This document shows, in pieces, positions 1 through 61,507 of a stretch of 61,507 bases of DNA. This DNA is from a virus. Position 1 is the first letter of the stretch; the number at the start of each line of letters is the position of its first letter. The stretch is from IMG/VR virus record IMGVR_UViG_3300048835_000959, positions 1 to 61,507 of that record. One strand, written 5' to 3'. Below the pieces are notes generated by a model that did no database searches, had not been told where the DNA came from, and saw nothing but the letters and a program-made list of their open reading frames with translations. A program made the position numbers and the translations under genes.

Positions 1-813
1 TCATTGCAAGTTACTCCTTTGCAAGGGACTGGGATGACGAAACGCGACGCGCCTACAAGGACACAACGCGCACTGAGGAATCGACTTGGTTTCGAGGAAT
101 GAGCGAAGCTCGTCGTCGCTCGCTGTTGGCGGGCAAGATTCGTAATCACGGAACAAATCCCACTCCGAAATAGATTCGAGGCGGGCTTTTGTCTCTAGCT
201 GTGGCCAATACGCGAGTGCGGGGCATTTTGCTAGGCAACCATTCACAAGCTGGGTGCAAGCTCGCTGCATACAAACGCGATATGCGGCATCTGGCTCGGA
301 ATTGAAAGGCATCGGCTTGCCATCGACGATGTTGTATTGCCGCATCCAGCCTTTGTGCGACTTGCGAATGTTGATGCGAAGCTTCGGATACTGCTTACGC
401 CAACTCCACACGATCGCTTTAACTTCACGAAACCGATCGAGGTAGTCTTGATGTGTTCCATGCTGGCTGATTTCAAGTTGGCACTCTGTATCAACGAGAA
501 CCCGCGGCAACTCAGGGAAGCGGTGCAGGAAGAATCCATTGGTGACCAGCATCAGTTCACTGTCGTACCAATGTTGTCGAGCGACTTGAATGTGTTCCAA
601 GATCGCAGGATTGAGCAACGGTTCGCCGCCGAGCAAAGCGAATCGCGCTGGCTCAAGTCGATGCGACCATAGCGAGTACTCGGACTCAGCGTCGGCGAGC
701 GTTGGCAGCTTGCCTGCCAAGTGAAAGTTGCTGTAGTGGCTGCACTGCCGGCAGGACAAGTTGCAACCATGAGCAACGTGATACTCAAGTGCGGGCAAGC
801 TGAAGCGTTGCAT
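1..813 (-). CDS. Radical SAM protein
   Basis: Predicted radical SAM enzyme of unknown substrate. Residues 17-24 hold the CxxxCxxC motif (CNLSCRQC) that binds the [4Fe-4S] cluster, and GGEP follows at 62-65, as in the family. Clustered cysteines in the C-terminal third (near residues 180-200, and CALCPC near the end) suggest a SPASM-like auxiliary cluster. I chose the ATG at 813, not 852, because AAGGAGG lies 6 bases upstream. It is the last gene of a minus-strand run of glycosyltransferases, so it may modify a glycan or a peptide handled by them. The family call is firm; the substrate is not known. Confidence 0.85.
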   Translation of the reverse strand: MQRFSLPALEYHVAHGCNLSCRQCSHYSNFHLAGKLPTLADAESEYSLWSHRLEPARFALLGGEPLLNPAILEHIQVARQHWYDSELMLVTNGFFLHRFPELPRVLVDTECQLEISQHGTHQDYLDRFREVKAIVWSWRKQYPKLRINIRKSHKGWMRQYNIVDGKPMPFNSEPDAAYRVCMQRACTQLVNGCLAKCPALAYWPQLETKARLESISEWDLFRDYESCPPTASDDELRSFLETKSIPQCALCPCRRVAFRHPSPLQRSNLQ

Positions 814-1804
814 CGTCGCCCTCCTTGATCCGAAGTTTGAATCGACGAGCATTTACGCCCAGACGGATGAGAAACCGAGTTAGAACTAAATGCGATGAAA
901 ACGTTTCATCCAAGCTCGTCAGTCTCTCGTCGTAAACCGTCAGCTCATCGGACCACGTTCCTGAAACGAGCAGCTTCGGATAAACAGACAGAAGATTCGC
1001 TGCGAGATCTGGTCGGAAGATTGAGCCAATGTCGTAGCTCGTTGGCGGATCGTCTTTCCACTCGTTTATCAGTTCGAACGATTGACGATTGTCAGGAAAT
1101 GGCAACTCGGGTGGATTGCTTCGCTGCCAGTGACAGCGATCAAGATGCGGCTTGCTAGGGCCAATGAAGTGGTAGACAAAGGATTGCATCACTGGATTGG
1201 TTGCCCACTCAGGCGTCTGCAACATACTGACGTTGAAGTCAGGCGGCAGAAACGTGATGGTCTCGGCGTGATCGTTCCACAGTTGGTTGATGATCAGCGA
1301 CTCGTCGGTGGCTTGATCGTTGGCTCCAAAAGTAACGATTAAGTACTGAATGATTCGCTCGAACATGCGTGCAAACGTTTCGGTGTCGTACAAATACAGT
1401 CCACCGTTTGGATGCATCCAAGTCGGCGCGGGATTGAGGCGACATCGTTTGGCCCAAATTTCGTGCGCTGTCTTTTGCCACCCACCGTTGTCGATTCGGT
1501 TTTGAGCGCACTGCCTTTCGCCAACCATTGCGAACTGGCCAGGTTCGGCCAACGCGAACGGCGACGGACAGTCGCTGCGAATAACCATGTCGTTGTCGAT
1601 TTGCAGGACATGCGACGGACCGAACCGCTTTGCAACATCACCACAAACGAACATCTTTTGCCAAAATGGATGGCATGGTTGCAGAGGACGGCGAATCCAA
1701 TGCAGCTCGACGTTCCATCTCTCGGCAGCAGCTTCGACACTCTCTCGCACCGTCGGTACCGCACGGCGCGGTGGTAAATCCAGAATTGCGATGACTCGTT
1801 TCAT
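785..1804 (-). CDS. GT-A type glycosyltransferase-like protein
   Basis: Likely nucleotide-sugar-dependent glycosyltransferase. A Rossmann-like start (VIAILDLPPR) is followed by a DND motif at residues 70-72 (LQIDNDMVI), which looks like the metal and sugar-nucleotide binding DxD of GT-A enzymes. The ATG at 1804 overlaps the stop of the preceding gene as ATGA; a TTG six bases earlier is less likely. Its 3' end overlaps the radical SAM gene by 29 bases, so these genes are translated together. The acceptor and sugar cannot be told from sequence. Confidence 0.7.
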   Translation of the reverse strand: MKRVIAILDLPPRRAVPTVRESVEAAAERWNVELHWIRRPLQPCHPFWQKMFVCGDVAKRFGPSHVLQIDNDMVIRSDCPSPFALAEPGQFAMVGERQCAQNRIDNGGWQKTAHEIWAKRCRLNPAPTWMHPNGGLYLYDTETFARMFERIIQYLIVTFGANDQATDESLIINQLWNDHAETITFLPPDFNVSMLQTPEWATNPVMQSFVYHFIGPSKPHLDRCHWQRSNPPELPFPDNRQSFELINEWKDDPPTSYDIGSIFRPDLAANLLSVYPKLLVSGTWSDELTVYDERLTSLDETFSSHLVLTRFLIRLGVNARRFKLRIKEGDDATLQLART

Positions 1805-2529
1805 TTCCAAAGTACCTTCCTTAATCCGTGTTTACGAAGTGCAGCTCTTAAGAACACTGGTCGATGCCGCTTGTAGGCCGGCGGATCGACATGGATGTGC
1901 GGGAACACATGGTCCATCGCCACTCCAACCCTGACGCCGGCAATCTTGGCTCGCCAGAAGAAGTCCCAGTGCTCATCGACCTTGAGGTCTTCATCCCAGC
2001 GAATCGCCTGCAAGATGTCTCGATGGGCAACAAAGCAGTTACAAACGAATGCGCACTCGGCAATGTCACCGATGCGTCGATACTCGCCACGAGGAATGTG
2101 CAGAACGCCGCCTGAGGAATTGAGTAGCCGGGGCGTTCCATCTGGATGAGGGCGATGGGGCTGCTTACTGAGTGTTGCCAATAGATCAAGGCGACTCAAT
2201 TCGAACTTGCGCACGAGATCATTCAGTCGTGTCTGCGGACCAACGACGTGATCGTCATCGGAGAAGATCACCATCCGAGTTTGCGCGGCTTCAACCAGAC
2301 GATTGCGACCAGCCGACAGTCCGATGTCATACTCGGTCTCAATGAGTCGGTCGACCATCGCGGCTTCATCAGGACAGGTCTGCGAGAATCGCAATTCAGG
2401 CTTCCCATCGTCGAGGACGTAGATCAACGGACGATCGTCCCCACAATACTCATAGATGCTGCGCACAAGCGTTGCGCAGCAATGAGGGCGATGGATAGTC
2501 TTGATGCAGAATGTGACTCGATCACGCAT
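1801..2529 (-). CDS. Family 2-like glycosyltransferase, copy 2
   Basis: GT2-type glycosyltransferase of about 242 residues. It begins with the strand VTFCIKTIHRP, then has VLDDGKPE and later FSDDDHVVGP, matching the two acidic sites that bind the sugar nucleotide and metal in GT2 enzymes. The start at 2529 is set by AGGAGG 7 bases upstream and overlaps the previous stop by 8 bases. It is a diverged paralogue of the gene just upstream, since both start with the same TFCIKTIHRP sequence. It lies in a glycan-modification block next to the tail genes. Confidence 0.82.
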   Translation of the reverse strand: MRDRVTFCIKTIHRPHCCATLVRSIYEYCGDDRPLIYVLDDGKPELRFSQTCPDEAAMVDRLIETEYDIGLSAGRNRLVEAAQTRMVIFSDDDHVVGPQTRLNDLVRKFELSRLDLLATLSKQPHRPHPDGTPRLLNSSGGVLHIPRGEYRRIGDIAECAFVCNCFVAHRDILQAIRWDEDLKVDEHWDFFWRAKIAGVRVGVAMDHVFPHIHVDPPAYKRHRPVFLRAALRKHGLRKVLWK

Positions 2530-3265
2530 GGACAATGCCTCCTCCTGGGTAGCGAAGTGAATCAAAGCCATGCTTGCGAAGCCCCAATCGGCGGAACTTG
2601 GGTCGAGCTCGCAGCGCTCCATATGGCTTAGCTGCAACGTGGTCGTGGACTACCGAGCAATCGAGCGCCACGGCGATTTGCAGATGTTCGATATGAGAGG
2701 CTCTATAGAAGAACTCCCAGTGCTCGTACGTTTTGATCTCGTCATCCCAGCGAACTCGGGCGATCGTGTCACGCCGCGCGAGGAATGCGTTGCTTACCAT
2801 GTCGCACCAACAGGTTTCGCCGATGCGTTTGCGTTCGCCTCGATGCATCCAGATGCGAGTTCCATTCATAAGTGGGCTGAATAGCATTGGCCGGCCGCCA
2901 GCATCTTGCCGTACAGCCAGAATGTCGAGGTCGTACTCAATGAACCTCTGGTAGACTCGGTCAAGATGCAGATCTGGCGTTACGATCTGATCATCATCCA
3001 GCAAAAAAATAAACTCGGTTTCTGCGGCGTCTATTGCTGTATTGCGTCCAACGCCGACACCCACATCGTGCTGCTGGAGATCAATCACTTTGCAGTGTTT
3101 GGCGGTCTCGGGATACTTGCGCGAGAACCAGTATTCAGGCAAGCCATCGTCAACGACCACGATCTTGGGCTCGACAAACTCCTTTCGAAGCGACTGGACG
3201 AGTCGATGGCAGGCCCAAGGCCGATGAATGGTTTTGATGCAGAAGGTAATGTCGTCGAACTTCAT
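2522..3265 (-). CDS. Family 2-like glycosyltransferase, copy 1
   Basis: GT2-type glycosyltransferase of 247 residues. It shows ITFCIKTIHRP at residues 6-16, VVVDDGLPEY for nucleotide binding and FLLDDDQIVTP as the DxD site, then an acceptor-side region with paired HEW-type motifs. It is paralogous with the following gene (same N-terminal decamer and order of motifs), which points to a tandem duplication. It begins two bases after the stop of the GT25-sulfotransferase gene. It probably adds a sugar to the same glycan as its neighbours. Confidence 0.82.
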   Translation of the reverse strand: MKFDDITFCIKTIHRPWACHRLVQSLRKEFVEPKIVVVDDGLPEYWFSRKYPETAKHCKVIDLQQHDVGVGVGRNTAIDAAETEFIFLLDDDQIVTPDLHLDRVYQRFIEYDLDILAVRQDAGGRPMLFSPLMNGTRIWMHRGERKRIGETCWCDMVSNAFLARRDTIARVRWDDEIKTYEHWEFFYRASHIEHLQIAVALDCSVVHDHVAAKPYGALRARPKFRRLGLRKHGFDSLRYPGGGIVHA

Positions 3266-3267
3266 GG

Positions 3268-4602
3268 TTAGCCAAACTTTCTTAATTGTGGGTTAACATG
3301 AGCGATTGCCGAATCGATCTCTTCGGAAGTGGGCTCAATGCCGAGGAATGCGATCAGTTCATTGATCACCGTTTCAGGATCTTCCGTTAGCTTGGCGAAG
3401 TTGATCCGATGGACGGGGACTTCGGGATGTTCTTGAATGAACGTCTCGCGATGTTCCAGAAGCGAACGCTGTAGCTTGTCGCAGGCTTCATCGCCGGCTG
3501 CGAACCATTGACCTGGATGTCGGCTACTTCGATCTTGAAGGGATCTAATCGAGGCTTCGATTGGGCGATCGACTGCGATGATTCGTAGCGAGTTATCGAG
3601 GTCTTCGTAGAGGTGGTTTGCGAATCGGCAGAGATGCGGATACTTGCCGCCTGCCACGGTTCGATCGCGAATGGCTTCTGCCTTCCGCGTTACGATCCAG
3701 GCCTTCAGTTGCTTGGCGAGCTGGCCGTCGGGAATCTTGGGATCGATCGCTGGGAATCGCATCGCCTTTTCACAAAGATTCGCTAGCCCGATCGCCTCGC
3801 CTCCGCCGGTAGCTTCGTAGCCACCGAGTTCGTTGCCCATATGAACGCCTAGATGATGCATGACCATCGCGACGCAACTGGTGCCACTGCGATGGGGCCC
3901 GAGGACGGCGAAGAACGGAGCGTCGCTGTGGTCGGCATTCTTGGCATCGTTAAAAAATCGCGTCTGCGTCCATTTGCGACCGCAGATGTTGGACTTGGTT
4001 GGAAGCTGACCAACTAGCCAGCGATCGGGTGTGTAAACAGGAATCGATTCTTTCTCAACGTTCTTACCTTGAACCAGCGCTTCGTAGCGCCGCTGAATCA
4101 ATCGACCCAGGTGATGATCGATGTGGTGCTTTAGGTGCCAGTCATTCCAGTTCAAGTGACGGTACAAAGCCTTCATCGTTGCGCGCCCGCGAACCATAAA
4201 GGCATGGGTGCGATTGACGTTGTAAGGTCGGTAAACGTGGTCGCTGATCTTCTTGGGCGGATGCTTGGCAGCGTACAGGTGCTGACCTCCGAGGTAAGCG
4301 AGGCCCCAGTCTTCAGGCAACTCACGAATGTATGCCTCAAGATGTTCCACGAAGTCCGGAACGAACCCCGCGTCATCTTCGAAGACCACATACGAGTCGA
4401 TCCCTTCGAGCAAACATTTCTCCAAGATCAGCAAGTGCGAACGGTAGCAGCCCCAGGCACCATTGCCGGCGCGCCACTGCTCGGGCGTCGAGAGCTTGCG
4501 ACCATCGATGGCTGCGAATCGCTCGACGTCTGGGAATGGCCATGGCTGCGGTAGTTGCTGCATCCATTCATGCAATCGATCATCACGGCGATCGAGATTC
4601 AT
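3268..4602 (-). CDS. GT25 glycosyltransferase fused to sulfotransferase
   Basis: Two-domain protein. The N-terminal half matches GT25 (LPS/collagen-type) glycosyltransferases: MNLDRRDDRL at the start, then YRSHLLILEK and VVFEDDAGF with the acidic nucleotide-binding site. The C-terminal half begins with GPHRSGTS at residues 235-242, the 5'-phosphosulfate (PAPS) loop of sulfotransferases, and ends with a typical helical tail. The frame is open to 4833, but that stretch overlaps the preceding gene. The ATG at 4602 is the conservative choice, although it trims the first strand of the GT domain, so an upstream or non-ATG start remains possible. It could add and sulfate a sugar on one acceptor. Confidence 0.8.
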   Translation of the reverse strand: MNLDRRDDRLHEWMQQLPQPWPFPDVERFAAIDGRKLSTPEQWRAGNGAWGCYRSHLLILEKCLLEGIDSYVVFEDDAGFVPDFVEHLEAYIRELPEDWGLAYLGGQHLYAAKHPPKKISDHVYRPYNVNRTHAFMVRGRATMKALYRHLNWNDWHLKHHIDHHLGRLIQRRYEALVQGKNVEKESIPVYTPDRWLVGQLPTKSNICGRKWTQTRFFNDAKNADHSDAPFFAVLGPHRSGTSCVAMVMHHLGVHMGNELGGYEATGGGEAIGLANLCEKAMRFPAIDPKIPDGQLAKQLKAWIVTRKAEAIRDRTVAGGKYPHLCRFANHLYEDLDNSLRIIAVDRPIEASIRSLQDRSSRHPGQWFAAGDEACDKLQRSLLEHRETFIQEHPEVPVHRINFAKLTEDPETVINELIAFLGIEPTSEEIDSAIAHVNPQLRKFG

Positions 4603-4615
4603 CAGGAAGCAACGT

Positions 4616-5188
4616 TCAACGATCTTCTTCGTCGGTATCTGGATCGTCTTCGTTGGGCTCGGGTGCACCGTCTGGGAACTTACGTTCAAACCTGCGGATG
4701 GCAGTGAGCACGAGTGACTTGGCGATGGTTCTAGTAAACTTTCCATGGGGTAATCCTCTGAGTTGGGCTTCTTCCAAAAGCCATTCGATAATGGTGTCGA
4801 GATTCGTACGGCATCCCTCCACGCCCCAATCATTCATGGTCTCGGCGCGGGTCTCACACTTGCAGGTGTCGCTTGGTCTTGCGAACCATGCGAGCATCTT
4901 GCGAAGTTCACTTCCTGGCCCCGGCTTGTAAGCTGCGATCCGCAGGGTCGTGGGTTCTTCCTGATTGGGCAGGTAGCTCTTCAGCAGCGTTTTGAGTTCG
5001 TCGACGCTCTGGTTGCGTCGGCGTTTGTTGACGATGGCCATGCCGATCGTCACGAGGTTGACAGCTTGCGGATTCGAACACTCGCTGCAGGCTCGGCATC
5101 CGCTGGACGAAGCCTGGACGGAGCAGTCGGCCAAGTGACTAGCGACCTGACAGCGGTTGTCGTTAGTCAGATTGGGACAATGCATCAT
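4616..5188 (-). CDS. Cysteine-rich conserved hypothetical protein
   Basis: A 190-residue protein with an N-terminal cysteine-rich segment (MMHCPNL, CxxC pairs within the first 40 residues) that could bind zinc. The middle region contains GPGSELRKMLAWF, CKCETRAETMNDWGVEGC and a basic helix; the tail is acidic. I associate this arrangement with a conserved protein found after tail genes in planctomycete prophages, but no function is known to me. It starts in a 4-base ATGA overlap with the serine-rich tail gene, so it is co-translated with it. It may assist the tail tip or regulate. Confidence 0.6.
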   Translation of the reverse strand: MMHCPNLTNDNRCQVASHLADCSVQASSSGCRACSECSNPQAVNLVTIGMAIVNKRRRNQSVDELKTLLKSYLPNQEEPTTLRIAAYKPGPGSELRKMLAWFARPSDTCKCETRAETMNDWGVEGCRTNLDTIIEWLLEEAQLRGLPHGKFTRTIAKSLVLTAIRRFERKFPDGAPEPNEDDPDTDEEDR

Positions 5189-7584
5189 GCTGCCACCTCC
5201 ACAACTTCACCGTCGTACCCACCCGATCCACTCGGTGGATCGCCAACTTCGGGACAATCACTTTCAAGGAGCTGCCAACCGCAGGACCAGATCCATGTTG
5301 TATTGCAGGGCTCGCTCGTGCTGCTGTCGGAAGTTGGAGGTTCGCTTGGCGGTTCGCTATCGGAGTGACTGACGCTCGGACGATCCGACTCGCTGGTCGA
5401 TTGATCATGGGAGTCGCTTATTGATGGATCATTTGAATCGCTTGTCGATGGCGATGAGTCACTGCCTGAGCCGCTCGTTGATCCGCTTCCAGAGCCGCTT
5501 TGCGAATAGCTGCCAGAACCGCTGGTGGAATGGCTGGTCGACCAGGGAACGCTGTAGCTTTCACTTTCGCTGTAGCTGGGGCGGTCGCTGCTGGATCGGC
5601 TTTCTGAACCATCGCTGCTCGATGGCTCGCTCGTTGATCGCGATTCACTACCTGATTCGCTTTCCGACTGGCTTTGCGATTCGCTTTGCGATTCACTCTC
5701 GCTCTGGCTTGAGTCGCTGGCCGACACTGAACCACTGCCGCTTGAATAACTTGGCTGCGAGTAGCTCGGCCATGAGTAACTCGGCACCGAACGGCTATCG
5801 CTACTTGGATCTTGAGAATCCGATTGGCTTTCCGACTGGCTCTCGCTTTCCGAACTGATCGATTCGCTTTCGGAGCTGTCGGATTGGCTGCTGTCGCTTC
5901 CACTCGAATCGCTCTGGCTGGAATCGCTACCACTGGATGATCCCGAGTAGCTTGCGCTGTACGACTGGCTGTAACTGGCGTCGCTCGAATACGATTCGCT
6001 TGTTCGTGATGAATCTGAATCGCTAGATTCAGACTGGCTGGATTTTGATTCACTTGATTCGGACTGACTCGACTCCGATTTACTCGAGCTCGATCCACTG
6101 GAGCCGCTGGACTGGCTCGAATGACTCGAATCAGAGCTTGATCCGCTCGATGAGTGACTGCTTGAGTAAGAGGGCTCACTCAGTGAAATAGATTGGCTCG
6201 AGTCGCTAGAAGATCCGCTGGATGCAGATGATCCAGAACTTGATGATTGGCTTGAGCTTGAATGCGACGAGCTCGAGCCGGATGAACTCGAAAGACTAGA
6301 CGAACTCGATCCAGAACTTGAGACCGACGGTGCCGAGTAGGATTGCGACGAACTTGAATGCTCGCTCGACGATGAGCTCATCGAAGACTGGCTACTCGAT
6401 GAGCTGATGGAACTGGATGAACTCGATGAGACGCTCGAACTGCTCGACGAGGATGGACTCGATGAGCTACTGCCGGAGCTGCTGCTGGAGCTGCTCGACG
6501 ATGACGATGAACTCGAAGAGCTAGACGAGCTGCTGCTGGAACTTGAACTACTGCTTCCCTCGCAGCAGCGGCAGCCGATGGTTAGGTAAGCGCTGGTGTC
6601 CTCGTGGAAATGACAAACAATCTGTTGGCTTGTCAGAAGGGCATAGTCACAGACATTGTAGACCGCGACCTTGACTCCGATTGGTGCCCAGACACCGTTG
6701 GCATATCGCAGTTCACGAGCCATGCCCCAACTCTTAGCCTTGAGCCTCGAGACGGGTTTGCAGAGCAACGTTTGTTTTGGCGGGTCGATGATCCAGGAAT
6801 GATTGCCGTCGTAGGTGACGCTGAGATACTGACCATCGTCGTAATTGGAAACCGGACCTCGAATGCGCTGGGCGCTCGGGTTGCGAGCGATGATGCGAAC
6901 GCCTTGTCCATTCGGTTTCAGGACCGGCTCAATGGTGCCAGCATCGTCGAGCTGAAAGAGGTCGCAGTTGGCGGAACCGGTCGCAAGACCAGAGCGACCA
7001 GGGATACCACCGCTGGGAACCTTCACCAGGAACGCAGGATCGGCCGGCTTACCAACGCGAACGACAGCCCACTGGACGCCCGTTTGATTCGCATCGCGTC
7101 GCCATAGGATCTGGGCGGAGCCGCTGGGCGTTGACTGGAGTGTCGTACCTCCCGAGTCGGCTACATCAGCATATTGATGCCAGGTCTCTTGAACGTTCAC
7201 ACGGGCGGCGACGACGCCTGAGAATACCACGCGACCGACTTTGTCCTCGGCGATCGGCTCGATAGCTACTCCGAATCGTCCCATATGCTCGTCGACGATG
7301 GGACGAACCGACTGGATCGTCGCATCACGTACGAAACGAGCGAGTGCTGTATTGTCGACGTCTGGATCGCCCAGTGGGGCGTTAAAACCGACGATTCCAC
7401 CGATGGGCACAGTGGTCGCACTTTGATAGTGAACGCGAACGGTGGCAGCGTCGCGAACGTGGGTGCGGTTTCCTGCGCCACCTGCGAGTCGGTCACGCGC
7501 AACTGCATCGGCGGCCGCCAGCAGACGGTTGTATTCCGCTGCGGTGATATTGAGTCTTTCGCCTGGCCGAACTCGCCTTGCCAT
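5185..7584 (-). CDS. Serine-rich phage tail tip or fibre protein
   Basis: A 799-residue protein in two parts. Residues 1-340 look globular and lie where a tail-tip or baseplate protein is expected. Residues 345-755 are low-complexity serine, with pure serine runs followed by short SSQS, SGSD, SESQ and SYS units. The last 40 residues are again ordered and contain CNTTWIWSCGWQLL and three cysteines. It starts directly after the previous stop (TAATG). Such serine tracts are commonly O-glycosylated in surface proteins, and glycosyltransferase genes follow downstream, so a glycosylated stalk is a fair inference. The exact tail role is unproven. Confidence 0.65.
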   Translation of the reverse strand: MARRVRPGERLNITAAEYNRLLAAADAVARDRLAGGAGNRTHVRDAATVRVHYQSATTVPIGGIVGFNAPLGDPDVDNTALARFVRDATIQSVRPIVDEHMGRFGVAIEPIAEDKVGRVVFSGVVAARVNVQETWHQYADVADSGGTTLQSTPSGSAQILWRRDANQTGVQWAVVRVGKPADPAFLVKVPSGGIPGRSGLATGSANCDLFQLDDAGTIEPVLKPNGQGVRIIARNPSAQRIRGPVSNYDDGQYLSVTYDGNHSWIIDPPKQTLLCKPVSRLKAKSWGMARELRYANGVWAPIGVKVAVYNVCDYALLTSQQIVCHFHEDTSAYLTIGCRCCEGSSSSSSSSSSSSSSSSSSSSSSSSSSSGSSSSSPSSSSSSSVSSSSSSSISSSSSQSSMSSSSSEHSSSSQSYSAPSVSSSGSSSSSLSSSSGSSSSHSSSSQSSSSGSSASSGSSSDSSQSISLSEPSYSSSHSSSGSSSDSSHSSQSSGSSGSSSSKSESSQSESSESKSSQSESSDSDSSRTSESYSSDASYSQSYSASYSGSSSGSDSSQSDSSGSDSSQSDSSESESISSESESQSESQSDSQDPSSDSRSVPSYSWPSYSQPSYSSGSGSVSASDSSQSESESQSESQSQSESESGSESRSTSEPSSSDGSESRSSSDRPSYSESESYSVPWSTSHSTSGSGSYSQSGSGSGSTSGSGSDSSPSTSDSNDPSISDSHDQSTSESDRPSVSHSDSEPPSEPPTSDSSTSEPCNTTWIWSCGWQLLESDCPEVGDPPSGSGGYDGEVVEVAA
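5320..6553 (-). repeat. Serine-codon low-complexity tract
   Basis: About 1.2 kb of degenerate short repeats made of serine codons (AGC, TCG, AGT, TCA), interspersed with Gln, Glu, Asp, Gly, Tyr and Pro codons, inside the tail gene. The 5' part of the gene tract (6430-6553) is nearly pure serine; the rest alternates Ser with polar residues. The tract is prone to slippage, so its length probably varies between strains. Confidence 0.85.
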
Positions 7585-8375
7585 TACTCGATCCCCAATG
7601 CGTTGAAGTTCGCTTCGGGGTAAACCTGTTCGACGTAGGCCGCTTCAGGAACTTGTAGGACGCGATCACCAACCACCTCTTCGCCATGCTTGACCCAGAG
7701 GTAATCCCAGCCTCGTTTCGCAACGCCAGAAATATTGCCAACCGTGAGGTTGATCTCGTTGGGACGCGCCGCGAAGTGATAGGTCACATCGACCCAGTTC
7801 TGTTCATCTTCGCCGCCTTCGCCTCCAAGGAACAATGCTTCTCCGGGAGCGAAGATCGACCAGGGACTTGAGTTAACACGGCCCGTCATCGCGACCATGG
7901 CGAGCAGGTAGGCAGTGGAGACAAACTCAAACTTTTTGCGGACAGAGAACTCGAACGCGGGAACGGTCACATCGACGCCGGCAACGCCCGAGTCGCTCAC
8001 ACCGATTGCACCTCGATAGTTCGGAGCGATCTTGCCTGGGGCGGCATAAATTCCACGAGTGATGAGCGACTGATTGAGATGCGTCGATGCGCCGGTGGTA
8101 TTGAACGAGACTGGATCGAGCTTGGTCCTGTTGATCGATGCGGTGACAAGAGCATGCTTCTCGTTGATGTACTCGCCATCAACTTGCAGGTACGGAATCA
8201 GATCCCGATGATTGCTGCGGTAGTACGACAGAAGCGCATCGGCCGCAGTTGCCGGATCAACGGCTCCCCCGTTTGTCCCAACGTACACGAACGTGTCGGC
8301 AGTCGACTTACCGCGAGTTGCCTTCTTGGACAGTGCTGCCAAGTCAAAATTGTATCCACCGTGTGAGAATCCCAT
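7584..8375 (-). CDS. Putative phage tail protein
   Basis: A 263-residue protein directly after the tape measure gene (TAATG overlap) and before the serine-rich tail gene. This is the slot for a distal tail or tail-tip subunit. The sequence is rich in beta-prone stretches (GVDVTVPAFEFSVRKKFEF, WVDVTYHFAARPNEINLTVGN) and has no signal peptide or enzyme motif. I do not recognise a named family; the call rests on position and fold type. Confidence 0.55.
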   Translation of the reverse strand: MGFSHGGYNFDLAALSKKATRGKSTADTFVYVGTNGGAVDPATAADALLSYYRSNHRDLIPYLQVDGEYINEKHALVTASINRTKLDPVSFNTTGASTHLNQSLITRGIYAAPGKIAPNYRGAIGVSDSGVAGVDVTVPAFEFSVRKKFEFVSTAYLLAMVAMTGRVNSSPWSIFAPGEALFLGGEGGEDEQNWVDVTYHFAARPNEINLTVGNISGVAKRGWDYLWVKHGEEVVGDRVLQVPEAAYVEQVYPEANFNALGIE

Positions 8376-11300
8376 TAGCTGAACACGAAGCCTCCCGTGC
8401 GGGCGCGTTCGGCTAGCTGAGCGGTGTTCTCAGCGGTTTGAATGATGGCTCGCTTGACATCATCCGACATGCCTTCGCCAGTAACTGGGGGCATCTGCAG
8501 CCGAGCGACGCTTTGCGATAGAGCTGCGTCGAACTCCTCGAGTCGAGCTCGCACCGCAGCAAAGGATGCCAGAAGTGATTCGAGATTAAGCGATGGCTCC
8601 GTTTCCTCAGGAAACAATGCGTCGGCCAGTTCATCGAGCTCTTCCTCTGACATGTCTTGAGACTGCAAAGACGGGGTCTCGTTCATCGGAACAAGAACCT
8701 CGGGCATCTCCCCGTTATCAGGCTGAGCGTCTGCCTGCGGATCAACGTCAAGATCGCCCGCGTCAACATCTTCAGCCACGTCAGGTTTGTCAGCGACCTG
8801 CAAAGTAGGAATCAGCGATGCGCCGCTCCCAAGTCCCAGGCCACGGCTATCGAAGTTGCCGGCCGCTTCGGTCTTCTCGGTCACTGCTTCTGGACCGCTG
8901 GAGAATTGATCCAGCGAATCCTTAGCCGAGCGGTCGAGACCAAGCTTGAGGTCCTTCTTCTTGGGCGGCTTAAGCTTGGGATCTTTGATGCCATCGACTT
9001 CAACCTTCGGCACCTTCAGTTCGCCAGGCACCGGAGGCGCGGGCATGTGAGGGATCGGAGTGCCAGCGTCTGGTTCTTTGGCAGCTTCCGGCTCTTGCGG
9101 TTTTGCGGCATTGGCTGCTTCGACGGCGGCATCGAACTCAGCTTGGGCGGCGGCAACCTGATCGTCTCGTTCCTTGGTACGATCCTCGGGCGACTGACGA
9201 CCAGCTTCACGAGCGACGCGTGCCTCCTCACGCATTTGATCGAGGGTCTTTTGAACGCCTGCGGTGGTATCGTCGATCGTCTGTTGTCGCGACTGTCCGG
9301 CCGCTTCGTTCTGTTTGAACTGATCATCGCGCGAAGCATCGACCACCTGGTTCTTGGCGTCGGTCTCTTGATCGATGACCGCCATCTCAGCATCAATGTC
9401 GCGACCAGCCCGGGCCTTGCGTCGTTCCTCAAGTTGCTGCTTGATGCCTTCCTGCATCTGTACGCGATTAGCTTCGATCTGCTGTTTACGAGCGTCGCGC
9501 CGTTTCATGCGATCGCCGATGGCTTGCTGCTTCTTGGCTTCTTCGGCTTCGTCGGCTGTGCGGATCTCCTTGTCAATCTTGGCCATTTCGACTTCGACAT
9601 TCACATCGTCATCAAACAGTGACTTCAGTTTGATCCAGGCCTTGCGCAGAAAGCCGACGGTCGAATTCCACATCGATTTGACTTGGGCGACGAACACCGA
9701 CCAAGTGTCGGCGAGATAGTCAATCGTTTCGACCCAGGCGGTCTCTACGCCTGCAAGCGCATTGATGAGCACGCCACCGATCTGAACAGAAACGTCGCCA
9801 GCAATATCCACGAGCTCTCGCAGCCGAATGAATCCCTTTTTGAGAAACCCTATCGTGGAATTCCAGCCTTTTTGCACCGAGGTCGTGAGGATAGTCCAAC
9901 CATCGGCCATGAAACCGAGCGTCGCATTCCATACGCTTGCAAGTCCTGATAGGGCACTAATCAGCACATCGCCAATCGCGTAGGCGGTGTCGCCCCAAAC
10001 ATCGGACAGGTAACTGGTGAAATCGGCCCACACTCCTTTGAGATAGGTTGTGCCCTTGATCCACTGGAGCTTGAGATAGGTCCACAGAACATTGGCTGCT
10101 GCGGTGATATCTCCGGCAGCCAGTGCATTGGCGATCGCACCAAAGGCCTTGATCGTGTCGGCCTTCAGCGTCTCGAAGACGCCTTTCAAATACTCGATCG
10201 CCTGGCCGGCAATTCCAGTGGAGTAGATGAAGTATGCACCCAGTGCCGCGATGGCAGCGACAACCAGACCGAGAGGCGTGAACAGAGCGCCGATCATGGT
10301 CACAAGGAAGCCGATAGCGGTTCCCACCAGTGAGAACATCGAAGCCAGACCACCGACTGCGAATGCAGCGACACCAGCGGCGCTACCGATGCCGATGAAC
10401 GCTGCGCCTACACCAACCACGCCAGCAACGATGAGGGCGACCTTCTTGACCACTTCCTGGTTCTTGCCGATCCATTCGGTGAGTCCAGACAATGCCCGTG
10501 AGATCGCATTCATCATCTTGGTCACAGAGAGATCGAGTGATTCGCCAATCGCAATCGCTACGCCCTCGATGGAGCTTTTGAGAATCCGGAAGGCACCGCC
10601 GATTCCAGAATCCATATCAGCAGCTGTCTTGGCGGAGATTCCACGGGCTTTTTGAATCTCGCCGAGCAATTGCCGGGTATCGGTAACCGACTTGCCGATC
10701 GCAGATGCGCTCGTGATGCCCAACAATCCAAACACTTCGTTGAATGCTGCGGCGCGATCACCAGAGCCCATGTTGGCTGTGGCTGCAGCAACTTCACCAA
10801 GCACATCGACCAGCTTGCGAGCGTTACCTTGCGCATCTTTCGTAGCAACGCCGAAGACCTTTTGAAACTTCTCGGATTCCGACGCGCTAAGCGTGAGCAA
10901 GCGACGCAGTGCGGTTCCCGCCTCGCTGCCTTGAATCCCAAGGTTTCCAAGGGTACCGAGAATGGCGAGCGTCTCTTCGAGACTCATGTTGGCATCGGCT
11001 GCCACAGGACCTGCATACGATAATGCCTCGCCGAGTGATTCCACGGAGTTGAACGACTTGTTGGCCGCGGCCGTCAATCCGTCAGCGACGCGGACCGCAT
11101 CGGTGGCTGCCATCGAAAACTGGCGAATGGTGGCGGCCATGATCCCGGAGCTGAGGGTTGCATCGGTACCAGTAGCTCTTGCGAGATTCATCACCGCGCC
11201 GGTCATCTCTTCGATTTGCTTGGGTGAGAAACCGGCTCGTCCGAGCTCGGTCATCAGCGAGGCAACTTCACTCGCCGAGAAACTCGTGGTTGCCCCAAGA

Positions 11301-11578
11301 AGCTTGGCTTTCTCACGCAAGGAATCGAAAGCCGCTCCAGTCGCGCCGGCCACTGCACCTGCGGCGCGAATCGCATCATCGAAGTTAGCATAGACGGCGA
11401 CACTTCCAGCCACGGGAGCAGCAGCGGCCACCCCTAGTCCCATCAGCTTGGTGCCGATCATTCGCGTTGATGCGCCGAATGATTTCAGCCGCTTCTGCGC
11501 AGCCTCGAGCCCCTTGAGGAACTGGGCGCTCCTCGCGGTCAGCTCGACGTAGGCTCCTCCGGCTTTGACTTGAGACAT
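8375..11578 (-). CDS. Phage tail tape measure protein
   Basis: A 1067-residue tape measure protein, which sets tail length and carries the DNA ejection machinery. The N-terminal 340 residues match the TP901 core type: GAVAGATGAAFDSLREKAK, TSFSASEVASLMTELGRAG and GTALRRLLTL. Long hydrophobic stretches follow at about residues 385-450, then repeated tryptophan-containing amphipathic units (WNSTVGFLRK-like, three copies). Next comes a charged, coiled-coil, alanine-rich region, and the end is Pro/Asp/Glu-rich. Its length implies a tail of roughly 150 nm if the usual 1.5 angstrom per residue holds. It follows the tail chaperone genes, as in siphoviruses. Confidence 0.93.
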   Translation of the reverse strand: MSQVKAGGAYVELTARSAQFLKGLEAAQKRLKSFGASTRMIGTKLMGLGVAAAAPVAGSVAVYANFDDAIRAAGAVAGATGAAFDSLREKAKLLGATTSFSASEVASLMTELGRAGFSPKQIEEMTGAVMNLARATGTDATLSSGIMAATIRQFSMAATDAVRVADGLTAAANKSFNSVESLGEALSYAGPVAADANMSLEETLAILGTLGNLGIQGSEAGTALRRLLTLSASESEKFQKVFGVATKDAQGNARKLVDVLGEVAAATANMGSGDRAAAFNEVFGLLGITSASAIGKSVTDTRQLLGEIQKARGISAKTAADMDSGIGGAFRILKSSIEGVAIAIGESLDLSVTKMMNAISRALSGLTEWIGKNQEVVKKVALIVAGVVGVGAAFIGIGSAAGVAAFAVGGLASMFSLVGTAIGFLVTMIGALFTPLGLVVAAIAALGAYFIYSTGIAGQAIEYLKGVFETLKADTIKAFGAIANALAAGDITAAANVLWTYLKLQWIKGTTYLKGVWADFTSYLSDVWGDTAYAIGDVLISALSGLASVWNATLGFMADGWTILTTSVQKGWNSTIGFLKKGFIRLRELVDIAGDVSVQIGGVLINALAGVETAWVETIDYLADTWSVFVAQVKSMWNSTVGFLRKAWIKLKSLFDDDVNVEVEMAKIDKEIRTADEAEEAKKQQAIGDRMKRRDARKQQIEANRVQMQEGIKQQLEERRKARAGRDIDAEMAVIDQETDAKNQVVDASRDDQFKQNEAAGQSRQQTIDDTTAGVQKTLDQMREEARVAREAGRQSPEDRTKERDDQVAAAQAEFDAAVEAANAAKPQEPEAAKEPDAGTPIPHMPAPPVPGELKVPKVEVDGIKDPKLKPPKKKDLKLGLDRSAKDSLDQFSSGPEAVTEKTEAAGNFDSRGLGLGSGASLIPTLQVADKPDVAEDVDAGDLDVDPQADAQPDNGEMPEVLVPMNETPSLQSQDMSEEELDELADALFPEETEPSLNLESLLASFAAVRARLEEFDAALSQSVARLQMPPVTGEGMSDDVKRAIIQTAENTAQLAERARTGGFVFS

Positions 11579-11802
11579 GGCAACTCGGCTAACTTGGGTT
11601 GAAAACTCGCACCGAGCATCGCTGCAGCTTGCTCAACAGTTCCGCGAGCAACGATCGGTTTCTGGTCTGCGTAGGGATTGAAGTCATCGGGCCTAAATGG
11701 CTTGCGACGTCTCTTACGATCGCGGTTCATCTCGGCCATCAGTGCCATGATCGTGCTGGCGACATTCCAGTCGTGCTGGCGTCTGGCCTCAGCCATCAGC
11801 AC
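11539..11802 (-). CDS. Tail assembly chaperone, downstream (T-like) frame
   Basis: C-terminal half of a tail assembly chaperone. From the GTG at 11802 it encodes 87 residues (LMAEARRQHDW, KRRRKPFRPDDFNP). The same frame is open upstream to 12093 with no ATG, GTG or TTG, and reads VGVDPGPLTLRQLVLMAEAR across the junction. That looks like real protein sequence continuing past the apparent start. It is therefore probably made by a -1 frameshift from the preceding gene, as gpGT is in lambda, although initiation at GTG 11802 or ATG 11796 is possible. It overlaps the tape measure gene by 40 bases. Confidence 0.7.
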   Translation of the reverse strand: MLMAEARRQHDWNVASTIMALMAEMNRDRKRRRKPFRPDDFNPYADQKPIVARGTVEQAAAMLGASFQPKLAELPCLKSKPEEPTSS

Positions 11803-11816
11803 AAGTTGGCGAAGCG

Positions 11817-11823
11817 TTAAGGG
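11817..11823 (-). promoter_or_regulatory. Possible -1 frameshift site at chaperone stop
   Basis: On the coding strand the upstream chaperone ends CCC TTA A read as C-CCT-TAA. A proline tRNA on CCT could slip back to CCC in front of the slow stop codon and continue as TTA ACG CTT into the downstream frame. It is not a classical X XXY YYZ heptamer, and slippage could occur further upstream, so this is only a candidate. Confidence 0.3.
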
Positions 11824-12317
11824 ACCTGGATCGACTCCGACGATGCCGGCGAGTCTGACGATGAGTCGCTCAATGTCGGCACAGCGAGCTTGCGTTCGAG
11901 ATCTTCGACGAGCTTGTCGACCAAGTTCGGATCGTCCAGTCGCTTCTCGATCGCATTGATCCCCCGAGTCTCGATCAACTTCTGTTTCTCGGCCGCCTTC
12001 CGCAGAAGACGGCGTCGGGACTCCGGGAAGTAATTGATCAACGCTTCGAGGAGTGCACCGGTTGCATCGTCGATCGAGTTTCCAGCGAGGCCCTCACCGA
12101 AGGCTTCGTCCGTGATCTGCTGCTGATCAGCTTGCGGCTTGCAAATCGCAAATAGCACATCGCCGAGGAGCAACGGATCGGTCGAGAGGCGTGTGATCAA
12201 ATCACCGTCGATCGCTTCCAGCAGATGCACGCCTGTGAGAGTCTTCACGCGGCGCAGCGTCGTGTTATCGATATCCACAATCCAAATGCGACCGGCGCGG
12301 TCAACGAACTTCTGCAT
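11817..12317 (-). CDS. Tail assembly chaperone, upstream (G-like) frame
   Basis: A 166-residue protein between the tail tube and tape measure genes, the standard position for the chaperone that coats the tape measure during tail assembly. It opens with a small beta domain (FVDRAGRIWIVDIDNTTLRRV) and continues as charged helices (FPESRRRLLRKAAEKQKLIE). The last 25 residues become a Ser/Asp low-complexity tail, while the overlapping -1 frame becomes well ordered. This suggests that part of the translation switches frame before the end. Confidence 0.7.
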   Translation of the reverse strand: MQKFVDRAGRIWIVDIDNTTLRRVKTLTGVHLLEAIDGDLITRLSTDPLLLGDVLFAICKPQADQQQITDEAFGEGLAGNSIDDATGALLEALINYFPESRRRLLRKAAEKQKLIETRGINAIEKRLDDPNLVDKLVEDLERKLAVPTLSDSSSDSPASSESIQVP

Positions 12318-12368
12318 GATGCCTCCCTGAGTGTTATGAATCCTCTAAACCAACGACAACGCCAGCGA

Positions 12369-12785
12369 TCAAGGACCAGCCAAGCCAGGTCCAACATTCA
12401 TGCCACCACCGGAACTCGACTGAGTTGGCTTGAGAGTCACATCTGCGGAGATGACCTCTTCCAAGTTCTGGTTGACATTGAAGGTCATCACTTCACAAGT
12501 CAGTGTGAGCGTGCCACCAGCGTCGCTGATGCCGACATCACAGGGATCACCGCTACTCCACAAGCCTTGAAGCAAGCCGAACGCGCTATCGCCATCCTTG
12601 TTCAGCACTGTGAACTCGATGGACGCATCCTTCAGCGTTCCGACCGTCGCGCGCCAGCCGTTGTTGGCCCGAGTGCTGGCGTCGGCTTCGGCCTTTTCAA
12701 GGCTGACGGTTAAATCCTTGACATTGGTGATCTCGACGCCGTCGACGGTGAGGACGGCTTCGAGACCAAGTCTTACTTCTGGCAT
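12369..12785 (-). CDS. Phage major tail tube protein
   Basis: A 138-residue beta-rich protein upstream of the tail chaperones. Segments such as LTVDGVEITNVKDLTVSLEK, WRATVGTLKDASIEF and TLTLTCEVMTFNVNQ fit the beta-sandwich of TP901-1/lambda gpV-like tube proteins. It ends in a flexible Gly/Ser/Pro tail. Position, size and the alternating strand pattern support a tube subunit; no enzymatic role is suggested. Confidence 0.72.
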   Translation of the reverse strand: MPEVRLGLEAVLTVDGVEITNVKDLTVSLEKAEADASTRANNGWRATVGTLKDASIEFTVLNKDGDSAFGLLQGLWSSGDPCDVGISDAGGTLTLTCEVMTFNVNQNLEEVISADVTLKPTQSSSGGGMNVGPGLAGP

Positions 12786-12811
12786 CGTGAATGATTCCTT
12801 ATGGCGAACGT

Positions 12812-13378
12812 TTACTTAACTGAGTTGGCCCAGAACATTGGGAGCCGACTCCGATTGGCATCTAGTGCCGGCTTCATGAAGGGGCGTTTGGGGTAATGAC
12901 GAGGTTTGTTGTCACTGCGACGCTCGTTCTCTTCAGCAACCAAGCGAGTGGCTCGATTGGCTTGTGCTGCGGTTCGCAATTCGATCCGCGCAAACTTCGT
13001 CTTGTTTCCGTGCTGCTTGATTCGGATTGGACCATGCTCGCCAACCTTGAATCGATGTGGCTTCAGCTTGCGGCGTTTGGTTGCCACGCCACCAAATTCA
13101 TGCAGGTTCCAAAGCCGGCCCGCGATCTCATTCACCGGCCCGATAATCACTTCGGTCTTGTTGTTGGTTACTTCGTAGCGAATCACTCGCCTGAGCATGC
13201 CGGTCTGGGTATGCGGTGGGCTTCCAGGCTTGGATGACTTCTTACGCTTGCGAATGCTCCGACTGGCAGTTTTACGGATGGCACCGCCGGCTTCGCTGAT
13301 CGATGTAAAGGTGGCAGTTTCCACCTTCTTCTTGAGCTTTCGCTTATCGAATTGAGTTCGAACGGTGAGTCTGATCAT
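12812..13378 (-). CDS. HK97 gp10-like head-tail joining protein
   Basis: A very basic 188-residue protein that fits the HK97 gp10 type of tail completion protein. It contains the typical TASRSIRKRKKSSKPGSPPH stretch, then GMLRRVIRYEV and a GPVNEIAGRLWNLHEFGG segment, and ends RPFMKPALD. These proteins sit at the head-tail interface and are needed to attach tails. It overlaps the next upstream gene by 4 bases (ATGA). Confidence 0.78.
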   Translation of the reverse strand: MIRLTVRTQFDKRKLKKKVETATFTSISEAGGAIRKTASRSIRKRKKSSKPGSPPHTQTGMLRRVIRYEVTNNKTEVIIGPVNEIAGRLWNLHEFGGVATKRRKLKPHRFKVGEHGPIRIKQHGNKTKFARIELRTAAQANRATRLVAEENERRSDNKPRHYPKRPFMKPALDANRSRLPMFWANSVK

Positions 13379-13803
13379 CGCGCCAGTTCAAAGGTTAGGG
13401 TCAACAGACTGGTAAACTGACGCAGTTGCTCCCAATGTTCGCTGGAGTACAGCACGGCATGTTCAGCCTTCACACAGCGAGCCGCTTGAAATGAAACGAG
13501 CCGTTTCAAGCGAAACTCGTCGGCGATCTTCTCCACCAGATCCACCAGTGGATCGATCTCCTCGTTGGTTCCCTTGGAGAACTTTTTCTGCACTGCAACA
13601 TCAACACGGCAGTGGTATCGGTTGTGGGCGCGATCGTGAGGCAAAAGCTCGACGTCGCGAGGTACCACGCTCACGCGAAGTTCCTTCATGTCTTCGAGGT
13701 CGAAGTTGGGAACATACAAACGCTCGGCGACGAACTCGAAGTCGAACTCGGCGGCATTGAGCTGAGCGGTGACGCTGTCGGCAACTTGTAGAACGGTCGT
13801 CAT
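13375..13803 (-). CDS. Head-tail connector / tail terminator-like protein
   Basis: About 142 residues from the ATG at 13803, which overlaps the preceding stop (ATGA). The frame is open further upstream, but the ATGA start is more natural. The sequence (FEFVAERLYVPNFDLEDMKE, then a central HDRAHNRYHCRVDVAVQKKF strand) resembles the mixed alpha/beta tail terminator proteins found next to gp10. Assignment is by position and secondary-structure pattern only. Confidence 0.55.
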   Translation of the reverse strand: MTTVLQVADSVTAQLNAAEFDFEFVAERLYVPNFDLEDMKELRVSVVPRDVELLPHDRAHNRYHCRVDVAVQKKFSKGTNEEIDPLVDLVEKIADEFRLKRLVSFQAARCVKAEHAVLYSSEHWEQLRQFTSLLTLTFELAR

Positions 13804-14183
13804 GAGGGATGGGATTCGATCTGTTTGGTGTGGATGCGGAGTTTCAAACGGAATGGGTCGCTGTAGCGCCAAGGTGGGTCGCCACCAAGGGCCATCACTT
13901 CAAAGATGAAGGTGTGGTTGCAATCGATCTCAACGATCGTGTCACCGCGGCGTGGCAAAGTTCCGATGATCGACTGGAGCAGAGATTGCGTGTCGATCAG
14001 GAAGTCGCGGACCTGGCTGCGAGTGACAATGCCCTCGCCATCGTCCTGGTCATACACCGACTTGCCGATCGTGGCTTGGAGCGTGGCTCCAAGCTCTCCT
14101 CGGCGATACACGACCTGACGCGATGCGTGCTGGGTGAGTTTTGAGGCAAGCCACTCCTGGCCTTTCTGAAGCATGTCGGTCAT
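13800..14183 (-). CDS. Head completion (head closure)-like protein
   Basis: A 127-residue protein whose N-terminal helix (MLQKGQEWLASKLTQHASRQ) is followed by beta strands containing GDTIVEIDCNHTFIFEVMALGG and DPPWRYSDPFRLKLRIHTK. It lies between a small membrane protein and the putative tail terminator, each joined by a 4-base overlap. The order fits a head closure protein. I cannot name the family with confidence. Confidence 0.5.
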   Translation of the reverse strand: MTDMLQKGQEWLASKLTQHASRQVVYRRGELGATLQATIGKSVYDQDDGEGIVTRSQVRDFLIDTQSLLQSIIGTLPRRGDTIVEIDCNHTFIFEVMALGGDPPWRYSDPFRLKLRIHTKQIESHPS

Positions 14184-14470
14184 GACTCGGCTTTTGCCTT
14201 CGTGTTGCCAAGCAGCTTCGAAGCCTTCGTTCGAACTTCATCAAGCCAAACCGCATCGGCGCGGCGCTGATACTCGGACGCAACCGCATTGGCCTCTTCG
14301 TCAAGCTGTTGCTGACGAAGGGTTGTTTGACGAACGGGCTGGGCTGGTTCTGGAGTCAGGAATGCAACGGGCGACGCTTGCTTGAGTTGCTCTGGTTCCC
14401 GTTTCTTCACAGGAATCAGGGCAACTGCCAGCAGGACGACAACCACAATGATGGCTATGGCTAATAACAT
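14180..14470 (-). CDS. Small single-pass membrane protein
   Basis: A 96-residue protein with one N-terminal membrane helix (LLAIAIIVVVVLLAVALIPV, residues 2-21), followed by a charged Pro/Gln-rich linker and a helical tail. It overlaps the head-closure-like gene by 4 bases and so belongs to the structural operon. With the next two exported proteins it forms a trio of unknown role within the head genes. A holin or spanin-type function is possible but untested. Confidence 0.55.
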   Translation of the reverse strand: MLLAIAIIVVVVLLAVALIPVKKREPEQLKQASPVAFLTPEPAQPVRQTTLRQQQLDEEANAVASEYQRRADAVWLDEVRTKASKLLGNTKAKAES

Positions 14471-14519
14471 TTTTTTGGTTGAACCTCATCTAGGAGAATG
14501 GATTGGGTTAAAGCAACGC

Positions 14520-15572
14520 TCAGCTAATGCCGCGTTTGATCAGAATGAACACGAGCAGCACGACTGCGATTCCGATGAGCGCGACCGTGGCGATCTCGCC
14601 GGCCGACAGCCAAAGGAGAGCGTTGCGAGTGTCTTTCGCCCCGTCGAAGAGATCGCGCACTCGATCTAGTGGCCGACGGTCTTCAGAGGGGGGCGTTGGG
14701 CAATAGCCATCGGGACAATCCTCGGCCGACAGATACAGCGTCGGTGTGATCGCATCGTCCCAGGAGTAACCTTTGGTTTTTACCGCGCCGGTTTTCTGTG
14801 CCTCCTTGGCTTGCTTGTAGAGCGTGTAACCATGACGGAGGTCCGAGTAGAGCTCGTCCGGCGTGCTTGGAATCATCGAACGACCAGCGGCGTGGATGTG
14901 TCCGCCGGTTGCATCTTGGAAGAGAACCACAGGGAACTGATCCGCAGGCACAATGTCGGCGTAGCGAGTCTTGTAGATCGCGTTCGTTGCCGTGTAGACC
15001 TGGAATTCGCAGCTTTCCTTGAGTGCCGCAAGTTGCTTGTTTTGCGTGAACCATTCCTGTAGTCGCTGACTTGTGGCATCAGTGTTCACGAACAACGCGA
15101 TCTGGTAACTCTTCTTCGGTGGAGGAGCCGCAGGATTCGAAACGGGAGTTACAACCAGCGGCTCTTGCGTTGGCTTTGGAGTGTCCACGAAATTCGGCGT
15201 CGCAGGTACCGGTTGGGCAAATGTGGGCGTCACCGTTGGCGTCACAACGGTCGGTTGCACGATTGTGGGCTGAACTACCACCGGCGCGGGATAGACGCGT
15301 TGTGGTAGGCAATTCGGCGGACAGTTGCGGATCTGTTGCTTGATCTCACCCTGGGCCTGCAAGTTAACCGACTGCGGCTCTTGCAACTTCTCGATCGTGC
15401 CAACACTTGGCGAAGTCGGTCGATAGTTGGGTACCGTCCAGCTTTGTTCAGGCTGTGGCTGCGCCGGCTTGTCATGCAAAGCAGTGAAGACAACGCCCAG
15501 GAGAATCGCGTGGACGATTGCCACCACGATCAGCCCCAGACTTAAGCGAATTCGAATCGTATCGTTGATCAT
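14520..15572 (-). CDS. Membrane protein with thioredoxin-like fold
   Basis: A 350-residue membrane protein. Residues 9-31 form an N-terminal membrane helix. A Pro/Thr/Val-rich linker follows (repeats such as VVQPTIVQPTVVTPTVTPTF, about residues 95-140). A globular domain near 150-240 (YQIALFVNTDATSQRLQEWF and FPVVLFQDATGGHIHAAG) has the strand pattern of a thioredoxin-like fold but no CxxC. A membrane helix at 318-346 closes the protein. It lies among head genes, and its role is unknown. Confidence 0.55.
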   Translation of the reverse strand: MINDTIRIRLSLGLIVVAIVHAILLGVVFTALHDKPAQPQPEQSWTVPNYRPTSPSVGTIEKLQEPQSVNLQAQGEIKQQIRNCPPNCLPQRVYPAPVVVQPTIVQPTVVTPTVTPTFAQPVPATPNFVDTPKPTQEPLVVTPVSNPAAPPPKKSYQIALFVNTDATSQRLQEWFTQNKQLAALKESCEFQVYTATNAIYKTRYADIVPADQFPVVLFQDATGGHIHAAGRSMIPSTPDELYSDLRHGYTLYKQAKEAQKTGAVKTKGYSWDDAITPTLYLSAEDCPDGYCPTPPSEDRRPLDRVRDLFDGAKDTRNALLWLSAGEIATVALIGIAVVLLVFILIKRGIS

Positions 15573-15577
15573 GGTGA

Positions 15578-16177
15578 TTACAGAACCTCATAACTTTGGT
15601 AAGGCAGTGAACTGCTGGGATCGTTGAGAACGGTCAGGGCAAAGCCTCCGTAGCCTGCCCATAAGCGAATGAACTGTTCGCGAGGCGTGAGTTCGAAGCG
15701 CCCCGGATAGTTGTTGTCGAGGATCGCGGCATATTGCTTCCCATCACGCTCGATCCAACCGACGAACGTGCAGCAATGCGCGGGCTTCCACCACAGGATT
15801 GCACCTCGCCTAGTTGCACTTGCCCAATCGAGGAAGCGCGGGTCGGCCTTGAGCGTGTAGCTGTAGTCAATGCCGGCAGCATCCAAGCGATCACGCAGAC
15901 GCGAGTCCCACTCGCCATCGGCATAGGTAGCTCGCCAGCGTTCGCCAAGCTCGAATCTATTGAGCCAACGGAGATGGTTGACAAGCGAGGCATGAACGCA
16001 GCTCCCTTGACCAAGCGAGCCCGTCCAATTGCGCTGATGCAATTGCACCGGCAGATTGGCTGGCGGTTGCTCCGGTTCAGGCGTTGGCAATGCACGAACA
16101 TTGACGATGCCTGGGTCGCAACCTGCCAGTACGAGCAACAACAATACAAAGGCTGGAATCAATGGCTTAAGAATCAT
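15578..16177 (-). CDS. Lipoprotein with papain-like cysteine peptidase fold
   Basis: A 199-residue exported protein. The signal peptide ends in a lipobox (LVLAGC, Cys20), so it is probably lipid-anchored. The mature part shows GQGSCVHAS, HCCTFVGW and ILDNNYPG, which fit the Cys, His and Asn/Asp order of papain-like peptidases. It could cut a cell-envelope peptide or peptidoglycan link, which would make it a candidate lysis enzyme in an element with no obvious endolysin. It sits five bases before the membrane protein gene. Confidence 0.6.
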   Translation of the reverse strand: MILKPLIPAFVLLLLVLAGCDPGIVNVRALPTPEPEQPPANLPVQLHQRNWTGSLGQGSCVHASLVNHLRWLNRFELGERWRATYADGEWDSRLRDRLDAAGIDYSYTLKADPRFLDWASATRRGAILWWKPAHCCTFVGWIERDGKQYAAILDNNYPGRFELTPREQFIRLWAGYGGFALTVLNDPSSSLPYQSYEVL

Positions 16178-16225
16178 TTTCAGCTCGCGAAATGAACTTT
16201 CTTGGCGACGGTTAGTTCTGAGCCG

Positions 16226-16579
16226 CTATTGACTCAGTCTTAAGCGGACACAGCGAGTTCCTGCTGGCGCAGATTCGATCGCTTTGCCCATCATGGGGTG
16301 GGCGTAAGCGTTCTTGACCACATGCCAACTGATCTCCGACCAGTAAAGGATTGTGCCCGCGGGAATGTTGGTGGTTGGATCTTTCACAACATCGAAGACG
16401 CCCCGCATCGTGATGCTGCCACGTGAGCCCGCACTAATCCCAAACTTGGCGATGCCCACGAGCCGGTCGACGACAACCACTGAGCCAGCGGCCACGTCGG
16501 ACTCGGGGACGATCGGCAAGGTGTTACCATCCGCGACGAAGATGGCTCCTGCATTTATGACTTGTGCGTTGTTGCTCAC
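16226..16579 (-). CDS. DUF2190-like capsid decoration protein, copy 2
   Basis: A 117-residue, beta-rich protein with a GTG start. The pattern VINAGAIFVADGNTLPIVP, GSVVVVDRLVGIAK and GSRGSITMRGVFDV is typical of DUF2190 proteins, small proteins next to capsid genes that cement or decorate capsids in several phages. It ends with the same RxRLSQ tail as its neighbour, so the two arose by duplication. It probably binds the outer capsid surface. Confidence 0.72.
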   Translation of the reverse strand: MSNNAQVINAGAIFVADGNTLPIVPESDVAAGSVVVVDRLVGIAKFGISAGSRGSITMRGVFDVVKDPTTNIPAGTILYWSEISWHVVKNAYAHPMMGKAIESAPAGTRCVRLRLSQ

Positions 16580-16588
16580 GGCGTCTCA

Positions 16589-16918
16589 TCACTGGCTCAG
16601 GCGAATGCGAACGAAGGAATCAGTGGCGGCAGCGTCATTGACGACTTTGCCGAGATACGTGGTGCCAACATCGTCAGCGACTACGGCTCCGTCTTCATCG
16701 ACGTAGACCTTGGTGCCTGCTTCGAACTCGACAGCCAGGGCGGGGTCTTTGGGAATGTCAAAGACGCCTTCCACAGCGATCGAGCCAAGCGAGCCGGCCT
16801 TAATGTCGCGTTTGGTGATTCCCACCAAGTCGCCTTGGATCACGATTGATCCAACCGCGACATCAACGGTGGGAGTAAAATCGACGGCCTTACCGTCATG
16901 AACGAATTGAGCTTGCAT
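16589..16918 (-). CDS. DUF2190-like capsid decoration protein, copy 1
   Basis: A 109-residue paralogue of the following gene. It shares the order FVxDGxxxx, VAVGSIVIQGDLVGITK, AGSLGSIAVEGVFD and the C-terminal FVRIRLSQ. It is directly downstream of the capsid gene, where decoration or stabilisation proteins are usual. Two diverged copies could form a mixed layer on the capsid or serve different symmetry positions. Confidence 0.74.
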   Translation of the reverse strand: MQAQFVHDGKAVDFTPTVDVAVGSIVIQGDLVGITKRDIKAGSLGSIAVEGVFDIPKDPALAVEFEAGTKVYVDEDGAVVADDVGTTYLGKVVNDAAATDSFVRIRLSQ

Positions 16919-16978
16919 GGATTATGGAATCCTTGAGGACAAAGAATGGTTGGTTTCAGATCGGTCAGGGGACGAGGC

Positions 16979-19012
16979 TTACTCGCCGGTGACCTTCACA
17001 GCGGCGCGTGGGTCTTGCGAGTTCACACCGAAGTCGATGTATGAACGGAAGCCCATGCCGAGCGTGTTGGCCGGCATTTCAACGCGCTCGATGACCGGCG
17101 TGCGGCGACCATTGAGGAATACGATCTCAAACGCTGGCAGCACATTCGGATTGGCGAACAGATACCAAGCCGAGCCGCTGGCTCCCTGGTAGTAGCTGTC
17201 CGACAAATGCGGCGTTGAAATGACGCGATACTTGTTGCGGTGAGGGTTGTCGACCGGAATTTTTGTCGGCGTTCCTTGCGCATCAATCATCAATTGCGCA
17301 GAGCCCATCAGCAGTTCGGCGTCGGTTTCAATCTCGACGGGAACAACCAAGAACTCAGGCCGAATGTTGATCGGCTTTTGGTCCTTGGCTTTGTTGCTCG
17401 GTCCAGCCTTCTGTTTGCGGAAGGTTGTCTTGGCAACGGTCAGCGACTCGGGACCGAACTTGGTTTCGGGTCCTTGCAGCAAGTTGGCGTTAGCCGAGGA
17501 GAAGAACCCGGTGTTCTTGAGGAGCAACGTAAAGAACAGGTCGTCGATCGACTCGGCTCCGCTGCGACCCATTTGACGCGGGATGTCCATGAACGCGTTG
17601 AGGTCATCATTGATGATATCGTGGCGCGTCAATGCAAGGATCTGGCCATAAGTATCAGCCTTGTTGCTGTACTTTTGGTCGGAAAGCTTGCCATGCTTGA
17701 GCTCACCATCCGGCGCGACTTTTTCAAACCCGCCGGTACCAAGCAATCGATAGCGAGCGATCTCCTTGAAGTCGCTCACAGTACCGATGCTGCACAAATC
17801 AAACGCTGCGATCGGCGTCGATTCATAGGCAGACAGAAGCGTCTTGTTCATTACGTTCTCAAGGATGCCGGGCAGCGACATCGTCGAGAAGCCGGCGCGA
17901 ATCGTTGCCGTTCCATCACCAAAGACACGAGGTACATCGAAGCCTTCGAGCCGCGCGCACTCGGCAACTAGTTCACGCAAGCCAATGTGGCGAAGCGGAT
18001 CGGCAGCGTTGAGCGTTCGCTCTCCGTAGGCCTTGAGCAACTTGGTTTCGTCGAGTCCAACCGATAGACAGCAAGCTGCCTCGAGAACTTCGCGACGGTA
18101 CATCGGTTGGCTTGCCTGTTGATCAGGAGCCTTGGGTCGTTCGATTCGCAGCACTGCCAACTCCGTTTTGGTAACGCTCCAGCCTTCTTCAATGGCGCGA
18201 GCTTCGATCTCTGGATGCTTGCCAGCACACACTTTTCGAATGCCGGCGATACGTTTGGATTCAGCAGCGGCTTCGATACGCATCTTGGAAACGACTCCAC
18301 TCGTGACAGGACGCTTGGGCTTGCTGCCCATATCCAAGCTGGCGTTCACCGGGTCGAGCTCCGAATCATCGGACTCGGTGGTGTCGTCATCCGGCTGTTC
18401 GCTATCGAGGTCCTCGTCATCGCCAGACTGGCCAGCTGCGATCCGAGCCTCGGTGTCGTCGTCGGCACCAAGGGCCACGAACGAGACTTCACCCAGCGTT
18501 GACTTGCGAGCGATGTAGACTGGACCCTTGAACTCGCGATTGTTAGCGGTCGCAGTCTTACCCTCAGGGATGAAGACAACCTTATCTGCGTTCGCGCCAA
18601 GCGATGCCTGCCAAGGAAAGCCGTTCTCGCTGGTGGCGATGACTTCCTGAGCGGTATTGCCCACGCCCGAGATCACACCAGCAACTTCGAGTCGCGAATC
18701 GCCGACCGTGATGTCATCGGTATGACCAACGATACTGGCGCGATCATGGTCCTTGAGGATTGGGCGCGACTTGCGAGTCACTCGCATGCCTGCCAAGTCA
18801 ACAACGACAGGGTAAGGCCAGCCACCAAGACGCATCGCGCCACCGGTGTAAGCGACCATTGAGAACTTTCGCAGCGCCGGCTTGCCTTCTTCGGCAGCCT
18901 CAGCGGCTTGTAAATTGATCGAACTGGCATCGTCACAAACGATTCGCAGCGAGCTTGGTACCGACTCAGCGTCTACCTCACTCTGCTTGTTCGACTGCAA
19001 TGTCTTCGTCAT
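16979..19012 (-). CDS. Prohead protease fused to major capsid protein
   Basis: A 677-residue fusion. The N-terminal 210 residues look like a serine prohead protease: KDHDRASIVGH offers His89 or His97, and ARKSTLGEVSF offers Ser171 or Ser177. An acidic linker (about residues 195-225) and a helical scaffold-like region follow. The C-terminal 340 residues resemble the Mu gpT-type major head subunit (TRHDIINDDL, NPNVLPAFEIVFLNGR). The protease would cleave the scaffold part and release mature capsid. The start overlaps the portal gene by 35 bases. Confidence 0.83.
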   Translation of the reverse strand: MTKTLQSNKQSEVDAESVPSSLRIVCDDASSINLQAAEAAEEGKPALRKFSMVAYTGGAMRLGGWPYPVVVDLAGMRVTRKSRPILKDHDRASIVGHTDDITVGDSRLEVAGVISGVGNTAQEVIATSENGFPWQASLGANADKVVFIPEGKTATANNREFKGPVYIARKSTLGEVSFVALGADDDTEARIAAGQSGDDEDLDSEQPDDDTTESDDSELDPVNASLDMGSKPKRPVTSGVVSKMRIEAAAESKRIAGIRKVCAGKHPEIEARAIEEGWSVTKTELAVLRIERPKAPDQQASQPMYRREVLEAACCLSVGLDETKLLKAYGERTLNAADPLRHIGLRELVAECARLEGFDVPRVFGDGTATIRAGFSTMSLPGILENVMNKTLLSAYESTPIAAFDLCSIGTVSDFKEIARYRLLGTGGFEKVAPDGELKHGKLSDQKYSNKADTYGQILALTRHDIINDDLNAFMDIPRQMGRSGAESIDDLFFTLLLKNTGFFSSANANLLQGPETKFGPESLTVAKTTFRKQKAGPSNKAKDQKPINIRPEFLVVPVEIETDAELLMGSAQLMIDAQGTPTKIPVDNPHRNKYRVISTPHLSDSYYQGASGSAWYLFANPNVLPAFEIVFLNGRRTPVIERVEMPANTLGMGFRSYIDFGVNSQDPRAAVKVTGE

Positions 19013-20462
19013 CCGTTACCTCTCCTGGAGAAAGTGAAGTTGAATCGGTCGAGAGTCCGAGCTCACGCATGAGCGAGATCTCTTTCGCGCGTTGTTTAAG
19101 TTCCGCCTCCCAATCACGCCCCTGCCTCGCGTATTCATGGGCCAGAGTTGTCGTATGATTGGCGAGGCGGATTTTCTGGGCATTGGCTTCCTTGGCTGGG
19201 TCGACATGCTCATGTCCGTCCCAAAACCATTGATGCTCGAACGACGAGTCGAGAGTGCGAAGCGAGTTAGGCAGATAGCCTTCGATGAGAATCGCTTCGC
19301 GCAGCCATGCGTACAGAATGCGATCCAGAATGGTGCGAGCCATTTGGGACTGCTCGACACGGATCGACTTGAAGTAGGTTTGGTGATCGAGCCGCCCGGA
19401 GGCATAGTTGTAACCCGACGAATTGCCCGCAGCGACATTAAATGGCATGTTCAAACAACGCGCGATCTCATTGAGAATCTCACGCTTGAACTCGGCGTAT
19501 GTCGTCGCTGGTTGCTCCGCATGCATCTGAGCCATCTTCCAACCGCCTGGCATGGTCAGCAGGGCTCGCTTTTCAAGTTCGATCGGCTCGAATGGTTCAG
19601 CGGCGTCGGCTTCGCCACCGGCCGGCGCGTCGGTATAGAGAATCCCAGCGAAGTCAGCCGCTGTTTCGGCAGCCGCAAGAACAGCGAGCGTGAATCGTCG
19701 GAGTTGTGCAAACAGCGGCAGCGCCGGCGTGATATCGGGAACGCCTCGGATCTGGCCTGGTCGATCGCTGCGGAAGTAGTGAAGAATGGAACTCGCGTCG
19801 ATGGTGTCGTAATTCTCGGTCAACGAGAAAGCGTCATCGCCTGGATGCTCTCGGAGTACATCGTATGAGATCGGATTACCGTGCTCATCAAAGCGAATGC
19901 CATCGAGGTAGCGATAGGTGTCGAGTGCCAAGATTGGCGATGTAACTTGTTCGGCTTCGACCAGCTTCAAATCAAGTTGAACCGGCGAATCGATTCTTGG
20001 GTTACTGGTTAACAAACCAAACGATTCACCATCCGAAACGCGAGCCAGCCGCATCGTGCGTAGCTTCTCTGCCAGGCCAACAGCATCGGCCCACGCAAAA
20101 AACTCTTGCTCAACAAATCGGTTGGCGAACGCATCGCCTGTCAGCATCTGCAATCGAGGTCCGGTACCAACACAGTCGTTGGCCAGCGTCAGCGAGATAC
20201 CGCGAGCGTAAGAGTTGTTGGCGATCTCGTATCGCGAACGGTTGCGTAGCGTGCGGCGCACTTCAGGACTATTGGCCGCGCTGGCCGATAGTCCGTCAGC
20301 GGCCGCCCAGTGGCGAACGTTGTCGACCGTGGTGGTCGCAGCGTCGTAGCGCCCCAGCAATCTCACCAACGACCAGGGGTGTCGGGCCGAGCGTCCACGG
20401 ACGAGCGATCGATCTTTGCGATCGCCGTTCTTGCTCAGAATCCCTGACAACAACTTAAACAT
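18978..20462 (-). CDS. Lambda-type phage portal protein
   Basis: About 494 residues from the ATG at 20462. It forms the dodecameric portal through which DNA enters and leaves the head. Recognisable portions are RNRSRYEIANNSYARGISL, LANDCVGTGPRLQML, ILHYFRSDRPGQIRGVPDI and the LNMPFNVAAGNSSGYNYASG stretch, which match lambda gpB-family portals. The C-terminus is acidic and overlaps the capsid gene start. An 11-residue longer form from 20495 is possible, but MFKLLSG looks like the natural start. Confidence 0.9.
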   Translation of the reverse strand: MFKLLSGILSKNGDRKDRSLVRGRSARHPWSLVRLLGRYDAATTTVDNVRHWAAADGLSASAANSPEVRRTLRNRSRYEIANNSYARGISLTLANDCVGTGPRLQMLTGDAFANRFVEQEFFAWADAVGLAEKLRTMRLARVSDGESFGLLTSNPRIDSPVQLDLKLVEAEQVTSPILALDTYRYLDGIRFDEHGNPISYDVLREHPGDDAFSLTENYDTIDASSILHYFRSDRPGQIRGVPDITPALPLFAQLRRFTLAVLAAAETAADFAGILYTDAPAGGEADAAEPFEPIELEKRALLTMPGGWKMAQMHAEQPATTYAEFKREILNEIARCLNMPFNVAAGNSSGYNYASGRLDHQTYFKSIRVEQSQMARTILDRILYAWLREAILIEGYLPNSLRTLDSSFEHQWFWDGHEHVDPAKEANAQKIRLANHTTTLAHEYARQGRDWEAELKQRAKEISLMRELGLSTDSTSLSPGEVTDDEDIAVEQAE

Positions 20463-20534
20463 CCGTGACTCAATCCCTACTGTTAAACCCGACACCCCTG
20501 CCTATAGAAACAAGCTCGATCAGTTGCGAACCAA

Positions 20535-20732
20535 TTAGTCCGCCCCTGGTGGCACGAGCTTGTTAAATCGAAGGCCACGCTTCGGTTGAGAGGCGGCTGC
20601 CTTGGATGCCAGATACTTGTCAGCAGCGATCTGCTCGGTCAGCTTATGCTGCTCGACGCTACCGGCATCTCCTGATGCCTTAGCGGGTGCTTTTGCACTC
20701 TCGCGAATCGTTTCTTGCAAGTTGTCTGACAT
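20535..20732 (-). CDS. Small head protein in gpW position
   Basis: A 65-residue protein between terminase and portal, the position of lambda gpW. It is mostly polar and helical, with LTEQIAADKYLASKAAA in the middle and a basic C-terminus (QPKRGLRFNKL). It could be a head-joining protein or bind DNA or portal. No family is recognised; the call is positional. Confidence 0.5.
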   Translation of the reverse strand: MSDNLQETIRESAKAPAKASGDAGSVEQHKLTEQIAADKYLASKAAASQPKRGLRFNKLVPPGAD

Positions 20733-20817
20733 ACTGGAAACCCTCTTCGAGTGAAAAAGAAACTCGATAGCCTCTTCCAGTACTAACTATGCAATTTGAC
20801 CGAACGACGTCCCAAAA

Positions 20818-23085
20818 TTATTTGCGTCGGTTCTGCTGGATGTCCTTAAAACTCAAGCGTTTTGGGGATATTTCGCGTGTTGACTCCGTTCCAAATAAAA
20901 TTGCTCCCTGCATCGAAGCCGCAACGGCGGAACCGACGAGACAATCGAACCAGTGGTTGTCCGGCTGCTCGGGGCGCTGCTTCCATTCGTCGACGCTCCG
21001 GCCGCGCGCTTCCGTCTTGACGAAGTACTCCGAGGTCAGATGTTCGGCGAGCATGCGATGGGTTTCGGCGTTCGTTCCGAAGAGCGAGATGCAGCCGCGA
21101 TCGCCCATGGAAACACGAAGTCGAGCGTTGATGAACGACTTCCACCAGTTCGTGTCGTAGACTACGTGGCGGATGGCCCGCTTACCGGCGACGTTTGGGA
21201 TACGCCAGTTGAGCCCGACGCGATCACCTGGCCGGCGTCGGTACTCGCTGAATGGCAAACTCGAAGCACCGACGAATCGACCGTGGCTGGGAATGATCAC
21301 AGCGGCGTGCATGGACTGCCGGCAGAACTGGTAGACCACATCTGTCGATTGCCCCCAGTTGGCATCGATCAAGCAGCGACCGACACGCATCGCTGCACCA
21401 TCATCGCGTTGCCACTCGCGATCGAGCAGTTTCGTTGTCAGAGATTCGAGGCCGGCGTAGATCGATCCCTCGAGTCCGGTACCAGTCGCTTCGGAGCTCA
21501 GCGTCTGGCGAGCCTCGCGCAGCGTAAAGTACGGACGCTGCTGGTCAGGGTAGCAACCATAGTCGATCACATAACCCGTGAAGTCGTCCTCCCAAGCGGT
21601 GACCACATAGAACAGGAGCTTTTGCTGGACGTCGATGAAGGCCGTGAGATGGTTTGCACCTATCGATACCAAGCCGCGATCCATGCGGTTGATCTTGCTG
21701 GAGACCTCTTCTGGTTTGAGCATCCCATCGACAACGGTCTCCGCCGGCAAAGGTTGGTTCTGATATTCGGCGAAGAACGCTGCTTCGTCTTGTAGCTTGA
21801 GATTCATCGCGTGCTGAATCGCCGAGAGTTCGTCGTAGTTGAACCGCTCTTGCCAAGCGATGACCGCGCCTTCGTCCATCGCCACCTGGTTCTGTCGATA
21901 GAACTCGGTGGCCGCTTCACCACCATCACCGCCACGCATTCCTTCGGCGCGGATCTCGGCGTAACGCTCCCACAGCGTTTCGTTCTTGGGGAACGCGTAA
22001 ACCATCTTGGTGCGCTCGCCATTCCATTCCGGATGGCGATTACGATCGAGAATATTGTCGGCCATATCACCCGGACGAATCACGGTGCAGGGCATGATGC
22101 CCGAGATCTTCTTGCCCGGCCCGGCCAAGCCAAGGACTGCGCCGGCGAGAATGCTTTCGCGATTCGCGCATTGCGAAAGCGAACGAGCGCTCTCATCCGT
22201 TTGCGGGTCATCGAGTACCACGAGACTCGGACGTACTGTTCGGCCATCGGGACGTTTGAACTTCATACCTCGGATGCGGCCGGTTAGGCCGGCGACCTTG
22301 ATAATCGCTCCGCTGGCACTGCTACCCTCGATCGTTGGTAAGACGACTTCTTTTGCGGTCCAACCGATCTGCGTGCGTTTGCCTTTATAGAGTTGACCGT
22401 TCGCGCGATTCGAAATCCCATCGAGGGCTTGGATCGGAAAACAAACCTCGGGGAAGTCGGCCAAAAGCAGCTCGTTGCTATCGAGTTCGGTTTTGATTGA
22501 GTCGAGCATATCACACGCATGCCCTTCATCGCTGCCGATCAAACACACAAAGTTGCGATGCCCATATAGCACTGCCCAGATACATGCGACCTCGGCAATT
22601 GAACTCTTGCCGCTACCTCGAGCCATCGCGAGCGCAAACAAACCGCCATGCACAACCGCTTGCTCGATCTTGTTGATGACCTTGATATGGTCCGGCGACC
22701 AAGCGAGATGAAACGTCAACGGGAAATACGTTTCACAAAAGTATCGGAAGTCGCGAGATGCGCGATCTTTGCGATCTGCGTTATCGACCTCCGGCAGTTC
22801 ACCAATGTCACGACCTGCAAGTGCAAGCGCGGCGTTACGAGCACGCGCTCGTTCTTTCATCGCATCGTACGGATCGACACCGCTCGTCGTACGAGGCGTA
22901 TGACGTACGACATGCATCCAGGCACAATAGCGAAGCAAATCGACGGTCTTGTTATCACCGATGCGTGCGCCGGCGCGTTGACGATGGCGATACAACTGCC
23001 GCTCGCTGATCACCTCGCCTAGCGGCGTCGAGTTCAGCAGCCGGCACAGTTCGCTGGGTTTTAGTTTCCTCGGATCACTCGCCAC
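20818..23085 (-). CDS. Phage terminase large subunit
   Basis: About 755 residues from a GTG at 23085, set by AAGGAG 8 bases upstream; the frame is open to 23139, but that part overlaps the small gene. Residues 1-60 form an N-terminal domain (KLKPSELCRLLN, ISERQLYRHRQRAG). The ATPase has Walker A MARGSGKSS near residue 153 and Walker B LVVLDDPQ. The C-terminal nuclease carries acidic residues around FIDVQQKLLFYVV and DANWGQSTDVV. It packages DNA into the head. The N-terminal domain is shared with the HNH protein at 31246-32046. Confidence 0.92.
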   Translation of the reverse strand: MASDPRKLKPSELCRLLNSTPLGEVISERQLYRHRQRAGARIGDNKTVDLLRYCAWMHVVRHTPRTTSGVDPYDAMKERARARNAALALAGRDIGELPEVDNADRKDRASRDFRYFCETYFPLTFHLAWSPDHIKVINKIEQAVVHGGLFALAMARGSGKSSIAEVACIWAVLYGHRNFVCLIGSDEGHACDMLDSIKTELDSNELLLADFPEVCFPIQALDGISNRANGQLYKGKRTQIGWTAKEVVLPTIEGSSASGAIIKVAGLTGRIRGMKFKRPDGRTVRPSLVVLDDPQTDESARSLSQCANRESILAGAVLGLAGPGKKISGIMPCTVIRPGDMADNILDRNRHPEWNGERTKMVYAFPKNETLWERYAEIRAEGMRGGDGGEAATEFYRQNQVAMDEGAVIAWQERFNYDELSAIQHAMNLKLQDEAAFFAEYQNQPLPAETVVDGMLKPEEVSSKINRMDRGLVSIGANHLTAFIDVQQKLLFYVVTAWEDDFTGYVIDYGCYPDQQRPYFTLREARQTLSSEATGTGLEGSIYAGLESLTTKLLDREWQRDDGAAMRVGRCLIDANWGQSTDVVYQFCRQSMHAAVIIPSHGRFVGASSLPFSEYRRRPGDRVGLNWRIPNVAGKRAIRHVVYDTNWWKSFINARLRVSMGDRGCISLFGTNAETHRMLAEHLTSEYFVKTEARGRSVDEWKQRPEQPDNHWFDCLVGSAVAASMQGAILFGTESTREISPKRLSFKDIQQNRRK

Positions 23086-23281
23086 GTCCCATCTCCTTCG
23101 CTTGCCACGCGCTGTAGTGCACGAGGTTGATTGTGCCATCGGCGTTCACCGGCGCACCGCTTTGTATGTCGAGGCGGATCTTCTCGGGATCGATCCGCTC
23201 TCGGTATGCGGCCGCAAGTAGCTTCGCCGCTTGCTCGACCGGAAGCCTCGTCGGATCGACCTGGCCCGTTCCTTCACTCAT
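23075..23281 (-). CDS. Small DNA-packaging-type protein
   Basis: A 68-residue protein from the ATG at 23281 (GGAGG 6 bases upstream; a GTG precedes it). It has a helical centre (VEQAAKLLAAAYRERIDPEK) and ends with DGTINLVHYSAWQAKEM, similar in style to the end of the terminase N-terminal domain (TVDLLRYCAWM). It overlaps the terminase start by 11 bases and is probably the small terminase component or an accessory DNA-binding factor. Confidence 0.55.
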   Translation of the reverse strand: MSEGTGQVDPTRLPVEQAAKLLAAAYRERIDPEKIRLDIQSGAPVNADGTINLVHYSAWQAKEMGRGE

Positions 23282-23556
23282 CACATTCCTCCGTGACTTG
23301 GCATCTCGAAACGTGGGGCCACCGTTTGCGCACGGTCGCGTTTTGACCGCATGTTCGCCTGGTTATGCGGAGCATGTTTGGACGCGACGGTGGCGTAATG
23401 TTGGGGCACCGGTGGCCTCTCAAAAAAACATGGAAATTACTGGGAAAAACATGCAAGACGTCGCTTGAGGTTCCTCGAAACGCATGGCTCATGTGTGTCA
23501 TCGCGACGCAGAAAGCGCGACGCAAAACACACCTCGAACCACACAGGAACGCAACG
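23282..23556 (+). other. Divergent regulatory region, packaging versus accessory genes
   Basis: A gap of 275 bases between the leftward packaging operon and the rightward small-gene block. It holds a GCGCACGGTCGCGTT motif near 23327 that recurs in later intergenic regions, poly-A/poly-T patches near 23420-23455 and the first copy of the repeated promoter-like element. No protein-coding signal was found in it. Confidence 0.6.
23464..23504 (+). promoter_or_regulatory. Repeated promoter-like element, copy 1
   Basis: CTTGA, 15 bases, then ATGGCTCATGTGTGTCAT. The spacer holds the weak inverted repeat GTT-CCTCGA-AAC. It lies 73 bases before the amidoligase start. The pattern fits a promoter read by a dedicated factor, although no TATAAT-like -10 is visible. 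Confidence 0.65.
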
Positions 23557-24414
23557 ATGAACGCAAACGAAATCGCCTTCGGAATCGAATTCGAAACCAC
23601 CCTCCCCGGCACCGACAACACACCGATCGGACCCTACCACAACGGATACCAAGTACCCTGGCTGCCAACCGGATGGAAAGCAGAACGAGACGGAAGCATC
23701 CGACCCGAGAACGCCAGCCGCAAAGGTTGCGAGTTTGTAAGCCCAATACTCAAAGGGGTTGAAGGCGTACAGCAGATCGAGAACGCGATCGACCAGATCA
23801 ACGCTCGCGGGGGCCGAGTAAATTCGAGCTGCGGGCTGCACATAACGGTTAGCTGGTACGGAGACGCAGCCGCCTTGGCAAGATTGATTTCCTTGGTCGG
23901 CAACCACGAACGAGCGATCTACGCCTCGACCGGAACCCGCAAACGCGAACAGATGATGTACGCCAAGCGGATCAAACAATACGGCAACAAAGACAACGCC
24001 AAGAGCCGATGTGAATCGGATCGCTACCACCTGCTGAACCTCACCCACCTGACCCGCGGCAAGAACCGAATCGAATTTCGGGCCTTCGGCGGAACGCTCA
24101 ACAAGACCAAGGTGGTCGGATACCTGATGATGGTTTTGGGTTTGGTTGAACTCGCCCTCAATACCAAACGCTGCAGCGAATGGGACTACATCAAGAAGGA
24201 AGGCACCAAGAGTTGTTGGGACCGCCCCGGGGCCGGCCTGGGCGAAACCGAAATCAACCGATTGTTCTACCGACTCGGATGGACCAAGGGTTGGTACAAG
24301 GGTGCTCTTCGCGACAAGGTCTACGGAGAGATCGCCAGCGAAACCAAACCGGAATGGAAAAAGATCAAGACCAAACTCCTTGAGCTCGCCCGCAAATACG
24401 ACCGCGCGGCCTAA
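23557..24414 (+). CDS. Amidoligase-family enzyme
   Basis: A 285-residue protein from the ATG at 23557; the frame is open from 23365, but that part spans the promoter element. It fits the amidoligase family (glutamine-synthetase fold, forms amide bonds using ATP): AFGIEFETT at the start with paired acidic residues, DGSIRP and GCEFVSPIL, then SCGLHITVSW and RIEFRAFGGT with conserved His and Arg. Family members in phages usually pair with an ATP-grasp or cyclotransferase gene; none is here. The target could be a host peptide or envelope component. It opens the accessory block and is followed by two hairpins. Confidence 0.8.
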   Translation: MNANEIAFGIEFETTLPGTDNTPIGPYHNGYQVPWLPTGWKAERDGSIRPENASRKGCEFVSPILKGVEGVQQIENAIDQINARGGRVNSSCGLHITVSWYGDAAALARLISLVGNHERAIYASTGTRKREQMMYAKRIKQYGNKDNAKSRCESDRYHLLNLTHLTRGKNRIEFRAFGGTLNKTKVVGYLMMVLGLVELALNTKRCSEWDYIKKEGTKSCWDRPGAGLGETEINRLFYRLGWTKGWYKGALRDKVYGEIASETKPEWKKIKTKLLELARKYDRAA

Positions 24415-24428
24415 ACCACAACCACATA

Positions 24429-24460
24429 GAACGCCGCGAACGGAATCGCGGCGTTCTTTC
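24429..24460 (+). terminator. Rho-independent terminator after amidoligase
   Basis: Perfect 10-base stem GAACGCCGCG / CGCGGCGTTC with an 8-base loop, followed by TTTCGTTT. The same stem-loop recurs at 25550-25573. Confidence 0.8.
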
Positions 24461-24467
24461 GTTTGGT

Positions 24468-24495
24468 CGCGACAGTTGCGCACTGTCGCGTTCTT
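24468..24495 (+). terminator. Second hairpin after amidoligase
   Basis: Perfect 9-base stem CGCGACAGT / ACTGTCGCG with loop TGCGC, followed by TTCTT. Partly conserved versions occur near 23327 and 25588, so it is part of a repeated intergenic module. Confidence 0.65.
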
Positions 24496-24612
24496 ACGAG
24501 CATCTTCGACCAAGTAACCGACATCCAGAACGACGCGACACGGGCGAACGTTGCGAACCGTGGGGCGTTCCCAGGAACATGCAAAAACATTCAGAAAAGC
24601 TGCTGGAATCGG

Positions 24613-24653
24613 CTTGAGGTTATTCGAACCGCATGGCTCATGTGTGTCATCAC
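24613..24653 (+). promoter_or_regulatory. Repeated promoter-like element, copy 2
   Basis: CTTGA, 15 bases, ATGGCTCATGTGTGTCATCA. The spacer contains GGTT-ATTCG-AACC as an inverted repeat. The next start codon is 61 bases after the ATGGCTC block. Confidence 0.7.
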
Positions 24654-24693
24654 GTAAACGATTCCATTCCCTTTCCGAAACGGAGAAGCACAG

Positions 24694-24987
24694 ATGAACG
24701 ACACAACCACCACCAGCGCCGAACAAGCGATCAAGGACGAACTGCGACGCCTCGGATGGATGATCCCCGACGCACAACGCCGCCTCAACGAGCATGCCCA
24801 AACGATCCTTCGGAGGGCCGAACGAGCGGTCAAGGACATGGAAGCCATGATGGCCAACCAACCCTGCAGTATGAGCTGGGTGGATTTCGCTGAAAGCGAT
24901 CTGCGAAACGCGCGCGAGGCGAAGGCCCAACTCGAGTTCCTCTACCAACAACGAACCATGCTCGAATTCTTTTTGAAGAAGGACTAG
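24694..24987 (+). CDS. Small coiled-coil protein, unknown function
   Basis: A 97-residue, mainly helical protein. Heptad-like stretches (DELRRLGWMIPDAQRRLNEH and LRNAREAKAQLEFLYQQRTM) suggest a coiled-coil dimer. CGGAGA lies upstream of the ATG. It has its own promoter-like element and is followed by 279 bases without a gene. There is no membrane segment and no enzyme motif. It could be a regulator or an inhibitor of a host function. Confidence 0.6.
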   Translation: MNDTTTTSAEQAIKDELRRLGWMIPDAQRRLNEHAQTILRRAERAVKDMEAMMANQPCSMSWVDFAESDLRNAREAKAQLEFLYQQRTMLEFFLKKD

Positions 24988-25185
24988 CGAACGACGCGAA
25001 TTCGCCGGCGGCCACGAGCTGCCGGCGAAGTTCTCGCGAGATTCTTTGGGACCTCGTTCCACCTCTTTTGCATAGATAGTTAATAGAGGGCCAACATACT
25101 CGTCCTCCCAATACGCGAACTTCCGCGGCAGCCAACACGCGGAAAAGAAAGCTGCAGAATCTTTCCCGAATTCTCGCATGCTCGG

Positions 25186-25226
25186 CTTGAGGTTATCGAA
25201 ACCGCATGGCTCATGTGTGTCATCGC
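25186..25226 (+). promoter_or_regulatory. Repeated promoter-like element, copy 3
   Basis: CTTGA, 15 bases, ATGGCTCATGTGTGTCATCG. The spacer contains GGTT-ATCGA-AACC. The distance of 61 bases to the next start codon is identical to that of copy 2. Confidence 0.7.
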
Positions 25227-25266
25227 GTAAACGATTCAAACCTTTTTCCGAAACGGAGACACAAAC

Positions 25267-25524
25267 ATGACCAACGCAAACAACCCACACGCAGCTACGG
25301 ACGCAACCCTTCGCCAGATCTTCAAAACGATGGACGCCCACCAAGCCCAAGAGATCCGCGAAGCCTACTACAAGGCAATCGAGGGTTTGATGACCTTGGC
25401 AGAAACCCTCGAGATCGCCGACGCGCAACAAACACCCAGCGCCGGCCCGCTTCTCACCGAACACTTCAACGCGGTCCAAGCCCTGGACGCAATGAAGAAC
25501 AGCCGCCTCGGAAAGATCCTCTAA
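25267..25524 (+). CDS. Small helical protein, unknown function
   Basis: An 85-residue, all-helical protein (ATLRQIFKTMDAHQAQEIRE, LMTLAETLEIADA). No known family is recognised. It is an isolated unit: promoter-like element before it and a strong hairpin terminator after it. The expression pattern is probably shared with the other small genes of the block. Confidence 0.6.
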   Translation: MTNANNPHAATDATLRQIFKTMDAHQAQEIREAYYKAIEGLMTLAETLEIADAQQTPSAGPLLTEHFNAVQALDAMKNSRLGKIL

Positions 25525-25549
25525 ACCACAGACCAGCGGAATGCCACGG

Positions 25550-25578
25550 ACGCCGCGAACGGAATCGCGGCGTTCTTC
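25550..25578 (+). terminator. Rho-independent terminator, second copy
   Basis: ACGCCGCG / CGCGGCGT stem with the same AACGGAAT loop as at 24439, followed by TCTTCC. The next 100 bases also match the region after the amidoligase gene, so the whole intergenic unit is duplicated. Confidence 0.75.
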
Positions 25579-25731
25579 CGCTTGGTCGCGACACTCGCCC
25601 ACTGTCGCGTTCTTCTTAGCACCTTCGACCAAGTACCCAACATTCGAAACATCGCAACACGGGCCAACGTCGGTGCCCGTAAGGCATCCCGAGAAACATG
25701 GAAGAACATGGGAAAAAGCTGCTGAAAGCGG

Positions 25732-25772
25732 CTTGCTGCCGGTTGAACCGCATGGCTCATGTGTGTCATCGC
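25732..25772 (+). promoter_or_regulatory. Repeated promoter-like element, copy 4
   Basis: CTTGC, 15 bases, ATGGCTCATGTGTGTCATCG. The spacer holds the inverted repeat CGGTT-G-AACCG. The gene start is 64 bases after the conserved block. Confidence 0.7.
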
Positions 25773-25815
25773 CCAGCGACCAACCGCCTTCACCACGCAA
25801 GAGGAGAACAAACCG

Positions 25816-26091
25816 ATGGCCCGAACTAACGCCAGGCACACTGCTATCAGAACCGCCTTCAAACAAATGCCGCGCGCAACTGCGCTGGACCTCTGTGAGG
25901 ACTACCGCGAAGTGGTCACAAGGTTGAAACGACTGGCTGACAACTTGGCCGGCGCGTTCGCGGTAGCGAGCGGAGGTTCGGCCCGCGCCCTGGAAGCAGA
26001 ACTCCGCATGTTTGAAGAAGCTATCGACGTCCTTTCCGGCAGCATGTTGCCCGAAGCGATCGACGAATGTTTGCCTTCCAAAGAATGCTGA
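25816..26091 (+). CDS. Small helical protein, unknown function
   Basis: A 91-residue protein from the ATG at 25816 (GAGGAG upstream). The frame is open from 25759, but the extra part is the promoter element. It is mostly helical (LDLCEDYREVVTRLKRLADN, ALEAELRMFEEAIDVL) with two Cys near the end. No family is recognised; it belongs to the separately promoted accessory genes. Confidence 0.6.
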   Translation: MARTNARHTAIRTAFKQMPRATALDLCEDYREVVTRLKRLADNLAGAFAVASGGSARALEAELRMFEEAIDVLSGSMLPEAIDECLPSKEC

Positions 26092-26121
26092 AAAAACCTG
26101 CTGAAAACATTGAAAGGACGG

Positions 26122-26162
26122 CTTGAGGTTATCCGAACCGCATGGCTCATGTGTGTTATCGC
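26122..26162 (+). promoter_or_regulatory. Repeated promoter-like element, copy 5
   Basis: CTTGA, 15 bases, ATGGCTCATGTGTGTTATCG; note the C to T change in the block. The spacer contains GGTT-ATCCG-AACC. Confidence 0.7.
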
Positions 26163-26199
26163 ATAACCAATTTTCATTCACCCAAACGGAGAACCAAAC

Positions 26200-26475
26200 A
26201 TGAATCTCGACACCCTGATCGAAATCCTCAACGACTACCGCGAAGAGTTCGGAGGCGACGCCGAAGTGCGGCTGATGACCCAGCAGAACTGGCCTTTCGA
26301 GAACCGCATCTGCGGCGTGACCAGCGGACGCGACATGAACGAAGCGGACGATGAGGATGCGGACGCCGACGACGATGACCAAGACGTCGCCGACGACCAC
26401 ACGGTCTACATCGTCGAAGGTGGCCAGATCTGCTACGGCAGCAAGCGAGCTTGGGAAACATGTCGCGATAGCTGA
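26200..26475 (+). CDS. Acidic conserved hypothetical protein
   Basis: A 91-residue protein with DTLIEILNDYREEFGGDAEV at the start, then VRLMTQQNWPFENRI, a strongly acidic centre (about residues 48-67, nearly all Asp/Glu) and VYIVEGGQICYGSKRAW at the end. I know this order of motifs from small conserved proteins of phages and plasmids, but with no assigned function. The acidic centre might act as a DNA mimic or bind metal. Confidence 0.65.
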   Translation: MNLDTLIEILNDYREEFGGDAEVRLMTQQNWPFENRICGVTSGRDMNEADDEDADADDDDQDVADDHTVYIVEGGQICYGSKRAWETCRDS

Positions 26476-26539
26476 CCGCAACACGCCGATGCGCCGGGAG
26501 AAAGGTTCTGGAAAACCTTCAGAATCTTTCCCCCTTCGG

Positions 26540-26580
26540 CTTGATGCGGTTTGAACCGCATGGCTCATGTGTGTCATCGC
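26540..26580 (+). promoter_or_regulatory. Repeated promoter-like element, copy 6
   Basis: CTTGA, 15 bases, ATGGCTCATGTGTGTCATCG. The spacer has the perfect inverted repeat GCGGTT-TG-AACCGC. This copy is the only one out of phase with the common reading frame. Confidence 0.72.
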
Positions 26581-26619
26581 ATACGACATATCAAACACGA
26601 ACAAACGGAGATCAACACG

Positions 26620-26868
26620 ATGCCAACCATGACCAACCGACCACGCCTGACCTCGGCCCAATTCCTCGGAGCGCACCGACGAGCGCTCGAGACGATCAGC
26701 GACCTGTACGCAGCGATCGAAGAGATGCCGATCCTTGCCGCTGCAGACCCAACGACCATGAAACGGTTCTTCGACGAGTTGGCTGATGTGCAAGCCACAG
26801 CCGCCAAGCTCGCCCAGCATTTCCGCACGCAGGTATGCACCGAAGAAAAGATTTCGAATTCCTTTTGA
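26620..26868 (+). CDS. Small helical protein, unknown function
   Basis: An 82-residue protein from the ATG at 26620; a longer frame from 26551 would run through the promoter element. Two or three helices (SAQFLGAHRRALETISDLYA, MKRFFDELADVQATAAKLAQ) suggest a small bundle. It shows no known motif and is one of the serially promoted accessory genes. Confidence 0.58.
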   Translation: MPTMTNRPRLTSAQFLGAHRRALETISDLYAAIEEMPILAAADPTTMKRFFDELADVQATAAKLAQHFRTQVCTEEKISNSF

Positions 26869-26874
26869 ATCCGG

Positions 26875-26915
26875 CTTGATGCGGTTCAAACCGCATGGCT
26901 CATGTGTGTTAACGC
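26875..26915 (+). promoter_or_regulatory. Repeated promoter-like element, copy 7
   Basis: CTTGA, 15 bases, ATGGCTCATGTGTGTTAACG. The spacer holds the perfect inverted repeat GCGGTT-CA-AACCGC. It begins just after the stop codon of the preceding gene. Confidence 0.72.
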
Positions 26916-26952
26916 GAAAACGATTCACCAACCAAACAACGGAGACCAGTAG

Positions 26953-27267
26953 ATGACCCAACACGACCTCGACCTGACGATCACCAAGATCAGCAATCGC
27001 AACCGCGGTGCTGGCGGGTCTTGGGTGCAAGGCAAGATCAACGACGAATACCGATTCGATGCTTTGGTCTTCGCCGAACACGCAGAACACGAATCGTACG
27101 AATTGAACCAAAGCAAGATTTCGAAGCTTTGGGTTCAACGCCTGGCCGACCGCAAAGTGATGTTCAACTTCGATCGCGGGTTGGATGTGCCAGCGGTCAA
27201 TACAGAGGTGCAGGTGATAGTCGACTTTCTCTGCGAGGGATTGTCGGACTTGGTCTTTGGTCAATAA
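26953..27267 (+). CDS. Conserved hypothetical phage protein
   Basis: A 104-residue alpha/beta protein with WVQGKINDEYRFDALVFAEH, SKISKLWVQRLADRKVMFNF and a C-terminal helix (AVNTEVQVIVDFLCEGLSDL). I have a sense of a conserved family with the FDALVF...HAE and KLWVQRL motifs in phages and plasmids, with no known function. It has its own promoter-like element and may share its transcript with the HARE-HTH gene downstream. Confidence 0.65.
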   Translation: MTQHDLDLTITKISNRNRGAGGSWVQGKINDEYRFDALVFAEHAEHESYELNQSKISKLWVQRLADRKVMFNFDRGLDVPAVNTEVQVIVDFLCEGLSDLVFGQ

Positions 27268-27360
27268 GCCGAAACGCAGCACGGACGCGCGTAGTCGATC
27301 GGTGGTTCGATCGGCCTGACGATGGCAGCCAACCACGAACATAGATTTGGAGATACCAAG

Positions 27361-27930
27361 ATGAAGAAGGCAGAAGTAAAGATCGGTGGCAAGTACTATG
27401 CGAACGTTTCTGGCAATCGCTGCGAGATTCGGATCGATGCCGAAAAGCCTCGGGGCGGTTGGGACGCAACTAACCTCGCGACAGGTAAGAAGATTCTTAT
27501 CAAGAGCGCCCAACGCCTGCAGGGCGAAGTGGGTGCGAAACGCGGACGCGCGAAGGTCACCACCGAAGGCAACGTAACCGTTGTCGAGAACGAACCGGTG
27601 ACCGTCGAAACAATCGGAGGCGAATCGTCCACAGCGGTTGCGGTTCTCAAGAAGCCACGTAAGGCAAAGGCGGCATCCAACGAGACCGCCGACGCCGGCG
27701 AGAAGCGATTGAGCTGCGTCGCTGCGGCCTTGAAGGTTCTCAGGGAATCGAGCGAACCGATGAACGCACAAGAGTTGATCACGGCGATGGAAGCCAAGGG
27801 CTATTGGACCAGCCCCGGTGGCAAGACTCCCCACGCGACCTTGTACAGCGCGATCCTCCGCGACCTGGCCAAGGGCGATGACAGCAAGTTCGTGAAGACC
27901 GAACGCGGACGTTTCACCGCTCGAGGCTAG
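27361..27930 (+). CDS. HARE-HTH domain DNA-binding protein
   Basis: A 189-residue protein from the ATG at 27361. Residues 1-60 form a small beta domain (VKIGGKYYANVSGNRCEIRI). A Lys/Ala/Thr-rich linker follows. The last 75 residues form a HARE-HTH winged helix (CVAAALKVLRESSEPMNAQE, then GKTPHATLYSAILRDL and FVKTERGRFTA). This fold occurs in RNA polymerase delta, ASXL proteins and restriction enzymes, where it is thought to read DNA or its modification. Here it may regulate phage genes or sense methylated DNA. Confidence 0.8.
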   Translation: MKKAEVKIGGKYYANVSGNRCEIRIDAEKPRGGWDATNLATGKKILIKSAQRLQGEVGAKRGRAKVTTEGNVTVVENEPVTVETIGGESSTAVAVLKKPRKAKAASNETADAGEKRLSCVAAALKVLRESSEPMNAQELITAMEAKGYWTSPGGKTPHATLYSAILRDLAKGDDSKFVKTERGRFTARG

Positions 27931-27942
27931 GGGAACGAACCG

Positions 27943-28176
27943 GTGAAACACTTTTACGATTTGCGAACGGTGGATGACCTGGCCGAAGGCGAGATCGCAA
28001 CGCCAGAGCCAGGCATCACCTACGACCTTCGAACGATTAACAATCGCAAGCTCGACGTAGGCAGCGTGGTGGATGTGATCCGCCAGGGCCCGACGCTGTT
28101 CGCCCGAACCACCAGCGGAGACTCGATCGCAGTCTCCGGCCACGGCGCTGCCATCCTGGTGCCGCACGACTTGTAG
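27943..28176 (+). CDS. Small beta-rich protein, unknown function
   Basis: A 77-residue protein with a GTG start (GGGGAACG upstream), 12 bases after the HARE-HTH gene, so probably in one operon with it. The sequence (YDLRTVDDLAEG, YDLRTINNRKLDVGSVVDVI, LFARTTSGDSIAVSGHGAAI) repeats the YDLRT motif and looks like a small beta barrel. No family is known to me. Confidence 0.55.
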   Translation: MKHFYDLRTVDDLAEGEIATPEPGITYDLRTINNRKLDVGSVVDVIRQGPTLFARTTSGDSIAVSGHGAAILVPHDL

Positions 28177-28428
28177 ACAAGCCCGAAGCACGGAACGCTT
28201 CCCACCAATCGCCCCACGTTTACACCGTGTGGGCGTTGTCTCGTTGATGCGAACATAAGCCCAGCGCGCAATACAACGCGACACGTCGCGAAATCGCGGT
28301 TCGCCGGCGCAGCCACATGTTTGGAAGAAATTCGCAAAACATGCTCGCATGTTGGCTTGATGTTTTTGCGATTCGCTGGCTGACTGTTGAGGATCGTCTT
28401 TCGTTTCTCCAACAACTAGGAACCAATC
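28177..28428 (+). other. Intergenic region with hairpin and degenerate promoter repeat
   Basis: An imperfect hairpin CGCCC...GGGCG at 28210-28235 may end the preceding transcript. At 28356 CTTGA recurs with TGGCTGA 21 bases on, a degenerate eighth copy of the promoter-like element, followed by the next gene start at 28429. No coding signal otherwise. Confidence 0.5.
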
Positions 28429-28644
28429 ATGGCCAAACCAACTCTTGAGCCAGCAGCTCCCTACGAGAACCTGCACCTCGTAGCACGCGACTACCTCGAT
28501 CGACTGCGTCAATCGCTCGACGCCTTGCAACCACCAGACGACCCAGCACTGCGTTGGCGGAACGTTCACACGATGGCCCAGGTCAACGCACGCTTGGCTC
28601 AAGCCGGCGAACTGCTCGACAAACTCAACGCAACCACCAAATGA
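28429..28644 (+). CDS. Small helical protein, unknown function
   Basis: A 71-residue protein with long amphipathic helices (NLHLVARDYLDRLRQSLDAL and TMAQVNARLAQAGELLDKLN). CTAGGAAC lies just before the start. It is the first of three closely spaced genes that end the accessory block. No motif is recognised. Confidence 0.55.
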   Translation: MAKPTLEPAAPYENLHLVARDYLDRLRQSLDALQPPDDPALRWRNVHTMAQVNARLAQAGELLDKLNATTK

Positions 28645-28656
28645 AACAAGGAACCC

Positions 28657-28887
28657 ATGACTATGCAGACACGATTGAAGAAAGGCGATCGCATCCGTTT
28701 GGTATCGATGCCGCAAGATCCAGATCCAATCCCCGTTGGATCGCTGGGGACCGTCGTTGAAGTCCACGAACACCGCGACTGGACGCAGGTCGATGTCGAT
28801 TGGGACAACGGCCGCTCCCTCATGCTGACGATGCCCGACGATTGTGTCGCCATCGTCGCACCCAACCACCACGAACCATCGAAGTAA
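28657..28887 (+). CDS. DUF4314-like small protein
   Basis: A 76-residue protein that fits the DUF4314 family: KKGDRIRLVSMPQDPDPIPV, GTVVEVHEH, then QVDVDWDNGRSLML. These are small SH3-like beta barrels, widespread in phages and mobile elements and of unknown function. It starts 12 bases after the previous gene. Confidence 0.8.
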   Translation: MTMQTRLKKGDRIRLVSMPQDPDPIPVGSLGTVVEVHEHRDWTQVDVDWDNGRSLMLTMPDDCVAIVAPNHHEPSK

Positions 28888-28899
28888 GGAAGCCAACCT

Positions 28900-29217
28900 A
28901 TGTCCACAAGAGCAACGATTGCCTGCAAGCAAGAAGACGGTCGCTACGCAGCGATCTACCTTCACTTCGATGGCTACCAAGACCACGCCGGCAGAGTCCT
29001 CAAAGAACATTACACATCGATCGAGTCGGCACGAACGCTGGTCGCAGGCGGCGATATTCGCTCGCTCGCTAACGACGGAACGCCCGAACGATTCACCGAC
29101 GGTAATCGCACCGTTGTCATGCCGACGCGTGCAGCTCTCCACGAGTTCGCGAGGAACTGCGGCACCGAGTATGTTTACGTTTTCGAGGAAGACGCTTGGC
29201 ATAGTCATAAGCTTTGA
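28900..29217 (+). CDS. Conserved phage hypothetical protein
   Basis: A 105-residue protein with MSTRATIACKQEDG, AIYLHFDGYQDHAG and VLKEHYTSIESA, a set seen in small conserved phage proteins that begin MSTRA/STI and carry a W/F-DGY-H motif. The function is unknown. It is the last plus-strand gene and converges with the HNH gene only 17 bases away. Confidence 0.68.
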   Translation: MSTRATIACKQEDGRYAAIYLHFDGYQDHAGRVLKEHYTSIESARTLVAGGDIRSLANDGTPERFTDGNRTVVMPTRAALHEFARNCGTEYVYVFEEDAWHSHKL

Positions 29218-29234
29218 CGTAATGAATTGTCCCA

Positions 29235-29831
29235 CTACTTTCTATCGCTAGATGGTTTTCGCACTGATTGCACAATGTAAGTTGCGTTCTTTGGCTCTTT
29301 CTTGTCCCATCTCCGGTGACATGGGACACACAGCCATCGGACATCGAGCGGTCTGTCATAGTCATAGTGGGCACCTTCAATTTGCCGATCCGATCCACCG
29401 CATTCTTCACATTCGGTGGGGCGAGCTATCTTTCCGGTCTGAACGTGATAACGAAGTAGACCTTGCGCCCGTCTTGCTTTAGCGGTGGTTTTGCGAATCG
29501 TCATTCTTCCAGTAGATGCCGCTGCATACTTGCAATTCTTCGAACAGAACTTTCGTTTCAAGTGGTCAGCAGGCCCGAAAAGTTGTCCGCAGTTCTTGCA
29601 AACAAGGAATGTTGGTGCACGAAGTAGTTGACCACACAACTCCGAGCACGCTTTCCGGCCTGACTTCCCAACAAAAAGGCGATTGCAAAACTTGCATTGC
29701 CGTATGGCAACGCCGTGGCAGTCCTTGCACCTCGATGCTAGTTTGTTGGTGCCCGATCGATGGAACCGAGTAATCGGTAGTTCCCTTCGACAGAACCTAC
29801 AACGTTTCAAACCGGTTTGAGCGATGTCCAC
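29235..29831 (-). CDS. Zinc-ribbon HNH-type endonuclease
   Basis: A 198-residue protein with several zinc ribbons: CRFCRRELPITRF, CKDC, CKFCNRLF, CKNCGQLFG and FCSKNCKYA. A C-terminal HNH-like site follows (CEECGGSDRQIEGAHYDYD, then WLCVPCHRRW). It may nick or cleave DNA, for example as a homing or packaging-related nuclease. The start is a GTG that overlaps the end of the methyltransferase gene by 25 bases, and the two may act together. Confidence 0.72.
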   Translation of the reverse strand: MDIAQTGLKRCRFCRRELPITRFHRSGTNKLASRCKDCHGVAIRQCKFCNRLFVGKSGRKACSELCGQLLRAPTFLVCKNCGQLFGPADHLKRKFCSKNCKYAAASTGRMTIRKTTAKARRAQGLLRYHVQTGKIARPTECEECGGSDRQIEGAHYDYDRPLDVRWLCVPCHRRWDKKEPKNATYIVQSVRKPSSDRK

Positions 29832-31186
29832 GTTGCACCATCCCTTTCACGCACAGGTTCAGTCCCAGTGAACTTAAAGTAGCGCTGGCAGATAACGTCT
29901 GAGTACAACGAATCAAGCTCCATCAGGAATGCGTTGCGTCCAGACTGTTCAGCGCCGATTAGCGTTGAGCCGCTACCTCCGAAAAGATCGAGCACGTTTT
30001 CACCTTGGACCGATGAGTACTGCATCGCGCGGATCGCTAACTCAACGGGCTTCTCCGTCAAGTGGATCATCGACTGTGGATTAACCTTCTTGACCTGCCA
30101 TAGGTCCGTCGCATTCTTGGGCCCGTAGTACTTATGCCCGGCTCCTTCTTTCCAGCCGTAGAACGCCCATTCATGTGCCCCCATGAAATCTTTTCGCGTG
30201 AGTACTGGATGCTGTTTGTCCCAGATGATGGATTGCGAGAAGTACAACCCATGCTTCTTAAGCACTGGTGGATAGTTACCGCAGTTTGCGTAACCGCCCC
30301 AGATGTAGAAACAGCGACCTGGTAGCAAGACGCGTGCAATGTTTCCGAACCAATCGTCAAGCAACTGATCAAAAGCCTCGTCGCTAACGAAGTCATTTGC
30401 TAATGGACGATCTTTCGCACGAAGCTTTTTGTGCGTCGCCGCGTGCTTCGGTTTGCCAGTCTCATGATCGACACCGAATGAAGCAGCGTTTCCTTGACCA
30501 CCTTTGAGTCTCGATGCAGCTCCATCGTTCGTGAACGACGACAGGCCGGCGGCGATTGCGTTGTTCGATCGCGGTTCAACCTTCACGTTGTAAGGCGGAT
30601 CTGTATTGACGAGGTGGATGGCAGCGCCGGCCAGCAAACGATCCAGGTCTGCCGGCGATGAGGAGTTGCCACAAAGCAATCGATGGTTACCGAGGATCCA
30701 AAGATCGCCGGGTTGAGTGACAGCTTCGTCTGGCGGCTCAGGGATCTCGTCCGGATCGGTCAAGCCTTCGTTGACGCCGGTATCCATCAGCTTCGCAAGC
30801 TCTTCAGCATTGAATCCGAGGAGCCCTAGATCGTAGTTCGCTTCCTGCAACGCCGACAACTCGATCGGCAACAGATCGTAATTCCATTCCGCGATCTCAG
30901 CGGTCTTGTTGTCGGCGATGCGATAAGCACGCACCTGCTCTGGTGTGAGGTGCGTCGCGACAACGACCGGCACTCGCTCGAGGCCGAGTTTTTGTGCGGC
31001 CTTCAATCGCGTATGGCCGACGATGATGACGCTGTCGTTATCGACAACAATCGGTTGTGAGAAACCAAACTCCTTGATCGATGCTGCGACTGCGTCAACG
31101 GCTTTATCGTTGTTGCGAGGGTTGTTTTCATAAGGTCGAACGCGATCAAGCGTCCACATTTCAATCTGCAAGGCTGTGGTTGTCAT
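29807..31186 (-). CDS. ParB-like and DNA methyltransferase fusion
   Basis: A 459-residue fusion. Residues 1-110 form a ParB/sulfiredoxin-like domain (VRPYENNPRNNDKAV, IIVGHTRLKAAQKLG, YRIADNKTAE). The rest is a beta-class DNA methyltransferase, with DPPY near residue 195 before FGGSGST near 400. It probably methylates adenine-N6 or cytosine-N4 in the phage genome, for protection against host restriction or for gene control. Such ParB-methylase fusions are common in prophages. An HNH protein overlaps its 3' end. Confidence 0.88.
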   Translation of the reverse strand: MTTTALQIEMWTLDRVRPYENNPRNNDKAVDAVAASIKEFGFSQPIVVDNDSVIIVGHTRLKAAQKLGLERVPVVVATHLTPEQVRAYRIADNKTAEIAEWNYDLLPIELSALQEANYDLGLLGFNAEELAKLMDTGVNEGLTDPDEIPEPPDEAVTQPGDLWILGNHRLLCGNSSSPADLDRLLAGAAIHLVNTDPPYNVKVEPRSNNAIAAGLSSFTNDGAASRLKGGQGNAASFGVDHETGKPKHAATHKKLRAKDRPLANDFVSDEAFDQLLDDWFGNIARVLLPGRCFYIWGGYANCGNYPPVLKKHGLYFSQSIIWDKQHPVLTRKDFMGAHEWAFYGWKEGAGHKYYGPKNATDLWQVKKVNPQSMIHLTEKPVELAIRAMQYSSVQGENVLDLFGGSGSTLIGAEQSGRNAFLMELDSLYSDVICQRYFKFTGTEPVRERDGATWTSLKPV

Positions 31187-31245
31187 AATGCAATCCTTTG
31201 GGGTTTTATTGATGAACTTGGTAAATCGGCTAGCAAAAGCACTGG

Positions 31246-32046
31246 TTAGTGCTCGTTCGTGGGTGTCGCTCGTTGGTTGTCTGCAACCTGCTTGCAGAGC
31301 AAAATGAATTCGTCTTGTGACAACGTGTGTTTTGCCCGATTGGCTGCTTTTGAAACTAATTGCGAGTTTTCAATGCTGAAGTCTCCACCACTCGAGATTG
31401 GGACGATGTGATCAATCGCAACATCATCAGGACTTAGCACGTCGCCCGTTAATGCGCAGCGATAGTTCTGTTCCTCCAGGAGCGCAAATAGGTCGGGGAG
31501 TGAGAGCTTCGACGGATGTGATGCAAGCGCCCCTTTGGTTCGCCGTCGACATAGCGCAGCAACAAAGCGAATAAAATGGATTCCACCATTTTCAGATTCG
31601 ATCTGGGGCGTTTCTTTGCGATACCGAAGCAACTGCCGTTCGTTAAGAACATTGCCGAGGCCTGCATCGTTGATCAGCCGCTTGAGCTGTGATGGCCGAA
31701 GTACAATCCGGCCCCAATCTAAATGTCCCTGAGTCGAATCCCCGATACTCTGATGCTCAGCGCGTATTCCCAGGTCCCTCTGTTGAGCGCACTCAGAACC
31801 CTCGTCCGCTGGTCTACTCTTGCCTTGATCAGAGCTTCCTTCCAAGTCAAACATTTCGAGCTGTTTGACTTGCTCGAACACTTGCATTTCAAATGACGCT
31901 GAGAACGTATTCGCTGCGCTGTGCATAGACAGAGAAGCGTTTGCCTCCAGGGATCGTTCCTTCTCCGAGATTGCGCTGCTTTCGTTCTCGCACTCGCCAA
32001 AGCATCGCTCAGGGCAAGCTTCCATTGAGCTGTTAAATTCATTCAT
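31246..32046 (-). CDS. HNH endonuclease with terminase-like N-domain
   Basis: About 266 residues from the ATG at 32046 (AAAGGAG upstream); the frame is open to 32223, but without a ribosome site. The N-terminal 105 residues are low-complexity. Residues about 110-175 (RPSQLKRLINDAGLGNVLNE and RQLLRYRKE) match the N-terminal domain of the terminase at 20818-23085. The C-terminus is a classic HNH nuclease (YRCALTGDVLS, IDHIVPISSGGDF, NSQLVSKAANRAK). It may help cut genomes at the packaging site. Confidence 0.82.
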   Translation of the reverse strand: MNEFNSSMEACPERCFGECENESSAISEKERSLEANASLSMHSAANTFSASFEMQVFEQVKQLEMFDLEGSSDQGKSRPADEGSECAQQRDLGIRAEHQSIGDSTQGHLDWGRIVLRPSQLKRLINDAGLGNVLNERQLLRYRKETPQIESENGGIHFIRFVAALCRRRTKGALASHPSKLSLPDLFALLEEQNYRCALTGDVLSPDDVAIDHIVPISSGGDFSIENSQLVSKAANRAKHTLSQDEFILLCKQVADNQRATPTNEH

Positions 32047-32126
32047 CGAAACTCCTTTCAAAGTAAAATCCGGACAAAAACAAACTGAGCTATCTAGCGC
32101 GGCTGTTCCCGCAGCCCAATGGCGCG

Positions 32127-32564
32127 TCAAATTTCTGGGGAGGACCCATCCGTTGGGGGCTCGCGATTTCGTCGCAACTTGCGACTGAGTGCCACTCTGG
32201 CAGACGCGCCGTGGGGCCCGCATTGGCGCACTGACGCGTCATCGTGCTGAGTGGGCGTGTGAGGCGAATCTGCCGCGATGTCGCGTAACGACGCGAACGT
32301 TGCGATCCTAGAAACGAATTCACCGCACCAGTCGTTTGAAATCACGATGGGGAAAGATCGCTGAAGATCATTCGACTCAGCCACTTCTGGCTTGATCGAT
32401 GCGATGGGTGGGAATCTGCGGCACTCTCCTGCAATGAGATCTTCTGGCACCAGCAGTGCGCGATCGACGAACGGGTCGGGAGCGAAGTACTTGCATTCCG
32501 AACAGTACTGGTTGTTGGGAGCATCAGGGTATGGACCGGGATGATTCAAGCTTGTCAGCTTCAA
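32127..32564 (-). CDS. Cysteine-rich conserved phage protein
   Basis: About 145 residues from a TTG at 32564, set by AAGGAG 7 bases upstream. The conserved part is YCSECKYFAPDPF, then GECRRFPP, then FPIVISNDWCGEF, a four-Cys pattern I associate with small zinc-binding phage proteins of unknown function. The frame is open to 33134, but that part is translated repeat sequence (SEVSE, LARLARL) and probably not protein. The C-terminal 50 residues look disordered. Confidence 0.6.
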   Translation of the reverse strand: MKLTSLNHPGPYPDAPNNQYCSECKYFAPDPFVDRALLVPEDLIAGECRRFPPIASIKPEVAESNDLQRSFPIVISNDWCGEFVSRIATFASLRDIAADSPHTPTQHDDASVRQCGPHGASARVALSRKLRRNREPPTDGSSPEI

Positions 32565-32667
32565 ACGAGTTCTCCTTGGAAGAGTGGAAACGGAAACCAG
32601 AGATCGCGAGTGCGATGGAAAGATTGACTTGGTCTCCCAAGTCCGAGCGCCGAGTGAAAACCCGCTG

Positions 32668-33106
32668 GCGAGGTTAGCGAGGTTAGGCGAGGTTATTTTC
32701 AGCCCGTTTCTATATGCGTGATTTTTTATCACGCGCATGCGCACGCACGCGTGCGTACATGTGAGCATAGGAGGAAATAACCTCGCTAACCTCGCTTTTG
32801 ATAAAAACACCAATGTTTTCAGGGGTTTGCAGGGCGAGGTTATGCCCAAAACCATAACCTCGCTTAACCTCGCTAACCTCGCCAATGGCAACCATCGGCA
32901 AAACACATCTAAGCATGGGTAAACACAGGACTTAGAACGGATTTCGAATAGATTACGAGGCTCACGGAAGGTGCTCGAACCGCACTTGCGCGCAGATAAA
33001 TTGCAAACATCAAACACACTGAGCGCACCGCTCCAAGTGGCGTAATTCAATACATCACGACGATTGCGGACCTGAAAAATGTCCTCGCTAACCTCGCTAA
33101 CCTCGC
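32668..33106. repeat. Nonamer repeat array GCGAGGTTA, 11 copies
   Basis: Exact copies of GCGAGGTTA are at 32668, 32677, 32687 and 32834; its complement TAACCTCGC is at 32778, 32787, 32855, 32865, 32874, 33089 and 33098. Copies are head-to-tail with 9-10-base periods inside clusters, and clusters alternate in orientation. The arrangement resembles iterons for an initiator protein or operators for a repressor. Confidence 0.85.
32716..32734. other. Short hairpin within the repeat array
   Basis: Seven-base arms GCGTGAT and ATCACGC around TTTTT, placed between two oppositely oriented repeat clusters. It could be an unwinding or initiator site of the presumed origin. Confidence 0.5.
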
Positions 33107-33108
33107 CG

Positions 33109-35709
33109 CTAAACGTTTGCAGAATCATCGCCACCCTCCATGTCGAAAAGAGTCGTTGGTGGTGCGCTCATGTTGACCAGCTGCCAAAGTCGCACATGGG
33201 TCTTCGCGTTGACGCCTGCGTCTTTCAGTTTGCGGCCGTTGAAGACCCGCCCACGGAGCTTGGATAGATGACGTCCCAGCGATCGCTTGAACGAACCTTC
33301 GCCACGGTCTCGATTCGCCGACAGAGGCTCTGGGAGAGCCCTCACAAGCGGATCGTCGATGTACTCGACCGGCGAGTCTTTAGGTGGAACGACAACGCGA
33401 CAGATGTCGTCTGCCGTTTGCAATCGGTCTCCAAATCTCTCCCACCAGGCATCGAAGAATGCCGTCCACTCCTGAGCCGACTCGTCTTGCACGACTTGCG
33501 TCTGCTCAAGGTTGGTTAGGAAGCCAGGGATGCCGGCGAACGCTAGAACGCTACCGATCGTGTCCGCCCACTCTTGGAAGCTGCCGAGCGATGGAATAGG
33601 GATCGTAGGTTTTCCATTGGTGTACCAGGCTCTGATGATCGTCAGCGCTGCAGCGAGCAGATTGCCACGGTGCTCATCGATGTGCTGCTCAAGGTCGCGA
33701 ATGCGAAAGCCAGTGCGTTCCCATGGCCGTTCCGCATTAGCATCGAGGCGAATGCTGTAGCTGCGTCGTGGTAGGTCACCAGTAACGCGAAGGTTATTCC
33801 CGCTGGCTGCCCACACAACCCGCGACAGAAGCGTTACGATCCGATTACCACCGAGCAGGCGATCGGATATCTCACGCGATGTCAGCGTTGCAGCCAACAT
33901 CGGAGAATCGATCGTGGTGTTGTCGGGGATGTTGTCGAGCAGAACAAACGAAGCGGAGGTCATCAAGATCGATGTGATTTTCTTCCGCCACTCGTCCTCA
34001 TTCTGTTTGGTGGGAATTGACTCGGATGAAACGTTGCCGACAGCGATCTTCGCGAGTGCGGTGATCAGCAACGACTTACCCGTCCCTTGCATAGGTGCGT
34101 CCACGATCGCGAGTGGCACATGCCCCTTAATGACTGGACGCATAAGAATTGAGAACAAGATCGCCAGTGCGTTGGCGCGACTCGCATCATCGACAAATGG
34201 GAATTCGTCGATGACCTGAAGAAGAATATCCACGCACGCGCGGACCTCTTCTCCGCAGGGATACTCGGGGACGGGTCTCAGATTTAGCGACGGATCAGGA
34301 CAATACATCAACCTTGATGTAGGATCGTAACCAGGCGTCGTACAGATCGTGCCATCGCCTCGAAGGATAGGAGCGCGAACCACGCCAGCTAAAGGTGGCA
34401 GCTCCCAATCCTCTTGAGCCAGGATATTCTCGGCGAGCGTCTTCGGCGGATTGGTGCCCACTTGGATGTAGCCACCATCCGACTTGCGCAACGTGAAAAA
34501 GTTGGCGACCTCAGTGAGACGACACCGAACGCGCGCAACATCAAGTGGTTCGATCTTGGGTATGTTTTGTTCGTCATGAACAACGCGAACTAGACATCCA
34601 GAACGCACGAATGTAGACGGAGGAGTGTTTGCACGTTTGACAGCGGCAAGAGCTTGCGAGGTGAGATCGCTGAGTTGCCGATCGTCAATGATGATTGACG
34701 GCAAGCCTGAGTTGGCTGGTTGCGGTTGCTGCGGCCGGCGAGAGGGCGTCCGCTTTGCCTTGGGTGTGTATTGCTTGGTGACCTTGCTGAGCGCTTTTGC
34801 AATCGTGATTGCGCCGTACGTTTCACCGCCATGCAGTTGATCCCACTTATCTCGCATCAACTGCGAACGCCGAAAGATGCGGTCGATCTGCTGTGCATCC
34901 TTGGTGTAATACGCAAGCGAAAAAACGACCGACGAATCAGCTTCGCTGGCCGAGTTGTAGTGGTCGTTCCAATGACCCTCCCAAAGCGATCGAAACTTAT
35001 CGCCTGTTCGAGGCTTCTTGCATGCGAGATCAATGATCTCGTCGTCACTCAGCGAAACGAAACCGCTATCGCTTGGCTGCGGACCTCGACTGGCAGTTGG
35101 AACTGCATTAGTGCCTGGATCATCATTTCCGAACACTTGTGCGTAAACGAGATCGAGCGATTCCTGTCGAAGGTTGATTTCACTCGGAATGGTCGGTAAG
35201 CGACTGCCGGTAACGGTGAAGAAGCGGTCGCGATCGTAGATCTCCACTTCGCCATCTTCGTAGGCCTTTCGACAACGCGAGCCTGGCTTGTTGGCCTTGA
35301 TGAAGACCTTCAGTCCCGAGCCTGAAGGACTGATCTCGGTGTAGCTGTCTAGGCGATCAACGATCTGCTGAGCCCAAGGTTTCAACTGCCTCGTTGATTC
35401 GTCGACCGAGTCATCGAGATCCACACCGCAGTACGGGTCATCGGCGGTGAAAACGAAGCCAACGCCAGCTAACGCATTATTGCGCCGGCAAGCTTCAATC
35501 GCCTCAGCAAAGGTTCCCCAGGTAGAGGCGTCAGTCGATGACGCCAGCGACCCATTGTGTGGATTGATGGGAGCTTTGGTCGGCTTGCCTCCACGCTCGA
35601 CGTATTTCCAGGCAACCCACTGATTGCGATCGCGAATGCAACTCGGACAGTTTTGATGGATGGCTTCAAGTGGTGGTTGAGGAGCAGAACTCAATGTTCG
35701 ACCTCCCAC
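33109..35709 (-). CDS. Phage primase-helicase (PrimPol/D5-like)
   Basis: An 866-residue replication protein. The N-terminal 160 residues look like a primase-polymerase domain (QWVAWKYV, YCGVDLDDSVDE, EISPSGSGLKVFIK, EIYDRDRFFTVTG). The next part resembles the helix-bundle domain of NrS-1-type polymerases (TGDKFRSLWEGHW, ADSSVVFSLAYYTKD). The C-terminal half is a helicase-type ATPase with Walker A APMQGTGKSLL near residue 541 and SFVLLDNIPDN. It primes and unwinds phage DNA. The start is a GTG that overlaps the RecD2-like gene by 19 bases. Confidence 0.87.
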   Translation of the reverse strand: MGGRTLSSAPQPPLEAIHQNCPSCIRDRNQWVAWKYVERGGKPTKAPINPHNGSLASSTDASTWGTFAEAIEACRRNNALAGVGFVFTADDPYCGVDLDDSVDESTRQLKPWAQQIVDRLDSYTEISPSGSGLKVFIKANKPGSRCRKAYEDGEVEIYDRDRFFTVTGSRLPTIPSEINLRQESLDLVYAQVFGNDDPGTNAVPTASRGPQPSDSGFVSLSDDEIIDLACKKPRTGDKFRSLWEGHWNDHYNSASEADSSVVFSLAYYTKDAQQIDRIFRRSQLMRDKWDQLHGGETYGAITIAKALSKVTKQYTPKAKRTPSRRPQQPQPANSGLPSIIIDDRQLSDLTSQALAAVKRANTPPSTFVRSGCLVRVVHDEQNIPKIEPLDVARVRCRLTEVANFFTLRKSDGGYIQVGTNPPKTLAENILAQEDWELPPLAGVVRAPILRGDGTICTTPGYDPTSRLMYCPDPSLNLRPVPEYPCGEEVRACVDILLQVIDEFPFVDDASRANALAILFSILMRPVIKGHVPLAIVDAPMQGTGKSLLITALAKIAVGNVSSESIPTKQNEDEWRKKITSILMTSASFVLLDNIPDNTTIDSPMLAATLTSREISDRLLGGNRIVTLLSRVVWAASGNNLRVTGDLPRRSYSIRLDANAERPWERTGFRIRDLEQHIDEHRGNLLAAALTIIRAWYTNGKPTIPIPSLGSFQEWADTIGSVLAFAGIPGFLTNLEQTQVVQDESAQEWTAFFDAWWERFGDRLQTADDICRVVVPPKDSPVEYIDDPLVRALPEPLSANRDRGEGSFKRSLGRHLSKLRGRVFNGRKLKDAGVNAKTHVRLWQLVNMSAPPTTLFDMEGGDDSANV

Positions 35710-37856
35710 GACGTGAGATCCGCTTTCGCCCAGCGATCCAAGAACGTTCGGCGTAGATTGACGCGGTTCTTTTTCAGTGCACTACGAAGCCCCCAGCGAT
35801 CGCCGACCACGATGCAATACTTCGAGGCGCGAGTAACCGCGGTATAGAGCCAGTTACGATCCGCAAAGAAATGGGATTTGTGGCAAAGGACAACCACGCA
35901 GGGAAACTCGCTCCCCTGAGCTTTGTGGGCCGTGAGCGCATAAGCGAGCTGGAGATTCAGTATCTGTTCATCGTGAATATGCCTGTGTCCATCGCCATCG
36001 AAATCGACGATGTAACTGATCCCGCCAGTGGTCTCGACTTCGGAAATGACACCGATGGTGCCGTTCATGATTCCCAAGCCGTAGTCGTTGGTTGTCTGAA
36101 TGACCTTGTCGCCGACTGCAAACTTGCGATCCACCGCGCCGTGTAGCAGATACTGCATCATCTCGTTGATGGCCTTAGTGCCGAGTTGGCCCAGGTGCAT
36201 TGGCGTTATGATCTGAACGTCATTCACAGGGTCGAGACCAAGCCGATCAGGAATGCGATTCAATACGAGATCGCGAAGGTAGACCTGAATCTGCGTTGGA
36301 TCTTGAAGAGAGTCGATGACGCTCCAAGCTGGATCTCCTACAACCGTTGGCATCAGACGCTGCGAAAGAATCGCCGTACTGTTGGTCTTGAGCACTCCAG
36401 CCTGGCGAACAACTTCATCCAGAATGAACGTTGGAACGAGCTTGTGTTCAATGCAATCACGAAGGACGTTACCAGCGCCGACGGGCGGAAGCTGGTTATG
36501 ATCGCCGACGAGGATCAATCGAGTTTTATCGAAATCGATGCGACGTAGCAGCTCTTCCATGAGCGGTGCATCGACCATCGATACTTCATCGACGATAACG
36601 ATGTCATAGGCAGGGTCGCGGACCTTGCCTTCACGGTCTAGCGATGGCGCGGATAGACTTTCACGCTGAAACGCGACACCATTCGATTCGAGCAGTCGGT
36701 GAATGGTTTTCGCGGACAGCTTCACGCCCTGTGACGCTAACGACTCCTCGATTCGCTTTGCTGCTTTCCCGGTTGGCGAACAAAGGGCGACCTTCAAGCC
36801 AGATTCGTCGAACGTCTGGGCCAATCTCGCCAGGGTGTGGGTCTTGCCGGTGCCTGCTCCTCCGGAGATCACCACAATCGCGTGATTCAGCGCCGCTTCA
36901 TACGCAGCGAACTGAGCTCGCTTAAGGCCGACGGTGTTGCCAGGCTCAATCCCCAAGGGGCTCTTGAGAATCCCGTGCTCTTGGAAGCATTCAAAGATGT
37001 ATCGCTCGGCATCTGCATAGTGCGGCAGTGCGACTGCATCGCTATCAACGACCAACTGCCCTTGGTCTACGACCCTTTGATAGGCAGCCTCGATAATCGA
37101 GCCACTATCGAGCGAATCAAGCAACAGCAGATCGAACGCCTTGCGAATCAGCTCATCGTGCGCGATCCATGTATGACCATCGGACGCCTCTTCGCGAACC
37201 AGATAACACAGTGCGGCTTCAAGTCGGCCCGGGTGCTCTTTGGGAATGCCCATCGAACGCGCGATCTTGTCGACCCGCTTGAAACCGTAGCCCTTGATGT
37301 AGCGGATGATGAGGTACGGATTTGCCCGCAGAACGCCAACCACCGAGGGTCCAAATTCTTCAAGCAATGTTTCCATCTGGTGATGAGAAAGCCCGAAGCC
37401 GGCCAAATACGTTCGGACTTCGTTCTCGTCACTGTTGGCGATCCACGCTTCACGCAAAGAATTCAGAGTTCGTTTGGGAATCCGCAGAGCTCGATGTAGT
37501 TCCTCGATGTCCTGGCGGATCACTCGATCGAGATGCTCCGCGCTGGCGACGTAGGAGACGATCTTTCGCGCCGTGGTTTCGCCGATGCCAGTAAACGCCG
37601 GATGCTTGGCGAGGTATTGCACCAATCCTTCAGGCGTTTCCGGCAGGTCGTAGCTCACGCTCTTCGCATCGAACTGCGGTCCATACTTGGGATCGCTTTT
37701 CCACTGTCCCGTGAGCGTGACCAACTCGCCCTCGCTCACGCAGAATGGCCCACGAAAACGCACACGATCGCCGTCGTCGCGAACAAGTGCGCCGGCGGAG
37801 AACTTGGCGCTGGTGAAGAAAACTCGATCGACCGTGCCACTGATACGATTACTCAT
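35691..37856 (-). CDS. RecD2-like DNA helicase
   Basis: A 721-residue SF1B helicase of the RecD2 type. It has an OB-like N-terminus (FCVSEGELVTLTGQWKSDPK), helix-hairpin-helix repeats (FTGIGETTARKIVSY), Walker A SGGAGTGKTHTLARL near residue 332, VIVDEVSMVDAPL, GDHNQLPPVGAG and YALTAHKAQGSEF near the end. It unwinds DNA 5' to 3' and supports replication or recombination. It overlaps the ERCC4 nuclease gene by 8 bases. Confidence 0.9.
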   Translation of the reverse strand: MSNRISGTVDRVFFTSAKFSAGALVRDDGDRVRFRGPFCVSEGELVTLTGQWKSDPKYGPQFDAKSVSYDLPETPEGLVQYLAKHPAFTGIGETTARKIVSYVASAEHLDRVIRQDIEELHRALRIPKRTLNSLREAWIANSDENEVRTYLAGFGLSHHQMETLLEEFGPSVVGVLRANPYLIIRYIKGYGFKRVDKIARSMGIPKEHPGRLEAALCYLVREEASDGHTWIAHDELIRKAFDLLLLDSLDSGSIIEAAYQRVVDQGQLVVDSDAVALPHYADAERYIFECFQEHGILKSPLGIEPGNTVGLKRAQFAAYEAALNHAIVVISGGAGTGKTHTLARLAQTFDESGLKVALCSPTGKAAKRIEESLASQGVKLSAKTIHRLLESNGVAFQRESLSAPSLDREGKVRDPAYDIVIVDEVSMVDAPLMEELLRRIDFDKTRLILVGDHNQLPPVGAGNVLRDCIEHKLVPTFILDEVVRQAGVLKTNSTAILSQRLMPTVVGDPAWSVIDSLQDPTQIQVYLRDLVLNRIPDRLGLDPVNDVQIITPMHLGQLGTKAINEMMQYLLHGAVDRKFAVGDKVIQTTNDYGLGIMNGTIGVISEVETTGGISYIVDFDGDGHRHIHDEQILNLQLAYALTAHKAQGSEFPCVVVLCHKSHFFADRNWLYTAVTRASKYCIVVGDRWGLRSALKKNRVNLRRTFLDRWAKADLTSWEVEH

Positions 37857-38298
37857 GGTGTAGATCTCCTGCGTTGGAGATCACACGAATGAACGATCGT
37901 AGATAGGCATCGGTGAATCGAACGGCCCCTGGCCGCGATCCGCACCAATAGACAGGCACCCGATACTTGACGCCAATGTATGTGGACGCACCAAGCAATG
38001 ATTGTGGAGCGACTGCCCGAAGTGCTTCAGCATGTTGGCCGCAAAGCACAGCAGTTAGATCAGCTTCGACCACGATGCACGCCGCTTCCATCGCCGAAAG
38101 CTTTTGAAGCTCGCGAGCGAAGCGATCAAAATCGTGAATGACGGTGCCGACGAAATCACGCAGGCTCTTGCGCTCAACAGCCACTCGCTGTTCGAAGCCA
38201 ACCACCGAGTAATCACCGGCATCAAGCTTCTTACATACAGTTTCGCAATCAAAGGAGTACTTTTCTTGCTCCCGAGTATCAATTGCAATTACGAACAT
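37849..38298 (-). CDS. ERCC4-type nuclease
   Basis: About 149 residues from the ATG at 38298 (GGGAG upstream). VIAIDTREQEKY, LDAGDYSVVGF and VERKSLRDFVG give the D..ERK..D site of XPF/Mus81-like nucleases. Such stand-alone phage nucleases cut branched or flap DNA at forks and junctions. It overlaps the upstream HNH gene by 10 bases and the RecD2-like gene downstream, so it belongs to the replication-recombination operon. Confidence 0.87.
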   Translation of the reverse strand: MFVIAIDTREQEKYSFDCETVCKKLDAGDYSVVGFEQRVAVERKSLRDFVGTVIHDFDRFARELQKLSAMEAACIVVEADLTAVLCGQHAEALRAVAPQSLLGASTYIGVKYRVPVYWCGSRPGAVRFTDAYLRSFIRVISNAGDLHHE

Positions 38299-38804
38299 GC
38301 GATCATCTCCCGATACGAGATACCCTTGTGAATACACCGCTTTGCTCGCAGATAAGTTTCTTCACCGACCACATCGCGTAGCTCTGCGTCGTGTAGACGT
38401 GCATGCTCTGCAATATCTAGAACTTCGAGGTTTTCAATTCGATTGTCAGTCTTGATCTTGTTTAGATGATGTATCTGTTCTTCTCGTCCCAGTTGACGCC
38501 CCAGATGCTCTTGCATGACGAGTCGATGTTCATAGATGTAACGATCGCGATGACATGTTCTGTTTGGGTTGAGAACCACCACATAGCCGTGCTGATCGAT
38601 CCGTCTACCTCCTTTGAAGTGCGGATTCGATTCTGCGAATCGACCTTTCATGCCATTGATGACACGCGCCGAGTGACCCTTGACATACTGAGGTATTCCT
38701 CGTGCGTGATGATCTTTGATAATGTGAATTAATTGGCCACAACCACATTGGCAAACATGCTTTCCTTGCTGTTTGGAAACCCAATCCTTTAAGTTGACTC
38801 GCAC
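38289..38804 (-). CDS. HNH endonuclease
   Basis: About 171 residues from a GTG at 38804, set by GGAG 7 bases upstream; the frame is open to 38900. A zinc ribbon (CQCGCGQLI) comes first, then the HNH core IYEHRLVMQEHLGRQLG, EEQIHHLNKIKTDN and NLEVLDIAEHARLHD. The arrangement is that of intron- or phage-borne HNH nucleases (HNH_3 type). It may be a homing nuclease inserted in the replication genes or a working part of the module. Confidence 0.82.
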   Translation of the reverse strand: MRVNLKDWVSKQQGKHVCQCGCGQLIHIIKDHHARGIPQYVKGHSARVINGMKGRFAESNPHFKGGRRIDQHGYVVVLNPNRTCHRDRYIYEHRLVMQEHLGRQLGREEQIHHLNKIKTDNRIENLEVLDIAEHARLHDAELRDVVGEETYLRAKRCIHKGISYREMIACS

Positions 38805-38983
38805 AATGCTTCTCCGAAGGAAATAGAAAGAGCCGAGGCAGGCACGGGGAGTCTGGAAAAGGAAGCGCGGTGTGGACCCGGCAAAAGAACCACATCGCAA
38901 GGAACTGCTTCCAAGTCACGCCATCCCGCCTCGGCCGCACCCGTTCACAGGGGACGACTAACGCCGGTCAAGCAACCAGCGAC

Positions 38984-39445
38984 CTAGAACGGAAGATCCT
39001 CGTCCGCCAATCCACCACTCGGCGCGGCGGCGATATTCAGCCGACGATTGAAATACACGTTCGTGTACTCGCCTCGCGTACGCTTGGTGACTTCGAGCGT
39101 CTTGTCGAGCAACTCGTCGAGCCGACCTGCCAGTTCGCTGAACTTGGCCAGTTCCAACCCAAGCGTCTTGAGATCGCCTTTGACATAAGGCAACGACGCT
39201 TGGGTGATCACCGAGTTCTTGAAGATGTGCCGACCAGCCTGCGAACCAGAGATGACCACCAGATCGAACTTGATCATCGGGTCACCTTTCTGACTCGATT
39301 CAAGCTTCGCGGTCTGGATCTTCACTTGGTACTTGCCATCGGGGACCTCGTCGTAGCTCGGCGCGTCTGCCGTCTCGAACTCGTCATCAAACGAGGTGAG
39401 GTCGACTTGCGAATCGATAGGTTCGAATGATTCGTAATCACTCAT
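38984..39445 (-). CDS. DUF669-like single-strand DNA-binding protein
   Basis: A 153-residue protein with the DUF669-type order YDEVPDGKYQVKIQTAKLE, KGDPMIKFDLVVI and GRHIFKNSVI, then a helical part. It ends in DEDLPF, a copy of the acidic tip (DDDIPF) by which bacterial SSB recruits partner proteins. It is probably the phage ssDNA-binding protein, next to a Sak4-like ATPase and a RecB-like nuclease. Three bases separate it from the ATPase gene. Confidence 0.82.
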   Translation of the reverse strand: MSDYESFEPIDSQVDLTSFDDEFETADAPSYDEVPDGKYQVKIQTAKLESSQKGDPMIKFDLVVISGSQAGRHIFKNSVITQASLPYVKGDLKTLGLELAKFSELAGRLDELLDKTLEVTKRTRGEYTNVYFNRRLNIAAAPSGGLADEDLPF

Positions 39446-39447
39446 GA

Positions 39448-40230
39448 TTATTTAGCCTTTCCTGAAGGGGTGCTTGCCGGCGTGGAGCTCTTCGCTGCGC
39501 TGCTGGTGCCGGTTTCCGAGCTGCGAGCGGGAGAATTGAAAGCTTTCATGAACTGCTCGTAATCGAGAGGGAGCAGCTCAGGCAGACGACCGGTGCGATC
39601 GCCGGCCTCGTAGGTTGGATGCGGTTTGGTGCGCACAACGCGTTCAATGGTGACGTTGCCAGCGGCATCTTTCTTGGCGATTGAATCGCCATAGAGGATG
39701 ATGTCAACCAGACCCAAGACGACGTTGCGAGCACGATCGGGAAGGCTTGGCTGCGTCTTGGTGTACTCGCCGGTTCGCGTTTCGATCGTCTTGTCGACTG
39801 CATGCGAAATGAGGATCAAGCCGTAGGGCAAGCTCGCCAATCGAGTCAGCACGCGATGCCATTCGTTCTTGACCAGAGCCCAGCCTTTGCCGTGGCCCAT
39901 GTCACCTTCGTACTCGATACCATGCTTGGCACAGACATAGTCCGAGCACATCTTGAAAGCGTTGTCGACGGTGTCGATCACAATCGTTTTGAAGTTGTGA
40001 TCTCCCTTGGCCACAAGCTTGCAAGCCTCGAGGAATGCCTCCCACGAATAGGTCGGCACTTTGAAAACCTCCAAGTGATTGAGCCCAGGTTCACACTCAA
40101 AGAAGAGCGAACCAGGTGCCTTGCTTGCGAAGGAGCTCTTCCCAAGTTTGGGGCTGCCATAAAGCAGGATCGTTTGTTTGCCGAGTTCGGTCACGGGTTT
40201 GGATGCTTCGGTTGGTAATGCAATTGACAT
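39448..40230 (-). CDS. Sak4-like recombination ATPase
   Basis: A 260-residue RecA-fold ATPase: ILLYGSPKLGKSSFASK is Walker A, FKTIVIDTVDN is Walker B, and LILISHAVDK is the sensor strand. This size and the neighbours fit the Sak4 group of phage single-strand annealing recombinases. It would work with the DUF669-like protein and the exonuclease next to it. The tail (SSAAKSSTPASTPS) is disordered. Confidence 0.84.
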   Translation of the reverse strand: MSIALPTEASKPVTELGKQTILLYGSPKLGKSSFASKAPGSLFFECEPGLNHLEVFKVPTYSWEAFLEACKLVAKGDHNFKTIVIDTVDNAFKMCSDYVCAKHGIEYEGDMGHGKGWALVKNEWHRVLTRLASLPYGLILISHAVDKTIETRTGEYTKTQPSLPDRARNVVLGLVDIILYGDSIAKKDAAGNVTIERVVRTKPHPTYEAGDRTGRLPELLPLDYEQFMKAFNSPARSSETGTSSAAKSSTPASTPSGKAK

Positions 40231-40245
40231 TAGTTGTCAGTCCTT

Positions 40246-41292
40246 TCAAAAAACGGGTGCGTCAGAATCGATTGAATTGAGTTCCTCATGCGGTGGAGTG
40301 ATCTCGTAGAGGTTGTCCACCACGTTTGGATTGAAGCCGGATTGGCAGTAAGGCAGATACTCACACGGGCGCTGGTACGAGAAGCAGCTCGATGTGTTGA
40401 GTAGCCATTTGCCGCGACGTCGCGCGTCGAGGTATTGCTGGGTGATCTCCCAGACCTCGTCTTGCAGCATGGCAAGACGGTCTTCGGAGAGATAAATGAA
40501 CTCGCGATGGAACGCTTCGGGCTTGGCGTACCAGGCTGCCAGCCGGCCTTGAAACTCTTCGTTGGTTTCAGGCATCTGGCGTTTGGCTGTCGACTTTCCA
40601 CTCTTGTTCTTGGCGGCGAGTTCCGCGTGGCGTGCTTCGTACTCTTCCTGCGTTTCGCCTTTGCTTTGCTTGAGGCGGCTCTTGAGCAGCACGTTGTAGA
40701 TCACGCCAACGATCGGATAGCCCAGTTCACGCAGGTAATAGCAGTACAGTGCGATCTGCGTATCGGTCCACAGCTTGTCGAGATAGTTGGAGTCGATCGA
40801 AGCGGCGGTCTTATGCTCGAGCAGATACATGCCATCGGATCGCTGAACGATCGCATCGGCTTTGCCCGCCATCACAAACGTTTGGCTGCAGCGGCCCGTG
40901 TCTGGATTGCGAATGTTCCCAGTGAATGACTTCTCGATCTCGATGATCGTGAAGTCTTCGGTTGCGTAGCGCGAGGCGTAACCAGTCATGATGGCACGAG
41001 CCAAGTGCCAATTCGCTTGTTGGTTCTCATCGGTCGCTCGCTCTGGAAAGCTGCGATCGATGAAATCCAGCACGATCCACAAGCGATTGGCATCTTCCAC
41101 CGAGCGATACCAGATCTCGATGGCACTGTGGATGACGCTACCGAACGACAATGATTCAACCTTCATCCGTGGACGCAGGTTATCGACGTAACGATGTTTG
41201 TATTTGCGAGGACAATTGCGGAACGTGTTGAGTGCCGAGTAGGTCAGTACGCTCTTGTCGCTCGTTTCAGGGGTTAGGGTTGCTTGAGACAT
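40246..41292 (-). CDS. RecB-like PD-(D/E)XK exonuclease
   Basis: A 348-residue nuclease. FRNCPRKYKHRY at the start and CFSYQRPCEYLPYC near the end supply the four cysteines of an iron-sulfur cluster, as in Cas4/AddB-like nucleases. GSVIHSAIE, KADAIVQRSDG, LLEHKTAA and QIALYCYYLRELGY are the RecB-family motifs. It probably resects double-strand ends so that the Sak4-like ATPase can anneal the strands. Confidence 0.88.
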   Translation of the reverse strand: MSQATLTPETSDKSVLTYSALNTFRNCPRKYKHRYVDNLRPRMKVESLSFGSVIHSAIEIWYRSVEDANRLWIVLDFIDRSFPERATDENQQANWHLARAIMTGYASRYATEDFTIIEIEKSFTGNIRNPDTGRCSQTFVMAGKADAIVQRSDGMYLLEHKTAASIDSNYLDKLWTDTQIALYCYYLRELGYPIVGVIYNVLLKSRLKQSKGETQEEYEARHAELAAKNKSGKSTAKRQMPETNEEFQGRLAAWYAKPEAFHREFIYLSEDRLAMLQDEVWEITQQYLDARRRGKWLLNTSSCFSYQRPCEYLPYCQSGFNPNVVDNLYEITPPHEELNSIDSDAPVF

Positions 41293-41341
41293 AAGACTTT
41301 CGAACTGAAATTGGGTGCGTTTTCTTGGTTTTTGTTGCGGC

Positions 41342-41566
41342 TTACGAGAAGTTCATCTCGTAGGTGTCTTGTTCTTCGATCAAATTGCCATTGAGGCGTT
41401 TCGCGCCTCGTTCTCGAGCGAGCTGAGCTTCACTCACCTTCAGCGACGCATTGATCTGCGAGCACTTCTTGCAAATGCGGTTAGCTGCACTCTTGGAACG
41501 AAACATTTCGTTGCACTTCAGGCACTTCCGATCACCGGGTTCATGGGGTAAAGGTCGTGTTGACAT
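41342..41566 (-). CDS. Small zinc-ribbon protein
   Basis: About 74 residues from the ATG at 41566; a TTG start at 41635 would overlap the next gene. RKCLKCNEMFRSKSAANRIC and KKCSQ form a four-cysteine zinc ribbon. A charged helix follows. Proteins of this type often bind DNA or a polymerase. It lies at the start of the replication-recombination operon. Confidence 0.62.
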   Translation of the reverse strand: MSTRPLPHEPGDRKCLKCNEMFRSKSAANRICKKCSQINASLKVSEAQLARERGAKRLNGNLIEEQDTYEMNFS

Positions 41567-41621
41567 CGCCTGCGGATCTTTCAGCGAGGAGGTCGAAGAG
41601 GGATGGGTGACCGGTTTCGAA

Positions 41622-41861
41622 TCAAACCGTGTCAACTGACTCGACCTCGAAGTTGCCTTCGCGATCGCTGGTCACCAGATAGTGCTGGTGCGAGATGTTG
41701 GCGACGAATCGGCTCTCACGAGGAAGTGCCTCACGAATCGTTTGACAGGAATCGTTGAACTCGTTGGAAGCGGCTTCGAAGCGTTCGACGGCTCGGAGGT
41801 ATCGCTGCAAAGCGAGCGAGACGGTGACTCTTTGTTCGATATTCATGGTGGGTGCGCTCAT
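41622..41861 (-). CDS. Small hypothetical protein
   Basis: A 79-residue protein with a helical N-terminus (QRVTVSLALQRYLRAVERFE) and a short beta tail (HYLVTSDREGNFEVESV). No family is recognised. It lies between the sigma factor and the zinc-ribbon gene on the same strand, 92 bases downstream of the sigma factor stop. Confidence 0.5.
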   Translation of the reverse strand: MSAPTMNIEQRVTVSLALQRYLRAVERFEAASNEFNDSCQTIREALPRESRFVANISHQHYLVTSDREGNFEVESVDTV

Positions 41862-41953
41862 TAACTGATGTCCTTCTACTGCTGGTGACTTGTGTTGGCT
41901 GAAACTTGCTCTCTCTATCTGTTGGAATACCCGGTACCCGGGTGAGTTGACGG

Positions 41954-42550
41954 TTACGAATCCAGATATCTGTCAAATCCCGCTTCTTCAAAGAGCTTGC
42001 GGATCTGCAACATCCAGTCGTTGAGCGTGGTGCGAGGGATGCCGAGATCGCGAGAAATTTCGGTAATCGACTGGTTTTGACGGCGACGGAGAATGTCTTG
42101 GTATTTCTCCGGTAGCTTCGATATGAACGTTGCCAAATCCATTCGAAGGTCGTTGAGCTCTTCCTCGCCAAGGCGACGCTCACGTCCCAACCGTCGGTCT
42201 TGATCTCGGTGGTGTAAGGTCTGGGACATTTCGACCTGACCGCCGTCATCACCGCGGACGCTCTTGCTGAGACTGACGCGACCGGCGTTCGCTCGCTTTG
42301 ATACCGAGCGATCGCGAACCACGTTGGCCAGGTGACGTTGCACCACGGTGCAGACGTACGGGTAGAGATGGCCAACCGATGGGTCGTAGAGTCGAAGGCT
42401 CTTCGTCGCACGGACGTAGACCTCCTGGACCAGATCACTACGATCCTGCTGGGTAAAGTCGGACTTGGCGATCAGCTTTCCAACTTGACGATTGATGACA
42501 CTGCGAACGAAACTGTCATCGGCGAGATTGATAGAATGGTTGTCTGACAC
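41954..42550 (-). CDS. Phage-encoded sigma-70 family factor
   Basis: About 198 residues from a GTG at 42550, set by AGGAGG 7 bases upstream. Region 2 shows DRSDLVQEVYVRATKSLRLY and VVQRHLANVVRD; region 4 shows LPEKYQDILRRRQNQSITE and LGIPRTTLNDWMLQIRKLF. A charged linker joins them. This is a short, ECF-like sigma factor that would direct host RNA polymerase to phage promoters. It stands at the head of the leftward replication operon, with a palindrome-rich control region upstream. Confidence 0.85.
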   Translation of the reverse strand: MSDNHSINLADDSFVRSVINRQVGKLIAKSDFTQQDRSDLVQEVYVRATKSLRLYDPSVGHLYPYVCTVVQRHLANVVRDRSVSKRANAGRVSLSKSVRGDDGGQVEMSQTLHHRDQDRRLGRERRLGEEELNDLRMDLATFISKLPEKYQDILRRRQNQSITEISRDLGIPRTTLNDWMLQIRKLFEEAGFDRYLDS

Positions 42551-42833
42551 GGACGGACCTCCTGGTTGAGGCCCCACAGGCGACAGGTCCGAGAGTTAAA
42601 GCCTGTGAGGCCCGCCCGCTCGTTTGCGGGCTGTTTCCTGATGTGAATCAGACCTGTCGTCCGCTACTGGCGAAAATTCCCAAAACGGCCTGGGAAAGAA
42701 GAAAATTCCCATTCGTCGCCACAGGAAACCTTGGAATTTACGGGCTAAACGCAGTGAGAAATTTGATAAAATCCCAGGAGTAGGGTTTTGGGAAATTCCC
42801 AAAATTCCCAGTTGAGAAGGGGGAGGCCACCGC
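42551..42833. promoter_or_regulatory. Divergent control region with TTCCCA repeats
   Basis: About 280 bases between the sigma factor and the plus-strand membrane protein gene. The motif AATTCCCA or its complement appears near 42675, 42691, 42704, 42789, 42796 and 42804. The region probably holds both promoters and serves as a repressor-binding hub. Confidence 0.65.
42786..42804. promoter_or_regulatory. Perfect 19-base palindrome, likely operator
   Basis: TTTTGGGAA-A-TTCCCAAAA, fully symmetric, 30 bases before the start of the membrane protein gene. Half-sites lie on both sides, which fits cooperative binding by a dimeric regulator. Confidence 0.7.
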
Positions 42834-43082
42834 GTGAAGTTCGGATTTCGCAAACCATCGCTGAAGAAAAGAATCGCGGCGCGCACGTCCGTAAAGAGAG
42901 CGATTCGCCATCGCCTGGGATTCAAAGCGCCAAGAGGCTGGGGATGGCTAACCAATCCCCGCAAGGCCGCCTACAACCGCGTGTACAACAGAACGACTCG
43001 CGGTTGTTTAGTTTTGATTATGGCAGCCGGCGCAGCGACGATTTCACCATTCGTCTTGTTGACGATTTGGTTGATTCGCTGA
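42834..43082 (+). CDS. Small basic membrane protein
   Basis: An 82-residue protein from a GTG (GGGGGAGG upstream). The first 58 residues are very basic (KPSLKKRIAARTSVKRAIRH, GWLTNPRKAAYNRVYNRTTR), a pattern I know from small conserved proteins in phages and plasmids. The last 22 form a membrane helix (LVLIMAAGAATISPFVLLTI). Its 3' end overlaps the end of the leftward gene by 39 bases. It may act early after induction, since it faces the control region. Confidence 0.7.
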   Translation: MKFGFRKPSLKKRIAARTSVKRAIRHRLGFKAPRGWGWLTNPRKAAYNRVYNRTTRGCLVLIMAAGAATISPFVLLTIWLIR

Positions 43083-44129
43083 AGAGAACGAGTGCTCCCA
43101 GTCCTCGGGATGCAGTTTGAAAACGCATCTCCAACCCTTTCGATCGTCGGTAAGCTCGATTGGCTCGCCCTCGATGTCAAAGAACTGTTGAAGCGACTTG
43201 TTAAGCAATTCTCGCTGCTTACGATTCTTTCGGCAGGCGTCAGGAGAGAGCCAGGTCATCATGCCATGTTCTCTAGCAAACTTAAGAAGCAGCTCCCACT
43301 GCTTGCTGGGTTTACCACTTCGCGAATCAACCAACCCCAGTTGAGAGTAGGTCAACACTTGTCGCTGGTCACGGATGACCACGCTGATCTTCTCGGTGTC
43401 GCTGAAACGCATCTCCACATCGCTCCAGCGGCTACCGCTTGGAGTTGGGAATCGACCAGTCACGGTTTTCGCCGGTGGCATCAGTCGATCGCGGAAAGCA
43501 ACCAATTGCTGACGCGCCCATGGAGACAGGCACCACTCGCCATCATCGCTAAGCAACAACGATTGATCGAGCGGAACCACGAGAGTTCCTCTCGAGTCCA
43601 ACATCTTCTCGTTGCGACTACTCAGCATCCGTTTCGAAGTGAGAAACAAGACGAATGGTCGCTGAAACTCTGCCAAGAACGCATCGATGCACCAATCAAG
43701 CCGGCGTGGATCGCTGACTTTCGCCAGGAACAACGAGAACCCCGATCCATTGGGATTCCCGTAGTGACCAAGCCTGTATCGATACATCGGGCCTCCGAGA
43801 CGTTCGAATGCCATGTCATACCCAACTAGCGAAGCCAGCTCTGCGGCGAGCTTGCCAAAGCTGAACTCGTAGCAAACGATTTCGCGGCGATCGATCGGAA
43901 CATACTCTTCGGTCTTCTCGTTGTAGCCTTCGAAGACACCATCTTCGACCTCGACAATTTCCAGCCACTCGTACGGACGACCTGGAACAGGCAGCGCCGC
44001 AGCGAGGTCTTTGATCGGCACGAGGAGTTCACGGTGCGAATCAAATGCATCGCCGAGCAACAGCCGCCAGCTCAGATGGGAGGTCGCCACATCGTTTAGC
44101 TGCTCAAGTGCTTGCCAGGGCTGGCTCAT
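43044..44129 (-). CDS. Unknown protein, partner of the next gene
   Basis: About 361 residues from the ATG at 44129, set by GAGGAGG; the frame is open to 44276. I do not recognise it. Visible parts include EWLEIVEVEDGVFEGYNEKT, FGKLAAELASLVGYDMAFER, YRYRLGHYGNPNGSGFSLFL and a C-terminal TYSQLGLVDSRSGKPSKQWE that may be a helix-turn-helix. It overlaps the end of the preceding gene by 26 bases, so the two products are probably made in fixed ratio. Confidence 0.55.
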   Translation of the reverse strand: MSQPWQALEQLNDVATSHLSWRLLLGDAFDSHRELLVPIKDLAAALPVPGRPYEWLEIVEVEDGVFEGYNEKTEEYVPIDRREIVCYEFSFGKLAAELASLVGYDMAFERLGGPMYRYRLGHYGNPNGSGFSLFLAKVSDPRRLDWCIDAFLAEFQRPFVLFLTSKRMLSSRNEKMLDSRGTLVVPLDQSLLLSDDGEWCLSPWARQQLVAFRDRLMPPAKTVTGRFPTPSGSRWSDVEMRFSDTEKISVVIRDQRQVLTYSQLGLVDSRSGKPSKQWELLLKFAREHGMMTWLSPDACRKNRKQRELLNKSLQQFFDIEGEPIELTDDRKGWRCVFKLHPEDWEHSFSSANQPNRQQDEW

Positions 44130-45291
44130 GGCGAGTCCTCCTCGGCAATTGCTTCGAGATGATGAATCCGCGCTGGGTAAGCCAAGCTTCGATGGTCGAC
44201 GACACTCGACCACGACTGTAGATGGCAACATTAGGAGGACGAACTGTGATCGCCAATTCGGTCTTGCGTCCCTCAAGCTCCATCTTGAACGTTGCGGAGA
44301 TCAAACGCCTCTCGATGCGAATATTCTTGTTTTTCGCCTGCGCCCAATCAAGTAAATCGTTACCCTTGCGAATAGTTATGACGCCGTAACGATCATCCGG
44401 GTCACCAAGCCAAAGCTCGATCATTCGAACATCGCGGACGCCCTCAATATCGCCAGGCACCAGTGCATCAAACTCGAACTCGCGTAGAGGATCGAGCGTG
44501 TATTTCACGCCAGTTGGAAACATATTCTCGTTGCCGAACATATGCTTACCCAGGAGACGGCAGTACAGGGCTTTTTCCCTCGCTGTCTTGGCATTGACCC
44601 GCAACTCTCCAAACTCACGGTTGTAGATGGCTGAGGCGCTCTGCACTGGCCAGAACGACTGAAATCCGAACCGACCATTTTCTACAACCGTCTGGCGTCG
44701 AAAGAGGCTTCCGTGCATGATGGAGAATTCGACCTCCTCGTCATTCTCGAAGACTTCAACCTTCGTTCCCTGAGCGCGGAATCGCTCCACATGCCAGGAA
44801 TCGATGTCTCGTTCCAGTTGCTGAAGCGTCTCCTCTGCGGGCGTCACGAACTTCGGAGCGGTGGTCTGGCTCGCTTGAAAATAGTCGTACGAGCGAACTC
44901 GCTTGATCCGAGACAACGCATGGGTCTGGACCAGCTTCTCGCGATTCGATAGCCACGCCGCCGTGACGATGTCGGCCGAAGAATGCTTCCCTCCAGGAGC
45001 GATTCCAAGGGTTTCGGCTGGAACTCGGTCGAGCAACAGGTCGACAGCAACCGTGTTGGCTAGTTCGTCAATCAAAGAGATCGCGTCCAGCAAGTCTGCT
45101 GGCGTTTCTCGATCGGCTTTGGCTATCTCGCGTATGACCGCTTGGCAATCGATCGAGCCTGGGGCTTCGATCGGGACAGACCGATTCGCAAAGAAATCGG
45201 CATAGGGGTGGAGCAGAGCGAACAATCGCTCGGGATCGATCGATTCCAAAACACCGGGGCGCGACAGGCGCGAAATTCGAACTGCGGTCAT
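44104..45291 (-). CDS. Unknown protein, upstream partner
   Basis: About 395 residues from the ATG at 45291; a few more upstream residues are possible. The N-terminal half is helical (GVLESIDPERLFALLHPYAD), the middle carries a short ERFRAQGTKVEVFENDEEVE stretch, and the C-terminal part ends in a winged-helix-like VRPPNVAIYSRGRVSSTIEA. No named family is known to me. With the next gene it forms a two-gene unit between the phage replication genes and the defence genes. Confidence 0.55.
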   Translation of the reverse strand: MTAVRISRLSRPGVLESIDPERLFALLHPYADFFANRSVPIEAPGSIDCQAVIREIAKADRETPADLLDAISLIDELANTVAVDLLLDRVPAETLGIAPGGKHSSADIVTAAWLSNREKLVQTHALSRIKRVRSYDYFQASQTTAPKFVTPAEETLQQLERDIDSWHVERFRAQGTKVEVFENDEEVEFSIMHGSLFRRQTVVENGRFGFQSFWPVQSASAIYNREFGELRVNAKTAREKALYCRLLGKHMFGNENMFPTGVKYTLDPLREFEFDALVPGDIEGVRDVRMIELWLGDPDDRYGVITIRKGNDLLDWAQAKNKNIRIERRLISATFKMELEGRKTELAITVRPPNVAIYSRGRVSSTIEAWLTQRGFIISKQLPRRTRHEPALAST

Positions 45292-45665
45292 GTTGCAAAC
45301 CTTGAAAATCAATTAGCCATACCAATCCTTCATTGAATAAAACGTCAAGCGATCCAAACGACTGACGCACAAAAAGTGCGATTGGCAGGGGCTGGCCTAC
45401 GGTTTCCACCGTGCAAATTCCTAGCGTGGGCATCCCATCCGCCAGTCCATGACCGCTGTCCTGAGAGATTCCATCCAGGCCAAGCCACTGCCAATCGCGA
45501 ATGCTATCATCCCGATGGCTGTGACACGTTAGGTCACAGCCCGGAAGAATTTTTTGGAAAAGAAAAAATACCGGCCCGATTTGAGCGAAGCCGCACATAA
45601 CCGCGTGGCAATCAAACTCGCGAGCGTGCGCTTCGAGAAAGGTCTTGCGACGGCAAGACTGATCG
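45292..45665. other. Intergenic region between phage core and defence genes
   Basis: About 370 bases with no convincing gene. The features seen are a strong inverted repeat at 45517-45541 followed by a T-run and an A/T-rich stretch. This is the boundary between the GC-richer phage genes and the visibly AT-richer block at 45.7-50.5 kb. Confidence 0.55.
45517..45555 (+). terminator. Strong hairpin with T-run
   Basis: Perfect 9-base stem GGCTGTGAC / GTCACAGCC with loop ACGTTAG, then a purine-rich 8 bases and TTTTTT. It looks like a plus-strand terminator, although the flanking genes read leftward. It may instead be an operator or a relic. Confidence 0.5.
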
Positions 45666-46751
45666 CTAATCTACGAGCATGATGGAATTTGAAAGCAAAA
45701 ACGACTTGAGTGCATCAAGGGTAATATAGGGTGCGCAGGTACCACCGTAGAGTGATGAAAATCTGTCCCATCTGCTTAAAATTCTAGCGCGGACCTTCTC
45801 TGCCATTGCTAGATTTTCACACTCAAGCGCAATTACACAGTCAGACAATACGATGGTTTGTGCGCAGTCGTAAATCGCACATTTCTTCGTTGCTGGTGAT
45901 CCAACACGTGTGAGCAAAACTGCTGGACCACGAACCGCTCGCGTATCAATCTTCACTGAGCGCTGATACTGGTTAACTTCATTATCCACGATATCAGTGC
46001 TGTGGATGAAAGGGAACCTGCGTCCGGCTAGACCATTTTCGGCTCTGTAAACGGGTATGCACCCCCGAACTACTTTCACGAAAAGATGATCTTCGCCACG
46101 CCGACGAACTTGTTGGCAATCAATATTGGGAGTGGTCTGTACACTGTTGGCGAGTCGACGGAATCGAACAACTACAGTGGAAGCCGAGCAGTCAGGAAAC
46201 GTATTATTCGAGTATCTTCCGATTTCATAGTAGTTTGCAAATCTCCGAATCTCTTCGAGAATCTTGGCATCCTTCCGGCTACTCAAACACGATGCGGGAA
46301 GTATCGCGACAATTTCTCCTCCGGTCCGCAAAAACTTGATTGCTGTGAAAATGAAAGCCATGGCACGACTACAGGTGACTTCGCCAGATTCGGTCTTGAC
46401 TGACAAAGCTCTGCCACCGCGACCACTGAAAGGCGGATTCAGCAAAACTACATCGCACTTCCCCAACAACTCTCTAAATCTTTTAGAGGCATTCGTAGAA
46501 CGATCGTTCAAAAAATCGCATCTTGAATAGGCTGAAATTCGTTCATCTGTCGCTAACCTTGATAAACATGCGAAATCTATATCATTGCCAAAAGTGAAGC
46601 AATCTGGCCATCGTGAACGTGCTGCGACTAGCAGATCGCCATGACCAGCGGCAAAATCAGCTACAATCTCAACTTTCCGTACCCTGACAGCGTTAATTGC
46701 TGCTGCTGCTAGTTCCATCGGCGTGAAAAATTGGTCCTTCATCCGTGGCAT
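45666..46751 (-). CDS. Adenine-specific DNA methyltransferase-like protein
   Basis: A 361-residue methyltransferase. QFFTPMELAAA is a typical N6-adenine methylase opening, IVADFAAGHGDLLVAA is the SAM-binding motif I, and VVLLNPPFSGRGG is motif IV (NPPF near residue 104), which gives the gamma-class order. It methylates DNA adenine, perhaps to mark self DNA for the system upstream. It overlaps the preceding gene by 13 bases (or by ATGA from Met4 at 46742). The neighbourhood is AT-rich relative to the phage core. Confidence 0.82.
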   Translation of the reverse strand: MPRMKDQFFTPMELAAAAINAVRVRKVEIVADFAAGHGDLLVAARSRWPDCFTFGNDIDFACLSRLATDERISAYSRCDFLNDRSTNASKRFRELLGKCDVVLLNPPFSGRGGRALSVKTESGEVTCSRAMAFIFTAIKFLRTGGEIVAILPASCLSSRKDAKILEEIRRFANYYEIGRYSNNTFPDCSASTVVVRFRRLANSVQTTPNIDCQQVRRRGEDHLFVKVVRGCIPVYRAENGLAGRRFPFIHSTDIVDNEVNQYQRSVKIDTRAVRGPAVLLTRVGSPATKKCAIYDCAQTIVLSDCVIALECENLAMAEKVRARILSRWDRFSSLYGGTCAPYITLDALKSFLLSNSIMLVD

Positions 46752-47671
46752 ACCAATTGTGTTACTTCGTAAACATGGAGACGTTTGATTCCTTCTGTTC
46801 GCTCTGCCTTCCGAACCGGATGATCGTATACGATCTCGACTTGTTCAGGATACTGCAATGCAGAGATGACCGCTGCCAGCGATTGAGGCTTTGTTCCTAT
46901 AGGTGCAAGCGCGATACTCCGATTCTTGTGCTCATAACGCAATTGGTTTATGACATTTAAGGTAGCAAACGGACAGCTTGCGGGAGCAAAGATTACTTTT
47001 CTCCATGCCTGGCTCTCTCTCAATGCGGTACGATTTGCCCAGTAAGTAATGAATGGAAATTCGGCACGAAATCCTGGAACTCCAACTATTGGAAAAATCA
47101 GTTGTCCAGAAGGTTCAAGCTGATTTATCAAGTATTGAAGGCGGGTCCCTTCAAATCCAAGCAGCGGAGCAAAGACACCTGCATTACGGTCACGCCGGAA
47201 TCGGGCGAAACCGGGGAGCGGACGAATGCCTTCGATCTTTTCGCTGAGATCATAGATGACATTCTGAGTTGGCCGGGGATTCATTCGATAGTCATCTGGC
47301 TCAACATAAACCACTCGTACTCTTTTTCCGTCCGTATTCTTCAAACCTCGAAGCAACGCTGCCCAAGTGCTGTGCCGCAATCCGGTAATATCGAGATATA
47401 GAACCTTAGACTCTACCGCTTGCCAAAACGCCGTCAGCTGTGACAAGCTTCGCAACTGAATGACGCCACCCGCTCCTGAAAACTCAATCTCATCCGCAGC
47501 CTCCCGCAGTACACGGTAGAACTGAACATTGCGGCATCCATGCTCCCATTGTTCACCATGTCTACTTCGCTTCTCAACCGATACTCCAGCGACATACGCA
47601 CTGCCTGGCTCGGGACAGAAGTCAGCTACGGACTCAAATGTTGTCGTTAGGGCGGCGGTGCTATCCATCAT
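46739..47671 (-). CDS. Unrecognised protein in defence operon
   Basis: A 310-residue alpha/beta protein. Two Rossmann-like halves can be seen: VLYLDITGLRHSTWAALLRG with VRVVYVEPDDYRMNP, and IALAPIGTKPQSLAAVISAL with VEIVYDHPVRKAE. The centre holds YDLSEKIEGIRPLPGFARF. It may bind a nucleotide or a nucleic acid end as a sensor or an effector. I do not know the family. It is coupled to the ATPase gene before it and the methylase gene after it by overlaps. Confidence 0.6.
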   Translation of the reverse strand: MMDSTAALTTTFESVADFCPEPGSAYVAGVSVEKRSRHGEQWEHGCRNVQFYRVLREAADEIEFSGAGGVIQLRSLSQLTAFWQAVESKVLYLDITGLRHSTWAALLRGLKNTDGKRVRVVYVEPDDYRMNPRPTQNVIYDLSEKIEGIRPLPGFARFRRDRNAGVFAPLLGFEGTRLQYLINQLEPSGQLIFPIVGVPGFRAEFPFITYWANRTALRESQAWRKVIFAPASCPFATLNVINQLRYEHKNRSIALAPIGTKPQSLAAVISALQYPEQVEIVYDHPVRKAERTEGIKRLHVYEVTQLVCHG

Positions 47672-49538
47672 TACCGTAAAACTGTGAAAAGAATGTCAAT
47701 TGCCGGGGAAGTTCAGAAGACGTAGCACGCTTGTGCTCCCGAAGAATTCCACTAATTGTTTGCTTGGGACTTTCGATCAAAGCAAGCAACGCACTGGAAG
47801 AGATTTCCATTTTGCGCTTCCGCCGAGGGCTGAACTCGAATAACGCGGCAAAGATCGGGTGGATTGTATAATCAAACTCGATGGTATCGGATTCAGTCAC
47901 TAACTTTGTCCCTTGAAACCGAACGAGAGCTAGGTGCATCACCGCCTGCTTGAGCAAATCGTCGAGTTCTGCGGTCATGCTCGTCAGATGGAACTGATTA
48001 AGCTCTGGCGCATGCCCAAATGGCTCAGCTGCAAACTGCTGAAAAATCCGGCCTAGCGCGAGCAGTAATTTTGTTAGCTTCGCGCCGCTGACAGAAAGCC
48101 CTTCTAACTCTGAAAGATTCATTGCGCCAACACTTTGAGCGGTCTTGGTTTGAACCTCAGGGGATATTGGAGATAGTAAATCGGAGCCGGATCTGATATG
48201 TGCCATAAGACTGTGATCGACCAATTCAAGCATATAGCGTATGTTTCCGCAGGCCAGTTGAGCATACACATCGAGCCCACAATAGTACTTATCCACTCCA
48301 CGCTTGCGTTTCCGAATGGCAAAAAGAGCAGCGTACTTATAGTTGTCGAACCGTTGCCTCCAGGAGGCAGGATTCGACTCCAGCTCGGTAACCTCATCCT
48401 GCAAATTTCGCGAATGGCTCTTTGACCATTCGCTCAAGAAAAAGATCTCGAGGTTCGAGAGCTTTTCCAAAGTTGCGAGCGAACTCGCTGAAAGTTGACT
48501 TTCAGCGGCTTGCAATATTGAGGTGGCATGCTCCGCGACTCCGAGTAGATCAGCTTCTTCCTCGATACTTAGCGATGGTAACGCATGTCGAAGTCGAGAG
48601 TCGATTTGTTTGCCTTCAATTTTCACTTGTCGCAATCTGGTTTCGCAGACTTCTGTTGCGAAAGACAAGAATGACTCACCGTTCATTTTGTCTCCAATTC
48701 TGACCAATGCGTAATCAGCAGGAGAAACCAATTGCTCGTTTGGCTGGAGCGTGGTTCTACACACCCATCCTAGCTCTTTCACCCCGATCTTGAAAAAGAA
48801 CTGCCCGGTCGTGTGCTTGATGTAGGTATTCAAAACTTGTTGTTGGTATGGCAGCAGATTTTCATACTCGTCGAGTAAGAAGAAGATATGCTTGCCACGA
48901 GACTGCTGACATGCCAGAACCGCATTACAAAGGAGTTCTACCGGCCTTTGCTGTAGTGACAGTTCGATCTTAGGATGATCTGCGATATTGTTTATCTCTG
49001 CCTCGAAAATTAGACGAGAGTCGATAATGCGATCATGCAGTTCCCGATGACTGTCCATTGCCGCAAGATGTAGAGATGTGCATACTCTCGTTAACAGATT
49101 ACGATCGAGATCGACCTTTAATTCGTATGTATTTTCGTACCAGTCAACAAATTCCAGGAGAAGCTCGCATAGCAGAAGATTGGTATAGTGTGCGAATGCT
49201 GGTATCCACTGCTCCGCTGACCACCCAGCGCCCGTAAAAGCTGCTACATGATTTGTGTTTATTCGGTGGTATAACCCAATAAACTGTGGTTCCTGTTGGG
49301 CTGACGCATCAACCTTTTGTGACAATGCATACTGGCCTAGGTAGGAAAGTCCGCGAAGAACCGTGGTCTTTCCAGTTCCTCGCCCCCCGACTAGCACGCA
49401 CGATTGTCGTGTAGTCAATTCCGGGAAATACCGTGGTTCGGTATAGAGGTCAAAAACCTTTTCCTGTAGCCATTCCGCTCGGTAGCTTCCGAAAAGATCG
49501 CTGAGTTGTTTTTGAAGCTCCTCAGAATTTGAAGTCAT
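47661..49538 (-). CDS. ORC/CDC6-like AAA ATPase
   Basis: A 625-residue ATPase. The core has Walker A VLVGGRGTGKTTVLRGL near residue 51, Walker B FFLLDEYENLLP near 218, and sensor-type FFKIGVKELGW. The C-terminal half is helical and charged. The long insert and helical tail suit the ORC/CDC6-like ATPases described from prokaryotic conflict systems. It may use ATP to assemble on DNA or to switch its partner. It overlaps the phosphoribosyltransferase gene by 4 bases. Confidence 0.72.
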   Translation of the reverse strand: MTSNSEELQKQLSDLFGSYRAEWLQEKVFDLYTEPRYFPELTTRQSCVLVGGRGTGKTTVLRGLSYLGQYALSQKVDASAQQEPQFIGLYHRINTNHVAAFTGAGWSAEQWIPAFAHYTNLLLCELLLEFVDWYENTYELKVDLDRNLLTRVCTSLHLAAMDSHRELHDRIIDSRLIFEAEINNIADHPKIELSLQQRPVELLCNAVLACQQSRGKHIFFLLDEYENLLPYQQQVLNTYIKHTTGQFFFKIGVKELGWVCRTTLQPNEQLVSPADYALVRIGDKMNGESFLSFATEVCETRLRQVKIEGKQIDSRLRHALPSLSIEEEADLLGVAEHATSILQAAESQLSASSLATLEKLSNLEIFFLSEWSKSHSRNLQDEVTELESNPASWRQRFDNYKYAALFAIRKRKRGVDKYYCGLDVYAQLACGNIRYMLELVDHSLMAHIRSGSDLLSPISPEVQTKTAQSVGAMNLSELEGLSVSGAKLTKLLLALGRIFQQFAAEPFGHAPELNQFHLTSMTAELDDLLKQAVMHLALVRFQGTKLVTESDTIEFDYTIHPIFAALFEFSPRRKRKMEISSSALLALIESPKQTISGILREHKRATSSELPRQLTFFSQFYGNDG

Positions 49539-50458
49539 GTTCTCCTCATCAGTGGTTGCCAGCTGGATGATTCGTGGTAGTAGATAGGTAGGGTCGCATC
49601 TGGGATCCCGTGTTCGAACGCAATCCCAAGAGCCAAGTCATGGAAACCGCGCCAGCCATCGTCGAGTCCCGCTCGCTTGCTCACATTCTCGAGAAACTTA
49701 GGTGCACTTTGAATTAGATCACTTGTCCAGAATCGCGATCTAGGAGATAGGGCACTGTAGCTTTCATCTAATTCGTGAGCAGGTACAAGCTGCACACTCG
49801 GCGCGAAACGCCTAATTTTGGCTCGCCCCTTCCAAGTACAGAAAATAGGGCAGTAAAAAGCCGTAAACGCTTGTTTGCCTTCTTCTGCTATTCGTTTGAA
49901 TGAGTAATGCGTGCCTGGCGCAATTGTCAGTGTCCTATCCCAAGTGTCGCAGAATTGGTTTCCAGAACCCACAAAGTCGTCTACGAAAACAATGGTTTTA
50001 CAATCGCCGAAAAATATCTTCTCTACCGCTTGTTCGTTCGTGAGTATTTGCCTCGCATCCAAGCCCAAGAATTGTCTTGAAAGTCGCGCGAAATGGTATC
50101 CACTATCCGTTGGGCTAGGATCCTCTCCCGTAACGTGAGTGATCGCGACATTGTGCAAAAACTCAAGCCATTGCTCATGCAATACCTCATCCGCTTCACG
50201 AAAGTCACAATTGGCTGAAGCAAGTTTGTTGAACGCAAACCGAAATAGATGTTTTGTCAAATCATTGGAATAATACATGAAGTTCATGAGCAGGCGCTCA
50301 GCGAAATTCCTCTCCTCCTCAGTGAAGTTCGATAGCCAGCCTGAGTAGTTCAGGTTTCGTTGCAAGGGCCACAATTGCGATTCGACTAAGAAATCGCATC
50401 TTTCGAGCAGAAGCTCGTGATGGGCCGACATTTGCTCGGGGCTGTTTGGTTCGTTCAA
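49535..50458 (-). CDS. Phosphoribosyltransferase-like protein (PRTase-CE type)
   Basis: A 307-residue protein with the PRPP-loop-like motif TIVFVDDFVGSGNQFCD near residue 160, preceded by a helical N-terminal half (FTEEERNFAERLLMNFMYYS). It is followed by strands AFTAFYCPIFC and VQLVPAHELD, as in a type I phosphoribosyltransferase fold. Proteins of this kind paired with an ORC-like ATPase have been proposed as conflict-system enzymes (PRTase-CE). It might modify nucleotides or nucleic acids on infection. It is coupled to genes on both sides. Confidence 0.68.
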   Translation of the reverse strand: MNEPNSPEQMSAHHELLLERCDFLVESQLWPLQRNLNYSGWLSNFTEEERNFAERLLMNFMYYSNDLTKHLFRFAFNKLASANCDFREADEVLHEQWLEFLHNVAITHVTGEDPSPTDSGYHFARLSRQFLGLDARQILTNEQAVEKIFFGDCKTIVFVDDFVGSGNQFCDTWDRTLTIAPGTHYSFKRIAEEGKQAFTAFYCPIFCTWKGRAKIRRFAPSVQLVPAHELDESYSALSPRSRFWTSDLIQSAPKFLENVSKRAGLDDGWRGFHDLALGIAFEHGIPDATLPIYYHESSSWQPLMRRT

Positions 50459-51717
50459 GATGCATTCCCCCGTCGCTTTATGCTCGCTGTTTCCATATCA
50501 AACACATAGTCGCTAATCGATCCATCCTTGATTCGCTCGACAACTTCTTCGATCACCGGCAGTGGAACAAGGAACCACTCGCGAGGTTGAACCTTCCCGC
50601 CGAATCGATCGGCTAGCGCTAGGTCAATACGAGCGCGTGCGAGGAACTTGTGAAGCAGGGATTCAAACGCCTTGCAGTTGATGTTCGCTAATCGGTAGAC
50701 AGCTACCAACTCTACGGCGGCGAAGAGATACGTCGTTTCCTTCTTGGCGTTGGACACTCGCTTCTCGGGATCGCCGGTGGTGAGCCCGATCTTGTGTAGC
50801 AGTTCGCGGTTCTCTTGCACGAATGGATTGTCGGAGAGACTTCGTGCCACGTAGATCGCACCAGACTCGCAGTCGCCGTCTTCCATGACATTGGAGAAGA
50901 GCGGGCCTAAGTCGCTAAAGTCCTCTTCAATCTGGGCTTGTTGCGGTACGATTCGCCGGCTGTTTTCGTCTTTGTTTAGCGCGCGTCGCAATGAACGAAG
51001 TAATAAGTCTGACTCGGTACCATTGTCGAAGATGACTCGTAGGCGTCGATCACGTTCGCCGTGTTCAGGAGTGAACCACTCACCTGTCTCTGCGACCAGT
51101 GCCTTCTGGCCATCCACGATGAACCAGTCGCCCTTACGTATCTGAGATCGACTGCTGGTCTTGAACAACTCGGTCGATTGACGGCCGGTCTCGAGATCAG
51201 CCTGAACGGCTTCAAAGTCCAGCCGAAAAGCGTCAAAGTCTTCGCACGGCTTGCGCTGGGCAACTTCTTCAGGGACGTTTCGCTCAGCATTGCGCTCGGC
51301 AGCCGAACGAACGTGTTTCATCGTCGTGATATCGTTGTCTTCGGGGCTAACGCCGAGTGCCTCCAAGAGTTCATCGTCGCTGTCCAGTTCGTACTCTCCG
51401 GATGGCTCACTGACGCGATCTGTCAGTATTCCGTCAGCATCCATGGGCCTCAGAAGATCCAAGCACTCGGCATTGCCGCGAATTCGGTCTAGCCGAATTG
51501 CGTACAAGCGTTCGAAGATATCTCGGCCTTCACCGTGCTGTGGAAGTCGTTCGTGCTCTCGATAGAACCGCTGAATGTCTTCGAACCCTGCGATGATCCG
51601 CTCTTGCTTGGCCGTGTAGGTCTGATCCTGCTTGATTTCGGTTTCAACACCAAGCTCAGCCAAAAGCGCATCATCGTCATCTGTGAATGCGGCTTCCTTC
51701 GTCTTCCTTTTACCCAC
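50455..51717 (-). CDS. GIY-YIG nuclease (T5orf172-like)
   Basis: A 420-residue protein. The first 270 residues are charged and helical, with an FIVDGQKALVAETGEWF segment. The C-terminal 120 residues form a GIY-YIG domain of the T5orf172 type (SGAIYVARSL, LLHKIGLTTGDPEKRVSNAK, AFESLLHKFLARARIDLALA). It would cut DNA and so supply the nuclease for the methylase-helicase pair upstream. It overlaps the helicase gene by 8 bases and the phosphoribosyltransferase gene by 4. Confidence 0.8.
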   Translation of the reverse strand: MGKRKTKEAAFTDDDDALLAELGVETEIKQDQTYTAKQERIIAGFEDIQRFYREHERLPQHGEGRDIFERLYAIRLDRIRGNAECLDLLRPMDADGILTDRVSEPSGEYELDSDDELLEALGVSPEDNDITTMKHVRSAAERNAERNVPEEVAQRKPCEDFDAFRLDFEAVQADLETGRQSTELFKTSSRSQIRKGDWFIVDGQKALVAETGEWFTPEHGERDRRLRVIFDNGTESDLLLRSLRRALNKDENSRRIVPQQAQIEEDFSDLGPLFSNVMEDGDCESGAIYVARSLSDNPFVQENRELLHKIGLTTGDPEKRVSNAKKETTYLFAAVELVAVYRLANINCKAFESLLHKFLARARIDLALADRFGGKVQPREWFLVPLPVIEEVVERIKDGSISDYVFDMETASIKRRGNAS

Positions 51718-53785
51718 TTGCCTTCTCCTGTTTCATACGCGCAAGGAATGCAATGCCCTCTGCCATTCGTCGCTCCCATGCATCTTGGCTGGTGATCGAA
51801 GGCAGGCGTCCGCGTTCGTTCTTGAACTTCAAGGCGCGCTTTGCAAGATCGCGAGCCTCTTCGGGTGTCAGTTGAACTCGCCGGCCAGCGATCGCTGACT
51901 GGACCTGGCGCAATCGCTCTTCGTTCATCGTCTTGGCGAGAATGTTGTACGCCTCGCCGAAGGGATTGATCGAGTCGATTAGGTCGACATTCAAATCTCG
52001 AACATCGGTCACATAGCGGCGAATCCCGTCGATCAGCGCCGTGTTCGAAGTTGCACCACTGCCACTCGCTTTCTTGCCACCCATTTGAATCAGGTTAAGG
52101 GCTGCAACGGCGCGCTGCCGAATGGCCTCTTGGTCTTGCTCAGACAAGTCGGGGTACTTGTCGCGAATGATCTTACCCATTCGCTGCTGAGTTGTTTCCT
52201 GAGGTGGAAGCTCGTCATTGAACAAGCCATCCTGGACGGTGCGAGTGTCTTGAACGAAGGAAGCCAAAACCTCGTTGAGGTCCTCACGGCAGATTCTGGT
52301 TGCTTCGTCACTCTCGGGTTCGATGAGCCCATTTATCTCAATCTGAACACCGCCAGTCGCAGGGTCCACGCCAACATTGCAACCACCATGATCGTATCCG
52401 TCAGTTCCGTAGTCCAACCCAGGCTGAGGTCCGCTCGGAACGTTGGGGCCGTTCGGTACGTTGGCTGGCGTCTTTGGACGGAACTCGAAACGAGGTGCGA
52501 GCACTTGTTCCATCAGCAAACTAGCGGCGATCGCTTTGAGTGTGTCGTTGACCGCCTCGGTAACAGCTTGCTCACCTGCGTCCGGCTCGGCGATCAAGTT
52601 AGTGAATCTGGCCTTTGTCTTGCCGACAGCATCGCGTGTCGCTCGACCAATGATTTGCACGATTTCAGTCAAGCTACTGCGGTAACCGATGGTCAGGGCA
52701 TGTTCGCACCAAATCCAATCGAAACCTTCTTTAGCCATCCCCAAGGCGATAATGATGTCAACATGATCTCGATTCTCGCGACCTACTGGATCACGAAGCG
52801 CCGCTGCAACCTTCTCGCGTTTGATCGGTTCATCGTCCACGAGATCCGCAATTCGCAGAGTTCGTCCTGTCGACGTTTTCACAAGCTGAAAACCGGTGGC
52901 GTCATCGGTGCCCAGCCACTCACCTAGGGTCTCAAGTATGTGCTCAACTTCTTTGTGCTTGTCTTGAGTGCTTTCGCGGCTGTTAACATTTGGGATGTGA
53001 ATGATCGTCTTTTCGTTCTCGTCGAGAACCTTTGGCAGATCGTCGAGGTAGCTGCCAGAATAGAAGTAGTAGCCAATGTCCAACTGCTTCAGATGCTTAT
53101 AGCCGCTGAGCTGCTCGTAGTAAGTGTACGTCACCGTCGCAAATCGCCGCTCATCTTCAGGCATCAGCACGGCAGCAGCATCGCCACGGAAGTAGCTGCC
53201 TGTCATGGCGATCAGGTGTGTCTTGTCACGCTCGATCAATTGTCGCACGAATTCGCCTAGTCGATTGTCGTCACTCACCGATACGTGGTGAAACTCGTCG
53301 ACGGCAATAAGGCGATCATCAAAGGCTTCAACGCCGAACTTTTCAAATGCAAAACGGAACGTGGCGTGTGTGCATACCAACAAGCGATCTTCGGAAGCGA
53401 GAAAGCGCCCAAGTGCTTCAACCTTCCCACCGTCTGTACCAGGCGCGTTGCAAAGGTTCCATTGTGGAGCGACAGTCCAGTCGGTGAAGAAACCATCCTT
53501 GGCGAGCTGAGTGTTACCAAAGCTCGCACCAATCGACTTTTCAGGTACGACCACGATCACCTGCTTCAGGTTTTGGCGATGCAGTTTGTCGAGAGCCACG
53601 AACATGAGCGCTCGACTCTTACCCGAGGCCGGCGGCGACTTGAGCAGCAGGTACTGCTCGCCACGAAACTGCCAGACGCGTTGCTGCATGGCTCGCATAC
53701 CCATCGCGTTGGACGTGATGGATTGACCACTACCGGCATAGCTGACACTGACGCCAGGCATCGTTTTTGGCTTTTGTTCACTCAT
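51710..53785 (-). CDS. SF2 DEAD/DEAH-type helicase
   Basis: A 691-residue helicase. LLLKSPPASGKSRALMF is motif I near residue 52, LIAVDEFHHVS is motif II near 162, AMTGSYFRGDA is motif III, and QIIGRATRD near 378 is motif VI. The C-terminal third is unique, with RICREDLNEVLASF. It is the translocase of the restriction-like trio, moving along DNA between recognition and cleavage. It follows the methyltransferase gene after 90 bases. Confidence 0.88.
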   Translation of the reverse strand: MSEQKPKTMPGVSVSYAGSGQSITSNAMGMRAMQQRVWQFRGEQYLLLKSPPASGKSRALMFVALDKLHRQNLKQVIVVVPEKSIGASFGNTQLAKDGFFTDWTVAPQWNLCNAPGTDGGKVEALGRFLASEDRLLVCTHATFRFAFEKFGVEAFDDRLIAVDEFHHVSVSDDNRLGEFVRQLIERDKTHLIAMTGSYFRGDAAAVLMPEDERRFATVTYTYYEQLSGYKHLKQLDIGYYFYSGSYLDDLPKVLDENEKTIIHIPNVNSRESTQDKHKEVEHILETLGEWLGTDDATGFQLVKTSTGRTLRIADLVDDEPIKREKVAAALRDPVGRENRDHVDIIIALGMAKEGFDWIWCEHALTIGYRSSLTEIVQIIGRATRDAVGKTKARFTNLIAEPDAGEQAVTEAVNDTLKAIAASLLMEQVLAPRFEFRPKTPANVPNGPNVPSGPQPGLDYGTDGYDHGGCNVGVDPATGGVQIEINGLIEPESDEATRICREDLNEVLASFVQDTRTVQDGLFNDELPPQETTQQRMGKIIRDKYPDLSEQDQEAIRQRAVAALNLIQMGGKKASGSGATSNTALIDGIRRYVTDVRDLNVDLIDSINPFGEAYNILAKTMNEERLRQVQSAIAGRRVQLTPEEARDLAKRALKFKNERGRLPSITSQDAWERRMAEGIAFLARMKQEKASG

Positions 53786-53875
53786 AGGGTATTTGTCCTC
53801 GATGGCTGTCTGGCATTGTGTAAGGTGGAACTGTCGATGATTTCTTGTTAGTTGCTCCGCTTGGGTATGGAAAGC

Positions 53876-56668
53876 TCATTTCATCCCTCTCTTCTTCGCC
53901 GTCATCTCAGTGTAGAGCTGGAATAGAGTTTCGAGCCGTTCGGTGTCGTTTTTAAAGCGACGACCAACGTAGATTCGTTCGAGAATTTCATCGTTGCGAT
54001 CGTGAGCAGCTCGTAGATCGTCCGGCATTGAGTCTGGGTCGTAGAGTTCCGCTAATGTCGCTGGCCAACGGGCCTCGCGGGCGAGGAGAATGTCCTCAGC
54101 ACACACTGTCAAATCTGTCTTGTTGGCGTCGGTGAGTGGAGGGACAGGAAAGGTGTTCCATCCAAGAGTGTTTGAATATGAGTAGTCTGTTCTCAGCCGT
54201 CCGCATACAGTTGCGATCCAAGCAAGATGCAATCTCGATACGAGAATGGACAACATCCACAGCGGACCATTGGGTGCGTAGCATGCTTTGTTTGTCGGAA
54301 TGACATCGTCCACTGCAACTCCCGCGGGAAAGAACTCGCGATCTTCTGAGCTTACAAGTGGCACAAAAATCTTAAATTGGTCATCTCCCTTAAACTCACG
54401 GAACTGATGCGGGCGTGCTGCGAGCTTGTTTACCGACGCATCGGTAGTTGCAAGACGGTCAGCCTTAACATTTTCAATGCGAGTCGCGATTTCGGGAAAT
54501 GCATGTGCTTCCTCGACGTCACTATTGCTAATCCAGAGACAATACCTAATCTTGCCATTAATAAATTCACTTGAGCCGATAAACTTTTTGAAGAGCCGTT
54601 CAGGAACACCGCGCCCACTCAAATCGCGGTATTCATCTGGCGACACAATCAAACCTTCGGACTTCGAATAGTAAACACCGTACTCGAGCGCCGCCTCCAC
54701 GAATTGTGGATTCTTAGAAGCCTGAACAATCTCCACCTCGTGGGATGTTAAATAAGGATTTATGTGCTCGGCGCTAACTACTTGATCGCCGTGGAAAAGT
54801 AGTTTCTGTCCATTTGACTTCAAACGAAGGCCAGTGATCACGACGGTCACGCCTGCGTTGTGACTCGCAAGGTTATTCCATTTAAAAGAAGTGTGTGCGA
54901 AATTGATTTCCAATCCCATCTGCAGAATGATTTGCCAAGTTATCGGTACTTGCTGGCCTTGACATATGCTGTTTGTCGCAACGAACGCAAAAGCTGCTTG
55001 GCTTCGTTTGCTGAACTCTGCAGCCTTGAGGAACCAGGCACCTACATAGTCAACATTCTTCCATTTGGATGTCTTGGTTTCGAAAAGCTGTTTTAGGTCA
55101 TCTTTCTGCTCTTGTGACTGTTTTCGTGTTCCAGTAAACGGGGGATTGCCACAGATGTACGTTTCCCCCCCTTCGTTCTCAAAATCGATCTCGATTTGAT
55201 CAAGTGGAGTTTGGAAAAGGTCATCCTCTAATAGCTTGATGCCTCCTGTTCCTGTCGGCGGACAAACCTTTAACCAATCCAAACGAAGCGCATTGCCATA
55301 TGTGATCCAGTTCTCTTTGTTGAGAGGCAGGAACTCGGCAAGCGCCAAGCGTTGACCTCGATAAAGTTCGTCGCATTGATACTCGGCAATGATGAGTGCC
55401 AAGCGAGCAATTTCAACTGCGAAGTGTCGCAGCTCGATTCCGCGAAAATTGGTGAGCGGAATCTCCGAGGCACGATCCGGCTCGCCACGCAGAATATTGA
55501 TCTCGGCTTCAATCTTGCGCATCTCTTTGTACGCAATGACTAGGAAATTGCCGCTTCCGCAAGCTGGATCGAAGACGCGAATGCGAGCCAATCGCTTGCG
55601 AAGATTGAGTAGCTTACGCGGATTCTTGCCTGCTTCCTTTAGCTGAGCATGCAAGTCATCAAGGAACAGAGGATTTAAGACCTTTAAGATGTTCGGTACA
55701 CTCGTGTAGTGCATGCCCAACGCGCCACGCTCCTCGTCGTCAGCAACAGCCTGAATCATCGAACCGAAGATGTCGGGATTGATCTGAGTCCAATCGAGCG
55801 AGCCGATGTGCAACAGATAAGACCGTGCGATCTGCGTGAACTTTGGAACCGTACCTCGCTCGGACGTTGAGCCGTTACTTCCAAACAATCCTCCGTTGAC
55901 GTACGGGAACTGGCCCGCCCATGGACGCAGCTTGGCTGCGTCGCGTACCTTCGTCGGCACATCCATAGCGCGGAAGACCTCGGCAAGAACAAAATCCGTG
56001 TTCTCGCCGCTCGGATCGCTCATCTGGCGAACTGTCTCGGTGAAGAGCGCGTTTCCGTTGAAGATCCCCGTATCTTCTGCGAAGAAGCAGAAGATCAATC
56101 TCGCGAAGAAATGGTTGAGCTCTTCCCGACGTTCATCCCCGTCCCAGTTCGGGTTGTTGCGTAGCAGTTCGACGTACAGGCGGTTTAATCGCCCGGTGGC
56201 CTTGATATCGAAGGCGTTTTCCCGGATCTGCCGAACGGTCGAGATCCCCGCAAGCTCCAGGAAGTAACCAAAGTGGTCAGCCAGCTCCTTGAACTCACAC
56301 ACCAATGGCGGATCTTCCGAATTCAGGCACTCCGCGTGAACCGTATTCCCATCGGTGGCCAGCGCGAACTTCGCTTTGTGTTTGCTTGATGCAGGACTAT
56401 CCACCAAACGCTTTAGTAGCCCAGCGACAGCGTCGGGGCCACCCGCAGAGCACGTGGCGATGTGAATGTTATTCCGCTGAAGTACGGCATGAATTCCGTC
56501 GCCTGCCACGTCCGTCTTGTTCGTCGAGTTCTTTCCGACACTGCGTAGTCGCTGAAGGGTCGCAGACTTGTTGCCGAACGCCTCCAAGAAAGCGTACGAG
56601 AACTCAGCCGCGTTGAACGGCTCTTCGACCAGCTTACTGACTGCTTCTTCGATCTCGACCGCGTTCAA
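53876..56668 (-). CDS. MmeI-like DNA methyltransferase
   Basis: A 930-residue methyltransferase. Motif I DPACGSGNFLVIAYKEMR is near residue 365 and NPPFTGTRKQSQEQKDDLKQ near 507, the gamma order, as in the MmeI type II family. The N-terminal 130 residues keep the family layout, but I see no PD-ExK nuclease site there, so cleavage is probably left to the GIY-YIG protein. The C-terminal region (NTLGWNTFPVPPLTDANK) is the target-recognition part. It is the first gene of the leftward run and lies divergent from the XRE regulator. Confidence 0.86.
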   Translation of the reverse strand: MNAVEIEEAVSKLVEEPFNAAEFSYAFLEAFGNKSATLQRLRSVGKNSTNKTDVAGDGIHAVLQRNNIHIATCSAGGPDAVAGLLKRLVDSPASSKHKAKFALATDGNTVHAECLNSEDPPLVCEFKELADHFGYFLELAGISTVRQIRENAFDIKATGRLNRLYVELLRNNPNWDGDERREELNHFFARLIFCFFAEDTGIFNGNALFTETVRQMSDPSGENTDFVLAEVFRAMDVPTKVRDAAKLRPWAGQFPYVNGGLFGSNGSTSERGTVPKFTQIARSYLLHIGSLDWTQINPDIFGSMIQAVADDEERGALGMHYTSVPNILKVLNPLFLDDLHAQLKEAGKNPRKLLNLRKRLARIRVFDPACGSGNFLVIAYKEMRKIEAEINILRGEPDRASEIPLTNFRGIELRHFAVEIARLALIIAEYQCDELYRGQRLALAEFLPLNKENWITYGNALRLDWLKVCPPTGTGGIKLLEDDLFQTPLDQIEIDFENEGGETYICGNPPFTGTRKQSQEQKDDLKQLFETKTSKWKNVDYVGAWFLKAAEFSKRSQAAFAFVATNSICQGQQVPITWQIILQMGLEINFAHTSFKWNNLASHNAGVTVVITGLRLKSNGQKLLFHGDQVVSAEHINPYLTSHEVEIVQASKNPQFVEAALEYGVYYSKSEGLIVSPDEYRDLSGRGVPERLFKKFIGSSEFINGKIRYCLWISNSDVEEAHAFPEIATRIENVKADRLATTDASVNKLAARPHQFREFKGDDQFKIFVPLVSSEDREFFPAGVAVDDVIPTNKACYAPNGPLWMLSILVSRLHLAWIATVCGRLRTDYSYSNTLGWNTFPVPPLTDANKTDLTVCAEDILLAREARWPATLAELYDPDSMPDDLRAAHDRNDEILERIYVGRRFKNDTERLETLFQLYTEMTAKKRGMK

Positions 56669-56725
56669 CCGTTCGCTCCATCAATTGGGTGATTGTGAGA
56701 AATGACCTCCAAGCATAGCCACATG

Positions 56726-56754
56726 TTGCCTGTAAGCTGCTACAATCGTACAAT
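56726..56754 (+). promoter_or_regulatory. Sigma-70-type promoter of XRE gene
   Basis: TTGCCT, 17 bases, TACAAT, with the start codon 27 bases after the -10 box. An internal TACAAT also occurs 9 bases after the -35. The region serves the divergent methyltransferase gene on the other strand. Confidence 0.65.
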
Positions 56755-56780
56755 GCTAGCCTCACTGGAACAAGCAGGGA

Positions 56781-57146
56781 ATGATGATGAACAAGTTCGG
56801 CGACCGAATTCGTGAACTCCGCAAGGCAAAAGGCTATTCCCTCCGCCAACTAGCTCCGCTGGTCGGCGTCGGGTTTTCGTATCTGAGCAAAGTCGAGAAC
56901 GACAAACTCGACTTCGAGGGCACGGCGTCCGAGTCGCTTATCCACCGCCTTGCGGACGTTCTAGAGGCGGACGAAGAGGAGCTATTGCTGCTCGCCCACC
57001 ACGTCCCTAAGCGCATTGCTGACCGGATCATTGAGCAACCGGAAGTGTTCAGGGCCCTAGCAACGCTTAATTCAGATGAACTTCAACGAGTGGCCGAGCA
57101 AGTGGCGAAGTACACGCTGCGGTCCGAAACGCGAACGCCAAAATGA
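56781..57146 (+). CDS. XRE-family transcriptional regulator
   Basis: A 121-residue regulator. FGDRIRELRKAKGYSLRQLA and GVGFSYLSKVENDKL form a Cro/C1-type helix-turn-helix (residues 5-45). The rest (ELLLLAHHVPKRIADRIIEQ) is a helical dimer part. The position beside the methyltransferase gene and the opposite orientation match the controller proteins of restriction-modification systems, which delay nuclease expression until DNA is methylated. Three in-frame ATG codons lie at the start; 56781 or 56787 are equally good. Confidence 0.87.
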   Translation: MMMNKFGDRIRELRKAKGYSLRQLAPLVGVGFSYLSKVENDKLDFEGTASESLIHRLADVLEADEEELLLLAHHVPKRIADRIIEQPEVFRALATLNSDELQRVAEQVAKYTLRSETRTPK

Positions 57147-57261
57147 CTCCACATTTGTACTGTCGCATTTTTACTGAACCAGAGTGCGGCTCCAGATGTC
57201 TTTAGCCCAAAGTGAATTTTGATGCAGGAAGCAGAGACCTTCCAGGAATGATGAGTGATCC

Positions 57262-58617
57262 ATGGACGACCAAACAACCAGAGCTTTGCCGGATGCTCTC
57301 AAACCGCCAATTCATCTCTCCAGTGATCAGTCGCCGTTCGTGTTTTGGGAAGGTGACACAGTCCTCCGACAAGACACGCGCACACAAGCAGGCAAAGCGA
57401 AGATCATATTTTGCATGCACCCGGCTCCTGAGTTTAGGTTTGAGTTTGTTCCTCACAAAACTCCTGATTTCTTGGAGGCTTGGTTTGAATCTGGGTTGAG
57501 CGACGCGACGTTCGACTGCGGCGAGCCCTTCGGAGAGGTGGTATGTAAGGTTACAAACTCTGGAAGCGAAATCTCCGGGTATCTTGATTCGCAAACAAAC
57601 CAGATTGGCGAAAGCTCAGCTGCTCTCAAGGCAGTTTTTATCGTCATCAACGGGCCGCATGTGCACGGCGAACCATTGAACCGTGGGAAGCATTCCTATT
57701 TAGGGAGACTCGAATCAACGGTAGACGATCACAAGATTGTAATCGACGCACTGCAAAGTGAACCGACACCGCGTAGCGTTGTGTACGAACCAACTCATGT
57801 AGCAAGCTGCGAGTTCATTGAACCAGCGAACTTAGAGAGTATCGAACAAGTGGGTTCGCACTTGTTTCGGGTTCTCAGCTTGATGAAATGTCGATGGGTC
57901 GGTCTCCTCGGACCTTGGATCTACGATTCCTCCGGAAATCTCATTGAAACCCGCTTATCTGTTACCAAGACAATGCGGAACGGTGGAGCAATTTCCTGGT
58001 ATCATAAAATGATGCGTTCTTCGTTCAGCGATTTTTACAAATCGATGTATTGTTCGTTTCAAGACAAAACGCGTGGACCTGCATTGCAAACTGCAAGCCA
58101 TTGGCTGGTTGAGTCTGAACAGTGCGCCGGCGGCGTTGAGGGAGCTATTATCCTGCAACAGTCTTCCCTTGAATGCCTTGCTTGGCTTGAGATTGTATTG
58201 GTTAGAAAGCTTTGCAGTGAATCTGGATTCAAGTCACTGCCAGCGAGCGACAAAATACGCTGGCTGCTGTCTCTAAACAATATCAGCTGCGACATTCCCC
58301 AAAAATCAGCTGCGATTAGCGCCTATGCCAAGGCTTTCAATCTCGCGAATTTGGTCGAAGTGCTAGCTGATGTACGAAATGCATTGGTACATGCCGAACC
58401 CAAAAAAGCGGAGCGCCTTTTCAGCCGTACCAACGGTGACGAAGAACGCGGCGACCTTTGGTATCAGACGGGCGGAATTCTTCAGCAGGCGTTTCTTGCT
58501 TCTATCGGCTACAGGGGCAAGATGCTTCGCCGCGATGTTGACTGCGAATACGCAACGCAAGCGACGAAACTCGTCCCTTGGGCGGGAAATTTGAATGCTA
58601 AGGAAGGAAACGAATGA
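57262..58617 (+). CDS. HEPN-like protein, possible defence RNase
   Basis: A 451-residue protein. The first 220 residues are a beta-rich domain of unknown type (FVFWEGDTVLRQDTRTQAGK, HVHGEPLNRGKHSYLGRLES). The C-terminal 230 are helical and contain VLADVRNALVHAEPKK, where Arg372 and His377 give the RX4H signature of HEPN ribonucleases. The layout resembles ApeA-type abortive-infection proteins, but that is an inference. It overlaps the next gene by 4 bases (ATGA). Confidence 0.6.
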   Translation: MDDQTTRALPDALKPPIHLSSDQSPFVFWEGDTVLRQDTRTQAGKAKIIFCMHPAPEFRFEFVPHKTPDFLEAWFESGLSDATFDCGEPFGEVVCKVTNSGSEISGYLDSQTNQIGESSAALKAVFIVINGPHVHGEPLNRGKHSYLGRLESTVDDHKIVIDALQSEPTPRSVVYEPTHVASCEFIEPANLESIEQVGSHLFRVLSLMKCRWVGLLGPWIYDSSGNLIETRLSVTKTMRNGGAISWYHKMMRSSFSDFYKSMYCSFQDKTRGPALQTASHWLVESEQCAGGVEGAIILQQSSLECLAWLEIVLVRKLCSESGFKSLPASDKIRWLLSLNNISCDIPQKSAAISAYAKAFNLANLVEVLADVRNALVHAEPKKAERLFSRTNGDEERGDLWYQTGGILQQAFLASIGYRGKMLRRDVDCEYATQATKLVPWAGNLNAKEGNE

Positions 58618-59489
58618 GCAGTACGCGCGATGCAGTTCGAGCAATGTGCATGGCAATTGAGCAGTACCTCGATGGCGTGACGGAAGTTGTTCGTGCTTGG
58701 CCTGCTGCGCCAGCTACGGACTCCGTGGCGGCTAAGGAAGCCATATCCACAAGCCGTTTTGTAATGATGGCCGCATCCCATGCCGCGCTTTCAATTGAGG
58801 ATGGCGGTGACCACCTCATCGGACTGACTAAGCTTGTTGTTGAGCCAGCGACCGCTACCGCTTGTTTCACATGCATTAGATCGATGCTAGAAAGCTGTGC
58901 TATCGGAGCTTGGTTAGTTGACCCGGACACAGACCCTTTGAAGCGACAGGCACGAGTGTTTGCGTTCAAACGAAGTGGAATACTTGAATGCCGCAAGTTT
59001 GCGTCATGTATTGCTGACTCGGCAATGGAATTCGAGTTCGATAAGAAGATCACTCTTCTTGAGCAAGAAGCGACAGCGGCAGGATTCTCGCTGACCGTTC
59101 CCCCAGATAGCAAAAGTGGGATTGGAATTAAAATGCCTGGAGCAACGGAGATGATCCGGGATGTCTTGGGGCTAGATGAAAACTATCGTTTGCTTTCCGG
59201 TATTGCTCATGGTCACCAGTGGGCTCGCCAGATTATGTACAAGCAAACCGGGCCAGCACAGGTAGCAGGTACTCAGGGTGTTCTGCTGACGAAGACGCTT
59301 TCCACCGAGTCGTTCATGTTGATCATCCACAGTGGATTCTTAGCTCTAACAAAATTGCTATGGAATCGAAGTTGCTTTTGGGGGACCGATAAAGATCAGC
59401 TTGAAGAGTTGGTGGAGAACGCTGCAGATCAGTTACAGATCAAGTTGCAGAACCGATTTTGGCGATCGACAGCAAGCGTCGAAAATTAG
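58614..59489 (+). CDS. Helical partner of HEPN-like protein
   Basis: A 291-residue, almost fully helical protein. It has SRFVMMAASHAALSIEDGG, TCIRSMLESCAIGAWLVDP, RVFAFKRSGILECRKFA and YRLLSGIAHGHQWARQ, which suggests a second HEPN-related or DUF-type bundle. It is translationally coupled to the HEPN-like gene, so they probably form a two-component unit, for example toxin and antidote or two effectors. No known family could be named. Confidence 0.55.
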   Translation: MSSTRDAVRAMCMAIEQYLDGVTEVVRAWPAAPATDSVAAKEAISTSRFVMMAASHAALSIEDGGDHLIGLTKLVVEPATATACFTCIRSMLESCAIGAWLVDPDTDPLKRQARVFAFKRSGILECRKFASCIADSAMEFEFDKKITLLEQEATAAGFSLTVPPDSKSGIGIKMPGATEMIRDVLGLDENYRLLSGIAHGHQWARQIMYKQTGPAQVAGTQGVLLTKTLSTESFMLIIHSGFLALTKLLWNRSCFWGTDKDQLEELVENAADQLQIKLQNRFWRSTASVEN

Positions 59490-59534
59490 ACCTGTCGTCG
59501 GTCCTGATTAATGGCCTAACCATGTTGCGGAGAC

Positions 59535-59936
59535 TCAGTCCTTTTGGTTTTCCAATAGCGCAACCTGCTTTTTCCAGCATTTTTCGCTTGCTACTCTTTG
59601 CAGCGTACGAAGGTCTAGTTGTTCTGGAAAGCAAGGTGTAAATAAGAGCGATTCTTGTATCTCAGGTGCTAAGAGCCGTAGGTTCATGATCTGCGTAACA
59701 CGGGCTCTTGTCACGTGCCCGAGGCGGGCAAGGTCAGCATAGTCGGCGACGACGCCTTCCCTGATTAGATCCTCGAAGTGTATCGCAAGAGCCATGTAGC
59801 GCGAGATGCGAAGTATGCGTTCGAGCGCTGGTTTGGGCTCGTCCGATGGGGCTGCCCCTTCGACGATTCGCTTCTTGGCTCCACGGCCGCGTTGCTTGAT
59901 GGAGAACTGAAAGTCGACGCTTACTGGCTTGCTCAT
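59535..59936 (-). CDS. HTH accessory protein of the integrase
   Basis: A 133-residue protein with a basic N-terminus (FQFSIKQRGRGAKKRIVEG) and a helix-turn-helix (VADYADLARLGHVTRARVTQ). It starts in a 4-base ATGA overlap with the integrase stop. Small HTH proteins in this place accompany large serine recombinases of this kind; they may set the direction of recombination (excision factor) or repress the integrase. Confidence 0.68.
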   Translation of the reverse strand: MSKPVSVDFQFSIKQRGRGAKKRIVEGAAPSDEPKPALERILRISRYMALAIHFEDLIREGVVADYADLARLGHVTRARVTQIMNLRLLAPEIQESLLFTPCFPEQLDLRTLQRVASEKCWKKQVALLENQKD

Positions 59937-61507
59937 GATGCGGCCTCCACGAGTTCAGGACGGTTCTCCATGGCGATCGTCTTGATGCCATCGGGATGGA
60001 AGGTGATGGTGACGCGACCGGTCGCTCCGTCGTAATCGATCTGCTGTACGATCAACTGGACAATCCGCGATTGCTCGCGGACTGTGAGCGATTCCCAGAT
60101 CGGCTCGAAACTGGTCAATGCGTTGACCACATCCTCGCGGGTTAGCGTCTGGGCCTGCAGCGCCGCCAGCTTGGCGCTGACGATCGCATGCCGATGTTCG
60201 GCGCGACGAAGGCTTTCGTGCCAGTCAGCTAATTGCTCCAGGGAGGTCGCATCCGGCGAGCCTGGCTTGATCTTGGGAGCGGCAACGCGAATGGCTTCGT
60301 TCCAGTATTCCAGCTCTTTCACAAGCTCGTCCCGTTCGGCCACAAGTGCCCCTAGTTCGCGTTCGGATTGGACCTTGGCTTGTTCCACCACCTCGTCGAC
60401 GAGCGCCGCGTCGTGGCCAACGTGACGTATCTTTTCGACGACAAACTTCTCGATCTCGGCGGCCGGCACCGACTTAGACTTGCAGTTCGTCCAGCCACGC
60501 TTCTGGGCCTTCATGCAAACATAGTAACGGTAGCGTTTCGATCCGTTCTTGGTCGTGTGCGTCGGCGTCATTGAACAGTCGCAGCATGCACATCGAAGAA
60601 TACCTTTGAGCATCGCCCCAAACTTGTTTCTCGCTTCGACACCGCCAGTTCGACCGTTGCGGCGAAGTAGCGATTGAACCTTCTGCCAGACGTCCGTTGA
60701 GATGATCGCGTCGTGTTCTCCTTCGTTCACTTCGTCTTTGTAGCCAAGCTTGCCGATGTAGGTCACATTGGTGAGGAGCCGGAACAGCGTTGCTTTAGTA
60801 AACGGCGAACCGCCCCGAAGAGTTCCCTTTTTCGTTTTCCATGACTTGTTGTTCCAGCCACGGTTGTCAAGCTCAGCAATGGTCGCCATGATCGATTCGC
60901 GTTCCAAGTACAGGTCGTAGATCGCCCTGACTCTATTGGCTTCGACCTCGTTGATTCGAAGCTTGCCACCTTGCGGCTCGATGTCGTAGCCAAGCAGCGG
61001 CATGCCACCAGACCATTTGCCTTTGCGTCGTGCCGCAGCGATCTTGTCGCGTGTTCGCTCCGAGATCAGTTCGCGTTCGAACTGGGCAAACGACAGCAGA
61101 ACGTTGAGCATCAGCCGCCCCATCGAGTTGGTCGTATTGAATTGCTGCGTTACGCTGACGAAGGCGACCTGGTTGCGTTCGAAGACTTCGAGCATGCGAG
61201 CGAAGTCCATCAGCGAGCGGCTAAGTCGGTCGACCTTGTAGACGACCACGCAGTTCACCTTGCCGGCTTCGATGTCCGCCAGCAGTTGCTTGAGCGCCGG
61301 ACGATCCATATTGCCACCAGTGAAACCACCGTCGTCATAACGATCGGGCACGCAATGCCAGCCCTCTTGCGTTTGGCTTTTGATGTACGCTTCGGCGCAT
61401 TCGCGCTGGGCGTCAAGCGAGTTGAACTCCTTGTCGAGACCTTCGTCTGTGGACTTGCGGGTGTAGATCGCACAGTTCAATTGGCGATTGATGTTGGCCT
61501 TGTTCAT
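59933..61507 (-). CDS. Large serine recombinase (integrase)
   Basis: A 524-residue recombinase that begins at the last base of the window. The catalytic domain shows YTRKSTDE with Ser19, VVVYKVDRLSRSLMDFARML and FAQFERELISERTRDK. A recombinase domain, a zinc ribbon (LRCACCDCSMTPTHTTKNGS, then YYVCMKAQ) and a coiled coil at about residues 380-460 follow. It integrates and excises the element at att sites, which should lie just outside the window. Confidence 0.95.
   Translation of the reverse strand: MNKANINRQLNCAIYTRKSTDEGLDKEFNSLDAQRECAEAYIKSQTQEGWHCVPDRYDDGGFTGGNMDRPALKQLLADIEAGKVNCVVVYKVDRLSRSLMDFARMLEVFERNQVAFVSVTQQFNTTNSMGRLMLNVLLSFAQFERELISERTRDKIAAARRKGKWSGGMPLLGYDIEPQGGKLRINEVEANRVRAIYDLYLERESIMATIAELDNRGWNNKSWKTKKGTLRGGSPFTKATLFRLLTNVTYIGKLGYKDEVNEGEHDAIISTDVWQKVQSLLRRNGRTGGVEARNKFGAMLKGILRCACCDCSMTPTHTTKNGSKRYRYYVCMKAQKRGWTNCKSKSVPAAEIEKFVVEKIRHVGHDAALVDEVVEQAKVQSERELGALVAERDELVKELEYWNEAIRVAAPKIKPGSPDATSLEQLADWHESLRRAEHRHAIVSAKLAALQAQTLTREDVVNALTSFEPIWESLTVREQSRIVQLIVQQIDYDGATGRVTITFHPDGIKTIAMENRPELVEAAS

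What the first reader, a model, noticed from the sequence alone, without database searches (positions are those of the whole stretch)
3268..7584. Serine-rich tail protein beside glycosyltransferases
A 410-residue serine tract in a tail protein is followed, in the same leftward gene run, by four glycosyltransferase-type proteins, one carrying a sulfotransferase. Heavily serine-rich surface proteins are classic O-glycosylation targets, and phage tail glycosylation by phage-encoded enzymes would be unusual.
Basis: inference. Interest (0 to 1): 0.68.

Follow-up and report, generated by a model that had tools for sequence, protein, structure and literature searches.

The report
Phage tail protein sugar-coating gene cassette
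This virus of planctomycete bacteria carries a tail gene with a 416-residue stretch that is 60% serine, followed by the virus's own sugar-adding enzymes; the pairing recurs in many unrelated viruses, which suggests (not yet shown in the laboratory) that phages sugar-coat a serine-rich tail protein.

Summary
Residues 344-759 of the 799-aa protein at 5185-7584 are 60% Ser. All 32 genome relatives are Planctomycetota. Where at least 6.5 kb follows the Ser-rich gene, ORF190 and GT25 are present in 30/30 loci, while later genes vary. Distant GT25 loci again sit beside poly-Ser proteins: 36 of 38 such ORFs lie within 3 kb of GT25, against none in 1.19 Mb of control phage DNA. In one lineage the long Ser tract lies in the ORF190 gene instead. 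In distant tails the enzymes change family (GT4, PF11051, GT2, GT7C, GT9) while a Ser-rich protein stays in most. Ser codons change but stay Ser. No cassette protein shows a membrane segment. Best reading: cytoplasmic O-glycosylation (and sulfation) of a Ser-rich tail protein by phage enzymes. It works like Gram-positive Ser-rich-repeat glycoprotein loci but is no member. Phage-encoded virion glycosylation is known in mycobacteriophages; this is a distinct, widespread variant. No biochemistry has been done.

The parts
5185..7584 (-). SERR: Ser-rich tail protein, 799 aa
   Evidence: ORF; composition; 39 viral and 32 genome relatives
6556..7584 (-). SERR N-terminal domain, residues 1-343, conserved, beta-rich; ends in Cys cluster CRCCE directly before the tract
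   Evidence: A1 alignment; AlphaFold2 mean pLDDT 69.8; weak fold matches to phage capsid decoration / phi29 head-fibre base, none with E<=0.001
5308..6555 (-). Ser tract, residues 344-759, 250/416 Ser; acidic S-[EDQ] repeats in the second half
   Evidence: Ser preserved under codon turnover
5185..5307 (-). SERR C-terminal module CNTTWIWSCGWQLLESDC...YDGEV, conserved in most relatives
4616..5188 (-). ORF190: new helical domain family (GxG[ST]ELKKML..CxC..MNDWG..C..WLxEEA), between Ser-rich gene and GT25
   Evidence: no Pfam family; alignments A4/A5; distant copies beside GT25; AlphaFold2 pLDDT 84 with no PDB fold match
3268..4833 (-). GT25-sulfotransferase fusion (likely real start 4746)
   Evidence: Pfam; nearest solved structure procollagen galactosyltransferase 1; invariant EDD motif and GPHR[SA]GTS motif
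2522..3265 (-). GT2 glycosyltransferase a (FLLDDDQ)
   Evidence: PF00535 4e-11
1801..2637 (-). GT2 glycosyltransferase b (FSDDDH)
   Evidence: PF00535 4.5e-6
785..1810 (-). putative GT-A enzyme, GT8-like, DxD invariant
   Evidence: A2; PF01501 E=0.071
1..852 (-). radical SAM protein, last gene of the cassette in the record
   Evidence: PF04055 2.1e-8
7584..8375 (-). 263-aa tail protein between the tape measure and SERR (Dit-like by position)
   Evidence: no family; syntenic in relatives
8375..11578 (-). tape measure protein
   Evidence: PF10145 3.7e-44, phrog_28 3.7e-75

Best explanation
The cassette is a phage-encoded protein-glycosylation system for its own tail. SERR is a tail-tip or baseplate-region protein whose Ser tract is a multi-site acceptor. 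In the cytoplasm, before virion assembly, the GT25 enzyme places the first sugar on Ser, with ORF190 probably helping to bind the acceptor or the enzyme. The GT2 and GT8-like enzymes extend the chains, the sulfotransferase adds sulfate, and the radical SAM enzyme may modify a sugar. The product would be a mucin-like, negatively charged stalk holding out the Cys-containing C-terminal module, useful for protease resistance, reach, or contact with polysaccharide-covered hosts. Shown by sequence: the genes, their order, the linkage, the selection on Ser, the enzyme swaps. Inferred: the acceptor, the order of reactions, ORF190's role, the sugar, the purpose.
For: (1) Of 44 relatives with at least 2.5 kb downstream, ORF190 is found in 44 and GT25 in 43; the exception, L072, is a short rearranged match. 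With at least 6.5 kb downstream both are 30/30, while the GT8-like gene is 17/30 (gene order). (2) In 56 distant GT25 loci, 36 of 38 poly-Ser ORFs (>=50% Ser over 60 aa) lie within 3 kb of GT25, in 10 of 16 GT25 clusters; 80 terminase-anchored control loci (1.19 Mb) hold none, even at 35% Ser. (3) The Ser tract sits on proteins with unrelated N-termini: the N-domain profile matches only some of them. (4) In L028 and L071 the long poly-Ser tract is in the ORF190 gene, while GT25 is kept in L071. (5) Tail-anchored and ORF190-anchored loci keep Ser-rich proteins but use GT4 + radical SAM + GT2, PF11051 + FkbM, GT7C or GT9. (6) In five close pairs 52-62 Ser codons changed and all or nearly all stayed Ser (56/56, 62/62, 57/58, 53/54, 48/52); other tract residues were 84-87% kept. 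(7) No membrane segment: max 19-residue hydropathy 1.22. (8) The nearest solved GT25 is a protein glycosyltransferase, COLGALT1.
Against: No mass-spectrometric or biochemical data. Linkage cannot separate acceptor from neighbour. Some loci break the pairing: a second ORF190-GT25 set without poly-Ser in Roseiconus and R. solitaria (L316, L317), GT25 loci with no Ser-rich gene (L126, L128, L141-L151), and related tails with GT2 but no Ser-rich protein (L356, L370, L376). Bacterial GT25 enzymes are best known from LPS synthesis. The N-domain has no confident fold match.
Confidence: 0.78

Rival explanations
1. The enzymes alter host surface polysaccharide during lysogeny (serotype conversion), and the Ser-rich protein is an unrelated neighbour.
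For: Temperate phages do carry such enzymes; many GT25 proteins act in LPS synthesis (PF01755 description); the window has a large serine recombinase.
Against: Enzymes are soluble with no flippase or membrane GT, lie inside the late tail gene run in the same direction, and track poly-Ser genes across phages. In ten host genomes 17 of 22 GT25 places are at the cassettes and two more sit beside ORF190.
Confidence: 0.08
2. Poly-Ser is only a flexible, unmodified linker; the enzymes modify another virion protein.
For: Unmodified poly-Ser linkers are known in bacterial enzymes (own knowledge); some related tails have GT genes without a Ser-rich protein.
Against: Ser itself is kept while other tract residues change; the enzymes follow the poly-Ser tract even when it changes gene; the few other large window proteins checked are not Ser-rich.
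Confidence: 0.1
3. The enzymes glycosylate phage DNA (hypermodified bases).
For: 2522-3265 scores 26 bits for the TET-associated glycosyltransferase family, just under its 27.5 cut-off.
Against: The same protein fits generic GT2 much better; no TET/JBP-type oxygenase among the window proteins scanned; the cassette lies with tail genes and carries a sulfotransferase.
Confidence: 0.03

Closest known systems
Gram-positive serine-rich repeat glycoprotein (SRRP) loci (GspB, Fap1, PsrP; PMC6973325)
   Same: Long Ser-rich acceptor encoded beside its glycosyltransferases; conserved first enzymes and a variable number of later ones; cytoplasmic modification; a helper (GtfB) that binds the acceptor, to which ORF190 may correspond.
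   Different: No GtfA/GtfB-type enzyme or accessory Sec system; first enzyme is GT25; carried by phages in a tail operon; sulfotransferase and radical SAM genes.
Mycobacteriophage virion glycosylation (Freeman 2023, cited in PMC11256854 and PMC12619734)
   Same: Phage-encoded glycosyltransferases modify the phage's own structural proteins.
   Different: There the C-termini of capsid and tail-tube subunits; here a distinct Ser-rich tail-tip-region protein, a GT25 plus ORF190 core, different hosts.
Procollagen galactosyltransferase (COLGALT1) and mimivirus R655, GT25 family
   Same: GT25 catalytic domain; nearest solved structures.
   Different: COLGALT1 acts on collagen hydroxylysine (own knowledge); here fused to a sulfotransferase and paired with Ser-rich proteins.

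Membership tests
Ser-rich repeat glycoprotein (SRRP) system | long Ser-rich region in a protein encoded beside glycosyltransferases | tested here: met
Ser-rich repeat glycoprotein (SRRP) system | GtfA/GtfB priming pair | tested here: not met
   cassette enzymes are GT25, GT2, GT2 and GT8-like
Ser-rich repeat glycoprotein (SRRP) system | long signal peptide and SecA2/SecY2 export | tested here: not met
   no hydrophobic N-terminus or membrane segment; no Sec genes among scanned proteins
Phage-encoded virion glycosylation | glycosyltransferase genes in the phage genome near structural genes | tested here: met
Phage-encoded virion glycosylation | glycan found on the virion protein | not testable with these tools
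   needs mass spectrometry
GT25 (PF01755) | Pfam score above the curated cut-off and acidic catalytic motif | tested here: met
   40.9 bits vs 24; EDD invariant
Gtr-type serotype conversion | membrane flippase and membrane glycosyltransferases | tested here: not met
   no membrane segment in cassette proteins
TET-associated DNA glycosyltransferase | family score above cut-off plus base-oxidising enzyme | tested here: not met
   26 bits vs 27.5; no such oxygenase among scanned proteins

The most novel reading that the evidence does not exclude
A general phage module for making virion mucins: a Ser-rich tail protein, a new acceptor-binding adaptor (ORF190, in the role GtfB plays in SRRP systems) and an exchangeable set of glycosyl-, sulfo- and methyltransferases, spread over many phage groups, that diversifies tail-surface glycans as bacteria diversify O-antigens.
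Probability: 0.4. Interest if true: 0.85.

Novelty: new variant of a known kind. Interest (0 to 1): 0.72.

Why it matters
If right, protein O-glycosylation of tails is a recurring phage trait with a compact, recognisable gene signature (Ser-rich protein, ORF190, GT25), not a mycobacteriophage curiosity. It would affect how phages adsorb and resist proteases or recognition, give a source of poly-Ser glycosyl- and sulfotransferases, and a possible function for a domain family that has none. Cultured Rhodopirellula rubra CECT 8075 carries four copies, so it is testable.

Tried and rejected
Tandem-repeat artefact: rejected. N-domain against PDB by sequence: nothing; by fold: no E<=0.001, only suggestive decoration-protein matches. 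ORF190 against Pfam and PDB folds: nothing. The 785-1810 protein against PDB: nothing. Named-phage collection: no relative of the N-domain, only partial GT25 matches in marine and uncultured phages. Literature searches for poly-Ser or Ser-rich phage glycosylation found no prior description in the open PMC set; Freeman 2023 itself is not held. The radical SAM protein is nearest viperin-like models but far below cut-off (36.7 vs 180 bits): not called viperin. The Fisher value is not used as a probability, because loci are not independent.

Full report
The window is an IMG/VR virus record of 61,507 bases. Terminase, portal, capsid, major tail, tape measure and a large serine recombinase are present. 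All 32 relatives of the Ser-rich protein's N-terminal domain in the genome collection are planctomycete records, those named being Pirellula, Rhodopirellula, Rubripirellula, Stieleria, Roseiconus, Aporhodopirellula and similar; R. rubra has four copies.

The observation. The 799-aa protein at 5185-7584 (-) has a 343-residue N-terminal domain, a Ser tract at residues 344-759 (250 of 416 Ser) and a 40-residue Cys-containing C-terminal module. Its gene follows the tape-measure gene and a 263-aa gene. After it come ORF190, GT25-sulfotransferase, GT2, GT2, a putative GT8-like protein and a radical SAM protein.

Linkage in near relatives. Of 44 loci with at least 2.5 kb after the Ser-rich gene, ORF190 is found in 44 and GT25 in 43; the exception (L072) is a short rearranged match. 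Of 30 loci with at least 6.5 kb, ORF190 and GT25 are in 30, GT2 relatives in 29, radical SAM in 28, the GT8-like gene in 17 (GT2a and GT2b cross-match, so their counts are upper bounds). In ten host genomes ORF190 is found 20 times, mostly at cassettes, and GT25 22 times: 17 at cassettes, two beside a second ORF190, three elsewhere without poly-Ser.

Linkage at a distance. A GT25 profile scan gave 56 distant loci. Counting ORFs with at least 50% Ser over 60 residues, 38 exist in 0.90 Mb and 36 lie within 3 kb of GT25, almost all directly upstream on the same strand. Ten of 16 GT25 clusters have one. In 80 loci anchored on the terminase (1.19 Mb, mostly related phages) there is none, nor at 35% Ser. 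The proteins bearing the tract have different N-termini. ORF190 relatives sit between the Ser-rich gene and GT25 in most of them, and the run follows a recognisable tape-measure gene in five of the ten phages tested.

Natural rearrangements. In L028 and L071 the SERR tract is short (40 Ser) and the ORF190 gene carries a long poly-Ser tract; L071 keeps GT25 and one GT2. Starting instead from ORF190 in 298 genomes of the class (15 positive) or from the 263-aa tail gene, Ser-rich proteins are again followed by sugar enzymes of other families: PF11051 with FkbM methyltransferase, GT4 with radical SAM and GT2, GT7C, GT9. Some tails in that set have GT2 without a Ser-rich protein, so the pairing is strong, not absolute.

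Selection. In five close pairs, 52-62 Ser codons of the tract changed and between 48/52 and 62/62 remained Ser, some by TCN/AGY switches; other tract residues were kept at 84-87%. dN/dS of the tract is 0.07-0.13, near that of the N-domain (0.04-0.09). Serine is what is being kept.

Mechanism. No cassette protein has a membrane segment, so modification would be cytoplasmic, before assembly. GT25 is the constant enzyme among near relatives and the best candidate for the first transfer; the nearest solved structure is a protein galactosyltransferase. ORF190 is a small, helical, Cys-containing family without a known relative; its place suggests an acceptor-binding helper, by analogy with GtfB in SRRP loci (PMC6973325). 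Both are inference, as are the sugar and the purpose.

Comparison. It works like SRRP loci but fails their defining enzyme and export tests. Phage virion glycosylation is known from mycobacteriophages. I found no description of this cassette in the open literature searched. I rate it a new variant of a known kind, interest 0.72.

Noticed in passing
5185-7584 and distant Ser-rich proteins (L097-L148): A Cys cluster (CRCC, CxCG, CCCG) stands directly before the Ser tract in many otherwise unrelated proteins; possibly a clamp or a recognition signal.
   Followed up: partly
L316, L317: Second ORF190-GT25-sulfotransferase-GT8-like set about 12 kb from the cassette on the opposite strand, without poly-Ser.
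   Followed up: partly
45666-56668: Defence-like island: DNA methylase-like, P-loop and helicase proteins and an MmeI-type restriction-modification protein, near the serine recombinase.
   Followed up: no
23437-29235: Region of many small plus-strand ORFs; the minus frame shows a recurring DDTHEPCG motif, i.e. a repeated short DNA sequence between small genes.
   Followed up: no
29807-31186: ParB-like domain fused to a DNA N4/N6 methylase.
   Followed up: no
L036:12168-14555: In one relative a 795-aa protein with repeated concanavalin-like-looking segments is inserted between ORF190 and GT25.
   Followed up: no
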